DNA of 64,000 nt, from NCBI GenBank assembly GCA_964017235.1, contig OZ024934.1, positions 88,564,706 through 88,628,705 of the forward strand, read 5' to 3'. Shown in pieces: positions 1 to 64,000 of this stretch. Within the stretch, counting starts at the first letter, position 1, and each line of letters starts with the position of its first letter. Origin of the DNA: Sabellastarte sp. h YS-2021. Its lineage: Eukaryota; Annelida; Polychaeta; Sabellida; Sabellidae. The notes beneath the pieces are model-generated. The model searched no databases. It had not been told where the DNA came from and saw nothing but the letters and a program-made list of their open reading frames with translations. Position numbers and translations under genes: made by a program.

Positions 1-640
1 TTGCCAAAAATGGCAAAACACAAATTTGCTTCTATCTCCTTAACCATGCGAGATAGAGCGATTTCGTCGAAATTTTCAACCCACAGGGTATCTAAGGAAT
101 GTAATCTTTGCAATTTTCAAAAAATTTTCCCCTCCCCAAAAATGGCAGCCATTTTGAATTTTCGAATTTTTGCCCAAAATGGAAAAACACAAACTGGCCT
201 TAACCGTGCAAAATAGAGTTATTTTGTTGAAATTTTCGACCCATAGGGTATCTAAGAAATGTACTCTTGGCAATTTTCAAAAAAATTTCCTTTTCCCAAT
301 AATGGCGGCCATTTTGAATTTTCAAATTTTTGCCAAAAATAGAAAAACAGGAATTGGCTTCTATCTTCTTAACCGTGCAAGATAGAGTGATTTCGTCAAA
401 ATTTTCAACCCAACCAATGCAAAAAGGCATGAAGCTGAAATAAATTACATCTACACTATCAAATATTTAAGCATCATTGATATATTTTACAAATGAAACA
501 GGGTCTTGTAAGACTACTGTACAATTTGGGCAAAAGGTTCATGGGTGGACATTACACATGATAATGTGTGTTCTTCTATGCTATCCTGTTTCTATTCGCA
601 TCTACTATCAACAGGGCGGCCTATTTCTAGTTTTCCACAA
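1..640 (+). mobile_element. 3' part of hairpin-headed repeat element, family D (left end outside window)
   Basis: Positions 1-400 are about 2.5 units of a ~170-base tandem repeat containing GATAGAGCGATTTCG and ATGGCGGCCATTTTGAATTT. From about 415 to 640 the sequence matches 35840-36080 closely. The 3' end has GGTGGACAT at 544-552, the inverse complement of ATGTCCACC that opens the other copy at 33309, followed by a perfect hairpin ACACAT-GATA-ATGTGT at 554-569. Open frames here are shadows of the repeat. It lies in an intron of the eIF4G2-like gene. The Helentron-like assignment is inference. Confidence 0.6.
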
Positions 641-697
641 TATTTTGATGAAAGTGAATTGCTTTGAATTATTTAAAACCTCCAAAATTTTCTGAGA

Positions 698-783
698 GTA
701 GTTCAAACAAGTGTAATTGTCATTTTTAACCCCAGCCCATAAAGGCTGGGGTTAAAAATGACAATGACACTTGTTTGAACTAC
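698..783. repeat. 40-bp near-perfect palindrome (hairpin)
   Basis: The arms 698-737 and 744-783 are inverse complements over 40 bases with a single mismatch, around a 6-base loop (CATAAA). The centre, AACCCCAGCC/GGCTGGGGTT, resembles the 5' hairpins of the other element families. It probably marks the head of family E, whose body follows. Confidence 0.85.
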
Positions 784-1130
784 GGGCATAAAGCTTGTGG
801 GTATTTCACAGCCTAAACCCCTGGACGAATTTTCACCAAATGTTCAGGGGATGTTTATCCCAAGAGGATCTAGACCTGATTGGGTTTTTGGGGGGTATCC
901 GGTAACAACTGTTGCCATGGCAACACTTTTAAGATTTTTGGGTCTTGTAAGTTTGTGGGTGTTCCGAAGCCTAACCCCTTGGGTGGATTTTCACCAAATT
1001 TTCACAATGTGTTTACACCAAGAGCATCTAAAGGGTAGACTAAAGCTGATTAGGTTTTGGTGGGTATCTGACAGCAACCCCATTTTGGGGTCTTAAAGTT
1101 TGTTCTAAAATCTTTATTATTTTCTGTAAC
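784..1130 (+). repeat. Family E body: tandem repeat of ~115-150 bases
   Basis: There are two to three diverged units with the pattern TTGTGGGTGTTCCACAGCCTA, then TTTTCACCAAATTTTC, then a run ending GGGGTATC and CAACTGTTGCCATGGCAAC. The same repeat recurs at about 23390-23700. Nothing here codes. Confidence 0.6.
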
Positions 1131-1194
1131 CTAAAATATTGCAGCTAGCTTGATCAGATTTTCACAAAATGTAAATGGACAGGAAAGCCAAAAG

Positions 1195-4090
1195 GAACAT
1201 CAGCGCTGCAGTGAGGGTGGTACCATTATACCTGGGTCTAATGGTAACACCGCTAATAGTTGGGGAGCATTTATTATTTCCTCGATTACAATTTTAAGAA
1301 CTACTTTTTACCGAACTCATACCTAACTAAATGGGTGAATGCTAAGCTCTGTATAGTGGTACAGTGGGACCTGCCTCCTCGCTAGTTCTTCCCTGGTGGT
1401 ACAGTGGGACCCCACCTCCTCTCTAATTCTTTCCTAGTGGTACAGTGGGACCTGCCTACTCCCTAGTTCTTGCCTGGTGGCACAGTGGGACCCACCTCCT
1501 CGCTAGTTCTTCCCTGGTGGTACAGTGGGACCCACCTCCTCTCTGCTTCTTCCCTAGTGGTACAGTGGGACCTGCCTCCTCCCTAGTTCTTCCCTGGTGG
1601 CACAGTGGGACCCACCTCCTCTCTAGTTCTTCCCTAGTGGTATAGTGGGACCTGCCTCCTCGCTAGTTCTTCCCTGGTGGTACAGTGGGACCTGCCTACT
1701 CCCTAGTTCTTCCCTGGTGGCACAGTGGGACCCGCCTCCTCGCTAGTTCTTCCCTGGTGGTACAGTGGGACCTGCCTCCTCGCTAGTTCTTCCTTGGTGG
1801 CACAGTGGGACCCGCCTCCTCTCTAGTTCTTCCCTGGTGGTACAGTGGGACCTGCCTCCTCCCTAGTTCTTCCATGGTGGCACAGTGGGACCCACCTCCT
1901 CTCTAGTTCTTCCCTAGTGGTATAGTGGGACCTGCCTCCTCGCTAGTTCTTCCCTGGTGGTACAGTGGGACCTGCCTCCTCTCTAAATTTTCCCTAATGG
2001 TACAGTGGGACCTGTCTTCTCTCTAATTCTTCCCTAGTGGTACAGTGGGACCCACCTCCTCTCTGCTTCTTCCCTAGTGGTACAGTGGGACCTGCCTCCT
2101 CCCTAGTTCTTCGCTGGTGGTACAGTGGGACCCACCTCCTCTCTAGTTCTTCCCTGGTGGTACAGTGGGACCTGCCTCCTCCCTAGTTCTTCCCTGGTGG
2201 TACAGTGGGACCCACCTCCTCGCTAGTTCTTCCCTGGTGGTACAGTGGGACCCACCTCCTCTCTGCTTCTTCCCTAGTGGTACAGTAGGACCCAGTCCTG
2301 CCAAACTACTTGCCTACTTGCAAATCCATCCCTGGTGGCACAGTGAGACCCACCTCTGCCCTAATTCTTCCCTACTTCATGAATTCTTCCCTACTGGTAC
2401 AATGGGCCCTACCTCCTCTCCACTTTCTCCTTTGTGGTACAGTGGGACCCAATCCTGACAAGCTACTTCACTACATGCAAATTGTTCCCTGGTGGCAAAG
2501 TGGGATCCACATCTGCCCAACTCCTTCACAATTTTTCCCACGTGGCACATCTGGACCTGCCTCCTTTCTGGTTCTCCCCATGGTACAGTGGGACCCATCC
2601 CTGTTAAACTTCTTCCCCACATGAAAAATGTATTCCTAGTTGCACAGTGGGCCCCACTCATGCACAAATTCCATACTTCATGAATTTTTGCCTAGTGGTA
2701 CAGTGGGTCATGCCTCCTCTCTAATTCCACCCTGATGGTACAGTGGGACCGATCCCTGTGAAACTTCTTCCCCACATTCAAATTAATATTCCTAGTAGCA
2801 CAGTGGGCCCCACTCCTGCACAAATTCTTCCATACTTCATGATTTCTTCCCTAGTGGCAAGTCCCTACTTCCACTGTACCACTAGGGAAGAACTAGAGAG
2901 GAGGCGGGTCCCACAGTACCACCAGGGAAGAACTAGCGAGGAGGCAGGTCCCACTGTACCACCAGGGAAGAACTAGAGAGGACATGGGTCCCACTGTGAC
3001 ACTAGGAAGAAATCGTGAAGTAAGGAAGAACTAGAGAGGAGGTGGGTCCCACTGTGCCACTAGGGAAGAAATCTTGAAGCAAGGAAGAACTAGGGCAGAA
3101 GTGGGTCCCACTGTGCCACCATGGATGAAATTGCATGCAGGGAAGAAGTTTGGCAGGGGTGGGTCTCACTGTACCACTAGGGAGGAACTAGAGAGGAGGC
3201 AGGTCCCACTGTGCCACTTAGAAGAAACTGTGAAGTAGGGAAGAACTGGGGCAGGAGTGGGTCTCACTATGTTCCCAGGGACGAATTTGCAGGTGGAGAA
3301 GAAAATGGACAGGGCTGGGTCCAACTGTACCACTAGGGAAGAACTAGAAAGGACATGGGTCCCACTGTGACACTAGGGAAGAAATCGTGAAGTAAGGAAG
3401 AACTAGAGAGGAGGTGGGTCCCACTGTGCCACTAGGGAAGAAATCTTGAAGCAAGGAAGAACTAGGGCAGAAGTGGGCCCCACTGTGCCACCATGGATGA
3501 AATTGCATGCAGGGAAGAAGTTTGGCAGGGGTGGGTCCCACTGTACCACTAGGGAGGAACTGGAGAGAATGTAGGTCTCACTGTGCCACTAGGGAAGAAT
3601 TAGAGAAGAGGTGGGTCCCACTGTGCCACTAGGGAAGAAATCGTGAAGTAAGAAAGAACTAGGGAAGGAGTGGGTCCCACTGTGCCACCATGGATGAAAT
3701 TGCATACAGGGAAGAAGTTTGGCAGGGGTGGGTCCCACTGTACCACTAGGGAGGAACTAGAGAGGAGGCAGGTCCCACTGTGCCACTTAGAAGAAACTGT
3801 GAAGTAGGGAAGAACTGGGGCAGGAGTGGGTCCCACTGTGAAACCAGGGACAAATTTGCATGTAGGGAGGAAGTTTGGCAGGGGTTGGTCCCACTGTGGA
3901 TGAACTAGCGAGGAGACAGGTCCCACTGTACCACTAGTAAAGAACTTAAATATTTTTCATGAAATAATAATTGCTCTTTCCTGGGTCTCACTGTGCCACT
4001 TGGCGTTTGTTAAACGGGTCTCACTGTACCACTGGCACCATTAGACCCAGGTGTAATGGTACCCTCTCCTCTTTCTTCGCTGAACCAGGT
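1195..4090 (+). mobile_element. Foldback element FB1 with 40-bp minisatellite arms
   Basis: The terminal inverted repeats are 1219-1245 and 4037-4063. Both read GGTACCATTA.ACCTGGGTCTAATGGT in inverse orientation with one mismatch. Inside, a left arm (about 1346-2850) is a tandem array of a 40-base unit containing TGGTACAGTGGGACC, spaced exactly 40 bases from 1441 to about 2280 and irregular after that. At about 2851-2885 the repeat flips and the right arm (to about 3935) is the same repeat in inverse complement. No transposase is visible. The architecture matches foldback elements (Drosophila FB, Galileo, sea urchin TU), in which long inverted arms are built of subrepeats. It is a near-identical inverted copy of 46356-49203. 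The long open frames rich in VQWDPP and SSLVV are repeat artefacts. Confidence 0.75.
1346..2850 (+). repeat. 40-bp minisatellite (left arm of FB1)
   Basis: The unit is TGGTACAGTGGGACC followed by TGCCTCCTC.CTAGTTCTTCCC. Starts at 1441, 1481, 1521, 1561, 1601, 1641 and 1681 give an exact 40-base period. Unit variants (TACAG/CACAG/TATAG; CCTGCC/CCCACC) alternate in a pattern suggesting 80-base and longer amplification steps. Confidence 0.9.
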
Positions 4091-4518
4091 CCTCAGGAAA
4101 GCTCGTCTCTGAGTAATTCTGTCCTTGTTTTGGAAACAAAATGGTCGCCATATCACATCATTAATGCCAAATAGGAGGGTGATCATGTCAAAAAGGCCTT
4201 ATATCTCGCTTATAATTGTTTCTAGGGCTTCAAATTATGAAAACTACTTGTAAGAAATCATGGCCTGTGAATCTTTTGTAGAACATCTTGTGGTCCTCTA
4301 TACTTCTTATAACGGACGTTGTTCCTAAGATTTTCTCAAATCTCAATGTCATTGGCCATTTACCGGTACCTGCAGGCTGGGGTTCTTGCCTGCTGAGGCT
4401 GGCTATTTTTGTTCCTGAAAACCACAGTACTGTAAATTTTTGTGAGCCTTCATTGTAATAGAAGTCACAGCATACATTTAACTTGTTTGACTGATGGATG
4501 GATGCTTTTGTTTTTCAG
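4091..4518 (+). other. Intron sequence without recognised features
   Basis: This is the tail of the intron before the first visible eIF4G2 exon. It ends in a pyrimidine-rich acceptor (TTTTGTTTTTCAG, 4506-4518). I see no repeat family or coding potential in it. Confidence 0.5.
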
Positions 4519-4599
4519 GAGGGATAGGTACTGGGCCGGGTGTGATACCGATGGATCAGCCGTTTGGCTCTGGCTATCAGAGAGGAAGAGGGAGAGGAG
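4519..4599 (+). CDS. EIF4G2: eIF4G2-like exon: linker after MIF4G
   Basis: The acceptor is TTTTTCAG at 4511-4518 and the donor is GTAAGG at 4600. The exon enters with two bases of a split codon and leaves in phase 1. It encodes GIGTGPGVIPMDQPFGSGYQ and an Arg-Gly tail. GIGTGPGVI is the conserved motif just after the MIF4G domain in animal eIF4G2, which fixes the gene's identity and strand. Confidence 0.9.
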
Positions 4600-7500
4600 G
4601 TAAGGGATCGGTCTTTGTGTCCTTATAAAGTGTTGTACCTTCTATTGACATTTCATTATCAGGCTTTCATCATTTGTAACATTTATATAAATGTGTATAA
4701 AGTCGACATAGTAGGGTTGAAGAATGTGATGTCCGTATTTTTTCATATTTTTAAAAATTAAGGATTAGGATAAGGATTTTCTGTTTTTGTTAGTGTTTCA
4801 GTGCATCAGCTATTGGGTCTTGTGTATGGTCACTGATATTGGAGATGCCCAATTTTCATTGTCTTCTACTAAACAGGCTATCAGAATCAGTTTGGCAGAG
4901 GTGGTCAAAACAAACCATTCAACCGAGGAGGTGGGCAGGGCTACCAGCCTCGTCACCAGGAGGAACGGAGCCGTGCCCTTGACGACAGTAGCGATGAAGA
5001 ATCTGATCGACCAGGAAGTGGTGGGAGCAGTGGAAGTAATGAGGGGAGAGGAGGCAGAGGTGGTGGCGGTCAGTACTACCAGAGGAGGGGCCAGAATCCT
5101 TACTACAGGGGAGGAGGCAGGCAGATGCACCAGAACAACTACCACAATGACGGCTACAACAGGTGAGAATGTGGTAGTCTTAACAGAAATCATAACAGCA
5201 GTTGACAGATTCCTTGACAGCAAAAGAGTTTGCATCAAGGGAAGAAAAGTTGTACAATTAATTACTGATTACTATATAGTGGGGAAGATGATATACCAGT
5301 TAAGTTTTGTGGCCAAATCAGTGTAGCATATATGTATTCACCGAAGGTAGTTCAGTGTTTAGGGTTTGGAGAGTGTTTATCATGCAGCAGCAAACTGGGA
5401 GCTGCTATTTATGAAGGTGTGGTGTTCTGATAATTCACAAGGGGGCTTGAAAGTGTGCCAGCATTCTTATCCCAGCCTCTACTATCTAAACAACGGTAAA
5501 ATATCTTAATTCAAATAATTCATGTTTTTCTTTTTTTTCAGAAACCAGAACTACCAGTCAAACAACTACAACCCTAACTATCAGTCCAAGGACCGTGGTG
5601 ACCATGGTGATGTAGAGACTGGTAACCGAGGGTTTGTAGCACGGGGTCATGGTGGATATGATAGGGGAAGAGGACGTGGCCGTGGTGGTCACTATGACAA
5701 CAACCATCATGGTTATAACAGTGAGCAGAACACTGGGAACTATGGTAACTACAGGCAACAGTACAGCAATAATGATGGAGGGTCCGGGGGCTACAACAGT
5801 GGTGGATATGGTAACCAGGGATATAGCAGTCACCAGGGATACGGTAACCAGGGCTATGGTGGGGGAAACAATCAGCAGAATTTCAGACAGCAACAGCACA
5901 ACAACCAACACAATCAACAGCCTCAGAAAGATCTGGGTAAGTTTTGAAGTGAGTTAAGTAGTGAATGAAAATATGTTTTGAAAAAAAGCACCCCAAAGAT
6001 ATCAGGGAATCTGTGAAGTGGTGCATGAAGAGATAAAAGAAAGTTGCTGATTCCAAATAAGAAAAATTTTCAACATAACTCGGTGAAACATAGATTTTCT
6101 CAATTATGTGGTCGGTCTTTGTATCAGTCCAGCTTACACAATTTTTCTATGACCTAAATGTTGTTACAAAACATTTTTCCATAAGCAGCCTTTTCTTCCT
6201 TGTTCTAATAGTATGACTGCATACCAGAGTTAATGTACAATGCACTGTTTTTAAGCCAATAAATTGAGGTATGCTACATTAACATATTACTCGGTGACTA
6301 CCTCTGTGTTCTTGTAGAAAAACTACCGCCACGGTTCAGAAAGCAGCTGGAGATGCAGCACAAACACCAGGATGGTGGCAGTTCAGCTGACAGGAGCAAT
6401 AGCCCTACATCAAGCAGTACAACAGCCAACACAACAAGCAATTCTACGCGATCTTCTTCACCTCAAACCCAGACCGACAGCCGACCTACCGCAAAACAAC
6501 GGGAGCAGGAGCCATTCTTCCCGTTCCAGTCTGATCCTGTGGCTCAGTCTAGGGGGTCTCCCATTTTAGATCGTGGGCTTTCAAACCCTGATGGATCTAA
6601 CTCGCCCCCACCACCAAGTTCATCATCGGGCCAAGGTTCGACCAATTCTTATGCAAGGTCACCAGGAAAGGTGGAGGAGATCAGCCTTAGGCCAGTCAGG
6701 ATGCCGGCAGCCTTCCGGCCTAACATACCTAGCATGTTACCTAAGAGTGCACAGGGTGCGCCACCGCCCATGCGAAATCCAACACATCCCAACTCCACTC
6801 AGTTTGAGGCCCTACTCCAGCAGCCAACTCCAAAACCAAACCCCATGGGACCGACTGCAACTAACCTGACAATCAAAACTGTACCGGCACCTGAGAAGAC
6901 AAAAGATAAAAAGAAGTCCATGAGTCAGGAGGAACTCAAAATCTCCACAGTGAGTAGAGAGTTTGGCTATAACAAGATTAAAATAGTAAGTTTGACAAAA
7001 GGTACGGTTACTTTTTGTCTGATCCTGTGATTGGCTTGCCATTTGAAGTGACATCTTATTTTTAGCTATTATCTAGTTGTGGTCAGTGAGTATTGTGAAA
7101 TTGTAAGTATGCAAATTTGCCACTGTAAATCTGACTAGAATCCCATTTTGCCATCATTTAATGCATCCATTAGTTAAAGGCAAAAGCAGATACAAATGAT
7201 AAAGTGACGGGATTGTACCTTGAGTTATTCTGTTAATGACAGACCAGCCAGTCAAGGTCCTGGGAGGATGAGTAAGTATAGAGTGAGAAGTTAACGAACA
7301 GTTTTGAATTCCAGATATGTTTTGTTATCTTTGTGTAAATTTTTATCTATTTCCTTTTTAATTTAAATATTTGATTTGAAGCAGTTGAAACAGATTATTG
7401 GATGAATAAAGTTTTTAAGCAGTTATCCAGTTAAAAAGTGTTGTCATTTGGTTTGTATTTGTAAAATGTAAAGGCAAAGTACTATAATATACTGTTTCAC

Positions 7501-7983
7501 CCATAAAGTCCAATGATCAAGTCACTACATTTTTTAGCATAATGACAGGTTCTTGGGAAAGTGTGTGTTAGTATGTTCAAAAGTAACGTGTGTTAAAGTG
7601 AAAATACAAATTTCACTGTACAGGTGTTGAACAGAAAGTGGAAAGATCATTACTGTATGTAATAACAAGGTTTTGTGAAATTGTTTAAGTCAAAAAGAGA
7701 AATTTTTTATATATAAAACACGGGCATATTACCATGGGAGAGTTGATCATAGCTGCAAAGATTGCTAATCATAACACATGAATTGTGAAGGATTTTATAA
7801 AAAAAATAATTCTGACTGTTCCATTTCAGGATAAGATGTTGAAGGAATTCCTGGAAAATGGCTATGATGTCCAAGCTGCATTGAAGGCAACCAAGGATAT
7901 CAAGCCACCGAGGAGGTAACATGCTCTAGCAATTAATTATATCCCCAGACGAAAGTCGGGGATATATTGGATTCAGGTCCGTC

Positions 7984-8023
<40 letters not shown>

Positions 8024-11000
8024 AGAAATTTCCTTGTGGACGCGATAACTCAAAAACAAATTAATATTTTTTTTTCAAACTTGGTACACATGTTAAGGGT
8101 GCCCAAAGGAAGATCCCTATTTTAAGGTGACCTTAAACTCCCAGTAAAAAAGAACTTATGGCCACCTTAAGGTCAGAAATTGGACTTTTGGCCACTTAGA
8201 GCCTTGTAGGTCACAAACTATGATGCTCAGCTGGCTGAAATTTTACCTGACAACACATTAATATGTTCTTAGTACATGTGCCGAAAATCACGACTTTAAG
8301 TTGAGGAGAAAATTGTGTTTGAGGCCCATAAATACCCCCACTTAGGGATTTTTTGCTATACTTTTCATATATTTTGCCCTATAATTTGGAAGTGGTAATT
8401 CTGATGAGTCTCAAACTGCGCTAGGTATAACTTTGATATGTAATCCTTGTCTGTAGAAAATTTTAGGGCTGTAGGTTTACCCAAAGGGGTCGACTTAAGG
8501 TCTCAAAAGTGCACACAGAGACCCAATTTATGCACTTTTTGCCACTTTCAAGCACTGTAGCTTTCAAACTATGTCTCTCATCTAAGTTAAATATAATCTG
8601 GGAATATATCTATGTGTTTTCTTATATGTGCCCCAACATTTAGGCCTTTAATAGACAGTTAACCTGTGTATCAGGACCATAAACACCCACCCGAGTGACC
8701 CTTATAAGACATTTTTCACATCTTTTTCCCTGTAACTTGGAAATGGTAAGTCTGAGAAGTTTCAAACTGTATTAGATATATATTCTGTGTGTAATCTTAG
8801 TATGTAACAGATTTTAAGTCTGAAGCTTTAATTTTGAAGGTCAAATTGAGGTCTCTAAAAGGCTCCCAAAGACCCAATATTTGGACTTTTTGCTACTTTT
8901 AAGCCCTGTGACTGTCAAACTATGTGACTGATAGAGCTCAAATCCTATCTGGGAAGATATTAGTATGTTATTTTTATATGTGCCAAAAATTAAGGCTTTA
9001 AGAAGACATTTAACCTGTGTATGAGACCATAAATCCCCACCCGAGTGACCATTTTTAGACATTTTTCACATATTTTTCCCTGTAACTTGGAAATGGTAAG
9101 TCTAAGAAGTTTCAAACTGTATTACATGTATATTCTATGTGTAATCTTAGTATGTGACAAATTTTAAGTCTGAAGCTTTAATTTAAAGGCCACATTTAGG
9201 TCTCTAGAAGGCCCCATAAAGACCCAGTATTTGGACTTTTTGCCAATTTTAAGGCCTGTGACTGTTAAACTATGTGACTGATAGAGCTGAAATCTCATCT
9301 GGGAATACATTATTATGTTCTTTTTACATGTGCCAAAAATCAAGGCTTCAAGTAGACATTTAACCTGTGTATGAGGACCTTAAACACCCACCTGAGTGAC
9401 ACTTTTAAGACATTTTTCACATATTTTGCTCTGTAACTTGGAAATGGTAAGTCTGAGAAGTTTCAAACTTTATTAGATACATATTCTATGTGTAATCTTA
9501 GTATGTAACAAATTTTAAGTCTGAAGCTTTAATTTGAAAGCCACATCGACTTTGGACTTTTTACCACCTTTAAGCCCTGTGACTGTTAAACTATGTGATT
9601 GATGGAGCTGAAATCCCATCTGGGAATACATTATTATGTCCTTTTTACATGTGCCGAAAATCAAGGTTTTTAGTAGGCATTTAACCTGTGTATGAGGGCC
9701 ATAGACACTCGCCCAAGTGCCTTTTTTGACATTTTTTCCGTATTTTGCCCTGTTATTTGGAAATGCTTAGTGTGACAAGTCTTAAACTGTATTATATATA
9801 ATTTTTGTTTGTTATGTATGTCCCCCAAAAAGTTTCAGATCTGTAGTTTAATTGCTAAGGTCTCTTTAACAATTGTAAAATGCCCACAGAAACCCAATTT
9901 ATGGACATTATGCCACTTTAAAGCCCAGTAACTGTCAAACTATGTGGGTTATAGAGCTGAAATCTTTGAATTTTTCAAAGGAAATGCCTGTCTATTTAAA
10001 TTTTGATTATTAATAATGTTATGGCTATCTTAGTCTTTTAAGAACTTATTTTTGTGTGTTATACCTCTGCTTGCTGAGTTTTTAACTTTTTAAAATGAAA
10101 CTGGTTAAACATATTCAAGTAGACAAAATGGACACTTTAAGTGAGCTTTAAGTCCCAATATTAATGAAATTATATCCTTATGTAGTAAAACTAGGGGATT
10201 TTTAACCCTCAACTAGCCCAGTTTTATTCAACTTGCCTCAGTTAATTTTGACACAGCTCCTACAGTTATGAACTCATTTCAGTTGATAATCACATACTTA
10301 AAATTCTCAATTCTTTTTGTATTTGAGTACCCCTTTTATATAGATTGTTTGTTTACCATTTATCCCCACCTCTGGGACCTCCAGCTATATTGAGTGACAC
10401 TAAATAAACAAAGGTATTTAATGATATCAGATGAGAAACAAAGAACTCAATGGGGTTGCAGATCTTGTGTAATAGTGAGAGAGGTGTGGAGAAGGGGAGA
10501 GGGGTGGGGGTGGGAGGTAGTGGGCTTCATTACATATAACACAAAGGGGAGTCAGAACTGAGATTGTGTCACATATTTAGGTTGCATATATATGGACCAC
10601 ATATACAGGTATAGAGGAAATGAATAACTGAAAACAATTTGCAAATTCTAAAAATAATATAATAAAATAATAATATAAATAATTTTTTTTTAAATAATAT
10701 TTTATTTGTGAACAAATATAGAAACAGATATGCGCTTTTGGGATTATGAATTTTAGAATGGACATTGAATCATCAATCATTTAAATACTTTGAAGGAAGA
10801 TTGAAAAGTATGATGAGTTGAGTTAAAATAATATTTTATTTGTCAACAAATATAGAAACAGATATGCTCTTTTGGGATTATTATTTTAGAATGGACATTC
10901 AATCATCAATCATTTAAATACTTTGAAAATAGGTTTAGAGTTATCATTGCAGGAAGATTGAAAATATAATTTGAGTTATGTATTCGGTGTCTGGGGATAC

Positions 11001-14000
11001 ACCATCTTCCTTGGGAAGATATAAACAGAGTAGATTGATGTGCTGAAGTTCATATAATAATGGGTAATTATGTTTTAAAAAATTCCCGATCAAAACCTGT
11101 GGCGTGAGTGATGACCTGTCTGGGGATATGTTGGCGCCGAGTTGGCCCAATCTAGTTTATATATTTGCTTATAAATTACAGCTTATTAGTCAGTGTTAAA
11201 TGAAAAAGCAAAAGTGACAATAATATTAAGTCAGATGTTTATGTAAAGTAAAAGACTGGTAGGAATTGTCTTTACCTTTTCGGCACAAGTTGTTCTGTCA
11301 AAAACAAGTTTTTACGGCATATAGAGAGGACTTCATTTTCACATCAGGAGTCACTTTACAACTGCTGTGCATTCCTCTATCCCTCTAGCTACTTTTGAAA
11401 GCTTGAGTTTTGCAGATGTTTATAATTTTTTTTTATATATATTGATCAGATTCATCCCTGAGCTGGTGACATTCCTAATCCTCCGTTCACTGGACCAATC
11501 AGACACAGACAGGGAGAACGTAGGCAAGCTTATCACTGCACTCAAAGACGACAGCGTCTTTGACTCGGAGCTCTTCATGGAGGTCAGTGGGCCCCTTGTA
11601 CAATACAGACAAAAAAAGAGAAAAAAAAAATCCACGGCAGCCATCTTGTTAACACCCGTGGCAGCCATCTTGTTTTTCAGAATCAGGAGAAAAAGATTCC
11701 CTGGCAAGTTTTTCCAATGATGAATGTATCCTGCAAATTTGGAAGCTCTAGCTATAATAGTTTGAGATAGAAAGGCTTTGGTAAAAACGTGACGCACGCA
11801 CGGACAGAGGGCATTTTATAATCTCCCGTACCGGGCCTATCGGCCGGCGAGAGATAAAAATATGAGAAGATAGCTTGTGTATGTGATACATCAAAAGTTC
11901 TTTGTTTATGCCTATTTCTTTACATTTTCCAAAAAAAAAATCTAGTTCAGAACTAGGAGACTCCTATTTCTGCTGATTTTCATATAATGTAGACAGAGTT
12001 GCTTCTAGGATGCGTTTTCCGCGGGATCGCGCATTAATTCGCCTAAAAACGCGGATTTTCTTGGAGTCTGCGGTAACCAAATTATATGAGAACGCGTAAT
12101 ACACAAGGTGATGCGGGAAATATATGAAGCGAAAAGACGAGAGATCTAGAAAATCGAAACACTGCACGGATCTCGAGTTTGTCGAGGTTTTGATTTTTCC
12201 GTCGAAACGTTCTTCGAATAATGCCTGTAGACGATTGTGCTTTCGTGATTGTTTACAAACTCAAATATATTAGGAGGTACAGACAGTATTTGGACATATT
12301 ATACCCAAAAATATAAAATTAAGCTGAAAGTGGATGATTATATAAAAAATGGCTGCAAGAAAAACGAAACTTACAGTAGACTGGATTGTTACCACAACAG
12401 GCCATGGCAGTGAAGCCGGTGCTGACCCTACGGGCGTACGTATCTGTCGGAATTCCCTAGAAAAATATTTTACTGAATCAAAATTCACGGACAACTCATT
12501 AATATTAATGAGGTCACAGATTTTCGTGGTGGTTTTAATTCTTAATATTTTCTGGTTTAAGATCAAATACTAGATGGACAGACAGATGGACTACAGAGCT
12601 CATGTATGCGTAAAAAATATTTGACGATTCCATTGGATTTTTTAGCAATATTTTACTTGAAGAATTTGTGGACTACTCATTAATATTCATTAGGTCATGG
12701 TATTCTATGGGGTTTTCCAACATATTTGTATGAATTGATGGTGTAATGACTGAATTTGTGATGCCATGACTTCAGATGAAAACTTAAAACCATAATGCCG
12801 TGACAGGAGCCACTTTGATGTAAATAACCATTTTCAGTATTTTTTTAAATTCTACACTACACTCATTTTTGGTGGGACCTATAAATAGAGACTTTACGAA
12901 AAGCCTGGAAATGAGATTCTAATACTCACCACCAACCTCAAAATGAGGACATCATAGTTGTATTAGTGAAATAATTAATTTTCTAATCAAACATACATAA
13001 ATTAGAAAATTTTCACCCCCTTCAGGATTACCCTACAACACCTGGAGCCTGCAACCAGGCCCCAAAACCAGGTTCTGAGCAGGCTCCAAACCGGCTCTGA
13101 ACCGGGGGCTCCCCCTGTAAAGCCCAATAGTACCTTAGGGACCACAGACCTGAATATCTCAAAGCCTCTGATGAGACTGACAAAATATTAGCAGTCGAAA
13201 TACAATTTACACACAGTTAAATTATATCAGGCAGATAAACTATCTTATTATCCACCCTCAGTCTACGCATAAGCAGGAAGCAGATTTTTTCCTCCTTTTT
13301 TTTAAATTCTATCACTAGCCTTGAAGTTTATTTTTATTGGGCAAGACAATAAAAATTGACCACAAATTAATAGAAGTCGATCCACCGTTAAAAATGTCTA
13401 AATAAACTGTAAATGTAATTAAGCGTCCCGCAAGGGACGCTTGTTTGTGTATGGGAGAGCTTCTGGCTCCGCCGGCTCTGCCGGCTCCGCATTTTGTTTT
13501 CCTTATAACTCTGTAACCGTTAGGCGGATTCTTTTCAAATTTGGCAGGTTTAGGCAGTAGCCTTGGGGAATTTTTTTGAATATGCTGCAGTGACATTTCA
13601 ACCAATCAGAGAGGTCACATGACCAAAAATGTCTTTTTTCGATGGGGAAGCTTGTCCGGATGATAACTTGAAAGGAATTTTATCAATTCACCTGAAACTT
13701 GGCAAATACATTCATTCTATTAAAATCTGGAAATCATTAGATTTTGGCATTGATTGGTCAAGAAATGGCCGAGTAATTAATGATTAATTAATCATTACGA
13801 ATTTTCCAAATAAGGAAAACACAAAAATGCTTATATCTCGAAAACCGTGCTAGATAGAGCGATTTCGACGAAATTTTTGACCCGCAGGGTATCTCTGCGA
13901 AGTAGTTTTCCCAATTTTCAAAAAATTTTTGTCTCGCCCAAAATGGCGGCCATTTTGAATTTTCGAAATTTTCGCAAAAATTGCAAAACACAAAAATGCT

Positions 14001-17000
14001 TATATCTCAAAAACCGTGCTAGATAGAGCAATTTCGACAAAATTTTTGACCCGCAGGATTTCTCTGCGGAGTACTTTCCCAATTTTCAAAAAAAATTTTG
14101 TCTGGCCAAAAATGGCGGCCATTTTGAATTTTCGAAATTTTCGCAAAAATTGCAAAACACAAAAATGCTTATATCTCGAAAACCGTGCTAGATAGAGCGA
14201 TTTCGACAAAATTTTTGAATCGCAGGGTATCTCTGCAGAGTAGTTATCCCAATTTTGAAAAAATTTTTGTCTCGCCAAAAATGGCGGCCATTTTGAATTT
14301 TCGAATTTTTCGCAAAAATTGCAAAACATAAAAATGCTTATATCTCGAAAACCCTGCTAGATAGAGCGATTTCGACGAAATTTTTGACCCACAGGGTATA
14401 TCTGCAGAGTAGCCATGCCAATTTTCAAACAAAAAATTTCTCGCAAAAAATGGCGGCCATTTTGAATTTTCGAATTTTTCGCAAAATTGCAAAACACAAA
14501 AATGCTTATATCTCGAAAACCGTGCTAGATAGAGCGATTTCGACGAAATTTTTGACCCACTGGGTATCTCTGCAGAGTAGCCATGCCAATTTTCAAAAAA
14601 ATTTTATCTTGCCAAAAATGGCGGCCATTTTGAATTTTCGAATTTTTGCGCAAAAATTGCAAAACACGAAAATGCTAATATTTCGAAAACCGTGCTACAT
14701 AGAGCGATTTCGACGAAATTTTTTTATCTTCAGGGTATCTCTGCAGAGCAGCTATCCCAAAGAGCTTTCACTTGGTGAAGTTTCAGACCCATAGCTAATT
14801 GCTCACCTACTCAAAAAGAGTAAATGCGAATTACCTCTAAAAGTATTGCAGATGGCCAATTTTTCTCAAATAACTCATTCACCTACTTTTGGAAGAGCTT
14901 TCACATGGTGAAGTTTCAGACCCATAGCTAATTACTCACCTACTCAAAATGAGTAAATGCGAATTATCTCTAAAAGTATTGCAGATAGCCAATTTTTCTC
15001 AAATAACTCATTCACCTACTTTTGGGAGAGCTTTCACATGGTGAAGTTTCAGACCCATAGCTAATTATTTACCTACTCAAAATGAGTAAATGCTAATTAT
15101 CTGTAAAAGTATTGCGGATACCCAATTTTTATCAAATAACTCATTCATCTACTTGTGGGAGAGCTTTCACATGGTGAAGTTTCAGACCCATAGCTAATTA
15201 CTCACCTACTCAAAATGAGTAAATGCGAATTATCTCTAAAAGTATTGCAGATAGCCAATTTTTCTCAAATAACTCATTCACCTACTTTTGGGAGAGCTTT
15301 CACTTGGTGAAGTTTCAGACCCATAGCTAATTACTCACCTACTCAAAATGAGTAAATGCGAATTATCTCTAAAAGTATTGCAGATAGCCAATTTTTCTCA
15401 AATAACTCATTCACCTACTTTTGGGAGAGCTTTCACTTGGTGAAGTTTCAGACCCATAGCTAATTACTCACCTACTCAAAATGAGTAAATGCGAATTATC
15501 TCTAAAAGTATTGCAGATAGCCAGTTTTTTTTCAAATTAATCATTCACCTACTTTTGGGAGAGCTTTCACTTGGTGAAGTTTCAGACCCATAGCTAATTA
15601 CTCACCTACTCAAAATGAGTAAATGCTAATTATCTCTAAAAGTATTGCAGATAGCCAATTTTTCTCAAATAACTCATTCACCTACTTTTGGGAGAGCTTT
15701 CACTTGGTGAAGTTTCAGACCCATAGCTAATTACTCACCTACTCAAAATGAGTAAATGCGAATTATCTCTAAAAGTATTGCAGATAGCCAATTTTTCTCA
15801 AATTAATCATTCACCTACTTTTAGGAGAGCTTTCACTTGGTGAAGTTTCAGACCCATGGCTAATTACTCGTCTACTCAAAATGAGTAAATGCGAATTATC
15901 TCTAAAAGTATTGTAGATAGCCAATTTTTCTCAAATAACTCATTCACCTACTTTTGGGAGAGCTTTCACTTGGTGAAGTTTCAGACCCATAGCTAATTAC
16001 TCACCTACTCAAAATGAGTAAATGCGAATTATCTCTAAAAGTATTGCAGATAGCCAATTTTTGTCAAATTAATCATTCACCTACTTTTGGGAGAGCTTTC
16101 ACTTGGTGAAGTTTCAGACCCATAGCTAATTACTCACCTACTCAAAATGAGTAAATGCGAATTATCTCTAAAAGTATTGCAGATAGCCAATTTTTCTCAA
16201 ATTAATCATTCACCTACTTTTGGGAGAGCTTTCACATGGTGAAGTTTCAGACCCATAGCTAATTACTCACCTACTCAAAATGAGTAAATGCGAATTATCT
16301 CTAAAAGTATTGCAGATAGCCAATTTTTCTCAAATAACTCATTCACCTACTTTTGGGAGAGCTTTCACTTGGTGAAGTTTCAGACCCATAGCTAATTACT
16401 CACCTACTCAAAATGAGTAAATGCTAATTATCTCTAAAAGTATTGCAGATAGCCAATTTTTCTCAAATAACTCATTCACCTACTTTTGGGAGAGCTTTCA
16501 CTTGGTGAAGTTTCAGACCCATAGCTAATTACTCACCTACTCAAAATGAGTAAATGCGAATTATCTCTAAAAGTATTGCAGATAGCCAGTTTTTTTTCAA
16601 ATTAATCATTCACCTACTTTTGGGAGAGCTTTCACTTGGTGAAGTTTCAGACCCATAGCTAATTACTCACCTACTCAAAATGAGTAAATGCTAATTATCT
16701 CTAAAAGTATTGCAGATAGCCAATTTTTCTCAAATAACTCATTCACCTACTTTTGGGAGAGCTTTCACTTGGTGAAGTTTCAGACCCATAGCTAATTACT
16801 CACCTACTCAAAATGAGTAAATGCGAATTATCTCTAAAAGTATTGCAGATAGCCAATTTTTCTCAAATTAATCATTCACCTACTTTTGGGAGAGCTTTCA
16901 CTTGGTGAAGTTTCAGACCCATAGCTAATTACTCGTCTACTCAAAATGAGTAAATGCGAATTATCTCTAAAAGTACTGCAGATAGCCAATTTTTCTCAAA

Positions 17001-20000
17001 TAACTCATTCACCTACTTTTGGGAGAGCTTTCACTTGGTGAAGTTTCAGACCCATAGCTAATTACTCACCTACTCAAAATGAGTAAATGCGAATTATCTC
17101 TAAAAGTATTGCAGATAGCCAATTTTTCTCAAATAACTCATTCACCTACTTTTGGGAGAGCTTTCACTTGGTGAAGTTTCAGACCCGTAGCTAATTACTC
17201 ACCTACTCAAAATGAGTAAATGCGAATTATCTCTAAAAGTATTGCAGATAGCCAATTTTTCTCAAATTAATCATTCACCTACTTTTGGGAGAGCTTTCAC
17301 TTGGTGAAGTTTCAGACCCATAGCTAATTACTCACCTACTCAAAATGAGTAAATGCGAATTATCTCTAAAAGTATTGCAGATAGCCAATTTTTCTCAAAT
17401 AACTCATTCACCTACTTTTGGGAGAGCTTTCACTTGGTGAAGTTTCAGACCCATAGCAAATTACTCACCTACTCAAAATGAGTAAATGCGAATTATCTCT
17501 AAAAGTATTGCAGATAGCCAATTTTTCTCAAATAACTCATTCACCTACTTTTGGGAGAGCTTTCACTCTGTGAAGTTTCAGACCCATAGCTATTTATTCA
17601 CCTACTCAAAATGAGTAAATGCTAATTATCTGTGAAAGTATTGTGGATACCCAATTTTTATCAAATACTCATTCATCTACTTGTGGGAGAGCTTTCACAT
17701 GGTGAAGTTTCAGACCCATAGCTAATTACTCACCTACTCAAAATGAGTAAATGCGAATTATCTCTAAAAGTATTGCAGATAGCCAATTTTTCTCAAATAA
17801 CTCATTCACCTACTTTTGGGAGAGCTTTCACTTGGTGAAGTTTCAGACCCATAGATAATTATTCACCTACTCAAAATGAGTAAATGTGAATTATCTCTTA
17901 ATAGTATTGCAGATAGCCAATTTTTCTCAAATAACTCATTCACCTACCTTTGGAAGACCTTTCACACACGAAAATGAAAAATTGTGAATATCTCGGAAAA
18001 GCTATTTCTTCTGCTTTAATGCTCGGCGGGAGATACACACCACGGCATTGGTCTTGACAAAAATTTTTGTCTCCCCAAAAATGGTGGCCATTTTGAATTT
18101 TCAAAGTTTTTGCAAAACACAAAAATGCTTATATCTCGAAAACCGTGCTATATGGAGTGAACTCAACAAAATTTTGGACCTGCTGGGTATCTCTGCAGAG
18201 TAGCCATGCCAATTTTCAAAATATTTTTGTCTCGCCAAATATAGCGGACATTTTTAATTTTTTTATTTTTTGCAAAACACAAAAATGCTTATATCTTGAA
18301 AACCGTGCTAGATAGAGCAGACTGCGCTGACTTTGGTTGCCACAACAGTATAAGGCTAGAAACGAAGCATTTTCTTAATACTTTAGCACTCACCTTTATA
18401 TCCTTTTCGGGACGCTTTGTTTTTGCTATGCAAAAACATTATCTTTTTTTTTTGCGAGCGATCCTCTAGTTTTTATTAGTTTAAACTTATCATAAAGTCG
18501 TCCCCCAGAATTTTTAGCCCCTCCCCCACATTTTGTGTAGTGGTGGGGGATCGCCCCCACTTTTTGAAATTCCTAGAATCAACACTGTGTAGATAATCTT
18601 AATATCTTCTCGGGCTTTTAAGTACTACTCAGATGTTCTGGTTAAGTATTGTGTACTATCACCGTAACACCTTGTAACCATGGATTTGTTCCTATTTCCA
18701 GGGTTTCTCATGTGTCCTTGACCAGATGAAGTCTCTAGAAGCTGATGTCCCACTTGTAAAGTCCTACGTATCTAAGTTTGCGGCATATGCAGTATGTGGC
18801 GAGGTGGCAAGTCTGTCGGAGCTAGCATCATCACTGGAGAATGGGCGCCACTACCCACTGTTCCTCCTGTGTCTGCAGCAGATACACAAAGTGCAGGGAA
18901 AAGAGTGGTTGGTGGGAGTCTTCAATGAGAGCAGACTAGACCTTCAGAAGATGCTGCCAGGTAAGAGCCACATTGGTGGTAGAGCCGTCAAAACATCAAA
19001 AAATTTTAGTTTGATGTTAGTATATCTACAAACCGGCAAACTTTGCAATCTAGCTTGATCATCAAAGTAACACATTCAAAACCAGTAAAATACAAAATCT
19101 ACCAAAAAATCCTGTCACTTTTAGCCCACAGCTGGCTGTCGGGGTATTGTTTTCACCGATGTCAGGATGGGCGGGCGGCTGGAACAAGTTTGTCCGGGTT
19201 ATATCTCAGTAACCGTAAAGTGTAGGAAGTTGATACTTGGTAGGGACATTAGATAGGGGTTGTAGGTGTGCAACATTATGGTGTGACCTTGATTTGACCT
19301 TGCCAGAGTGACCTTGACCTAGAAAATCTTGTCTGGGCTATATCTCGGCAACTGTAAGGTTTAGGAAGTTGATACGTGGAAGGAACATTGGTTAAGGAGT
19401 GTAGGTGTGCAACGTCGTGGTGTGACCTTAATTTGATCTTTGACCTTGCCGTAGTGACCTTGACCTATAAAATCTTGGCTGGGCTATATCTCGGCCATCG
19501 TAAGGTATGGGAAGTTGATACTTGGTACTGACATTGGTTTCGGGGGTGTAGGTGTGCAACGTCATGGTGTGACCTTGATTTGACCTTGCCGTAGTGACCT
19601 TGACCTATAAAATCTTGTCCGGGCTATATCTCAGCAACCGTAAGGTGTAGGAAATTGATACTTGGTAGGGACATTGGTTAGGGGTGTAGGCGTGCAATGT
19701 TATGGTGTGAACTTGATTTGACCTTGCCAGAGTGACCTTGACCTAGAAAATCTTGTCCGGGCGGTATTTCGGCAACCATACGGTGTAGGACGTTGATACT
19801 TGGTAGGGACATTGGTTATTGTGTGTAGGTGTGGAACATCATGGTGTGACCTTGATTTGACCTTTAACCTTGACCATGAGTTTTAAAATCTTGCCTGGGT
19901 TATTTCTTTGATTCCATAAGGTGTAGAAAGTTGACACTTGATAGGGACATTAGGGGGTGCAAGTGTGCATCATGGTTTGACCTGTTTGCTCTGCCAAAGT

Positions 20001-23000
20001 GTGTGCACCTGCCATAATTAAGACATCTTTCTCTTATGACAAAGATATATGGATTGCTGCAACTGATTGTTATATGCACTTTTACATAATTGTGCTATTT
20101 CCATTGACAGATACTCTCCAATTAATAAATTTTACAGCTTTATATTTTTTAGTTTGCTGATTAATGCTGTCACCTTGCTATTGAATTGCCTTGTTTTAGT
20201 ACTTTATGTACATTTTCGTTCTCTTAGATGTTAATTTCTCTACTTAAACATTATTTGGAGCTTTTTATAACTGACCCTGCTCTGAAAGTATCCAGACCTT
20301 TTGCTGTTTCACCACTTCTATATCTCGTGGTGTTTAAAACGTTTTCCCCAGGCTGTGGGGTACGGGCATCTCTGATGCTATTTTGTTATACTAAAATACA
20401 GTACACAAAATACATGTGTCCATAGATCTATTGGAAAAATTTCACCATTTTATCGACAAACTGCAAGTTTTATAGATGGCCAAAAACAGTATCCTTTGTA
20501 CCATGTTGGTCATTTCTACAGGTTTTGCCTAATCCAGATTTCTGACTTTGGTTCAAACTTTAATTTGGGGTGGTCAATGAGGGGACTATCGAACTTTCGC
20601 AAACATTGTTGTACCACTAATTCGTAGTGGTTATACTTTGAACCCATGGTGCTTGCCGTGTAGAAAATGCTACCAGGTAACATGGCAATTAGCTACCTCC
20701 TCGACTCAATCCACACTCTGGGATATGAATGAGATTTGTTAAGATTTTGTGCCCAACCACTCTGGGATATGAATGAGATTTGTTAAGATTTTGTGCCCAA
20801 ATTTAATTTGTTAGTTGAATGCAGTAAATTTCTAGTATGTTGATGCCTGGATATTTTAAGTATACGTGTTGAATCAACTAGAATGCACTACTTTGCTTTG
20901 TCCCCTTAAAAGTGTTATGTTACGCCTGAGTGAGTGTTTTGTATGTAACATTTAATGTAATATGTAAAAAGTAATCCAATGTTGTTGTTAATCCATATTA
21001 TTTTCTCAAATTCTTCAGAATGTGACCAGAGCAAGGAGCGTATGCTTGAGATCCTGGAGGACCGGGGTTTGAGCTTCATGTTCCCATTGTTACACGTACA
21101 GTCAGACCTGTGGAAACAGATCAACCAGAACCCCAACCCCACTGCCATCTACAAGTGGATCAAAGAGAACTGCAGTGCTACACTCTACACTGATCCCAAA
21201 TTTATCAGCATAGTGTTCACCAAGTGAGTCCACTGAAGCACCTCACAAGATGACCAGTACAATAGATTGGAGGGGGGTGGGGGTGGGGTGGAAATTGACT
21301 TTATTCTTGGTAGTTTGAACAGAAATGTGTTTTTAAATAGAAATTAATGTTTTAAATCACCAAATTTCAGTGTGGGTTTGTCGGTAGGATTTATGACTGC
21401 CAGTTATTTGAAACATTTTAGAATAATGGAGGTTTGATACTGGAAAAGAAGAATTGCCCAAGACTTTTCAGTTAGAAATCGTCTTACTTTATGCATAGCA
21501 ATAGTAACTGCAGATATTTAGGTTTGTATCATCCATTTAAAGGAACATAAAAATTCATACTTTGGACTTCGATTATAACTATTTTATAAGGAGGTGTATC
21601 CTAAATACAAGGCCTATTATTTTTCAGCGTCGTCAAGTACATAGTCACACAGACAACTCTCGGTCCAGATGTTAACCTAGACGTTGAGCCTGAAAAATCA
21701 CTCATTAAGAAAGAAAAGGAACTCGCATCTAAACTGAAGGTAACTGCTCACTTTGCACCTGGGACATGGTCCCACTTGGCATATCACTATATAAGTGATG
21801 CCATTTCACCAAAACTATGTTAAAATGATTTAGGCTGTAAATGGTAAAATGGGTTCACTTGTTGTTGGTTCCATTAAAACCCACATCCTGTCAGACTTAC
21901 AAAACCAGTTTGTCACTTTTAGTATTCAAATACATATTGGCAAAATTATTTTAGGTGATGTTGGCAAAATTATTCTGGTAATAAAAGGCCAAATGTCATG
22001 TTGTTTAAACCTTAATTGGTTCTATCTTAGGCAAAGTTATTACATGGATTCTCCAAATTGAAGATACATTTGCCATTTATTGTTTCTCGAGACATTTTTT
22101 TTCATTTTTTTATGAAAACATTTCAAACCAGATATTGTTGGAAACCCAACAACCAGTTTTGGAAAATTAAAAGTAACTGAATGTACAGCTTCATTGGTAA
22201 AGTCCTTAATATGTCTTTTTAAGTTATGTGGAAATATTGCTCATTATTAAAAAAGAAGGAAAAAGCAATATTCCAACATGAAAGTCTGAGTACTATTTTT
22301 CTGTATTTAGTTATTCTTCTCAGAAAAGTTATACTAAGGTAAATGTTTGATGTACTTTCCTGGACCAATTCAGGTAGAAGTGAACCATCAGATTGCTGTA
22401 TGAATAGATTAATGAATTACTGGCTATCTTGACTTCGCTAATATATTTACAGAGATATTTATAGGTAACTATACATGAAGACATATTGCATCAAAAACAG
22501 TTCGACAATATGCCTTATAAAGGTTGTTAAATGAAATTATGTTTGACAGGGGGTGCTGGCCGCCTATGTCCATGACAGCATTTCACTACAACTGGTTGCC
22601 ATCTATGCCATACAGGTCTTTTGTCATGCACACAGCTTCCCGAAAGGTAAGAGGGCATTCCAAAGAATATGGAGACTGAACATAAAAAATTTCTTCTTGA
22701 TGAAATAGTATGTAAAAAAAAATGGGAAGAGTGAAACAGTAAATCAAATATCATCCCACTTGTAAACGTAATTTGCATGAAATTTTTACAAGTAATAGCT
22801 GCATTTTATTCCTGATGGTGTATAATTTTTGTCACAGGTTTTAAGTTATGGGGACATTTATTGTGCTACAATAGCTTACCGTGTTGGACTACATGCTATC
22901 TTGGGAGGCCGCTTGCCTCTCGGCCAACTCAGAAAAAAATAAGCATAATAATAACAGAGGTCCATTCAGTGGAAACACCTGTCATCTCGAGGTGACATAG

Positions 23001-26000
23001 TGACATTTAATACTTCCTCCTGCTAGTTTGCTGCCATATTGGATAAAACTTTTTTTTTTTTTTTTTGCAAGGAAAGAAATTATTTTATATAGATCTACAT
23101 ATTTGTGTATACTGAATCAATATCAGGTTGTTCATAAAACAACATAGAATCCATAATTTGTGAGAAATCACAGAAACAATAAGTATTTTAACATATTTTA
23201 CAACTTAAACTCAATCCTGGGTTCACAACGAAATGAAACCCTGGTAAACCCTCCTCACTGACGTCATTATCATCTGGAAAGCATGTGATTGCCAAATAAT
23301 GGCAAATGTGTAGAGTAAGACCTTGGTATTGCCAAACAATAAAAGCCATCCCATTTTAACTCCAGCCCATCCACCATCCGGGCCGTGGCGGCGGCCATAA
23401 AGCCTGTGGGTGTTCCACAGCCTAAACCCCTGCACAGATTTTCACCAAATTGTCCGGGTAGGTTTACCCCAATAGAATCTAGTGCTGATCCGGTTTTGGG
23501 GTATCCAGAAACAATGGTTTCCATGGCAAAACTTGAAAGATTTTTGGATCTTAAAGTTTGTGGGTATTCCACAGCCTAAACCAATGCACTGATTTTCACC
23601 AAATTTTCAGGATTAAATATGTTTACCTTAGTAGGAGGATCAAGAGCTGATAAGGTTTTGGGGGGTATTTGACAACAACTGTTGCCATGCAATATTAATG
23701 CACACATGCAAATGCAAGGCAATTGGCAAACATAGGGTATCTTCTAACAGTTGCCTTCACTTCCATCCAATGGGAATCACTAGGACCTGGAAGAAACCTC
23801 TCTTGTATAAAAAATACCAGAAACAATAAAATACTTTATACTTGAAGCCGAGTTTCACAGCTGAAAAAAGTCACAAATTCCTCAAGGTGAAGAACCTGGC
23901 TAACACTGGGCTAGCACTGTACTCGAGCCTCGACCTTGTTTCTCGAGTTCTTGATCATTGTTCTTGTGGCAACCCCTCTAACCAATGACTGCCAAACCTC
24001 AAATGGTCCACTTGTAGGTCGCCTCAGTTTTTCAGGAGAGGATGGCCAGAAAAAACTACTCGAATGTGTTGAACATTTTCATAAATGGTTATGTTCTTCC
24101 ATTCATCACCGAACCAGTTCTAGCCCAACAACCTCTGATCCTCTCGGGCTACAAAAGCCACCACAACAATCTAGCTTTGGTCTCTTGTATCCACTCTCTG
24201 TCAAAAAAGTAAGGTCTCTTGGGTTTTACAGTCACCTGTTTCTAGTTCCAAAGCCTCGTCAAAAATGGAGGACTTAAGCAGGCTAAACACCTTCTTAAAG
24301 GTGGAGAAATTCAAACGCCAGAGTCCACAAGGGCCACCTCAATAGATCTCCCAGACGCCTACCTTCAAATCCCCATTCACCCATGCTCCAGAAACTTTCT
24401 AAGGTGCACTCACATATCCGAAATTGACTCGGCTCCAAGCAACAGAATGGTCCCTGCACCTCGGGTGATCAAACAGATTTGTCAAAGTGGTTAACTCCTC
24501 ATAAACCTATCTGCCACTCTTCTGAACCACAAGGTTCCACTGTCTGTATCCCCAGTTCTAGACCAAGCAAGCATGGAAGCTCTGAACTTTAACTGGTCGG
24601 GTCTCGTAGCATGTACTTACCCTCCCACGGCTCTCCTTCAGAGTTATCCAGAAAATCCATCAGTACAAGTGTCTCACAATCCCTATAGCCCCAGACTGGC
24701 CACGGATGACCTGGTTTTGTGACCTGGTGCAACTCTCAATCAAAATCCCACTCCAATTACCAGTGTCACTGACACTTATCAAGCAGTCTCACAACCAAGT
24801 GTTTCTAACAACAACCCACAATACCTCAACCTTCATGCTGGCTTCTAGAATGAACAACTCCCAAAAATAAGGCTTCCCTGTGGAAATGGCAGAGAGAATT
24901 CCTGAACCTAAATTGTCATCTTCAAGGACTGTCTATAAATCGTAGTGACCATTTTGAAAAGTGATGTAGAGAGAATTCTGTGAAACAAGTCTCTAACTTT
25001 TTATGCACCTATTTTAGGATCTAAATAGATGCCCCTCAACCATTGATGGTAAAAGAACTGCTGTTGTTGACTCTTTAGGCCCAGTAGGGTCCCATATCTC
25101 TCAAAGCTCCGAGTTCAACAGCTTTCATAAGGATAGACACAAGAGTCCAGAAATCTGTTCCAAGTGGAACCTCTTCGTTGTATTAAATGCACTAAAGCAC
25201 CCTTTGAGCCTGTGAATGACACAGACCTCAAACATCTGACCTAAAATCTATCCTCTTGCTAGTTCTGCCTCCTGCAAGTGCCTCAGTGAAATTCACACCT
25301 GGGCCGCAAACAAAGTGTCCAATATAGGCCACTGGGAAAAAGGTTATCTTATTCCCCTTTTCAGATTTCATAGCCAAAAAACCAACTAGCAAGAGAAGGT
25401 TCCCAAAGTGTGTCACCAGTATATAGTAGATAGACAATTCAAAGAGGACAGGGCCCCTTGCCCAGTAAGGTCCCTAAGATACAACCTGGATCGCACTCGG
25501 GATCTGGTGATAAACCCTTACTTTTCATATCGTTTAGGAAGGGTCATTCCTCGGATATCAGACCAGCTACCCTGTCTTCATGGTTGAAACAAACTATCCC
25601 CATGTGTTACAAACAAGAGGAACAACAAGCCAGTCCAGGTCAAAGCACACGACATCAGAGCTGTCGCGACTTCTAAAGCCTTTTATGTAATATCTTCACA
25701 ATTTTTTTATTGTTTTATCTACTTAACATGGTCCAATAATGACAACTATGTGTACCTGGTCCGGTGGTTGATTCGGCATGTAGTCCCACATGGAAAGCTT
25801 ATAAGTATATTAAAGTTACATTTACCTATTTAAAATTTTCAGTTTTATTACGCTACAATAGCTTACCATGTGGGACTTAATGCTGTTCTCGGGTTGCCAC
25901 ACCCGGGGCCAACGTCTTAGAAAAAAAGATCGTTCTTGTTAGCCACCGGATATACTGGTAGTTGTCGTCACGTGATAACTTCTGACCAATCGCCCTACTT

Positions 26001-29000
26001 TCTCGCTGGCCACGATGACTGGTAGCAGTTTGTAAATATACAGACATTTCTATTTATTTCTCAGTTCTTACTTATTGTTGGAGGCTAATATTTGCATATT
26101 TCTTTATTTTTATGCTATAGATCATTCTGTAAAATTCTGATTTTCCCACCTTAAGTATTTCGTGACTTTCGCGTGTTTTTAGCTTTCCTCGGTTCAGGCA
26201 ATTCTATTGTACGTCTTTTATTGCGTATAAAATGTCTCTCCATCAAGCAAATAAAGACAAACCGAGAGCTCAGAAATGCCGCCATTTTTGCTTCAGTTTT
26301 GATACACATAATTTCTGCCCTACCTGTAGGGAGGCTGGCAAGGGAGATGACCCCTGTGTCACCTTTGAAACCCCTTGTGAAATTTGCACGTCTTTCACAG
26401 ATGAGCAATTACAGAAAATTTCAAACAGGAAGCGGTATCTGAAAAAGCAAAAAGCGACAACTAGTTCCAAAGATGAACTAGATCTTTTGGGTGAAGGCGA
26501 TGGGGATTCCTTCACTGGATCCAATGCAGACCTTGAGTGTGCTGCTGATAGCCTTTTTACCTCGCCCCCCTGTCCACAACCTCTTGCCTTCAGTTCCCTG
26601 TCCTTGAAAACACCAGCCAAGACTATTACACCCACGCCTGGCACGGCTTTGCAAAATAAAATCCAGAAAAACATAGAAAAATCACTGGGTGATTCCTTAA
26701 ATATACATTTACAGCAGCAAATGGGTACCTTCCAGGCATCCATGTTGGAAGCTTTTCAGTCACTCCGAGAGGAGTTGGCTGCAAAACAGAAAGTCGAGGT
26801 AGAGTCCTCGCTTCTTGCTTCAAAACCTGGCTCGTCCAGTAACACTGCTGCCCCTCTGGATTTGCCCCCTCCGAGATCTGGTACTAACATCCCAAGCGAG
26901 GCTATGGATGTGGACTACGGTCCAGCACTCCCTCCTCGTCTAGTATCTACCCAACTTTCCTCGGATCAGTACGTTGCCCCCTCTGAAGGTCATCCCGAAG
27001 AGGTCTCGTACTCTCACAAAAAGCAAAGCCATAAGCAGCCAGTTGACCCGAGCTCTGCTTCGGACCAACTAAATGAGGATTCCGATGAACCTCGGATCCC
27101 TTCTTCTAGATCCAAAAAAACACTCTGACAAGAGCAAACATAAATCAAGATCTAGATACGTGTCATTTTCCTCAGAGGAGGATCACTCCCCTGTAGCCAG
27201 ACACAGGTCTTCTAAGCCCTCTAGGGCTCAGCCCTCAGGAGTAGCTTCTGATCAAGACCTCCCACAACATGATCCAGACCCCCCTTATTATAGGGAAGTA
27301 GCTTTGTCTGACATGCCCTCACAATACTCTGAAGAAGTAGACACCTTCAGGCGTATTCTGTCTCTCCCTGACCCCAGGGAATCTATGCCCAGGTCGTCCA
27401 CTTCAGTGTTGGGTCTGGATGATGAAAAAGGCCGTCAAGAGCTCAGACCTAGAGGTCCTTCCTCTATCCTTCCACTTAGCTCAGTTATCAAGGACGCCTT
27501 TGATAAATTCCAACATGACTTTAAGGCTGCCAATTTATCTGAGGGAAAATATGTCAAGCCTCCTCCCTCAACTTCAAAGTGGTACAAGGTGGGACAGCCA
27601 ACTTTTCAGGACAAAATTCAGGAGTTGAATACGGACTTTGCTAAGATCTGTATTACTCCTAGACCTTCTGGGTCCCCAGTAGCCAGAGTTCCCCTGCCAG
27701 TTCTCAAGGAGCTGGAACTTCAGGCTAGACAAAATATCTCTACCCTCAACTTCACCGCTGCTTTTGCCAAAACCTCCTCTTCTTGCAATGCTTCATTGGA
27801 AAAATGCCAACATAGCATCAAGTCTACGGTCAAGAAGATAAAATCTCAGATTCAGAAAGGTGCCAATCCTGAGAAAGCGGCAAAGCGCGGATATGAGGAA
27901 GTAGCTGACTACTTAGATTTTTGGAACAAGACAGTACTTGTTCAACACAGGGCCCTCACTTGTCTCAGCAAATCTCTAGCCCATATTTTGCAGAGGGAAT
28001 TATACTCTATGGCTAACACCGGCTTGCTCAGGCGCGAAGCCGAGATGACTCTATTACACCCACAATTAGGAGAAACGAGACGTCAAGAACTCAGGAACTC
28101 GTCCTTTTGGGGCCCTTCCTTGTTCGAGTCTCAATTAGTGAAGGAAGGTGAGGACTTCCTTCTCAAAAAAGGCACCTCAAAAGATTCTCAGGGTTTTGCA
28201 CCCTACCAGAATAAGCCCTTTCGTGGTCCCCACAAGAAAAGAGGCTCCTACAGGAAACGCCCCTATGGGGGCAATACCTCTCAAAGCAGTAACCAGTCCT
28301 TTCCCTCGGGAAGAGGAAAATCCAACTTCAGAGGCTCCAGGGGTCGTTTTCGACCCCACAATAGAGGAAGGGGGCGTGGAAACCCCCCTCCCCAATGACT
28401 CCTCCAAAGCCTCACTCAGTCCACCAGTAGGAGGTCGCCTCCGTTCTTTCAGGAGAGACTGGCTCACAAACAAAGGTTCTCAAAACGTGTTAAACATTAT
28501 CACCAATGGCTACGTTCTGCCATTCCGTTCAAAGCCAAACTTGATCAGATTTCCTCTGATTGTGTCAGAGTACAAGGCCCAACAAAAAGACCAAGCCTTG
28601 GCCACTTGTATCCAGTCTCTCCTGTCAAAGAACGCTATCGAAAGGGTAGACAATGTAAAATCTCTAGGGTTTTACAGTCGCCTGTTCCTAGTACCCAAGC
28701 CTCACCAAAGGTGGAGGCCAGTCATAGACTTAAGCAGGCTGAATACTTTTCTACACGTAGAAAAGTTCAAAATGGAAACTCCAGAGTCCATCAGGACCTC
28801 CCTGATTCCAGGGGAGTGGGTATCGTCGATAGACCTGTCGGACGCTTACCTGCACATCCCCATCCACCCAAGCTCAAGGAAATACCTAAGGTTTTGCTAC
28901 AAGGCTCAGGTGTTCCAGTTCACCTCCCTCCCGTTCGGACTAGCCACAGCCCCCCAGGTCTTTACAATGATCGTAAAGGAAGTGAAACTAATGGCCCTCT

Positions 29001-32000
29001 CAAGAGGACTCAGAATTCACCAATACCTGGACGACTGGCTGATCAAGTCCCAGTCTCAGGAGGAAGCCCAAGTGAACACTCAGGCAGTAGTAGAACTGAC
29101 TCAGTCCTTGGGGTGGATAATAAATCAGGAAAAATCAGAACTGAAACCTACTCAGGTGTTTTCGTTCGTGGGCTACGAATACCACCTAGATTCAGCCCTT
29201 GTAAAACCCACTCAAGAGAGATGGCTCAAACTTCAGGATTTGATCCTACGACTCAAGTCAAAACGTGTTTTGACTGCAAGATGTTTGATGTCTCTAATTG
29301 GGTTGCTAGCCTCAACGGAGAAAATGGCCCCGGAGGGACGCCTTCACATGAGGCCCTTTCAGTTTCACCTCAAGGAGCACTGGAGATATCCTCAGTCGCT
29401 GGACAACCTCCTTCCCTGGACAGAAGCCATTGCAGCCCACCTAGATTGGTGGCAAAATCCCTCCAATGTGATGAAAGGTGCAGACCTTCATCCCAAAGAC
29501 CACAGTATCCAACTCTTTACCGACGCCTCAAACGAAGGTTGGGGCGCTCACTTAGACCAAAATTCTACAAAGGGTCTGTGGTCGGATCGGGAAAAAAGGC
29601 TACACATAAATGTCCTAGAATTGAAGGCGGTCTCCCTGGCCCTTCGAGACTTCAAGGACCAGTGCCAGAATCAAACAGTGTTGGTTGCGACGGACAACTC
29701 AACAGTGGTAGCCTACATCAACAAACAAGGAGGAACACACTCGGCAGAGATGTGTGCTCTCCTGTGGAAGATCATGACCTGGTGCCATCACTACCACATA
29801 ACATTGAAAGCCAGGCACATTCCAGGGTGCCTGAATGTGATGGCCGACCTGCTATCCAGGTCCAACCAAGTGCAGTCAGCAGAATGGTCTCTGCACCCAC
29901 AGGTCTTCAAACAGATCTGCCAAAAGTGGTTCACCCCTCATGTAGACTTATTTGCCACTCACCTGAACCACAAACTCCCTCTATACGTGTCTCCTATCCC
30001 AGACCCAAAGGCCTGGGACATAGATGCTCTGAACATAAACTGGACCAACCTCACGGCCTATGCGTACCCTCCTACGGCTCTCCTTCACAAGGTGATCCAA
30101 AAGATCAGGCAATGCCAGTGCCTGATCATCGTAATAGCCCCAGGCTGGCCAGGGATGCCCTGGTTTTGGGACCTAGTGCAGCTCTCAACAGAGATCCCAC
30201 TGCAACTCCCAGTGTCAACAACCCTACTCAAACAGTCCCACAAGCTGGTGTTCCACAACAACCCCCAGCACCTGAACCTCCACGCCTGGTGTCTAGGAGC
30301 GGACAACTCCAAGAACAAGGCTTCTCTGTGGAGGTGGCAGAGAGAATTGCTGCCCCTCAGCGGTCATCAACAAGGACCATCTACAAGTCAAAGTGGGCCC
30401 TATTTGAAAAATGGTGGAGAAAATTCGGTGGACTTCTCCACTCCATCTGTGAAACAAATCTCAGATTTCTTCATGTATCTGTACCAAGACTTAAACAGGC
30501 GCCCCTCGACCATTGATGGTTACAGGACTGCAATCGTTGACACTTTGGGCCCAACGGCCCAACATATTGCACACAATGCAGACCTTCATAGGTTACTCTC
30601 CAGTTTTCACAGGGATCGTCCTAAAAGTTCCAGAAATTTACCCAAGTGGAACCTTTCTGTTGTCCTTAACGAGCTCACCAAAGCACCATTTGAGCCCATG
30701 AAAGACTCAGACCTCAAACATCTTACTCTCAAAACTGCTTTCTTGCTAGCCTTGGCCTCCGGCAAGCGCTATGCCTGGGTCGCTAACAAAGTAGCTAATT
30801 TAGGCCAATGGGAAAAGGTAGCCTTGTTCCCTTCTTCTGATTTCATAGCCAAAAACCAACTAGCAAGAGAAGGTTCTCAAAGTGTGTCACCAGTGACTAT
30901 TCCTGTTTTGACTACCATTGTAGATAGACAGTTTAAAGAAGACAGGACCCTGTGTCCCGTGCGGGCCCTGAGGTTTTATTTGGACCGAACTAAGGACCTG
31001 AGAGGGTCTCGTTCTCTTCTTTTCATCTCCTTTAATTAATTTATTTGGGGTTTTACGTCGCTTTCAACACTGTACAGGTCATATCACGACGGGTAGTTGG
31101 AAGGGCAGAGGAAACCAGTACATATAGTTCGCTAGGGTTCTGTACTGTAAACTGCCGACCAATGGCAAGCAACTACCAGCTTTCCCACTTACGGCCATGA
31201 CGGGGATCGAACCCCGGCCGCAGAGGTGGGAGGCGAGAGTGTTACCACTCTGCCACCGTGGCCCCTCACATCTCCTTTAAGAAAGGACATACCTCAGACA
31301 TCAGACCCGCTACACTCTCTTCATGGTTGAAACAAACCATCTTACTTTGTTACAAACAAGCAGATCAACAAGCCTTGGACTTGGTCCAAGTCAAAGCGCA
31401 TGACATCCGGGCCTTCGCGGCCTCTAAGGCCTTTTACGGTGGGGTATTGGTGGACCAAATCATGCAAGCCTGTCACTGGAAAGCTCACAACACATTTACA
31501 AATTTTTACCTAAAAGACCTTACTTGGTCGGACACCAACAACAATTTGTACCTGGGACCCGTAGTGGCTGCACAACAAGTCCTAGATCCTTCCCCTCAGA
31601 CCAGTTGTCCTCGGAAAGAAAAAAAAGGGGGGGGGGGGGGGGGGGGGGAGCACATCCGCTACAACCAAGTCTTCAGGAGTCTTTCCCAGGATCTAGGTAT
31701 TCCTTTACCTTCAAGATGTTACGGGTAAGGTCATTTTATCCTTTAATTATCAAGTAATTTCTATTAAGGACTTATTTAGTTGTCATTAATCTCATATCAG
31801 GTTTAAAAAAAAAAAAAAAAAAAAATTTTATGAGAGGCCCAACCACTGGGTTGGTCAGTCACACGTGAAGGGCCCTTTGGGACCCTTAGACCTCGAAGTG
31901 AGCACTGCTGCACTTCCGTCCTACAATCAAACATCTAGACAGTTTTAGCACTGTCTCTCATTTACTTAGGTTTTTGGCTCGTTACAGGCCCGGCTTTCGG

Positions 32001-35000
32001 GATCGGGGCACTGTAAATGGGACTCAGACTGGTATTTCTGGCACTATTCTGTACTTTTAATTCAAAATCTTAGAAAAAAATGACATATCTTCCAGTCTCA
32101 GCTGTAATCCCGCCACCGGGCGGTTGAATTTAGCATTAAGTCCCACATGGTAAGCTATTGTAGCGTAATAAAATTGAAAATTTTAATTACTTAAATGTAG
32201 CTTTTATAAGCTACAAGCTTACCATGTGGGACTTAGGAGAGTCCCACCCTGCCTCCCCACTGTTTACAGCTGAGGGGTAGGTTTAAAAAATTTCAACGAG
32301 AAAGTAGGGCGATTGGTCAGAAGTTATCACGTGACGACAACTACCAGTATATCCGGTGGCTAACAAGAACGATCTTTTTTTCTAAGACGTTGGCCCCGGG
32401 TGTGGCAACCCGAGAACAGCATTAAGTCCCACATGGTAAACTTGTAGCTTATAAAAGCTACATTTAAGTAATTAAAATTTTCAGTTTTGTTGCACTGCCA
32501 TTATTCGTTGATATGCTGTAGAAACATGATGGAAATATTTTTAGATTTTATCATATTCAACAGTATTTGTATCATTTTACAGAATATTCCCCAAAACAGT
32601 GGGTTTTTCTTTTCCAGGTGATGTTTTTGTGGAGTATTACGAAAATTGAATTTTCCAATATTTGGTTTTCTTTTTTAACTCTTTGCATTGCACTTGCTGT
32701 GTGATTTTACTGATACATTTGTTTCACTGTTCAGGCTTGTTACTGCGGCTGTTCATGTACATGTATGACTTGGAAATCCTGGATGAGGAGGCCTTCCTCA
32801 AGTGGAAGGAGGACATCAATGACCAGTATCCTGGCAAAGGAAAGTCCCTCTTCCAGGTAAAAGCTGAATAGACATTAGAAAGTGGTTGTAAAACTTTCCT
32901 ATGGAAACCGGCTAAATTACTTAAGTTTTTGGGTTGTGTTAATTTTTTCGGTCATTTATCTGTGCTGATGCAGAATTTGAATTTTGCTACTTTTTGCTTG
33001 ATTTTAAGGTGTAACTTCAGTAGTAAATTGAACAGTTGTCTTTTTTTGTGCATTATTGAAATCGACTCTAATTAAAATGTTAATAATACTATTTACCGCA
33101 TACTGTTGCATTATATAAATAAAATGTATGGTTATCTTTGTGCAATTCATCAATGAAGCCCTCTAAATTCGTCTCGATTCCTTGATGAATGTAGGGTTGT
33201 CATTGAATATTTTAAAGGAATCCATCTGGACAAGGTTTTGTTGGAGTTGATTGTGGAGTATAAATATACTTGAATCATCTAAATGAATGCTTCTGTATAA
33301 CCTGAATTATGTCCACCCCACTGGGCGGTGGACATATTATTTTTGCTTTGTTCGGCGTCAGTCACATTTGGTTTCCGGTCATTTCAAGGAAAGGTATTTA
33401 TGCTATCTTTACCAAATTTGGTATGGGGGTTTATTAGGTTAATAGCTTGCATGGGATTGCTGTTGGTGAAGATAGCTCAATAGCTAACTGACTAATAGCT
33501 ACTTTTGTGTACTTTTGTTTCCGGGCATTTTAAGGAAAAATATTTGACATGTCTTTACCAAATTTGGTATGAGCAATAGTTAGGTCAATAGCTTGCTTGG
33601 GATTGCTTTTAGTGATAATAGCTGTTTTACTGACTGAGTAATAGCTACTTAGCTACTTTGAGTAGCTTTTTACCCCACAGCCCTTAAGGGCTGTCGGGGT
33701 ATTGTTTTCATACATGGATCCGGATTGGCGGGACAAAGTTTTTCCGGGCTGTATCTCAGAAACTGTAAGGTGTAGGAAGTTAGTACTTGGTAGGGACATT
33801 GGTTAGGATGTGTAGGTGTACAACGTCATGGTCTGACCTTGATTTGACCTTCGAGCTTGCGGTAGTGACCTTGAGTTTGAAAATCTTGGCCGGGCTATAT
33901 CTCGGAAACCGAAAGGTGTAGGAAATTGATACTTGGTGGGGACATTGGTTAGGGGGTGTAGGTGTGCAACGTCATGGTGTGACCTTGAATTGACCTTTGA
34001 CCTTGCCGTAGTGACCTTGACCTATAAAATCTTGTCCGGGCTATATCTTGGAAACCGTGCAGTGTAGGAAGTTGATACTTATTAGGACATTGGTTAGGGG
34101 GTGTAGATGTGCACTGCCATGGTCTGACAGTGATTTGACGTTGCTGTAGTGACCCTGACCTACAAAATTTTGTCGGGTCTATATCTCGGAAACAGTAAGG
34201 TGTAGGAAGTTGATGCTTGATAGGGACATTGGTTAGGGGTTGTAGGTGTGCAGCATCATGTTGTGACCTTGATTTGACCTTGTCATAGTGACCTTGACCT
34301 TTAAAATCTTGTTGCACCTTTAAGTCTGTCTTTTGATGCAGATTAAGCACTGTTAAAGTCATATTAGAATTCATTAAGAATTTTACTGTTACAACTTCCC
34401 ATTGTAACAGATGGAATTTCATCAAGTGAGCCACAGATTTTGCTCCAACACCACACATAAGCATTCATTGAATGTATTACCACTTTTGAATGTATGGTAA
34501 TATTCAAAACATGTAAACCATAATTTGGCCATGCCAGATGTAGATAAAGAGTGTCGTAATGTTTAGTTTACTGATTAATGATGTCATCTTGTTATTGAAT
34601 TGTCTTGTTTTAATACTTCATCTTTACATGTATTATCTTTCTCTTAGACATTATTTTCTCTATTTAAACATTGTTTCGACCTTTATATAACTGACAGTGC
34701 TCTGAAAGTATCCCGAACTGTGTACCGATACACTACTTCCATATCTCATAGTGTTAAAACTATTTCCCTAGGCTGTGGGGTATGGGCATTTCTATTTTAA
34801 GCATTTTCAAGGAAAAGTATTTCACCTATGTTCACAAAATTTGGAAAGGAGGATTATTGGATCAGTAGCTTGCTTGGGATTGCTTTTGGTGATAATATCT
34901 TTATAGCTGAGTAATAGCTACGGTGCTATATATCTCCTTAACTGTGCGAGATAGTGATTTTGTTGAAATTTTCGACCCACAGGGTATCTCAGTAAGCTAC

Positions 35001-36317
35001 TCTGCAGTTTTTTTTAAAAAAAATTCCTCTCCCCAAAAGAAGGCGGCCACTTTGAATTTTTGCCAAAAATGCAAAACACAAATTTTCTTCTATCTCGTTA
35101 ACAGTGCGAGATAGAGCGATTTCGTCAAAATATTCGACCCACAGGGTGTCCAGAGTTTACTGGCATCTTTTCACAAAAATCACTTTCCCGCCACGTTTGG
35201 CTGCCATCTTGAATTTCTGCGTGAAACGTAATACACTTACCTCGGAAATGATGCGAGATAGAGCGATTTCGATGAAATTTTTGGCCCACAGGGTATATGT
35301 AAAGTCTACTGGTGACTTTAATCAAAAATTGCTTTCCTGCCACTTTTGGCAGCCATCTTGAATTTCTGCATAAAATGCAAAAGCACATTTATCTCAGAAA
35401 CAGTGCGAGATAGAGCGATTTCAACGAAATTTTTGACCCACAGGGTATATGCCGAGTCTACTGGCGACTTTTCGCCAAAATTGCGGAAATCGAAAATGTC
35501 ATTTATCTCAAAAACCCTTAGAGGTAAAGTTATTTCGAGCAATGTTTGGACCCTTTGGGTTCTAGAGACCTTAGATATAGTGCCTGTGAAAAAAGTTGAA
35601 TTTCCAGAATTTTGTCCGCCATCTTGAATTTGGGCGGAAATTGAAAATGTTGTTTATCTGGAAACCGTAAAGGATAGAGCAATTTCAAGCTAATTTTTGA
35701 CCATTTGGATATTAGAGATCTTTGGTATATTGCCTCTGAAAAATGTCAAATTTCGCCCACCATCTTCAATTTTATCAGAAATCAAAAATGTTGGTTATCT
35801 CAAAAACCTTTAGACAGAGTGACTTTGAGCAAAGTTTGAACCAATGCAAAAAGGCATTAAGCTGAAAAAATTTACATATACATGTATACTGATAAATATT
35901 TAAGCATCATTGATATATTTTACAAATGAAACAGGATCTTGTAAGACTACTGTACAATTGTTGCAAAACGTTCACGGGTTGGACATTACACATGATAGTG
36001 TGTGTTCTTCTATGCTATCCTGTTTCTTTTCATATGTTGCAGCTACTCTTAACAGGGCGTCCTATTTCTAGTTTTGAAATATCTTTGGATTATTTTCATT
36101 ATGTGGCCTGGCTCTTACAAATATCAATAAAAAAGCCAGTTCTGTCTTGGGTCGAGACTGCACTAGTATTTTAATTTTTGTCTTTTGGTACTTCAGTGTG
36201 ATATCAAGTGTAACCAATATACCATGGAGTTGTTTCATGTTTAATGTATTTTTGCAGGTGAATCAGTGGTTACTGTGGCTTGAGCAAGCCGACAGTGAAA
36301 GTAGTGATGAGGATTAG
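4519..36317 (+). CDS. EIF4G2: eIF4G2/DAP5-like translation initiation factor, 3' two thirds (12 exons)
   Basis: Exons: 4519-4599, 4877-5162, 5542-5936, 6318-6949, 7830-7915, 11450-11582, 18702-18960, 21019-21223, 21628-21739, 22550-22646, 32735-32856, 36258-36317; stop TAG at 36315-36317. All introns are GT-AG and the phases join without a break, giving about 821 residues. The order is a post-MIF4G linker (GIGTGPGVIP), an RGG/Gly-Asn-Gln-rich stretch, a Ser/Thr/Pro linker with EEISLRP, the MA3 domain (LVKSYVSKFAA; HYPLFLLCLQQIHKVQ) and the W2 domain (KERMLEILEDRGLSF; PGKGKSLFQVNQWLLWLEQ) with an acidic end. The family is an eIF4G-like scaffold that lacks the eIF4E-binding part and supports cap-independent or eIF3d-linked initiation; W2 contacts eIF2beta and MNK kinases. 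The MIF4G domain and start lie upstream of the window. The introns at 7.9-11.4, 11.6-18.7 and 22.6-32.7 kb are swollen by mobile elements. The identification is firm for the C-terminal half. Confidence 0.95.
4877..5162 (+). CDS. EIF4G2: eIF4G2-like exon: RGG-rich segment 1
   Basis: The acceptor AAACAG ends at 4876 and the donor GTGAGA is at 5163. The phase is 1 in, 2 out. It encodes Gly/Arg/Gln/Asn-rich sequence (NQFGRGGQNKPFNRGGG; GRGGRGGGGQYYQRRG) with an acidic patch (LDDSSDEESD). The longer open frame at 4787-5326 is a different frame and is not the protein. Confidence 0.88.
5542..5936 (+). CDS. EIF4G2: eIF4G2-like exon: RGG/prion-like segment 2
   Basis: The acceptor is TTTTTTTTCAG at 5531-5541 and the donor is GTAAGT at 5937. 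It encodes N/Q/G/Y-rich repeats (NQNYQSNNYNPNYQ; RGRGRGRGG; GYGNQGYSSHQGYGNQGYGG). This composition is typical of RNA-binding, condensate-forming low-complexity domains. The phase is 2 in, 1 out, matching both neighbours. Confidence 0.88.
6318..6949 (+). CDS. EIF4G2: eIF4G2-like exon: Ser/Thr/Pro-rich linker with EISLRP motif
   Basis: The acceptor is CTTGTAG at 6311-6317 and the donor is GTGAGT at 6950. It opens with EKLPPRFRKQLEMQ and holds EEISLRPVRMPAAFRP; both motifs align with the human eIF4G2 linker before MA3. The exon ends in a basic KDKKKSMSQEELKIST that enters the first MA3 helix. It ends in phase 0, so the open frame that continues to 7030 is intron read-through. Confidence 0.92.
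6950..7829 (+). other. Intron, no recognised features
   Basis: An AT-rich intron of 880 bases with donor GTGAGT and acceptor CCATTTCAG (7821-7829). I see no repeat family or ORF of interest. The introns at 5163-5541 and 5937-6317 are likewise plain. Confidence 0.6.
7830..7915 (+). CDS. EIF4G2: eIF4G2-like exon: start of MA3 domain
   Basis: This encodes the first MA3 helices (DKMLKEFLENGYDVQAALKA) and ends in phase 2 at AG|GTAACA. It was chosen over other frames because the upstream exon ends in phase 0 and the downstream exon enters with one completing base. Confidence 0.9.
7937..11155 (+). mobile_element. Hairpin-headed repeat element, family A, copy 1 (3.2 kb)
   Basis: It is a close direct copy of 40027-43299. 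The 5' end is a hairpin ATATCCCC-A-GAC/GTC-GGGGATAT, then GTCCGTCGCG and a (CCG)n tract. The body (about 8100-9950) is five or so units of a ~325-base tandem repeat containing CTGTAACTTGGAAATGGTAAG. The 3' end has GTCTGGGGATAT, the inverse complement of the 5' ATATCCCCAGAC, then a short stem TTGG...CCAA and a terminal CTAG before T. No coding sequence is convincing. Compared with copy 2 it lacks short segments near 9547 and 10365. It sits in the intron that splits the MA3 domain. The Helentron/HINE-like nature is inferred from the subterminal inverted repeats, the 3' hairpin and a possible T-T insertion site. Confidence 0.7.
7986..8023 (+). repeat. (CCG)n microsatellite
   Basis: About 12-13 CCG units lie just inside the 5' end of family A copy 1. 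The sister copy at about 40076 has only four or five, so the tract has changed length since the copies separated. Confidence 0.95.
11450..11582 (+). CDS. EIF4G2: eIF4G2-like exon: MA3 domain
   Basis: The acceptor is ATTGATCAG (11441-11449) and the donor is GTCAGT at 11583. It encodes FIPELVTFLILRSLDQSDTD and on to DSELFMEV, the second MA3 helical pair. The phase is 2 in, 0 out. The upstream ATG-initiated frame from 11367 is intronic. Confidence 0.92.
11590..11862 (-). mobile_element. Hairpin-headed repeat fragment, family F (minus orientation)
   Basis: Read on the minus strand it opens near 11858 with a hairpin (ATCTCTCGCCGGCCG.. pairing with ..CCGGTACGGGAGAT), then TCTGTCCGTGCGTGCGTC, the same layout as family A. 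The inner end contains two CGTGGCAGCCATCTTGTT units (about 11634-11680). No 3' end is visible, so it is a 5' fragment. Confidence 0.5.
11863..13420 (+). other. Intron sequence with old, unclassified repeats
   Basis: AT-rich with a GC-richer block at about 12000-12250 (CGCGGGATCGCGC) that looks like an old insertion. A diverged direct duplication of a CTCATTAATATT.AT.AGGTCA stretch occurs at about 12495 and 12672. The open frames 12349-12573 and 12270-12566 have no recognisable product. Confidence 0.4.
13800..14755 (+). repeat. ~169-bp tandem array
   Basis: There are nearly six units with starts of GCTTATATCTC near 13829, 13998, 14167, 14336 and 14504. The unit holds GATAGAGCGATTTCGACGAAA and ATGGCGGCCATTTTGAATTT. 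The same monomer family forms the cores of the elements at 1-400 and 34920-35830 and resumes at 17965-18325. Both-strand open frames here (FENSKWPP..) are artefacts. Confidence 0.9.
14762..17950 (+). repeat. 133-bp satellite array, ~24 units, with 8-unit higher-order period
   Basis: The unit starts GAGCTTTCACTTGGTGAAG. Starts at 14762, 14895, 15028 and 15161 give a 133-base period. Rare variants recur at 1065 bases: CCAGTTTTTT at 15521 and 16586, and TCTACTC preceded by TCG at 15871 and 16936. That equals eight units, so an eight-unit block was duplicated. A third variant (CCCAATTTTTATC) at about 15121 and 17650 is 19 units apart. Confidence 0.92.
17965..18325 (+). repeat. Resumed 169-bp array after the satellite
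   Basis: About two diverged units with CTTATATCTCGAAAACCGTGCTA, continuing the array broken at 14755. The 133-base satellite therefore sits inside the older 169-base array. Confidence 0.75.
18702..18960 (+). CDS. EIF4G2: eIF4G2-like exon: end of MA3 domain
   Basis: The acceptor is CCTATTTCCAG (18691-18701) and the donor is GTAAGA at 18961. It encodes GFSCVLDQMKSLEADVPLVK and on through SLENGRHYPLFLLCLQQ to LQKMLP, all diagnostic of eIF4G2. The phase is 0 in, 1 out. Confidence 0.96.
19124..20382 (+). mobile_element. Hairpin-headed repeat element, family B, copy 1
   Basis: The 5' end is GCCCACAGC..GCTGTCGGGGTATTG (about 19124-19148). The 3' end is GGCTGTGGGGTA (20351-20362), then GCATC-TCT-GATGC. 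The body is about six units of a ~140-base repeat with TGGGACCTTGACCT-like cores (GTGACCTTGACCTATAAAATC; GTAGGAAGTTGATACTTGGTA). Further copies are at 33668, 39004 (reverse) and 43660 (reverse). Confidence 0.7.
20383..21018 (+). other. Intron with a 44-45 bp tandem duplication
   Basis: CACTCTGGGATATGAATGAG and the following bases to GTGCCCAA occur twice, back to back, at about 20713-20757 and 20758-20801. Otherwise this is plain intron ending in acceptor TTCTTCAG (21011-21018). Confidence 0.75.
21019..21223 (+). CDS. EIF4G2: eIF4G2-like exon: start of W2 domain
   Basis: It encodes ECDQSKERMLEILEDRGLSF, FPLLHVQSDLWKQI and TAIYKWIKENCS, the opening HEAT-like helices of W2. The phase is 1 in, 2 out; the donor AA|GTGAGT is at 21224. 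Confidence 0.96.
21628..21739 (+). CDS. EIF4G2: eIF4G2-like exon: W2 domain
   Basis: The acceptor is TTTTTCAG ending at 21627 and the donor is GTAACT at 21740. It encodes VVKYIVTQTTLGPDVNLDVE and KKEKELASKLK. It is too short to appear as an ORF, and is found by splice signals, phase (2 in, 0 out) and alignment to the family. Confidence 0.9.
21740..22549 (+). other. Intron, no recognised features
   Basis: AT-rich, 810 bases. The open frame 21849-22061 lacks family resemblance and starts inside the intron. Confidence 0.6.
22550..22646 (+). CDS. EIF4G2: eIF4G2-like exon: W2 domain
   Basis: It encodes GVLAAYVHDSISLQLVAIYA and IQVFCHAHSFPK. The acceptor is TTTGACAG (22542-22549) and the donor is GTAAGA at 22647. 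The phase is 0 in, 1 out. A 10-kb intron full of DIRS-type sequence follows. Confidence 0.93.
22860..25770 (+). pseudogene. Decayed DIRS-like retrotransposon copy
   Basis: The left end (22863-22950) resembles the inverted terminal repeat of the younger copy (GCTACAATAGCTTACC, then ..AACTC AGAAAAAAA). From about 23950 to 25765 there are stretches matching the reverse transcriptase, the post-RNase-H region and the tyrosine recombinase of 28148-31728 (for example SLGFYSHLFLVPKP near 24210; SDIRPATLSSWLKQTI near 25553). Multiple stops, frameshifts and deletions lie between them. A family E repeat (23340-23700) is inserted in the 5' part. It is dead and clearly older than its neighbour. Confidence 0.75.
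23340..23700 (+). repeat. Family E repeat fragment
   Basis: Two to three units of the repeat seen at 784-1130 (GTGGGTGTTCCACAGCCTAA; TTTTCACCAAATT; CAACTGTTGCCATG). It is headed by a GC-rich CCAGCCCATCC..GGCCGTGGCGGCGGCC stretch. Confidence 0.65.
25864..26005 (+). repeat. DIRS left inverted terminal repeat
   Basis: It runs from TACCATGTGGGACTTAATGC to CTACTTTCTCG, 142 bases, and returns as inverse complement at 32297-32438. The bases before it (25775-25863) correspond to the inverse complement of the internal region at 32125-32235. Confidence 0.93.
26232..28398 (+). CDS. DIRS gag-like protein (split by a one-base frame change)
   Basis: The first frame starts at ATG 26232 and stops at 27126-27128. 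The second is open from about 27073 to 28398. The change falls at a run of seven A (27114-27120) and needs a +1 step, so it is best read as an indel in a homopolymer. The N-terminus has a Cys/His cluster (CRHFC, then HNFCPTC, then CEIC) that may bind zinc. The middle is Ser/Pro-rich with SPSDMPSQYSEE-like sequence, followed by a helical region. The C-terminus is basic and RG-rich (GRGKSNFRGSRGRFRPHNRG), fit for nucleic-acid binding. A fragment of this gene is recognisable at 37990-38850. Confidence 0.75.
31036..31268 (-). mobile_element. tRNA-derived SINE inserted in the DIRS recombinase
   Basis: It is read on the minus strand. The tRNA-like head has an A box TGGCAGAGTGG (31245-31255) and a B box GGTTCGATCCC (31203-31213). 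The body follows and the tail is ..GACGTAAAACCCCAAATAAATTAA. It is flanked by a 12-base target duplication CATCTCCTTTAA at 31024-31035 and 31269-31280. Removing the insert and one copy would rejoin the reading frame. A diverged relative is at 53497-53722. Confidence 0.93.
31627..31648 (+). repeat. Poly-G tract (22 G)
   Basis: An uninterrupted run of 22 G follows AAAAAA inside the 3' end of the recombinase frame, past the catalytic Tyr. It is prone to length error and to G-quadruplex formation. Confidence 0.95.
31729..32124 (+). other. DIRS 3' noncoding region with poly-A tract
   Basis: A run of about 21 A at about 31805-31826, then GC-richer sequence with CCAACCACTGGGTTGG (a short hairpin near 31849) and CCCGCCACCGGGCGG near 32110. 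No coding potential is visible. Confidence 0.6.
32125..32240 (+). repeat. DIRS internal complementary region
   Basis: It begins ATTAAGTCCCACATGGTAAG and ends TACCATGTGGGACTTAG, so it carries both terminal edges face to face. It is the inverse complement of 25775-25885 and resembles 32420-32490. In DIRS-1 such a region templates the circular intermediate. Confidence 0.8.
32297..32438 (-). repeat. DIRS right inverted terminal repeat
   Basis: The inverse complement of 25864-26005 over 142 bases, with no difference that I can see. This indicates recent movement, or repair from one template. Confidence 0.93.
32735..32856 (+). CDS. EIF4G2: eIF4G2-like exon: W2 domain
   Basis: The acceptor is CACTGTTCAG (32725-32734) and the donor is GTAAAA at 32857. 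It encodes LLLRLFMYMYDLEILDEEAF, LKWKEDIN and PGKGKSLFQ. The phase is 1 in, 0 out. The aromatic-acidic signature is typical of W2. Confidence 0.96.
32857..33308 (+). other. Intron, no recognised features
   Basis: AT-rich spacer between the W2 exon and the family D element. Confidence 0.6.
33309..36015 (+). mobile_element. Hairpin-headed repeat element, family D, with nested family B
   Basis: The 5' hairpin ATGTCCACC...GGTGGACAT is at 33309-33335. The 3' end is at about 35977-36006 (GGTTGGACAT, then ACACATGATAGTGTGT). The body is tandem repeats with TTTACCAAATTTGGTATG units (33410-33660 and 34800-34920), then ~170-base GATAGAGCGATTTCG units (34920-35830). A family B element (33668-34795) splits the first block. 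The end at 35840-36080 matches 415-640. Confidence 0.65.
33668..34795 (+). mobile_element. Hairpin-headed repeat element, family B, copy 2 (nested in D)
   Basis: The 5' hairpin is TACCCC-ACAGCCC-TTAA-GGGCTGT-C-GGGGTA. The 3' GGCTGTGGGGTA (34771-34782) is the exact inverse complement of the first 12 bases. The body is four to five ~140-base units (GTGACCTTGACC; AAGGTGTAGGAAGTTGATAC). The minus-strand open frame 33949-34464 is a repeat shadow. Confidence 0.75.
36258..36317 (+). CDS. EIF4G2: eIF4G2-like last coding exon
   Basis: The acceptor is TTTTTGCAG (36249-36257). It encodes VNQWLLWLEQADSESSDED and a TAG stop. The aromatic-acidic C-terminus (QWL.WLE followed by acidic residues) is the hallmark end of eIF4G2, where W2 meets eIF2beta and kinase partners. 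Confidence 0.96.
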   Translation: MNQWLLWLEQADSESSDED

Positions 36318-37705
36318 TGCCTGCTACATCAGTGTGCAAGCATACCAACTGCACAATCATAAGGAGTACTAAAAACCACTGGAATATAGGAGTTATTTTA
36401 CCATTGGATATAAAGGACTAGTTAATAGATACACAGATGCCTCCATTTTAAAAACTCGTTTTTAGTGTTGTACTTATTTATTGCATGGATTTATATGTAA
36501 TAGAGTAGACAATGAATCTAAAACCAAAAAAAAAGTGGATAATTAAAAACAATTGACATAAAAACATAAAAAAAAACCCAGACATGTTATATTAATGAAA
36601 AAGAGCCAATATTATGGTAACTTAAAGGAAAAGTAACCTAAATGAAAGGAATTCATATATTGACTAGACAGTTTTGAAAGGACTTGTGCAACACAAAAGG
36701 ACTATTATCTCACAGGAGGATTAATCATGAAGATAATGGAATCATGAACACACACACTTACAGATAATGACGTCGGTTCGATTTTTTTACTACAGACTGC
36801 AATAGTGGATCTATGTAGACTACAAATCAGAGATTAATTATTCTTCACTGTTTTATTTGTGTACTTAAGTTTTTAGTAATAGCATAGAGATTGTCTTGAA
36901 AAGCTTGGAAAAGGAACAGTCGCAGGTTGACTAGTTTTGTGTGCAAATGTACGATTAGAAAAGTGAAAATATTCTACTGAAAAGCTTTTTATAACAAACT
37001 TTAATTGGGAAAGGCATGTACATGATTTCTTTATAACCCATTAAAATATGTTTGGAATGTTTTTATTTGATTGATAATTTTAAGTTAGAAAAGTGGAGAG
37101 AATCAAATTATGCATCTGATTTTGAGTTTTATAAAACATATCCATATTATCTGCATTACTCTTTCATTCATTTTCAGTTGATGGCTGTTCAGTTTTCTTT
37201 AGTTCTTTATTCAAATGACTTTTATGGTCCGAAACCCTCACATTTTCTAAAATGTTCTTTTGACAGGAATTTAAAATGTGTACCAAAATTGGCTAGGCTT
37301 CAAAATTGAGCAAATCCAGTTTATGTGTAATTTATTATAAATTCCATACATTTCCATAGTCATTCATTACTTTTCGCTCCCAAGACTTGTTTGGCATGGG
37401 AAACTCCATTGTATTATTATTATTAAAAATTAATTACTATTAAAAATAATAATAGCATATAAATCATTTGTTTATTAAAAGTGCAATACCTGAATAAATA
37501 CGGAAAAAGTTATTCTCAAAAGTAACTGATAATTTTTTAATAAGGTAATTCTCAAACTAAGGTGGGTTATTGGACACTGTTTTATATATCCTCACATCTA
37601 TCTTCTGTTAAGTTTCAGCCGAAGAGATTTTAATGCAAATAAACAGCAAAGGTGATGAATTTTATATTGATAACAGATATTAATATCATGTAAATGTAAT
37701 AAATC
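36318..37705 (+). other. Probable eIF4G2 3' UTR with candidate poly(A) signals
   Basis: AT-rich and not open. AATAAA occurs at 37493, 37638 and 37698. The true 3' end cannot be chosen from sequence. Confidence 0.6.
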
Positions 37706-37989
37706 TTTTAGTAAACAGAGTAATTATTTTACTGTTGTGTCCCCAAAGGCTCCAATCTTTGAAATTAATAGCAAGCACCCTAAATTTTGAAGTGTATAAC
37801 TTTTAGAAGTTCATTCACATGAAAGTTGAGATCAAACTGGGAATATTTGGTTTAGAGAAGGTGAATGCCGATATAATTTAAGCCCAAGGGAACCAAATTT
37901 TATTTAATTCCCTGGTTTGTACACTGTGGTTGTTGGGTCAAATGGAACTGGAAACTGCATTTTCAGAGGGTGTGCTGTTGATAAGGATG

Positions 37990-38900
37990 TAAAACGCAAA
38001 ACCTAAAAAAACTTTAGCACAATCACTTATCAAGCAAACTCAAACTCTAAATATATCAATCCCGGCTTCACCCTGGAAATACAGATCACCCAGCTGCTGG
38101 GCTTGGATACATTCGCTCTCCGAACTCCCGAACTCTTTCCCCCACCACCACCACCACCTACCCCAAATGAATTATTACAAAAGAAAATTCAAGCATTATT
38201 GGGTCCACTTACAACAGCAGATGAGTGCATTCCAGCAATTGATGATGTTAATAAATTAGCTGAGCGACAGCAGCTCTTTCAAACCACCTGTTAACTCCAT
38301 GTAGAAAGCCGGCTGAGAAAATGAAAAGACAGCTGAGCCCAGAACCAAGTATCAGTCTAGTAGCTCCATCGGATGTCACTTCTCAATATACTGCGAATAA
38401 GGAGACTTTTTGCCAGATACTTGAAATTCTTGACCCCATGCAAGTCTCCACAACTGTGGATATGGGTCTGAATGCTCGAGCCCCAAAGAAGGAAGCTAGA
38501 CCCAAGGGTCCTACTTTGGTCCCTCCCAACACAGCTCTGAAAGACGCACATTTCCTCAATGGAATCAATTTAACGAGAATTGTTAAAGCCACCCAAAGCC
38601 ACAAGGAAATTGTCGAGAAAGATTTTCCAAATACCTTAAGCAGCTCCCTGGTGCCATGAACTAAACATAAAAAAATACTTAAAAAGGAGTGGTCTCTAAA
38701 ACCGCTATAGCCTCAGAGTGCCTCCAAGTTTCCATACCCAAGTCCATTTTTTATGCTACCCCTAGAGGTAAAGGCCAGTTCAGATCTAAGCATCCATATA
38801 GAAGTGCATCAAGCTCAGTGAGTACCTAGTACTCTAGCAGAGGAAGTTCAGCCTATACAATCAGCATTTGTCAATTCAGACCCCATCTCAGAGGCAGAGG
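37990..38900 (+). pseudogene. Decayed DIRS gag fragment
   Basis: Two broken frames (38103-38294; 38321-38659) with a poly-Pro stretch (PPPPPPPTPNE) and DVTSQYTANKETFCQILEIL, then KGPTLVPPNTALKDA. This resembles the SQYSEEVDTFRRIL and GPSSILPLSSVIKDA stretch of the gag at 27310-27500. The order and spacing agree. It is heavily diverged and has no RT. Confidence 0.6.
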
Positions 38901-38992
38901 GTGTTATACACCCTCAAAACAATAAATCAATTGAGGTTTAAGGGACAAGGGTTTGGGGTTCTTTACAGCATTTCAGGGGAGATTAGAGAAAA

Positions 38993-40020
38993 GCGGATAC
39001 CCATACCCCACAGCCCGGGAAATAGCTTGCAATACCACGAGATATAGAAATGAAACCGTACAAAGATCAGGAGACTTTCAGAGCAGTGTCAGTTATGTAA
39101 AGCCCAAAAAATGTTTAGGTAGAGAAAATACCTTTCAAGAGAGAGACAATGATTGTAAAAATAGAGTACTAAAACAAGACAATTCAATAGTAAGATGGCA
39201 GCATTGATCTGTAATCTAAAGATTATGAAGCTGTGAAATTTATCAATGGTCAAGTAGCTGTCATTGAAAATAGCATAGAATCAGTTCCAGAAATCCACAT
39301 ATCATTGTGATCAGAGAAGTCTCAAATATGGCAGGTGAATACAATGTGGCATAGCCAAGGTTAAAGATCACACAATGATTTAGCACATGTACACTTTTAA
39401 CCAATGACACTTCCAAGAATGAACTTCCTACACCTTGCAGTTTGAGAGATGGCTTGGATAAATTTACAGGTCAAGGTCACTATAGCAAAGTCAAAGGTCA
39501 AATCAAGATCTCGCAATGATTTTGCATACTTGCACCCTCTAACCAACTTCCCTTCCAAGTGTAAACTTCCTACACCTTACGGTTTTCGAGATACAACCCA
39601 GACTAGAATTTCGAGGTCACTACAATAATGTCAAATTTAGGCCATATCATGACGCTGTATACCTACACCTGTTAAACCATGTCTCTACCAAGTATCAACT
39701 TCTTTCACCTTAAAGGACATATAATCCAGACACTATTTTAATGGTTAAGGTCACTTCGGCAAGGTCAAAAGTCAAATCGAGGCCACATCATGACGTTGCA
39801 CACCTACACCCCCTAACTAATGTCCCTACAAACTGTCAACTTTCTACACATAACAATTTCCAAGATGTATGTTGGACAAGATTTTAAGGTCAAGGTCACT
39901 ATAGCAAGGTAGGTCAAATCAAGGTCGCACCGTAACGAGGCACACCTGCACGTCCTAACCAATGTGCCTACCAAGTATCAACTTCCTAAACCTTAACATT
40001 TCTGAGGTACAAACAACTAA
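38993..40020 (-). mobile_element. Family B repeat element, copy 3 (minus), 5' end cut off
   Basis: TACCCCACAGCC at 39004-39015 is the 3' subterminal repeat read in reverse, then inverted ~140-base units (AAGGTCAAGGTCAC; AACTTCCTACACCTTA). The 5' hairpin is missing where family A copy 2 begins. Confidence 0.7.
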
Positions 40021-40026
40021 TTCTAA

Positions 40027-43000
40027 TTATATCCCCAGACGAAAGTCGGGGATATATTGGATTCAGGTCCGTCGCGCCGCCGCCGCCGTAGAAATTTCCT
40101 TGTGGACGCGATAACTCAAAAACAAATTAATATTTTTTTTTCAAACTTGGTACACATGTTAAGGGTGCCCAAAGGAAGATCCCTATTTTAAGGTGACCTT
40201 AAACTCCCAGTAAAAAAGAACTTATGGCCACCTTAAGGTCAGAAATTGGACTTTTGGCCACTTAGAGCCCTGTAGGTCACAAACTATGATGCTCAGCTGG
40301 CTGAAATTTTACCTGACAACACATTAAAATGTTCTTAGTACATGTGCCGAAAATCACGACTTTAAGTTGAGGAGAAAATTGTGTTTGAGGCCCATAAATA
40401 CCCCCACTTAGGGATTTTTTGCTATACTTTTAACATATTTTGCCCTATAATTTGGAAGTGGCAATTCTGATGAGTCTCAAACTGCGCTAGGTATAACTTT
40501 GATATGTAATCCTTGTCTGTAGAAAATTTTAGGGCTGTAGGTTTACCCAAAGGGGTCGACTTAAGGTCTCAAAAGTGCCCACAGAGACCCAATTTATGCA
40601 CTTTTTGCCACTTTCAAGCACTAGCTTTCAAACTATGTCTGTCATCTAAGTTAAATATCATCTGGGAATATATCTGTGTTTTCTTATATGTGCCCCAACA
40701 TTTAGGCCTTTAATAGACAGTTAACCTGTGTATCAGGACCATAAACACCCACCTGAGTGACCCTTATAAGACATTTTTCACATCTTTTTCCCTGTAACTT
40801 GGAAATGGTAAGTCTGAGAAGTTTCAAACTGTATTAGATATATATTCTGTGTGTAATCTTAGTATGTAACAGATTTTAAGTCTGAAGCTTTAATTTTGAA
40901 GGTCAAATTGAGGTCTCTAAAAGGCTCCCAAAGACCTAATATTTGGACTTTTTGCTACTTTTAAGCCCTGTGACTGTCAAACTATGTGACTGATAGAGCT
41001 CAAATCCTATCTGGGAAGATATTAGTATGTTATTTTTATATGTGCCAAAAATTAAGGCTTTAAGAAGACATTTAACCTGTGTATGAGGACCATAAATCCC
41101 CACCCGAGTGACCATTTTTAGACATTTTTCACATATTTTTCCCTGTAACTTGGAAATGGTAAGTCTAAGAAGTTTCAAACTGTATTAGATGCATATTCTA
41201 TGTGTAATCTTAGTATGTGACAAATTTTAAGTCTGAAGCTTTAATTTGAAGGCCACATTTAGGTCTCTAGAAGGCCCCATAAAGACCCAGTATTTGGACT
41301 TTTTGCCAATTTTAAGGCCTGTGACTGTTAAACTATGTGACTGATAGAGCTGAAATCTCATCTGGGAATACATTATTATGTTCTTTTTACATGTGCCAAA
41401 AATCAAGGCTTCAAGTAGACATTTAACCTGTGTATGAGGACCTTAAACACCCACCTGAGTGACCCTTTTAAGACATTTTTCACATATTTTTCTCTGTAAC
41501 TTGGAAATGGTAAGTCTGAGAAGTTTCAAACTTTATTAGATACATATTTTATGTGTAATCTTAGTATGTAACAAATTTTAAGTCTGAAGCTTTAATTTGA
41601 AAGCCACATCGAGATCTCTAAAAGGCCCACAGAGACCCAATATTTGGACTTTTTACCACCTTTAAGCCCTGTGACTGTTAAACTATGTGATTGATGGAGC
41701 TGAAATCCCATCTGGGAATGCATTATTATGTCCTTTTTACATATGCCAAAAATCAAGGTTTTTAGTAGACATTTAACCTGTGTATGAGCGCCATACACAC
41801 TCGCCCAAGTGTCTTTTTTGACATTTTTTCCATATTTTGCCCTGTTATTTGGAAATGCTTTGTGTGACAAGTCTTAAACTGTATTATATATAATTTTTGT
41901 TTGTTATGTATGTCCCCCAAAAAGTTTCACATCTGTAGTTTAATTGCTAAGGTCTCTTTAACAATTGTAAAATGCCCACAGAAACCCAATTTATGGACAT
42001 TATGCCACTTTAAAGCCCAGTAACTGTCAAACTGTGGGTTATAGAGCTGAAATCTTTTTTAAAAGGAAATGCCTGTCTATTTAAATTTTGAATATTAATA
42101 ATGTTATGGCTATCTTAGTCTTTTAAGAACTTATTTTTGTGTGTTATACCTCTGCTTGCTGAGTTTTTAACTTTTTAAAATGAAACTGGTTAAACATATT
42201 CAAGTAGACAAAATGGACACTTTAAGTGAGCTTTAAGTCCCAATATTAATGAAATTATATCCTTATGTAGTAAAACTAGGGGATTTTTAACCCTCAACTA
42301 GCCCAGTTTTATTCAACTTGCCTCAGTTAATTTTGACACAGCTCCTACAGTTATGAACTCATTTCAGTTGATAATCACATACTTAAAATTCTCAATTCTT
42401 TTTGTATTTGAGTACCCCTTTTATATAGATTGTTTGTTTACCATTTATGCTGTAGCAGTCCATTTCTTTGTAGTCCCAACCCACATCCCCCACCCGGATT
42501 CCCCCCACCCACCTCTGGGACCTCCAGCTATATTGAGTGACACTAAATAAACAAAGGTATTTAATGATATCAGATGAGAAACAAAGAACTCAATGGGGTT
42601 GCAGATCTTGTGTAATAGTGAGAGAGGTGTGGAGAAGGGGAGAGGGGTGGGGGTGGAAGGTGGTGGGCTTCATTACATATAACACAAAGGGGAGTCAGAA
42701 CTGAGATTGTATCACATATTTAGGTTGCATATATATGGACCACATATATAGGTATAGAGGAAATGAATAACTGAAAACAATTTGCAAATTCTAAAAATAA
42801 TATAATAAAATAATAATATAAATAATTTTTTTTAAAATAATATTTTAGTTGTGAACAAATATAGAAACAGATATGCGCTTTTGGGATTATGAATTTTAGA
42901 ATGGACATTGAATCATCAATCATTTAAATACTTTGAAGGAAGGTTGAAAAGTATGATGAGTTGAGTTAAAAATAATATTTTATTTGTCAACAAATATAGA

Positions 43001-43299
43001 AACAGATATGCTCTTTTGGGATTATTATTTTAGAATGGACATTCAATCATCAATCATTTAAATACTTTGAAAATAGGTTTAGAGTTATCATTGCAGGAAG
43101 ATTGAAAATATAATTTGAGTTATGTATTCGGCGTCTGGGGATACACCATCTTCCTTGGGAAGATATAAACAGAGTAGATTGATGTGCTGAAGTTCATATA
43201 ATAATGGGTAATTATGTTTTACAAAATTCCCGATCAAAACCTGTGGCATGAGTGATGACCTGTCTGGGGATATGTTGGCGCCGAGTTGGCCCAATCTAG
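40027..43299 (+). mobile_element. Hairpin-headed repeat element, family A, copy 2 (3.3 kb)
   Basis: Collinear with 7937-11155 and very similar by eye. It is fuller than copy 1: it keeps GAGATCTCTAAAAGGCCCAC near 41610 and a ~60-base C-rich segment near 42450. The 5' hairpin is at 40028-40054 and the 3' GTCTGGGGATAT is at 43262-43273, ending CTAG|T. TTCTAA is present on both sides (40021-40026 and 43300-43305), a possible duplication that copy 1 does not show. Confidence 0.75.
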
Positions 43300-43305
43300 T
43301 TCTAA

Positions 43306-43655
43306 TAGTACTTTTATAGCGCTTAATCTCTATCTAATGATAGACTCTAAGACGCAGAAAGCCAAAATCAGAGATCGTAATTGTAAATCAGGGACATTGC
43401 AGGGGTCGACACCACGGAGAGACAAAATGAAAAACTAGGGATAATCTAGGGTGGGTAAGCTTTTTCAAAGAGGTAAGTTTTCAACTTTTTTCTGAATGAG
43501 GAGAGAGATTTAGCTGAGCGTACATCATCAGGAAGATCATTCCAAATCCTTGGGGCATCGTATGCAAAGCTAAGGCCAAAATGCTTTTTAGACTTATATA
43601 TTGAAGCACAATGTGGGACCTCAAGCAGCACACCATCAGATTGACTTCTGCGTGT
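43306..43655 (-). pseudogene. LINE fragment: C-terminal end of reverse transcriptase ORF and 3' tail
   Basis: The minus-strand frame 43446-43631 encodes HFGLSFAYDAPRIWNDLPDD and SLSSFRKKLKTYLFEKA then stop. This is the common C-terminal end of non-LTR retrotransposon ORF2 proteins (CR1/Jockey-like clades). The tail on the minus strand ends GCGCTATAAAAGTACTATTAG-like, as many such LINEs do. It is 5' truncated, so the polymerase and endonuclease are absent. Confidence 0.8.
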
Positions 43656-43659
43656 TCTA

Positions 43660-44168
43660 AGTTCTTACTAAACGGCAAGATGACAGCATTTATCAGTGAA
43701 CTAAAATTTATGAAGCTGTAAAATTTATGAACTGAAGTACAGGGGTCAATGGAAATAGCACAGTTTATTAGAAGTAAATCTAATTATCAGTTACAGCAAT
43801 CCATAAATCTTTGTCATAAGAGAAATATGTCTCAAATATGGCAGGTGAACACACTTTGGCAGGGCCAAGGTTAAAAGATCACACCATGATTTAGCATACT
43901 TAGACCCTGCTAACAAATGACCCATTCAAAAATCAACTCCCTGCACTTTACAGTTTCTGATGTATGCCTCAGACAAGACTTTAAAGGTCAAGATCACTAC
44001 AGTAAGGTCAAATCCAGGTCACACCATGATGTTGCACACCTACACCCCCTAACCAATGTCTCTACCAAGTGTCGACTTCCTACACCTTATGGTTTCCAAG
44101 ATATAGCCTGGACAAGATTTTCAAACTCAAGGTCACTGCAGCAAGGTCAAAGGTCAAATCAAGGTCAT
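43660..44168 (-). mobile_element. Family B repeat element, copy 4 (minus), partial
   Basis: It aligns with 39130-39480 and beyond (CTCAAATATGGCAGGTGAA; ACACCTACACCCCCTAACCAATG). Both ends are lost. The open frame 43917-44234 is a repeat shadow. Confidence 0.65.
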
Positions 44169-44389
44169 ATATATATTTTATGTCCTTTCATGAACAGCTA
44201 TAATGAAAATGGTATAATGATTAAAAGTATCTAATTTTATTGAAACTATTGGAATTGTTTTGATCACTATGCAGTATGCAGAGTATACAGAAGTCATTTT
44301 TATTGTGTTAATACATCCTATCAAATGGACAATTGCTTTACCGGTCGGCGCGACCAGTCCCGCCAAACGCCAGACCTGGTTCCAAAAGA

Positions 44390-46335
44390 AACCTCAGCGC
44401 TGAAAGGAGGGTGGTACCATTATACCCAGGTCTAATGGTAACACCGCTAACAGTTGGGGAGCATTCATTATTTCCTAGATTACAATTTTAAGAACTACTT
44501 TTTACCGAACTCATACCTAACTAAACGGGTGAATGCTAAGCTCCCTCTAGTGGTGCAGTGGGACCTGCCTCCTTGGTATTTCTTCCCTAGTGGTAGAGTG
44601 GGAACTGCCTCCTCTCTAGTTCTTCCCTAGTGGCACAGTGGGACCTGCCTCCTCTCTAGTTCTTCCCTACTAAACGGGTGAATGCTAAGCTCCCTTTAGT
44701 GGTACAGTGGGACCTGCCTTTTGGTATTTCTTCCCCAGTGGTACAGTTGGACCCAGCCCTGCCCATCTTCTTCCCCACATACAAATTCGTCCCTAGTGAC
44801 ACAGTGGGACCCATTCCTGCAAAACTTCTTCCCTACTTAACAATTTCTCCCAAGTGGCACAGTGGGACCTGTCTCCTCTCTAGTTCCTCCCTAGTGGTAC
44901 AGTGGGGCCCACCCCTGCCAAACTTCTTCCCTACATGCAATTTCATCCCTGGGGGCACAGTGGGACTCACTCTTGCCCTAGTTCTTCCTTACTTCACAAT
45001 TTATTTCCTAGTGGTACAGTGGGACCTGCCTCCCTGCTACTTCTCCCCCAGTGGTACAGTGGGACCAACCCCTGCCAAACTTCCTAACTACATGCAAATT
45101 CGTCCTAGTGGCACAGTGGGACCCATTTATGCCCTAGTTCTTCACTACTTCACAATTTCTTCCCTAGTGGTACAATGGGACCTGCCTCTACTCTAATTCC
45201 TATTGGTACAGTGGGACCTGCCTCCTCTCTACTTCTTCCCTGGTGGTAGAGTGGGACCTGAATGTTATCCTCATGTAAAGCTGGATAATAAGCATGAATC
45301 TCTTATAAAGCATTCATCTGACCAGGTATTTGTAGACTGGTCAAATACTACTGTGGGTGGAACGTCATCTGCTGACAAAAAGCCTCCTATTGACCCTGTT
45401 GCAAATGTGTAATTCCCAGCATGTAAGACCAAATTCACTGATGGAAGCTGTCTAGAGACCATGTTAACTGCCCCCTAAGACTCCTATCGACCCTTTTTCT
45501 AATGTGGAATTGCCAGCTTCTGAAACCAAGTCCACTAATGGGACTTGTCGAGAGACCACATCAAGTGCCCCTAAAGCTCCTATCAACCTTGTTTCCAACA
45601 TTGAATTGCAGGCATGTAAAACCAAGTCCGCTGATGGAACCTGTCTACAGATGCCCTCAACTGACCCAAAAGCTACTATTGACAGTCATTTGAAAATTTT
45701 GTAGAGTGTGAACCCAACCCCCAATGTGGAACATGTAGTGAACCAGCAATGATGGTTTTGGAAACAATTCACTCAAAGAATGCTTGTCTTGTCTGTAACA
45801 ATGTACCACTAGGGAGGAAGTACAAAGGTGCAGGTCCCACTGTGCCACTATGGAAGAAATTGTGAAATAGGGAAGAAATTGGGCAGGAATGGGTCTCACT
45901 GTGCCACCAGGGACGAATTTGCATGTAGGGAGAAGTTTGGCAGGGGTGGGTCCCACTTTACCACTAGGGAAGAACTAGAGAGGAGGCAGGTCCCACTGTG
46001 CCACTAGGAAAGCACTAGTGAGGAGGCAGGTCCCACTGTACCACTGGAGAAGAACTAGAGAGGAGGCAGGTCCCACTCTGCCACTAGGGACGAATTTGTA
46101 TGTGGGGAAGAAGATGGGCAGGGCTGGGTCCAACTGTACCACTGGGGAAGAACTAGCGAGGAGGCAGGTCCCACTGTACCACTAGGGAAGCACTAGAACT
46201 ATTTTCAATGAAATAATTATTGCTCTTTACTGGGTCTCACTGTGCCACTTGACGTTTGTTAAACGGGTCTCACTGTACCACTGGCACCATTGGTGCCCTC
46301 TCCTCTGTCTTCGCTGAACCAGGTCCTCGAACCTC
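44390..46335 (+). mobile_element. Foldback element FB2 with coding-like loop
   Basis: The left terminal repeat 44413-44439 (GGTACCATTA...GGTCTAATGGT) matches FB1. The right terminal repeat near 46280-46300 is shortened by an internal deletion. The left arm 44545-45250 and right arm 45800-46200 are inverted arrays of the ~40-base unit with ACAGTGGGACC. Between them is a non-minisatellite loop (45250-45795) with protein-like repeats. It abuts FB3 head to head at about 46336. Confidence 0.7.
45250..45795 (+). other. Coding-like cargo in the loop of FB2
   Basis: Three or four ~105-base direct repeats read as a ~35-residue protein repeat (for example NVELPASETKSTNGTCRET then NIELQACKTKSADGTCLQ), with conserved TKS..GTC and a PID/PIN..SN core. 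Stops and a frame change break it. The open frame 45504-45704 is one surviving part. I do not recognise the protein. It could be a captured host exon or a relic of a transposon protein. Confidence 0.45.
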
Positions 46336-49230
46336 TCCCTGGAGAAAGAGGAGAGGGTACCATTACACCTGGGTCTAATGGTGCCAGTGGTACAGTGAGA
46401 CCCGTTTAACAAACGCCAAGTGGCACAGTGAGACCCAGGAAAGAGCAATTATTATTTCATGAAAAATATTTAAGTTCTTTACTAGTGGTACAGTGGGACC
46501 TGTCTCCTCGCTAGTTCATCTACAGTGGGACCAACCCCTGCCAAACTTCCTCCCTACATGCAAATTCGTCCCTGGTTTCACAGTGGGACCCACTCCTGCC
46601 CCAGTTCTTCCCTACTTCACAGTTTCTTCTAAGTGGCACAGTGGGACCTGCCTCCTCTCTAGTTCCTCCCTAGTGGTACAGTGGGACCCACCCCTGTCAA
46701 AGTTCTTCCCTGTATGCAATTTCATCCATGGTGGCACAGTGGGACCCACTCCTTCCCTAGTTCTTTCTTACTTCACGATTTCTTCCCTAGTGGCACAGTG
46801 GGACCCACCTCTTCTCTAATTCTTCCCTAGTGGCACAGTTAGACCTACATTCTCTCCAGTTCCTCCCTAGTGGTACAGTGGGACCCACCCCTGCCAAACT
46901 TCTTCCCTGCATGCAATTTCATCCATGGTGGCACAGTGGGGCCCACTTCTGCCCTAGTTCTTCCTTGCTTCAAGATTTCTTGACTAGTGGCACAGTGAGA
47001 CTCGTTTCCTCTCTAGTCCTTCAATAGTGGAACAGTGAGTCCTGTCTCCTCTCTAGTTCCTCTCTGGTGGTATAGTGGGACCTGCCTCCTCTTTAGTTCA
47101 TCCCTAGTGGTACAGTGGGACCCAGTCTTGCCAAACTACTTCCCTACATGCAAGTTCATCCCTGGTGGCACAGTGGGACGCACCTCTGCCCTATTTTATC
47201 CCTACTTCACGATTTCTTCCCTAGTAGCAAAGAGGGACCTGCTAGTTCTTTTTAAGTAGTACAGTGGGACCCACCTCCTCTCTAATTCCTCCCTAGTGGT
47301 ACAGTGGGACCCGCCTCCTCTCTAGTTCTTCTCTAGTGGTACAGTGGGACCCACATCCTCTCTAATTCTTCCCTAGTGGTACAGTGGGACCTGCCTCCTC
47401 CCTAGTTCTTCCCTGGTGGCACAGTGGGACCCACCTCCTCTCTGCTTCTTCCCTCATGGTACAGTGGGACCTGCCTCTTCCCTAGTTCTTCCCTGGTGGT
47501 ACAGTGGGACGCACCTCCTCTCTAATTCTTTCCTAGTGGTACAGTGGGACCCTCCTCCTCTCTAGTTATTCCCTGGTGGTACAGTGGGACCTGCCTCCTC
47601 TCTAAATTTTCCCTAATGGTACAGTGGGACCTGTCTTCTCTCTAATTCTTCCCTAGTGGTACAGTGGGACCTGCCTCCTCCCTAGTTCTTCCCTGGTGGC
47701 ACAGTGGGACCCACCTCCTCTCTAGTTCTTCCCTGGTGGTACAGTGGGACCTGCCTCCTCGCTAGTTCTTCCTTGGTGGCACAGTGGGACCCACCTCCTC
47801 ACTAGTTCTTCCCTGGTGGTACAGTGGGACCTGCCTCCTCGCTAGTTCTTCCCTGGTGGTACAGTGGGACCCGCCTCCTCTCTAGTTCTTCCCTAGTGGT
47901 ACAGTGGAAGTAGGGACTTGCCACTAGGGAAGAAATCATGAAGTATGGAAGAATTTGTGCAGGAGTGGGGCCCACTGTGCTACTAGGAATATTAATTTGA
48001 ATGTGGGGAAGAAGTTTCACAGGGATCGGTCCCACTGTACCATCAGGGTGGAATTAGAGAGGAGGCATGACCCACTGTACCACTAGGCAAAAATTCATGA
48101 AGTAGGGAAGAATTTGTGCATGAGTGGGGCCCACAGTGCAACTAGGAATACATTTTTCATGTGGGGAAGAAGTTTAACAGGGATGGGTCCCACTGTACCA
48201 TGGGGAGAACCAGAAAGGAGGCAGGTCCAGATGTGCCACGTGGGAAAAATTGTGAAGGAGTTGGGCAGATGTGGATCCCACTTTGCCACCAGGGAACAAT
48301 TTGCATGTAGTGAAGTAGCTTGTCAGGATTGGGTCCCACTGTACCACAAAGGAGAAAGTGGAGAGGAGGTAGGGCCCATTGTACCAGTAGGGAAGAATTC
48401 GTGAAGTAGGGAAGAATTAGGGCAGAGGTGGGTCTCACTGTGCCACCAGGGATGAATTTGCAAGTAGGCAAGTAGTTTGGCAGGACTGGGTCCTACTGTA
48501 CCACTAGGGAAGAACTAGAGAGGAGGTGGGTCCCACTGTACCACCAGGGAAGAACTAGGGAGGAGGCAGGTCCCACTGTACCACTAGGGAAGAAGCAGAG
48601 AGGAGGTGGGTCCCACTGTACCACTAGGGAAGAATTAGAGAGAAGACAGGTCCCACTGTACCATGAGGGAAGAAGCAGAGAGGAGGTGGGTCCCACTGTA
48701 CCACCAGGGAAGAACTAGTGAGGAGGTGGGTCCCACTGTGCCACCAGGGAAGAACTAGGGAGTAGGCAGGTCCCACTGTACCACTAGGAAAGAATTAGAG
48801 AGGAGGTGGGGTCCCACTGTACCACCAGGGAAGAACTAGGGAGGAGGCAGGTCCCACTGTACCACTAGGGAAGAAGCAGAGAGGAAGTGGGTCCCACTGT
48901 ACCACCAGGGAAGAACTAGCGAGGAGGTGGGTCCCACTGTGCCACCAGGCAAGAACTAGGGAGTAGGCAGATCCCACTGTACCACTAGCAAAGAATTAGA
49001 GAGGAGGTGGGGTCCCACTGTACCACCAGGGAAGAACTAGCGAGGGGGCAGGTCCCACTGTACCACTATACAGAGCTTAGCATTCACCCATTTAGTTAGG
49101 TATGAGTTCGGTAAAAAGTAGTTCTTAAAATTGTAATCGAGGAAATAATAAATGCTCCCCAACTATTAGCGGTGTTACCATTAGACCCAGGTATAATGGT
49201 ACCACCCTCACTGCAGCGCTGATGTTTCTT
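46336..49230 (-). mobile_element. Foldback element FB3 (inverted near-twin of FB1)
   Basis: The terminal repeats are 46356-46382 and 49177-49203. Internal length (2848) almost equals that of FB1 (2845) and the sequence is its inverse complement almost throughout, including the flip point at 47897-47930. The outermost AAGAAACATCAGCGCTG also matches. The arms are 40-base minisatellite arrays. No protein is encoded. Confidence 0.75.
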
Positions 49231-49359
49231 TTGCCACTGTGCAGTGTTGCAGTGGGACATGCCTTTTGCACAGTGGGACCCGCTCAATGAGCATACAGTT
49301 TTTCATGAAATTATAAATTTATTATTAAATGGCAAGCATAACTATCACTATCTATTCTG

Positions 49360-51300
49360 TCTCCCCATTTTATGACACAGTGGGCTTATACCCCTTCATT
49401 TAATTACACAGTGAGCACCACCCTCGCCATCTACTGTACACAGACAGACTTCCACAGTGGGCCCATACTTCCTCATTTATGACACAGTGGGCCTATACCC
49501 CCTCATTTACTTACAGAGTAAGTACCACCCTCGCCATCTATTGTACATAGACTGTCCAGCCTCAGTTCCTCCCTTACTTATACAGTGGGCCCATCACTCC
49601 TAATTTATGACACAGTGGGCCTATACCCCCTCATTTTCTTAAACAGTGGGCACCACCCTCGCCATCTACTGTACACAGACTGTCCGGCCTCACTTCTTCC
49701 CTTACTTGTACAGTGGGCCTATACCTCCTCATTCTATGACACAGTGGGCCTATACTCCATTTACTTACCCAGTGGGCACCACCCTCACCATCTACTGTAC
49801 ACAAACTGTATAGCCTCATTTCCTCCCTTACTTCACCAGTGGGTCCATACCTCCTCATTTATGAAAGAGTGGGCCTATACCCCATTTTCTTACACAGTGA
49901 GTACCAACCTCGCCATCTACTGTACAATGACTGCCCAGCCTTATTTCTTCCTTACTTGCACAGTGGGCCTATACCTCCTCATTTTATGACACAGTAGGCC
50001 TATACCCCCTCATTTACTTACACAGTGGGCACCACCCAAGCCGTCTACTGGACACAAACTGTGCAGCCTCAGTTCCTCCCTTATTTGCACAGTGGGGCCA
50101 TACCTCCTCATTTTATGACACAGTAGGCCTATACCCCCTCATTTTCTTACATAGTGGGCACCACTCTCGCCATCTACTGTACACAGACTGTCCAGCCTCA
50201 CTTCCTCCCTTACTTACACAGTGGGCCCATACCTCCTCATTTATGACACGGTGGGCCTATACCCCCTCATCTTCTGACACAGTGAGTACCAACCTCACTA
50301 TCTACTGTGCACAGACTGTCCAGCCTCATTTCCTCTCTTACTTGCACAGTGGGCCCATACCTCCTCAGTACTGATGCTGGACAGTCTATGTACAGTAGAT
50401 GGCGAGGGTGGTGTCCACAGTGTACTTAAATGAGTGGCTATAGGCCCACTGTGTCATAAAATGAGGAGGTATGGGCCCACTGTGCAACTAAGGGAGGAAC
50501 TGAGGCTGGACAGGGTGTGTCCATGAGCTGGGGGATGGTACAGTAGATGGCAAAGGTGGTGCTCACTGTGTAAGTAAATGAGGGGGTATAGGCCCACTGT
50601 GTCATAAAATGAGGAGGTATGGGCCCACTGTGCAAGTAATAGAGGAATTGAGGCTGGACAATCTGTGTACAGTAGATGGTGAGTGTGGTGTCCACTGTGT
50701 AAGAAAATGAGTTGGTATAGGCCGACCATGTCATAAATTAGGAGATATAGGCCCACTGTACAAGAAAAGGAGGAACTTAATTAGGCTTGACAGTCCTAGT
50801 ACAGTAGATGGCAAAGGTGGTGCTTACTGTGTAAGTAAATGAGGGGGGTATAGGCCCACTGTGTCATAAAATGAGGAGGTATGGGCCCACTGTGCAAGTA
50901 ATAGAGGAATTGAGGCTGGACAATCTGTGTACAGTAGATGGTGAGTGTGGTGTCCACTGTGTAAGAAAATGAGTTGGTATAGGCCGACCATGTCATAAAT
51001 TAGGAGATATAGGCCCACTGTACAAGGAAAGGAGGAACTTAATTAGGCTTGACAGTCCTAGTACAGTAGATGGCAAAGGTGGTGCTTACTGTGTAAGTAA
51101 ATGAGGGGGGTATAGGCCCACTGTGTCATAAAATGAGGAGGTATGGGCCCACTGTGCAAGTAATAGAGGAAATGAGGGTGGACAGTCTGTGTACAGTAGA
51201 TGGCGCGGGTGGTGCCCACTGTGTAAGTAAATGAGGGGGTATAGGCCCACTGTGTCATAAAATGAGGAGGTATGGGCCCACTGTGTAAATAAAAGAAGAA
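49360..51300. mobile_element. Second type of foldback element, ~130-bp subrepeats
   Basis: The left arm (49369-50370) is about eight units of a ~125-130-base repeat (CACAGTGGGCCTATACCCCC; GCCATCTACTGTACACAGAC; TTCCTCCCTTACTTGCACAG). At about 50375-50390 it flips to the inverse complement (to about 51295). The right arm contains a further ~265-base duplication (50764-51027 repeated from 51028). It shares ACAGTGGG with the 40-base minisatellite. No clear terminal repeat beyond the arms and no protein. Confidence 0.7.
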
Positions 51301-51445
51301 CTAGGTGCGTGTTTCTGGATAAAGTTGTTTCTTTGGTTTTGATTGGGAACCAGCTTTTCATTTTGAAATAATTCGCACTCTTATTGTTACAGTGAGCCCC
51401 GAGGCCGGCTGTGCATTCCTCCCGTCAGCGATGATCTTTCTTTTG

Positions 51446-52328
51446 ATTTTGTATGACTGAAAAAGATTTATCATTTTTCGTGGAAATTAATATCTAAAGC
51501 ACATAATAGAATCACATAAAGCATTGAAAATGCTAAATTTTGATACCCATATTCTTAGTTTTTTTCTGAAGAATTTGTTAGTATTTTTTTTTCATTTTTG
51601 CAGCTGTTTGTATGTCTACTGTATGGTGCTAAAAATTGCAGTAATATATTAAAGCTTGTATCGCCAGTATTCTGCTTCAACATCATCTTTATACTAATGA
51701 AAATTAATATTTTTAGCTTTTAAAGATTCTGGAATCTATGAAATGTATCTATACCATTTTTCTGAACATTCAATGAATTTAATAGGCATATTCGACTGGC
51801 GAGAAAATAGATGAAATACTTGTACGAGATCTATATTTTCAATTTGACTCTATCTGGCAGTAGATTTTATACATGTACGAGGTTACCACATGTCTCCCCG
51901 CTGGTAAACCATAAGGTGTATTCGACTGATAATCTATGGAAAGTAAGCATTAAATATGCGCAGTGGATTTCTATTAAATGCATTAAATGACCAGTAGAAT
52001 GGATAGATAGATTTCATAGATTCCAAACTTTAAAATCGTTTGAAAATTGTCTCCATTAGTATAAAGTTTATGCTTAAGTAGAATGGAGACAATAATTCAA
52101 GTTGCTACATACTGTTGTCATTGTTTATTTCTTATATTGTCACATTACAACATAAATATATACAAAAAAGCTGCAAAAATAAAAAAAAATACTTATAAAT
52201 TCTTCAGATAAAATCTAACAATATGGGTATCATAATTTAGCATTTTTAATGCTTTATATGATTTTATTATGTTCTCTAGATATAATATTTCCACACAAAA
52301 AGATAAATCTTATTCAGCTATACAAAAC
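51446..52328. mobile_element. Non-autonomous element with ~300-bp terminal inverted repeats
   Basis: The left arm 51446-51755 and right arm about 52000-52328 are imperfect inverse complements (TTTTGTAT..CTGAA, ATAAAGCATTGAAAATGCTAAATT, ATCTATGAAAT.TATCTAT). The short middle (51756-52000) is unique. No ORF belongs to it. The family is unknown. Confidence 0.65.
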
Positions 52329-52329
52329 T

Positions 52330-52852
52330 ATTAAACAAAATGGCGACCATTTGAGTTTCTATCAGTACTGTGTAAATGCTTTATTTTCATTGGTCCATTT
52401 AGCCTTGATCATCATGTTCTTCTGTAAGTGCAATAGTTTTCAAGTTATAAGTGATTTACTCAACAGTGATAACCTAAAAGGAGCTATTACTCAGCTATGC
52501 CATGAGCTATAGGTCTGTAATTTCACTATGTTATAGCTGACCCAAAAGTAGCTGAATAACGTATTTACACAAATTTCTGTAAATGCAATAGTTTTCAAGT
52601 TATAAGTGATTTACTCAACAGTGATAACCTCAAAGTAGCTATTACTCAGCTATGCCATGAGCTACAGATCTGAAATTTTACTATGTTATAGCTGACCCCA
52701 AAATTTTTCATCCTCGATAGATAAGGTATCTTTTAAAAAAAACAGCATGTCTCTAGGCCTTGTAGTTTTGGAGAAGAAGTTGTTCACGCGGACGCGGACG
52801 CCCACGCCGCAGATTGACGACATAATGTCAGCTGACTGACAAGTCAGCTGGC
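52330..52852 (-). mobile_element. Hairpin-headed repeat fragment, family G (minus)
   Basis: The hairpin CAGCTGACT-GACA-AGTCAGCTG at 52829-52850, read on the minus strand, is followed by GGCGTGGGCGTCCGCGTCCGCG. The body holds two units of a 155-base repeat (starts near 52424 and 52579; GCAATAGTTTTCAAGTTATA). This is the same plan as families A and F. Confidence 0.55.
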
Positions 52853-53496
52853 ATAAAAACCTTAGTATCTTTAACTTATGTCTTCTAATACAACAAAATT
52901 CCATGCTTGTTTTCAAATGCTTTAATACACAAACTACAGATGGAAATTGCTATAAAACTTCTAAAATTGTCCAGATTTTGTAAGGTACAGCTGTACTTAA
53001 ATTTCAGATGTTATAAAGTCTTTAATAGCAAATAAAAAGTAACTGATAACTTGTTTTACGAAAATTAAATTTATTACAAAATTTTACACAGTATAAATTT
53101 AAACCATTACTCTTATCTAGGATATACAGTTTGAAATTTTTAAGATATGCTTGTGAAAAAACAGAAAAATAACAAAGAAAAACATTAAAACTAATTTTAT
53201 TGTAAACAAAAGAAAGAGCATTTGGACACGTGCACAAACATACAGAAAAACATACCAAACTAACAGAAAAACAAATTTTTTTATAGTACACAACAGTCAC
53301 ATTTGTAAAATTCCATAAACATGCAGTTCATATATGACTTTTAAAAGCACGCACGATGAAACAATGAACCAAGCAATTACTTGAGTCTTCTGGTGTGTGG
53401 TATTTACTGTTTTACTAAGTGTGGAGGATTGAAGAGAGCCCCGGATTGTACAAAAGTACTTTCATAATATGCCTTCTTTGTTAAAATCTACCATTA
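52853..53496. other. AT-rich intergenic sequence
   Basis: No gene or repeat family recognised. The minus-strand open frame 53022-53300 lacks a recognisable domain. It could be 3' UTR of a minus-strand gene. Confidence 0.4.
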
Positions 53497-53722
53497 CATT
53501 TACTTATTTGGGGTTTAACGTCACTTTCAACACTACAGGTTATGTTATGATGGGTAGTTTTATGGCCACTGGAAAGTAGTACATAATTTGGTCAGGTTTC
53601 TGCACTGTAAACTGCTGACCATTGGTACGAAACTACCATCTTTCCAACTTAGGCTCTGGGGTTTAAATCGTCAAACTGAGATATGGAAAACGAGTGCTAC
53701 TACTGTGCCAACTTGGCAACAC
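53497..53722 (-). mobile_element. Diverged tRNA-derived SINE, second copy
   Basis: The + strand begins ACTTATTTGGGGTTTAACGT and continues CACTTTCAACACTACAGGTTA, then ACTGTAAACTGCTGACCATTGG. This parallels the SINE at 31036-31268 in the same orientation. The tRNA-like head (53650-53720) is badly eroded, so it is an old copy. Confidence 0.8.
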
Positions 53723-54771
53723 ACACTTTTACCTGTAAGTCGGATGATCCGTTTACTGTATTTATCCATATCAATGCCCCTATAGTAGTACCCCCCTCCC
53801 CATTTGAAAAATGCATCCCGCCAGGTTATTATACGGATAAATGGGTAATACTTGCATTACTATACTGTGAGCTAAGTAAAACTGTATAACCAAAAATAAA
53901 AGAGTGCCTTGTTGGCAGTGTGTGACCTGACATTTCCAGGAAAGTATTAAGATAAATCTTTGGAAAAGTAGACATGAAAATCTGAGTCCACAACTAAAAT
54001 TGGAAAGGCTGACATAAAAAGTAAACACTTGAAAAACATGAAATTACATAAACAAAATGAGCCACAAATACATGAGAATGACAATATTTTACATAACTAT
54101 TCACGATTATACTGAATTACTATACAAACAAAACAAGGAGAATAAGGTCCACAAAACATACATTGAGTTATGCTGGTTTGAAACACATGATACACTGACA
54201 TAAATACAAGGTTCCAACACTGAACAATTAAATACATTACAAATCTACATTTGAATACACTTAACTGTACACAACTACACAAAACATAGTGTCAGGAAAT
54301 TATAACTATGATCACAAATGGAAAACTTATTAAAACTTATTTTGACACTTGGCACATGTCTGTGCTCTCAGAGTGCTGTTGTTGAGAAATATTATTTTAC
54401 GTAATGGAAATGCTTCAAATCATTAATCAACATGACATTAAACATATTTAACACTAAATAAATTACACTTATAATGACTGTTATTCTAAAACACATGTAT
54501 TTTAACAAATAATTACAAAAGTTACTTTGGTCCATATTATGTCACTACCTGCAGCTCATTATAAATAGAAACAAAATCATTACTAGATCAGAGAAATACT
54601 TTTATACACTAATTTCCAGCAATACCATGCACATGCAATAGTTTTTATGACCAATATTTTAACTGATACAGGCTAAATATAAATTATGTACTGCCATAAC
54701 ATTTTGAACCAAAGTGACAATTACATGTGAAATCTATCAACAAATTTCTACACTGTATGAAAATTTCTATG
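53723..54771. other. AT-rich intergenic sequence, possibly a minus-strand 3' UTR
   Basis: No repeat or domain seen. It lies just downstream (minus strand) of the candidate terminal exon at 54772-54852. Confidence 0.35.
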
Positions 54772-54852
54772 CTAATTGATGAACCTTGAACTCTTGTCGG
54801 TGCTATCTTCTTTTCCTATATCTTCTTTTTCAAAAATTATTTCCAGTGAAAA
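54772..54852 (-). CDS. Candidate terminal coding exon of an unidentified minus-strand gene
   Basis: On the minus strand a strong pyrimidine tract and acceptor (CTTCTTGTTCTTTGCTTATATTTCAG region, ending at 54853) precede a 27-codon stretch that ends in TAG. It reads FSLEIIFEKEDIGKEDSTDK and then SSRFIN. The charged tail looks protein-like but is short. I could not find a convincing upstream exon: possible donors near 57194 and 56650 on the minus strand do not join in frame. Confidence 0.25.
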   Translation of the reverse strand, partial: FSLEIIFEKEDIGKEDSTDKSSRFIN

Positions 54853-55018
54853 CTGAAATATAAGCAAAGAACAAGAAGGTTCATTATTATTAATGTTATT
54901 GCACACTGCAAGTGTTATGGGACCTTATAGCGACATATACAGAGTAGCATATATTTTTGAAAACAATTGCACATTAATTAAGCATAAGCAAATGTAACCA
55001 TACCTTACAATATCAATG

Positions 55019-56231
55019 TATATGTTACAGTCAATCTGTGAAACCAGTCATTACGCGTAATGACTGAACGTTTCAGTCATTTCGCGTAATGACTGAAATG
55101 ACCAGTCATTACGCGTAATGACTAAAATTTTCAGTCATTTCACGTAATGACTAAAAATAAGGTCCAGTCATTACGCGTAATGGCTGAATTGCAATAAATA
55201 GTTTTAACTAACGGGGACCCAATCTATAGACTCTTACTATAATCTAAAGTTCTGTGTAACATTAATGTCTAACTGAAGAACATAGAGTAAATCAAGTATC
55301 TTGATGGTTATTTATAGTTACAATGGTACTCAGGTGTGAGTTAGAGCTCTAAGTTATCCTACTCAGGCTTTAATAACTATTAAAAGAATGGATTAAGTTG
55401 TCCTAGTTATTTTAGAACATTAAAGGTCAACTCCATCTTTGATAAACAGACTCTTTGTGTGGAGAGGTCAAACAACAGTAACAAGGCCTGAAAGAACAAA
55501 ACAGGATGAAAGAGCTGCATTGCAATTAGGACAAGAGTGGACTAGATTCACTTCAAAAGCTTCATGGTTTTGTGCTTCCTAACAAACTGCCACAATAGAA
55601 CTGAGTCTTTAATTAATAACATAAAAGGCAAAATGTATTATAAATTATGATTTATAAATGAGAATTAGTCTTCAAAAAAGACATAAATTTCATTGACAAC
55701 AAAGAAATATTTTCATTCTATGACAATGAGTTTAGTTTTAAAACTGCAAATATGAATTTAGATTGTAAATAATATTTAAAATGTAATTAGATACATGTAA
55801 CCATTCAATATTTTAAAAATACTTTTGAAAATGACAATAGAGTCTATTACACAAGTCTGCGTTTAGGTTTGAAAATTCTGGCTATAAATTCAGGGAGCAT
55901 GTGAGAATTCCAAAGTTATTTATTTGATTAAAATAGTTTAATGTTCTCTAGCACAAAAATTTTCAAAATGCAGGGGAACAATGTACAAAGGTTCTGAATA
56001 ATGCAAAGGGTGTGAAGTCTAAATCAATTACAAACTCTAAAAACTCTAAATCAATTACACATATTGACTGAAATTAATTCAGTCAATATGTGTAAAAATG
56101 AACCATATATTTCAGTCATTACATGAAATGACTGAAAATTTTAGTCATTACACGTAATGACTGGTCATTTCAGTCATAACTTTCAGTCATTACGTGTAAT
56201 GACTGGTTTCACAGATTGACTGTAACATATA
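55019..56231. mobile_element. TIR element built of nested short palindromes
   Basis: The terminal inverted repeats run inward from 55019 and 56231, starting TATATGTTACAGTCAATCTG, for about 130 bases each. Each arm carries several copies of the palindrome AGTCATTACGCGTAATGACT or variants. The middle (55200-56080) is AT-rich and has no ORF. No target duplication is certain, though a TA dinucleotide is possible. Confidence 0.75.
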
Positions 56232-57489
56232 CACCATGTAAATGTTACCATTATTATTAACTGGACTTACATCATGATGTGGAGCTACTCAAAAAAAAAT
56301 TATGAAAATCCTTTCTGATTTCAGTGCACGGTGGTCATAATTATGTCCAGTTCATAATATGTCTGATTTTTATTGGAGTTTATTTTTTAAATGTTATAAC
56401 CAGAACTTTGAATATTTTTCCAAATTATTCCCGTTGGGACTGATTTTATATAAAAAAATTTAATAATTGAACTAAACAACCAAACTGAGTACATTCAAAT
56501 TCAATAAGAAATTATAGGACACAATTATTAACCCGACACAATTGTAACCACCTGTGTATATATTGTCGATAAGTACTTTACAATAAGGTCTTGTTACACC
56601 AATTCTAAATTGCCACGTAACAAGCAGAATAATAATCCTTGAAAAACTTACTTGGGATAACACAGAAACTTTTCTTCACAGGAGCACATCATCTATTGTG
56701 GCATCCCTAAACCCAGCAAATTTGCTCCATTTTCATACTGAAATGCATATTATTCACATAGTCAAAAGTTGTGAAGTAAGCAAGAGGTTATCATCAGGTA
56801 TACACATTGTCAATAGCAAGTATTACAAATTTACATGTATATGCACATTTGTTGCAACAAATGAGTTATTTTACAAATGTTGCTTCACGATTAAGTAATT
56901 TACATGGAAATTTAAATATTAAAAGCTTGATATTTTCTCACTTTTAGAAACTTAGTCAAAACTGCTTTGTGAAATCTGCTGAGTCTAAGACCATGGACTT
57001 AGCATGATTTAAAGACAAATGTCTTGATTTTAAGTCTAAGTCCAGGCTAAGTCCTTTTGTGAAATCGGCTCCAGAACATTACGAAAAATAAAATACTTAT
57101 AATGCAATCAAACACTTGTGTCTATATTATATGTACATATTAGCCTGTGACAAGGCTAAAAAATTCATACACACAAGAAACACACTGGATCTTACCTGGA
57201 GGACAACAATGGTAGTAAATTTATTGATTTAACCATGTGGTAACTATGGCTTTGATTTATACTTGTTACAAGGTGGTTATAGTGTGGGTTACAGTCTCGC
57301 TAAACATTCACTGCTTCTTATTTTAATGATAGCTTTGATTTACGGGCCCCTGAGGCCTGAACTTTGTTCAGAGGGACCTGTGTCAACAACAAAAACAACT
57401 GTTCACAACAACAAAAACTAATAACAACTAACTTGTGTATGTACCTTTATGCAACAGATATATGAAGTATAACTTGACACAAACATCGC
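56232..57489. other. Intergenic, with a palindromic MITE-like fragment near 56965-57075
   Basis: The fragment has GGACTTAG...CTAAGTCC arms around AAGACA-AA-TGTCTT, and ends TTTTGTGAAATCGGCTCC. That resembles the inverse of the end of the MITE at 61179 (GGGGCCGTATTCACGAAAGG). The rest is plain AT-rich sequence. Confidence 0.4.
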
Positions 57490-58085
57490 TAAAAGTAAAT
57501 CCCACTAAATTATTCTTTCTTGGTAAACTATTTCTCCAAGCTAAAAACGGTTCCGCTTTGTTTACAATCTGCTGCCCTCGCCGAGAAACTCACGGTAAAA
57601 TTATGACGTTATCCTAATCTTATTGCCATGGGACAAGTTCTATGGTTGTATTTGTACTTATCACAAAATCTATTTTAGGATGCTACTATCATTTTACAGT
57701 TTAAGGAACCTCTTTTCATTCTGATAACTTTTATCAAACCACACTGCATATTTGTTCTCAAGAAACTGCATTTTCCTGTTTTTATGGGCGAATTGCTGCC
57801 CCCCCCCCTGTAGTGGAAGAATCCTGTAAATGGGCGAAAATAAGAGATTTTAATTCAAAACTACAATTAATACCTTGCAAAACGTCTGTACTGTGTGTGA
57901 AACTGCTATATAAACATTAATACAATATTTCCACTGATAATTCTTAGGATATATGTAAATCCCAATTATGTTTTCTTGGTAAACTGTTTCTCAAAGCTAT
58001 AAACGGTTCCGCTTTGTTTACAATATGCTGCCCTCAAAGATGGCCGCCGAGAAACTCGCGGTAAAATTATGACGTCATCCGAAAT
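57490..58085. repeat. Direct duplication of ~120-130 bases upstream of the exchanger gene
   Basis: 57490-57620 and 57955-58085 share AACGGTTCCGCTTTGTTTAC, CTGCTGCCCTC and GGTAAAATTATGACGT. The second copy has AAGATGGCCGCCGAGAAACT (a YY1-like motif) and an intact TGACGTCA; the first has lost both (TGACGTTA). Confidence 0.7.
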
Positions 58086-58146
58086 CTATGTCACCTACGC
58101 GTGGCGTGACGTCACACAATCAGAATACGTCACAAAACTGACGTCA
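58070..58146 (+). promoter_or_regulatory. CRE (TGACGTCA) cluster, probable promoter of the exchanger gene
   Basis: Full palindromic TGACGTCA sites at 58070-58077, 58107-58114 and 58139-58146, plus ACGTCAC at 58127 and TGACG at 58151. They lie 86-162 bases before the ATG at 58232. CRE sites bind CREB/ATF/CREM factors. No TATA box is evident and the start site is unknown. Confidence 0.65.
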
Positions 58147-58231
58147 CCGATGACGAAGGTATTACAACAGTTTCCGGTTCCGTTGTAAATAGATTCCATC
58201 GAGAAACTTAAAGAATATTTGTAACTGAAGT

Positions 58232-58340
58232 ATGTCTGGAGATCTTGTTGCCTACCCCCAGGGCAACTCAGATACCTCAGATGCACATACCAGTCTCCCA
58301 ACCCCAATTTTGTTTATTTTTGGATGTTGCGCAGTAGGAG
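58232..58340 (+). CDS. Exchanger exon 1 (short first coding exon)
   Basis: ATG at 58232 and donor GAG|GTAATT at 58341, leaving one base (phase 1). The next exon at 62235 supplies the two missing bases. The join puts a hydrophobic stretch directly before SRTVLKKIPQLPYT, as expected of the NHE N-terminus. No other upstream exon fits the phase as well. Confidence 0.75.
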
Positions 58341-61300
58341 GTAATTAACAAGACCCTCAAATTAAGGATACGTACTTTACTATAATTCACCGAAGGTAGA
58401 GGATATTTACCCAACGGCTGTGTACGCTAGATCAGTTTCACTGCTAGCGTACCCAACGGTTGTGTACGCAAGATCTATTTGACTGCTAGCGTACCCAACG
58501 GTTGGGTACGCAAGATTTATATCACTGCTAGCGTACCCAACGGTTGGGTACGCTAACAGAGATATCAGTCTAGCGTACCCAACGGCTGTGTACCCAAGAT
58601 TTAGATCAGTGCTAGTGTGCCCAACGGCTGTGTAGATACACTACTGGCATACCCAACTACCCTGCACCCCAGGCATTGAACCCTATGTTCCCAAAGGCTG
58701 TGTACACTAGATCAGTTTCACTGCTAGCATAGCCCATGGTTGGGTAAGCTAACAGGGATATCGGTCTATCGTACCCAACGGCTGTGTATGCAAGATTGAT
58801 ATCCGTGCTAGTTTGCCCAACAGCTGTGTATAATACACTACTGGCATACCCAACTACCCTGCACCCAAGGCACTGAACCCTATGTTCCCAATGGCTGTGT
58901 ACACTAGATCAGTTTCACTGCTAGTGTAGCCAATGGTTGGGTACGCAAGATGTATTACACTGCTAGTGTTCCCAACGGTTCTGTGCGCTAGCAGGTATAT
59001 CAGTCTCAGTCTAGTGTACCCAATGGTTGTGTATGTAAGATCTATTTCACTGCTAGCGTACCCAACGGTTGTGAATGCTAGCAGTGATATTGGTCTAGCA
59101 TACCCAACGGTTGTGTATGCAAGATTTATATCGCAGCTAGCCTACCCAATGGCTGTATACATACACTACTGGCATACCCAACTACCCTGCACTCAAGGCA
59201 GTGAACCCTATGTTCCCAATGGTTGTGCACCCTAGGTCAATAGCTTTCTTAGCATACCCAACAGTTGTGTATGCAAGATCTATTTCACTGCTAGCCTACC
59301 CAACGGTTGTGTACGTTAGCAGTGATATGGGTCTAGCTTACCCAAAGACTGTGTATGGAAGACCCATATCACTGCTAGCATACCCAACAGCTGTGTATGT
59401 ACACTAACGGCATACCCAACTATCCTGCAATCAAAGCAGTGAACCCTTTGTTCCCAATGGTTGTGCACCCTACATCAATAGCATTGTTAGTGTACCCAAC
59501 TGTTGTGTACACAAGATGTATTTCACTGCTAGTGTACCCAACGGTTGTGTACTCTAACTGTGATATCGGTCTAGCCTACCCAACGGTTATGTACACAAGA
59601 TCTATATCACTGCTAGCATACCCAATGGCTGTGTATGTACACTAATGGCATATGCAACTCTCCTGCATCCAGTTAAAGCACTAATTTCTGATTTCCCAAT
59701 GGTTATGTACGCTAGATTAACATCATTGATATTTTCTTTTGTTAGTGTAACCAAAAGCTGTTTAAGGTACGGGCATACCCAACTACCCTGTACCCAAGGC
59801 AGTAAACTCTGTGTTCCCAATGGTTTTGCACCCAAGATCAGTATCATTGCTGGCATACCCAGTGGCTGTGTACACAAGATCCATATCACTGCTAGCGTAC
59901 CCAGCAGTTGTGATATTGGTCTTGTGTACCCAGTGGTTGTGCACACAAGATCTATATCGCTGTGTACCCAACAACTCCAAATTTTTCACAGCCTGCCCAA
60001 TTTTTCATTACCCAAGGTAGTATGCACTCAATTAGTGCTGGTATTGTTTATCGATATTGAAATATTTATCGATCCATGCTAAATATACTGATATCGATAA
60101 TGTAGGGTACAATATCAATATCGTAACATACTACTAAATAGATGCAATTAAGCTGTTTTCCATGTAAATAAAATATAAAAGTTAAGAAATATATTGGTTT
60201 TCCTATCATTTTTTTCTCAAATTTCACTGACCGCTAAACCGGAAGCACCATATTTGTTTACGTTTCGGGAAACTTCTAAAACTCGTGAAAGGGTTTGGAA
60301 GCTCTTTCTCGGAAAACACCCATGACCCGATATTTCAATATCGATCAATACAGAAGCAAAAATATGGTTTGATATCGGTATACATATTATTATTTGATAC
60401 CAACACTACACTTAATGGTTGTGCACTCGATATCAGTACCCTTCATAGCGTACTCAACAGGTCTGTATCCAAGGCATTGTGAAGTAATTAGTTTTTAAGG
60501 AATTTTTTGAGTAGTCAGAAATGGGCCAAGGAGCACTCTCTGAATTAGACTTATTCAGCTTATTGTTACATTTTAACAAAGTTAATTTAAGGAAGAAATG
60601 ATTAAAATATGTGTACACTAGCACTGATCTTGTGTACATAGCCGTTGGGTACGCTAGCGATGATATAAATCTTGTATACACAGCCGTTGGGTACGCTAAA
60701 CCAATATCACAGCTAGCGTACACAGCCGTTGGGTAAATAACCACTCCGTTCACCGAATGCATAACCATTGAGTACATGCTGCTTACTGCTTTGGGTAGCA
60801 AGAAATTGGCTACACTTTATAAAATTGGATACAGGATAGTTATGTATGCCAGTAGTGTATGTAAACAGCCGTTGGGTATACTAACAGTGAAATAATTCTT
60901 TGATGCACAGCCATTGGGTACTCTAGCAGTGATATAGATATTGTTTACACAGCCACTGGGTACACTAGCAGTCTAGCAGTGATATCGTTGTGTATACAGT
61001 AAATTTGGTACAGCAGACTGATACCACTGCTAGCGTACATAAACGTTGGATGCATTACCAGTGATATCGATCTACGTAGGGTGCACAGCCGTTGGGTAAA
61101 TATCCTCTTCAATAAAATAGTCGGTGGAACGATACATTTCGAACAAAATATGAACATCAATAATTATTGCACTCGACATCAGGGGCCGTATTCACGAAAG
61201 GTCTTAGCCAAGTCTTAGGCTTAAGTTGGCTGTATTTTTATACAAAAGTTAAGCCAAAGACTTGGCTAAGACCTTTCTTGAATACGGCCCCTGACCTTTA

Positions 61301-63778
61301 ACAGCGTACTCTACAGGTCCATACCCAAGGCATTGTGAAGTAAGTAGTTTTTAAGGAAATTTTTCAGTTCGTCAGAAATGAGCAAAAGATTACTCTATCA
61401 AAATTATTGGGCTTGATATAGGTTTGCACTGTGAAACCGCTCTATTTTTGGTCAGAATAACTTGATTGTTGTTAAATTTTGATACAATTTAAAGAACATG
61501 TCAGAAATGGGATGACAAAGAAGTGATGGAAATTTGGGTGGGTTAGCAGTGATATACGTAGATTATTTAGATCTTGCATACACAGCTGTTGGGTACACTA
61601 GACTGTTAACACAACTAACATACACAGCCGTAGGGTAACTGTAACCACTCAATGAAACAATTTGCTACAAGTTGTGCTGTGTTAGCGATTTAATCAGTCT
61701 ATTGTAAATGTTTTTGTGAATTAACATCTATATTTTAAAATTAAATTGGCACCCTAAATTGCCCGAAAACAGTTCAACGGCTGCACCAGTTATCATTAAA
61801 TAGTTGTTTATTTTCTGTAACTTAAATGGATATTTTTCAGAATTAGTTAATTGAATATTGATAATTTATTGTAACATGCACAGTGATGTGACAATCAGTG
61901 TTCTCGACGGAAGCCCTGCAGAAAGTACACCCAGGGACAGTGTATCCAGCAGCTTTTACATATTTTTGCATAATGTCAGTACTAAACAGAAACCGTCACT
62001 TACCCATTTTAGTGAAATGTGGAGATGCATTTTCTGTTGAAATATTTGTATTATTTTCGTTTTAACTTGCTTCATCTTTGTGTTCTAAAAATGAGCACAT
62101 AAATGGTTCAATTTCTGGTAATTTTCAAAGAAAAATTAGCAGATCATTATTTTCTTTTCCATCTCAGGGAGAAAAACACAAAAAAGTTGTTAAAAATAAA
62201 GCAATGGTGAGAAATATTACTTTTTTATTTTCAGCTGTATCTAGAACTGTCTTGAAAAAGATACCTCAGCTTCCATACACTGTGGCGCTATTGGTTTGTG
62301 GCTTTATATTTGGCTTGATATCCAATTATGTGGATGTGCTACGAGAATATAGTTCCATGGCCTTTATGGACCCCCATACCATCTTGTTTGTGTTTTTACC
62401 AGTGCTATTATTTGAGTCAGCTTATGCAATGGAGGCTCATACATTTCTCAAGTCCTTTTCACAAATTGTTCTTCTGGCTGTCCCTGGATTAGGTAAGTAC
62501 ATTATCTTGCCAATTTTTTTCATACTTGTATTTTCTGTTTCAAAGCTTATCAGCAAAAATTCATAGTTCCAGTGTTTTGTTTATAAAAAATGTCACAAAC
62601 CATTAGAAATCAGCAGTTTTTAGGTGATTTGTCATGCCTTATCGAAAAAAATTGGAATACGTTATTAGTAAGTTCAGTGAATATGCCGTAGAGTTGTGTC
62701 ACATTGGTCACTACTGTCAAGATCTTCCTTTCTGGTGTTGTTTACAGAGAACTAGTAATCTGCGTTTCATTTGGTTATGGTAGAAATGTTATGGTTTCAT
62801 GATTTCATCACCATACACCATTTCAAGTCGGTGCACTTAATCAGTGTTCCAGTTCAACACTGCCTTTTGGTGTTAAGATGGTACAGCTGTTTCAACACTT
62901 AATATAATGTTATGTGTATAGTATGGTGAACCATGGTGTTTTCATGTTATTAAAGTAAGTTTATTTTGTATGGTAAATGACTAAATGGTAATCTTAGTTG
63001 CTATTTTACATAACCTGTAGTGATTAAACCACAATTCCACATTATAACAATTATTCAAAATTCAAATAGGTATGAACATTGTCAAAATTCATCAGTTTAA
63101 TTATGCTTATTAGGAGAGGTAAAGTCCTTGATTGCCAAGTCCAGAACGAAACATTGTGAAGAACCAGTCCATGGAAACATCTACATTTTATAACTTTATA
63201 TGGCATATATTGAATCATCAAAACTACTAAAAATTTATGATTTGTTAAATATGTTACATTTTGAATTATTTGGGATAAAATTAGAATTTTTTTACTCTAT
63301 AAGATCTCATAAGCTCATATAATCTTTAGTGTTAACAAACCAGTAACAAGCAACAAAATTCCAGATTTCATTTGTTTAAAGGCCCTGGAAAACACTGATT
63401 TATGTAAAGATAACAGCACTTGTCTTTGTACAAGTGTGGAGTTTCATACAGAATGCTAATTGTGCAATGTCTGAGAGTAAAAAGTCCAAGTTATAGAAAA
63501 CAAGCATATAACTAAAGTAGGATCCAGGTAGGGGAATGACTAAAGAAGGGGGTAGGCTTGTCAGGTGACATAGGTACTTATTCCATTTATTAGGTTTTGT
63601 GTGTTGTTGTTGTTTAGGACTTGCCAGTGTGCTAACTGCAGTTTTTTGCCTCAATGTGTACAGTTATGATTGGAACTGGTACACCGCCATGATGTTTGGG
63701 GCTCTCATCAGTGCAACAGATCCAGTGGCTGTGGTGGCATTGCTTAAAGAGCTGGGTACACTTGATAAGGATTTTAAT
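58232..63778 (+). CDS. Na+/H+ exchanger, SLC9C (NHE10, sperm NHE)-like, N-terminal part
   Basis: Exons are 58232-58340, 62235-62492 and 63618 to about 63778; the rest lies beyond the window. The phases agree (1 and 1). Exon 1 begins MSGDLVAYPQGNSDTSD and ends in a hydrophobic LFIFGCCAVG. Exon 2 has VLKKIPQLPYTVALLVCGFI and the segment PHTILFVFLPVLLFESAYAM, the CPA1 counterpart of the conserved early NHE helices. Exon 3 has WYTAMMFGALISATDPVAVV then ALLKELG. ATDPVAVVALLKELG is typical of SLC9C and plant SOS1-type exchangers rather than NHE1-9. These membrane proteins exchange Na+ for H+; SLC9C1 adds voltage-sensor and cyclic-nucleotide domains, which would lie downstream here. SLC9C versus another CPA1 member cannot be settled without the C-terminus. 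Confidence 0.85.
58398..61108. mobile_element. Third type of foldback element, 42-bp subrepeats, in exchanger intron 1
   Basis: The terminal repeats read GAGGATATTTACCCAACGGC inward from 58399 and, inverted, to 61107. The left arm (58400-59970) is a 42-base repeat (starts of ACCCAACGGTTG at 58451, 58493, 58535) with a longer ~240-base period marked by CATACCCAACTACCCTGCA. The right arm (60610-61107) is inverted (CAGCCGTTGGGTACGCTA). The loop is AT-rich with TATCGAT runs. Open frames with PTVVYARSISLLAYP are repeat artefacts. Confidence 0.75.
61160..61660. repeat. Partial duplicate of the foldback loop and right arm
   Basis: 61165-61420 repeats 60418-60555 (TGCACTCGA.ATCA; GCATTGTGAAGTAA.TAGTTTTTAAGGAA), split by the MITE at 61179-61293. 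Two more inverted 42-base units are at about 61560-61640 (CAGCTGTTGGGTACACTA). Confidence 0.7.
61179..61293. mobile_element. MITE, 115 bp, ~38-bp terminal inverted repeats
   Basis: TCAGGGGCCGTATTCACGAA opens it and the inverse complement closes it, with arms of about 38 bases and one mismatch (..AGGTCTTAGCCAAGTCTT). The middle is TAGGCTTAAGTTGGCTGT. The superfamily is not assignable from this short sequence. Confidence 0.85.
61661..62234 (+). other. Exchanger intron 1, 3' part
   Basis: AT-rich; acceptor TTATTTTCAG at 62225-62234. The open frame 61858-62040 is discussed among the rejected items. Confidence 0.5.
62235..62492 (+). CDS. Exchanger exon 2: early transmembrane helices
   Basis: The acceptor is TTTATTTTCAG and the donor is G|GTAAGT at 62493. 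Two long hydrophobic segments are visible: YTVALLVCGFIFGLIS and ILFVFLPVLLFESAY. It ends in QIVLLAVPGLG. The ATG-initiated frame from 62078 reads intron before 62235. Confidence 0.88.
62493..63617 (+). other. Exchanger intron 2, no recognised features
   Basis: AT-rich, 1125 bases, ending in TTGTTGTTGTTTAG (63604-63617). No repeat family seen. Confidence 0.6.
63618..63778 (+). CDS. Exchanger exon 3: TDP helix
   Basis: It encodes LASVLTAVFCLNVYSYDWNW, then MFGALISATDPVAVVALLKE and LGTLDKDFN. The Asp of ATDP lies in the unwound helix that forms the ion site in CPA1 antiporters. The 3' border is uncertain: a GT at 63779 fits the phase but is a weak donor, and GGTACACT at 63755 is an alternative. 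Confidence 0.8.
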
Positions 63779-64000
63779 GTTATACACTGACTCAATTAAA
63801 ATATTGCATGTCACAAACTGCAAAGTATTGCCTATTGTAGCATTACTCTGAATTAGTGGTGTGTACATTATTACAGGGTTTTTGTTTTCTCAAATTACAC
63901 ATGTCCATGCGTAGAATATTTGAAAAAGCTTTATTAACACATATCATATATACATACATGTACAGTCAAACCTGTACATGTGACCACTCTCAAAGAGAGA

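Follow-up and report, generated by a model that had tools for sequence, protein, structure and literature searches.

A complete foldback element of 2,906 bp (copy 1, subfamily A) lies at 1189-4094 of the window, by which we mean the whole 64,000-nucleotide stretch of Sabellastarte sp. h YS-2021 contig OZ024934.1 analysed here, between two 8-bp duplications (AGGAAAGC) and with arms composed of opposed arrays of a 40-bp unit. Its family is probably a non-autonomous cut-and-paste foldback of the KDZ (Kyakuja-Dileera-Zisupton) superfamily, mobilised by the transposase of a large relative. If so, KDZ would be a third superfamily with foldback arms, beside Mutator and P, and would show that minisatellite arms evolved repeatedly, perhaps whenever many binding sites profit the transposase.

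Element boundaries come from an alignment of copy ends taken across the genome. Where left ends match from the first bases on, they start with CAAAAG; most right ends stop with CCTC, and the flanks differ directly outside. The initial annotation had placed this element at 1195-4090; the element is real, but with CAAAAG as its start and CCTC as its end its true limits are 1189 and 4094. The motif GGTACCATTA...GGTCTAATGGT, previously taken for terminal inverted repeats, is instead subterminal, an imperfect palindrome set ~30 bp in from either end. At the very tips, CAAAAG and GAGGAC do not form an inverted repeat. The parts of copy 1 and its flanks are as follows.

1181-1188, plus strand: left target-site duplication AGGAAAGC, repeated at 4095-4102
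1189-4094, plus strand: whole subfamily-A foldback, 2,906 bp, CAAAAG...CCTC, with boundaries as in 20 other A copies
1189-1354, plus strand: left terminal region, conserved, 166 bp
1219-1246, no strand: left subterminal imperfect palindrome GGTACCATTATACCTGGGTCTAATGGTA, from the sequence
1356-2857, plus strand: left arm, 40-bp units (1356-2292) and then about four 157-bp higher-order units, from Tandem Repeats Finder
2851-2882, plus strand: central 32-bp junction, present in 23 of 24 A copies and in the same orientation in all 23
2871-3935, minus strand: right arm, the left-arm units reversed, with periods including 40, 58 and 156 bp, from Tandem Repeats Finder
3945-4094, plus strand: right terminal region, conserved, 150 bp
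4034-4063, no strand: right subterminal imperfect palindrome GGCACCATTAGACCCAGGTGTAATGGTACC, from the sequence
4095-4102, plus strand: right target-site duplication AGGAAAGC

Further along the window, two more copies and a related element form a nest.

44383-46328, plus strand: subfamily-B foldback (copy 2), both ends present, right side without a matching duplication
45262-45790, plus strand: loop of copy 2, a decayed piece of a transposon gene, resembling part of the first ~152 residues of the frame at locus L053
46343-49233, minus strand: second subfamily-A copy (copy 3), right tip lost, with a duplication candidate CCACTGTG at 49234-49241
49234-51445, minus strand: remnant of family C, a third related foldback with 30-bp units in opposed arrays and its end CAAAAGAAAGATCATCGCTG at 51426-51445

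Both additional copies had been recognised before and are real, although copy 2 spans 44383-46328 rather than 44390-46335 and lacks a matching duplication on its right, and copy 3 spans 46343-49233 rather than 46336-49230, on the minus strand, and is short of ~18 bp at its right tip. The description of three copies at unrelated sites thus holds in part, since copies 2 and 3 are adjacent and nested. Copy 3 was inserted within the family C element, whose left end is CAAAAGAAAGATCATCGCTG, whose 30-bp units in opposed arrays have a CACAGTGGG core, and whose right-terminal region, aligned with gaps, resembles the A one. Copies 2 and 3 are separated by filler (46329-46342) that carries no duplication, as would be left by end joining. 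The left 8-mer of copy 2 (CCTGGTTC) and the two bases preceding it are part of the family's right end, GAGGACCTGGTTCAGCG; insertion of copy 2 into the right end of a neighbour was considered and rejected, as the outer bases misfit (GCCA instead of GAG).

Target duplications were scored in 32 copies with both ends, comprising 27 copies together with L049, L050 and L051, all tested, L047 with L052, assessed by eye (AAAAATAG on both sides), and L012, which was added. The duplication was 8 bp and exact in 26 of the 32, among them an A copy (L036) that fits the common boundaries, and has an exact duplication, only after a one-base shift. Four more had one mismatch (L039, L050, L016 and L026), and two had none, namely the window B copy (44383-46328) and L012, in which both ends are present with flanks CAATTTTC and AAATCCTC and which was counted as a failure. 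Loci with an end missing, degraded or outside the locus were left out (L010, L011, L015, L017-L023, L025, L027, L028, copy 3 of the window and the second left end of L036); L001-L008 cover the window and L029-L035 places in shortened form, and L009 corresponds to the window B copy. A duplication of 7-9 bases had been anticipated, and its length is 8 bp, as the ninth base matched in 7 and 6 of 22 copies where 5.5 are expected by chance. The duplications are AT-rich in the middle, with no strong motif.

Empty sites, searched for in the window and the fetched loci and paralogous rather than allelic, were found for four of 22 joined flanks (L031, L032, L041 and L046), with sequence matching across the join. 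Two were gapless, at 96.0% for L041 (window 14323-14473) and 95.4% for L032 (L047:2537-2688), and each of these flanks had 55 such sites, which by eye are units of a 169-bp satellite (window 13816-14760). The empty site of L031 lies in its own locus (91.3%, 2 gaps) and that of L046 in the window at 10066-10212 (88.3%, 4 gaps). The duplications (scored in 32 copies), the four paralogous empty sites among 22 and the existence of a coding relative that shares the left end together support the earlier proposal of a mobile foldback family.

The initial annotation had suggested looking for an autonomous relative with these ends and a transposase. The translated loop of copy 2 matched, besides other remnants of this kind, open frames at C1:37854008 (492 codons) and C11:15287787 (456 codons), each at 47% over 60 residues. 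The two loci (L053 on C1, L054 on C11) are identical across the 2,001 bp compared, and further on the frame at C11 departs from that at C1 around residue 428-442, at or past a presumed splice donor (~residue 430). On C1, a B-type left end at 37873449 (minus) lies 19.1 kb upstream of the 492-codon frame on the same strand; from this layout a left end was expected ~19 kb upstream on C11 as well, an expectation recorded only after the search, and one was found at 15269153 (plus), 18.5 kb upstream of the frame and on the same strand. We estimate the chance of such an end within 25 kb upstream and on the right strand at ~3 in 10,000 per locus. In the 201 bp read at each place, 157 of 158 bases are shared between the left ends from CAAAAG inwards and the flanks outside differ, and they therefore represent two insertions and not one duplicated segment. 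The 8-mers outside are CGTATTTC on C1 and CACATTTG on C11.

The right end was searched for with a 17-base pattern, the right end plus either 8-mer, allowing one mismatch, which gave 532 matches against 38 for the reversed control. Among the 100 matches listed, CAAGTCCTC followed by an exact CGTATTTC occurs at C1:37816976-37816992 (minus, one mismatch), and copy L026 ends in CAAGTCCTC as well; the one-mismatch matches on C11 fall beyond these 100. The chance of a C1 match with all eight bases right within 100 kb is ~0.002 by our estimate; a longer B-type right-end pattern with up to one mismatch had no match near C1:37.82-37.87 Mb. The distance from the C1 left end to this pattern-matched right end, found at C1 only, defines a candidate element of 56,466 bp. 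The search for an autonomous relative has thus yielded a coding relative that shares the left end and has a gene matching CxC4 (below), with a right end by pattern only, on C1.

The 1.5 kb read at C11 contains the next exon, VSVYIQECVKCKHQIKDFAVGVGLLNFNNKILLTLRFCKWIRLSIK, flanked by a splice acceptor and a GT donor. By comparison with HMGXB3/Zisupton-like proteins we had expected the L053 exon to be followed by a segment VxVYxxxCxxC...NFNxxxLLxL, an expectation recorded only afterwards. Joined to the tail of the first exon (82 residues in all), the VSVYIQECVKCKHQIKDFAVGVGLLNFNNKILLTLRFCKWIRLSIK exon scored 29.6 bits (E 6.9e-7, cut-off 26.9) against PF18717 CxC4, in Pfam a 'cysteine cluster associated with KDZ transposases'. 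A longer spliced query of 447 residues scored 25.6 bits (E 1.2e-5), just under the cut-off, and no Pfam model reached its cut-off with the first exon by itself. A search for the KDZ domain proper (PF18758) had no match in this genome and none in 14 control genomes; as the controls were silent too and introns split the gene, this does not show that the domain is absent. Zisupton is reported to make 8-bp target duplications and Kyakuja 7-bp ones (PMC12730594), and Zisupton genes to have many exons (PMC9297572); the 8-bp duplications and the several-exon gene found here therefore fit Zisupton as reported. For the Pristionchus Zisupton elements, the latter report gives target duplications as not detected (PMC9297572).

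Zisupton/KDZ transposons thus share with this family the 8-bp duplications, the several-exon gene and the CxC4 cluster, but in the open-access literature we found no foldback, minisatellite-armed non-autonomous member among them, nor any earlier report of a hairpin (foldback) build in KDZ/Zisupton. The sole co-mention of foldback and Zisupton concerns Drosophila FB4, in a main text without Zisupton, and the main texts of a bivalve transposon survey (PMC10294476) and of the Mercenaria genome paper (PMC8905726) contain neither foldback nor Zisupton nor KDZ.

The foremost alternative, though an unlikely one, is a Mutator-type foldback, like FB4, Tm1 and Tetris, in which the KDZ-like gene would be cargo or a neighbour; 8 bp falls inside the span of duplication lengths reported for these elements. 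By eye, the L053 frame shows a CxCx6CxH motif reminiscent of SWIM, a motif also present in MULE transposases. Drosophila FB4, a relative of Mutator, differs from our family in its unit, its ends and its 9-bp duplications. Like our family it is non-autonomous and has inverted arms that are long, with a loop between them, the length of each varying among copies (PMC4022104). Foldbacks have been grouped with Mutator by their transposases, that of Tm1 from root-knot nematodes (Mutator/Foldback) being Phantom-like, and the Tm1 report describes arms built from differing numbers of short tandem units, short motifs that lie beyond the inverted part and are not themselves inverted, and MITE-like and coding members that share ends, as here, but a unit of ~14 bp and 9-bp duplications (PMC3169594). 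Tetris of Drosophila virilis is a foldback with tandem repeats in its arms and duplications of 8-10 bp, for which the authors suggest Mutator, and differs in its 220-bp unit (PMC4079207). Against a Mutator origin stand our 8-bp duplications, with a ninth base near chance, in contrast to the 9 bp of Tm1, the match of the gene downstream of the shared left end to a KDZ-associated cluster, and the lack of any MULE match in the two exons scanned.

A P- or hAT-type foldback, comparable to Galileo for P and with an unrelated gene inside, is less likely still. P and hAT elements duplicate 7-8 bp of target, a range that includes ours, but the ends are not of hAT type. Galileo shows that long repetitive arms can arise in the P superfamily: it has foldback-like arms, lengthened by tandem repeats in one subfamily, and its arm repeats hold secondary transposase sites, while its 7-bp duplications and P-type transposase with a THAP domain set it apart (PMC3573991, PMC3688188). 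The two exons scanned here had no THAP, P or hAT match, and the duplications lack a strong motif. Foldback builds have been reported in both Mutator and P, and independent origins through the growth of inverted repeats have been proposed (PMC3169594).

Two further readings are scarcely credible. The asymmetric ends, subterminal hairpins and tandem-repeat core recall a Helentron/HINE-type element, and bivalve HINEs carry tandem repeats and end hairpins, but to our knowledge Helentrons make no such target duplications as the exact 8-bp ones of 26 of the 32 copies. Six left ends at 4.9-6.0 kb spacing at C2:51.86-51.89 Mb look like local tandem duplication, but spread by segmental duplication or as a satellite instead of transposition is refuted, for the copies read with duplications, by the many loci that show exact boundaries, differing flanks, duplications and empty sites.

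In the preferred KDZ reading, a transposase from the large relative would recognise the ends, along with the subterminal palindrome that they share, and would move the foldbacks in trans, each element being excised and then inserted with an 8-bp staggered cut. The 40-bp arm units would be putative repeated transposase-binding sites, the arms may lengthen or shorten by slippage or unequal exchange, and the loop may flip by recombination between the arms. We lean, with distinctly less assurance, towards a wider model in which a giant (~56 kb) KDZ/Zisupton parent feeds several minisatellite-armed families (with 40- and 30-bp units) whose arm units are arrays of sites and whose loops flip. A recent, high-copy family would make the binding-site idea testable, and elements of this kind spread tandem and inverted repeats across the genome.

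The arms themselves agree with what the initial annotation described, as Tandem Repeats Finder placed the 40-bp units at 1356-2292 in one orientation and in the reverse one from 2871 onwards, and returned opposed arrays in copies 2 and 3 as well. With up to 3 mismatches allowed, the unit core switches strand once in 19 of the 20 elements examined, the twentieth (L051, 439 bp) having one arm only. The best arm-to-arm matches of copies 1 and 3 are gapped and run to 1.1-1.2 kb at 63-68% identity, and the best opposite-strand self-match of copy 1 is 1.1 kb at 65-68%; the corresponding values are 0.39 kb at 69-80% for the arms of copy 2 (B) and 2.9 kb at 68-71% for the self-match of L048. The arms are therefore opposed arrays of diverged units, not precise inverted repeats, and the kilobase hairpin ascribed to every copy applies to copies 1 and 3, in gapped form, but not to copy 2. 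When copy 1 was folded with DNA parameters, without a shuffled control, 903 of 1,093 pairs spanned more than 300 bases.

Total length varied from 1,560 to 6,491 bp among A copies (n = 21) whose ends are on average 98.9% identical, so that the ends are young and arm length changes much faster than end sequence. The end comparison covered 316 terminal bases in 210 pairs, 106 of them identical; it was ungapped, and indels push its minimum to 89%. Such identity suggests, from sequence comparison, that the family was recently active. The 32-bp central junction is absent from one of the 24 A copies (L030b).

The ~529-bp loop of copy 2 has 91 candidate places in the genome, of which 40 were scored and showed 85-100% identity over the matched part. 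One of the places assigned as a B loop, C7:68963909-68965261, is a longer gene remnant, with pieces at 59-66% and one at 42%, and these matches of loop and remnant to the 492-codon frame indicate that the B loop is the remains of such a gene. Beyond the C1 and C11 copies, the frame search found three relatives on C3 at 38-41% and weaker ones elsewhere. A B-type left end is listed within 7 kb of 20 of the 40 scored loops, 11 of which lie in gene orientation and nine in the opposite one; opposite-orientation loops were read with both ends in L016 and L026 only. A tree of 20 loops (four opposite and one of unknown orientation, with some rows oriented by the right end, or by a left end at a distance of 8-9 kb) implies three changes of orientation, two of which are forced by well-supported branches. 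As 115 of 500 shuffles gave a value as low, orientation is not clearly clustered on the tree. The changes fit recombination between inverted arms, and a loop flipped at least twice would be a natural record of such recombination between palindromic arms. Among the A copies, there were no flips in 23.

Genome-wide (1.786 Gb, 647 contigs), the 20-base A/B left-end pattern, with three open positions, had 152 matches and its reversed control none; exact B-type left ends number 38. A pattern excluding A and B had 63 matches (control 0), 56 of them CAAAAGAAAGATCATCGCTG, the C end. Other end variants had four matches in the genome, against one for the reversed control, and two copies of CAAAAGTAACTTCATCGCTG (C1:183266218 and C8:108274092) may be a further family. 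L048, among the longest A copies, has no frame of 120 codons. Coding capacity in L047, L049 and L050 was considered and rejected, their frames of at least 110 residues (up to 224) appearing repeat-derived by eye. L047 (1735-6310) and L049 (3399-7637) each contain a long unit-free stretch, which we took for nested insertions; in L050, too, no units were recognised over a long stretch.

At the genomic locus L014, the loop of the subfamily-B foldback element, a decayed piece of a transposon gene lying between the minisatellite arms, holds a SINE-like insertion (2001-2241) flanked on both sides by ATGATGGTTTTGG; split loop matches suggest that this insertion is common to several B copies. Around the B copy in the window (44383-46328), the 10 bases immediately to the left (44373-44382, GACCTGGTTC) match a segment of the right end typical of its own family; on the other side, the junction (46329-46342) consists of filler. 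Further features of the window are listed below.

Further repeats and coding sequences in the window
13816-17965, two adjoining satellites with unit lengths of 169 bp and 133 bp
26232-31728, reverse transcriptase/RNase H element (Pfam RVT_1, E 7.1e-20)
49234-51445, family C, a third related foldback with 30-bp units, a 128-bp higher-order unit and the end CAAAAGAAAGATCATCGCTG
55017-56233, inverted arms of 56-71 nt, 94-96% complementary, ~1 kb apart
58404-60989, 42-bp units (TACCCAACGGCTGTGTACGCAAGAT...) in both orientations
62078-62566, sodium/hydrogen exchanger exon (PF00999, E 4.8e-11)

The end of family C occurs 56 times across the genome by pattern search, and the right tip of its element in the window is cut off by the insertion of copy 3, a minus-strand subfamily-A foldback (46343-49233). 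The 169-bp satellite, first of its pair, is a repeated target of foldback elements; its 133-bp neighbour comprises 24 copies with 95% matches. The inverted arms at 55017-56233 are built from 29-bp units, each itself palindromic (CAGTCATTACGCGTAATGACTG), and look like another hairpin element. The 42-bp-unit region, with inverted pairs of up to 120 nt (70-86% complementary), is possibly a fourth foldback-like family. By eye, the reverse transcriptase element is DIRS-like with a tyrosine-recombinase-like end, for which a Pfam search gave no match.

Elsewhere in the genome, pattern matches placed left and right ends in matching orientations 24.7 kb apart at C1:119219902-119244649 and 26.6 kb apart at C3:109392580-109419195, making both intervals possible candidates for further large elements; no match to the L053 frame, an open 492-codon exon from the large relative sharing the B-type left end, was placed inside either. 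On C2, six A-type left ends lie on one strand at a spacing of 4.9-6.0 kb (51861286-51888033, pattern search), as if a single insertion had been caught up in tandem duplication.
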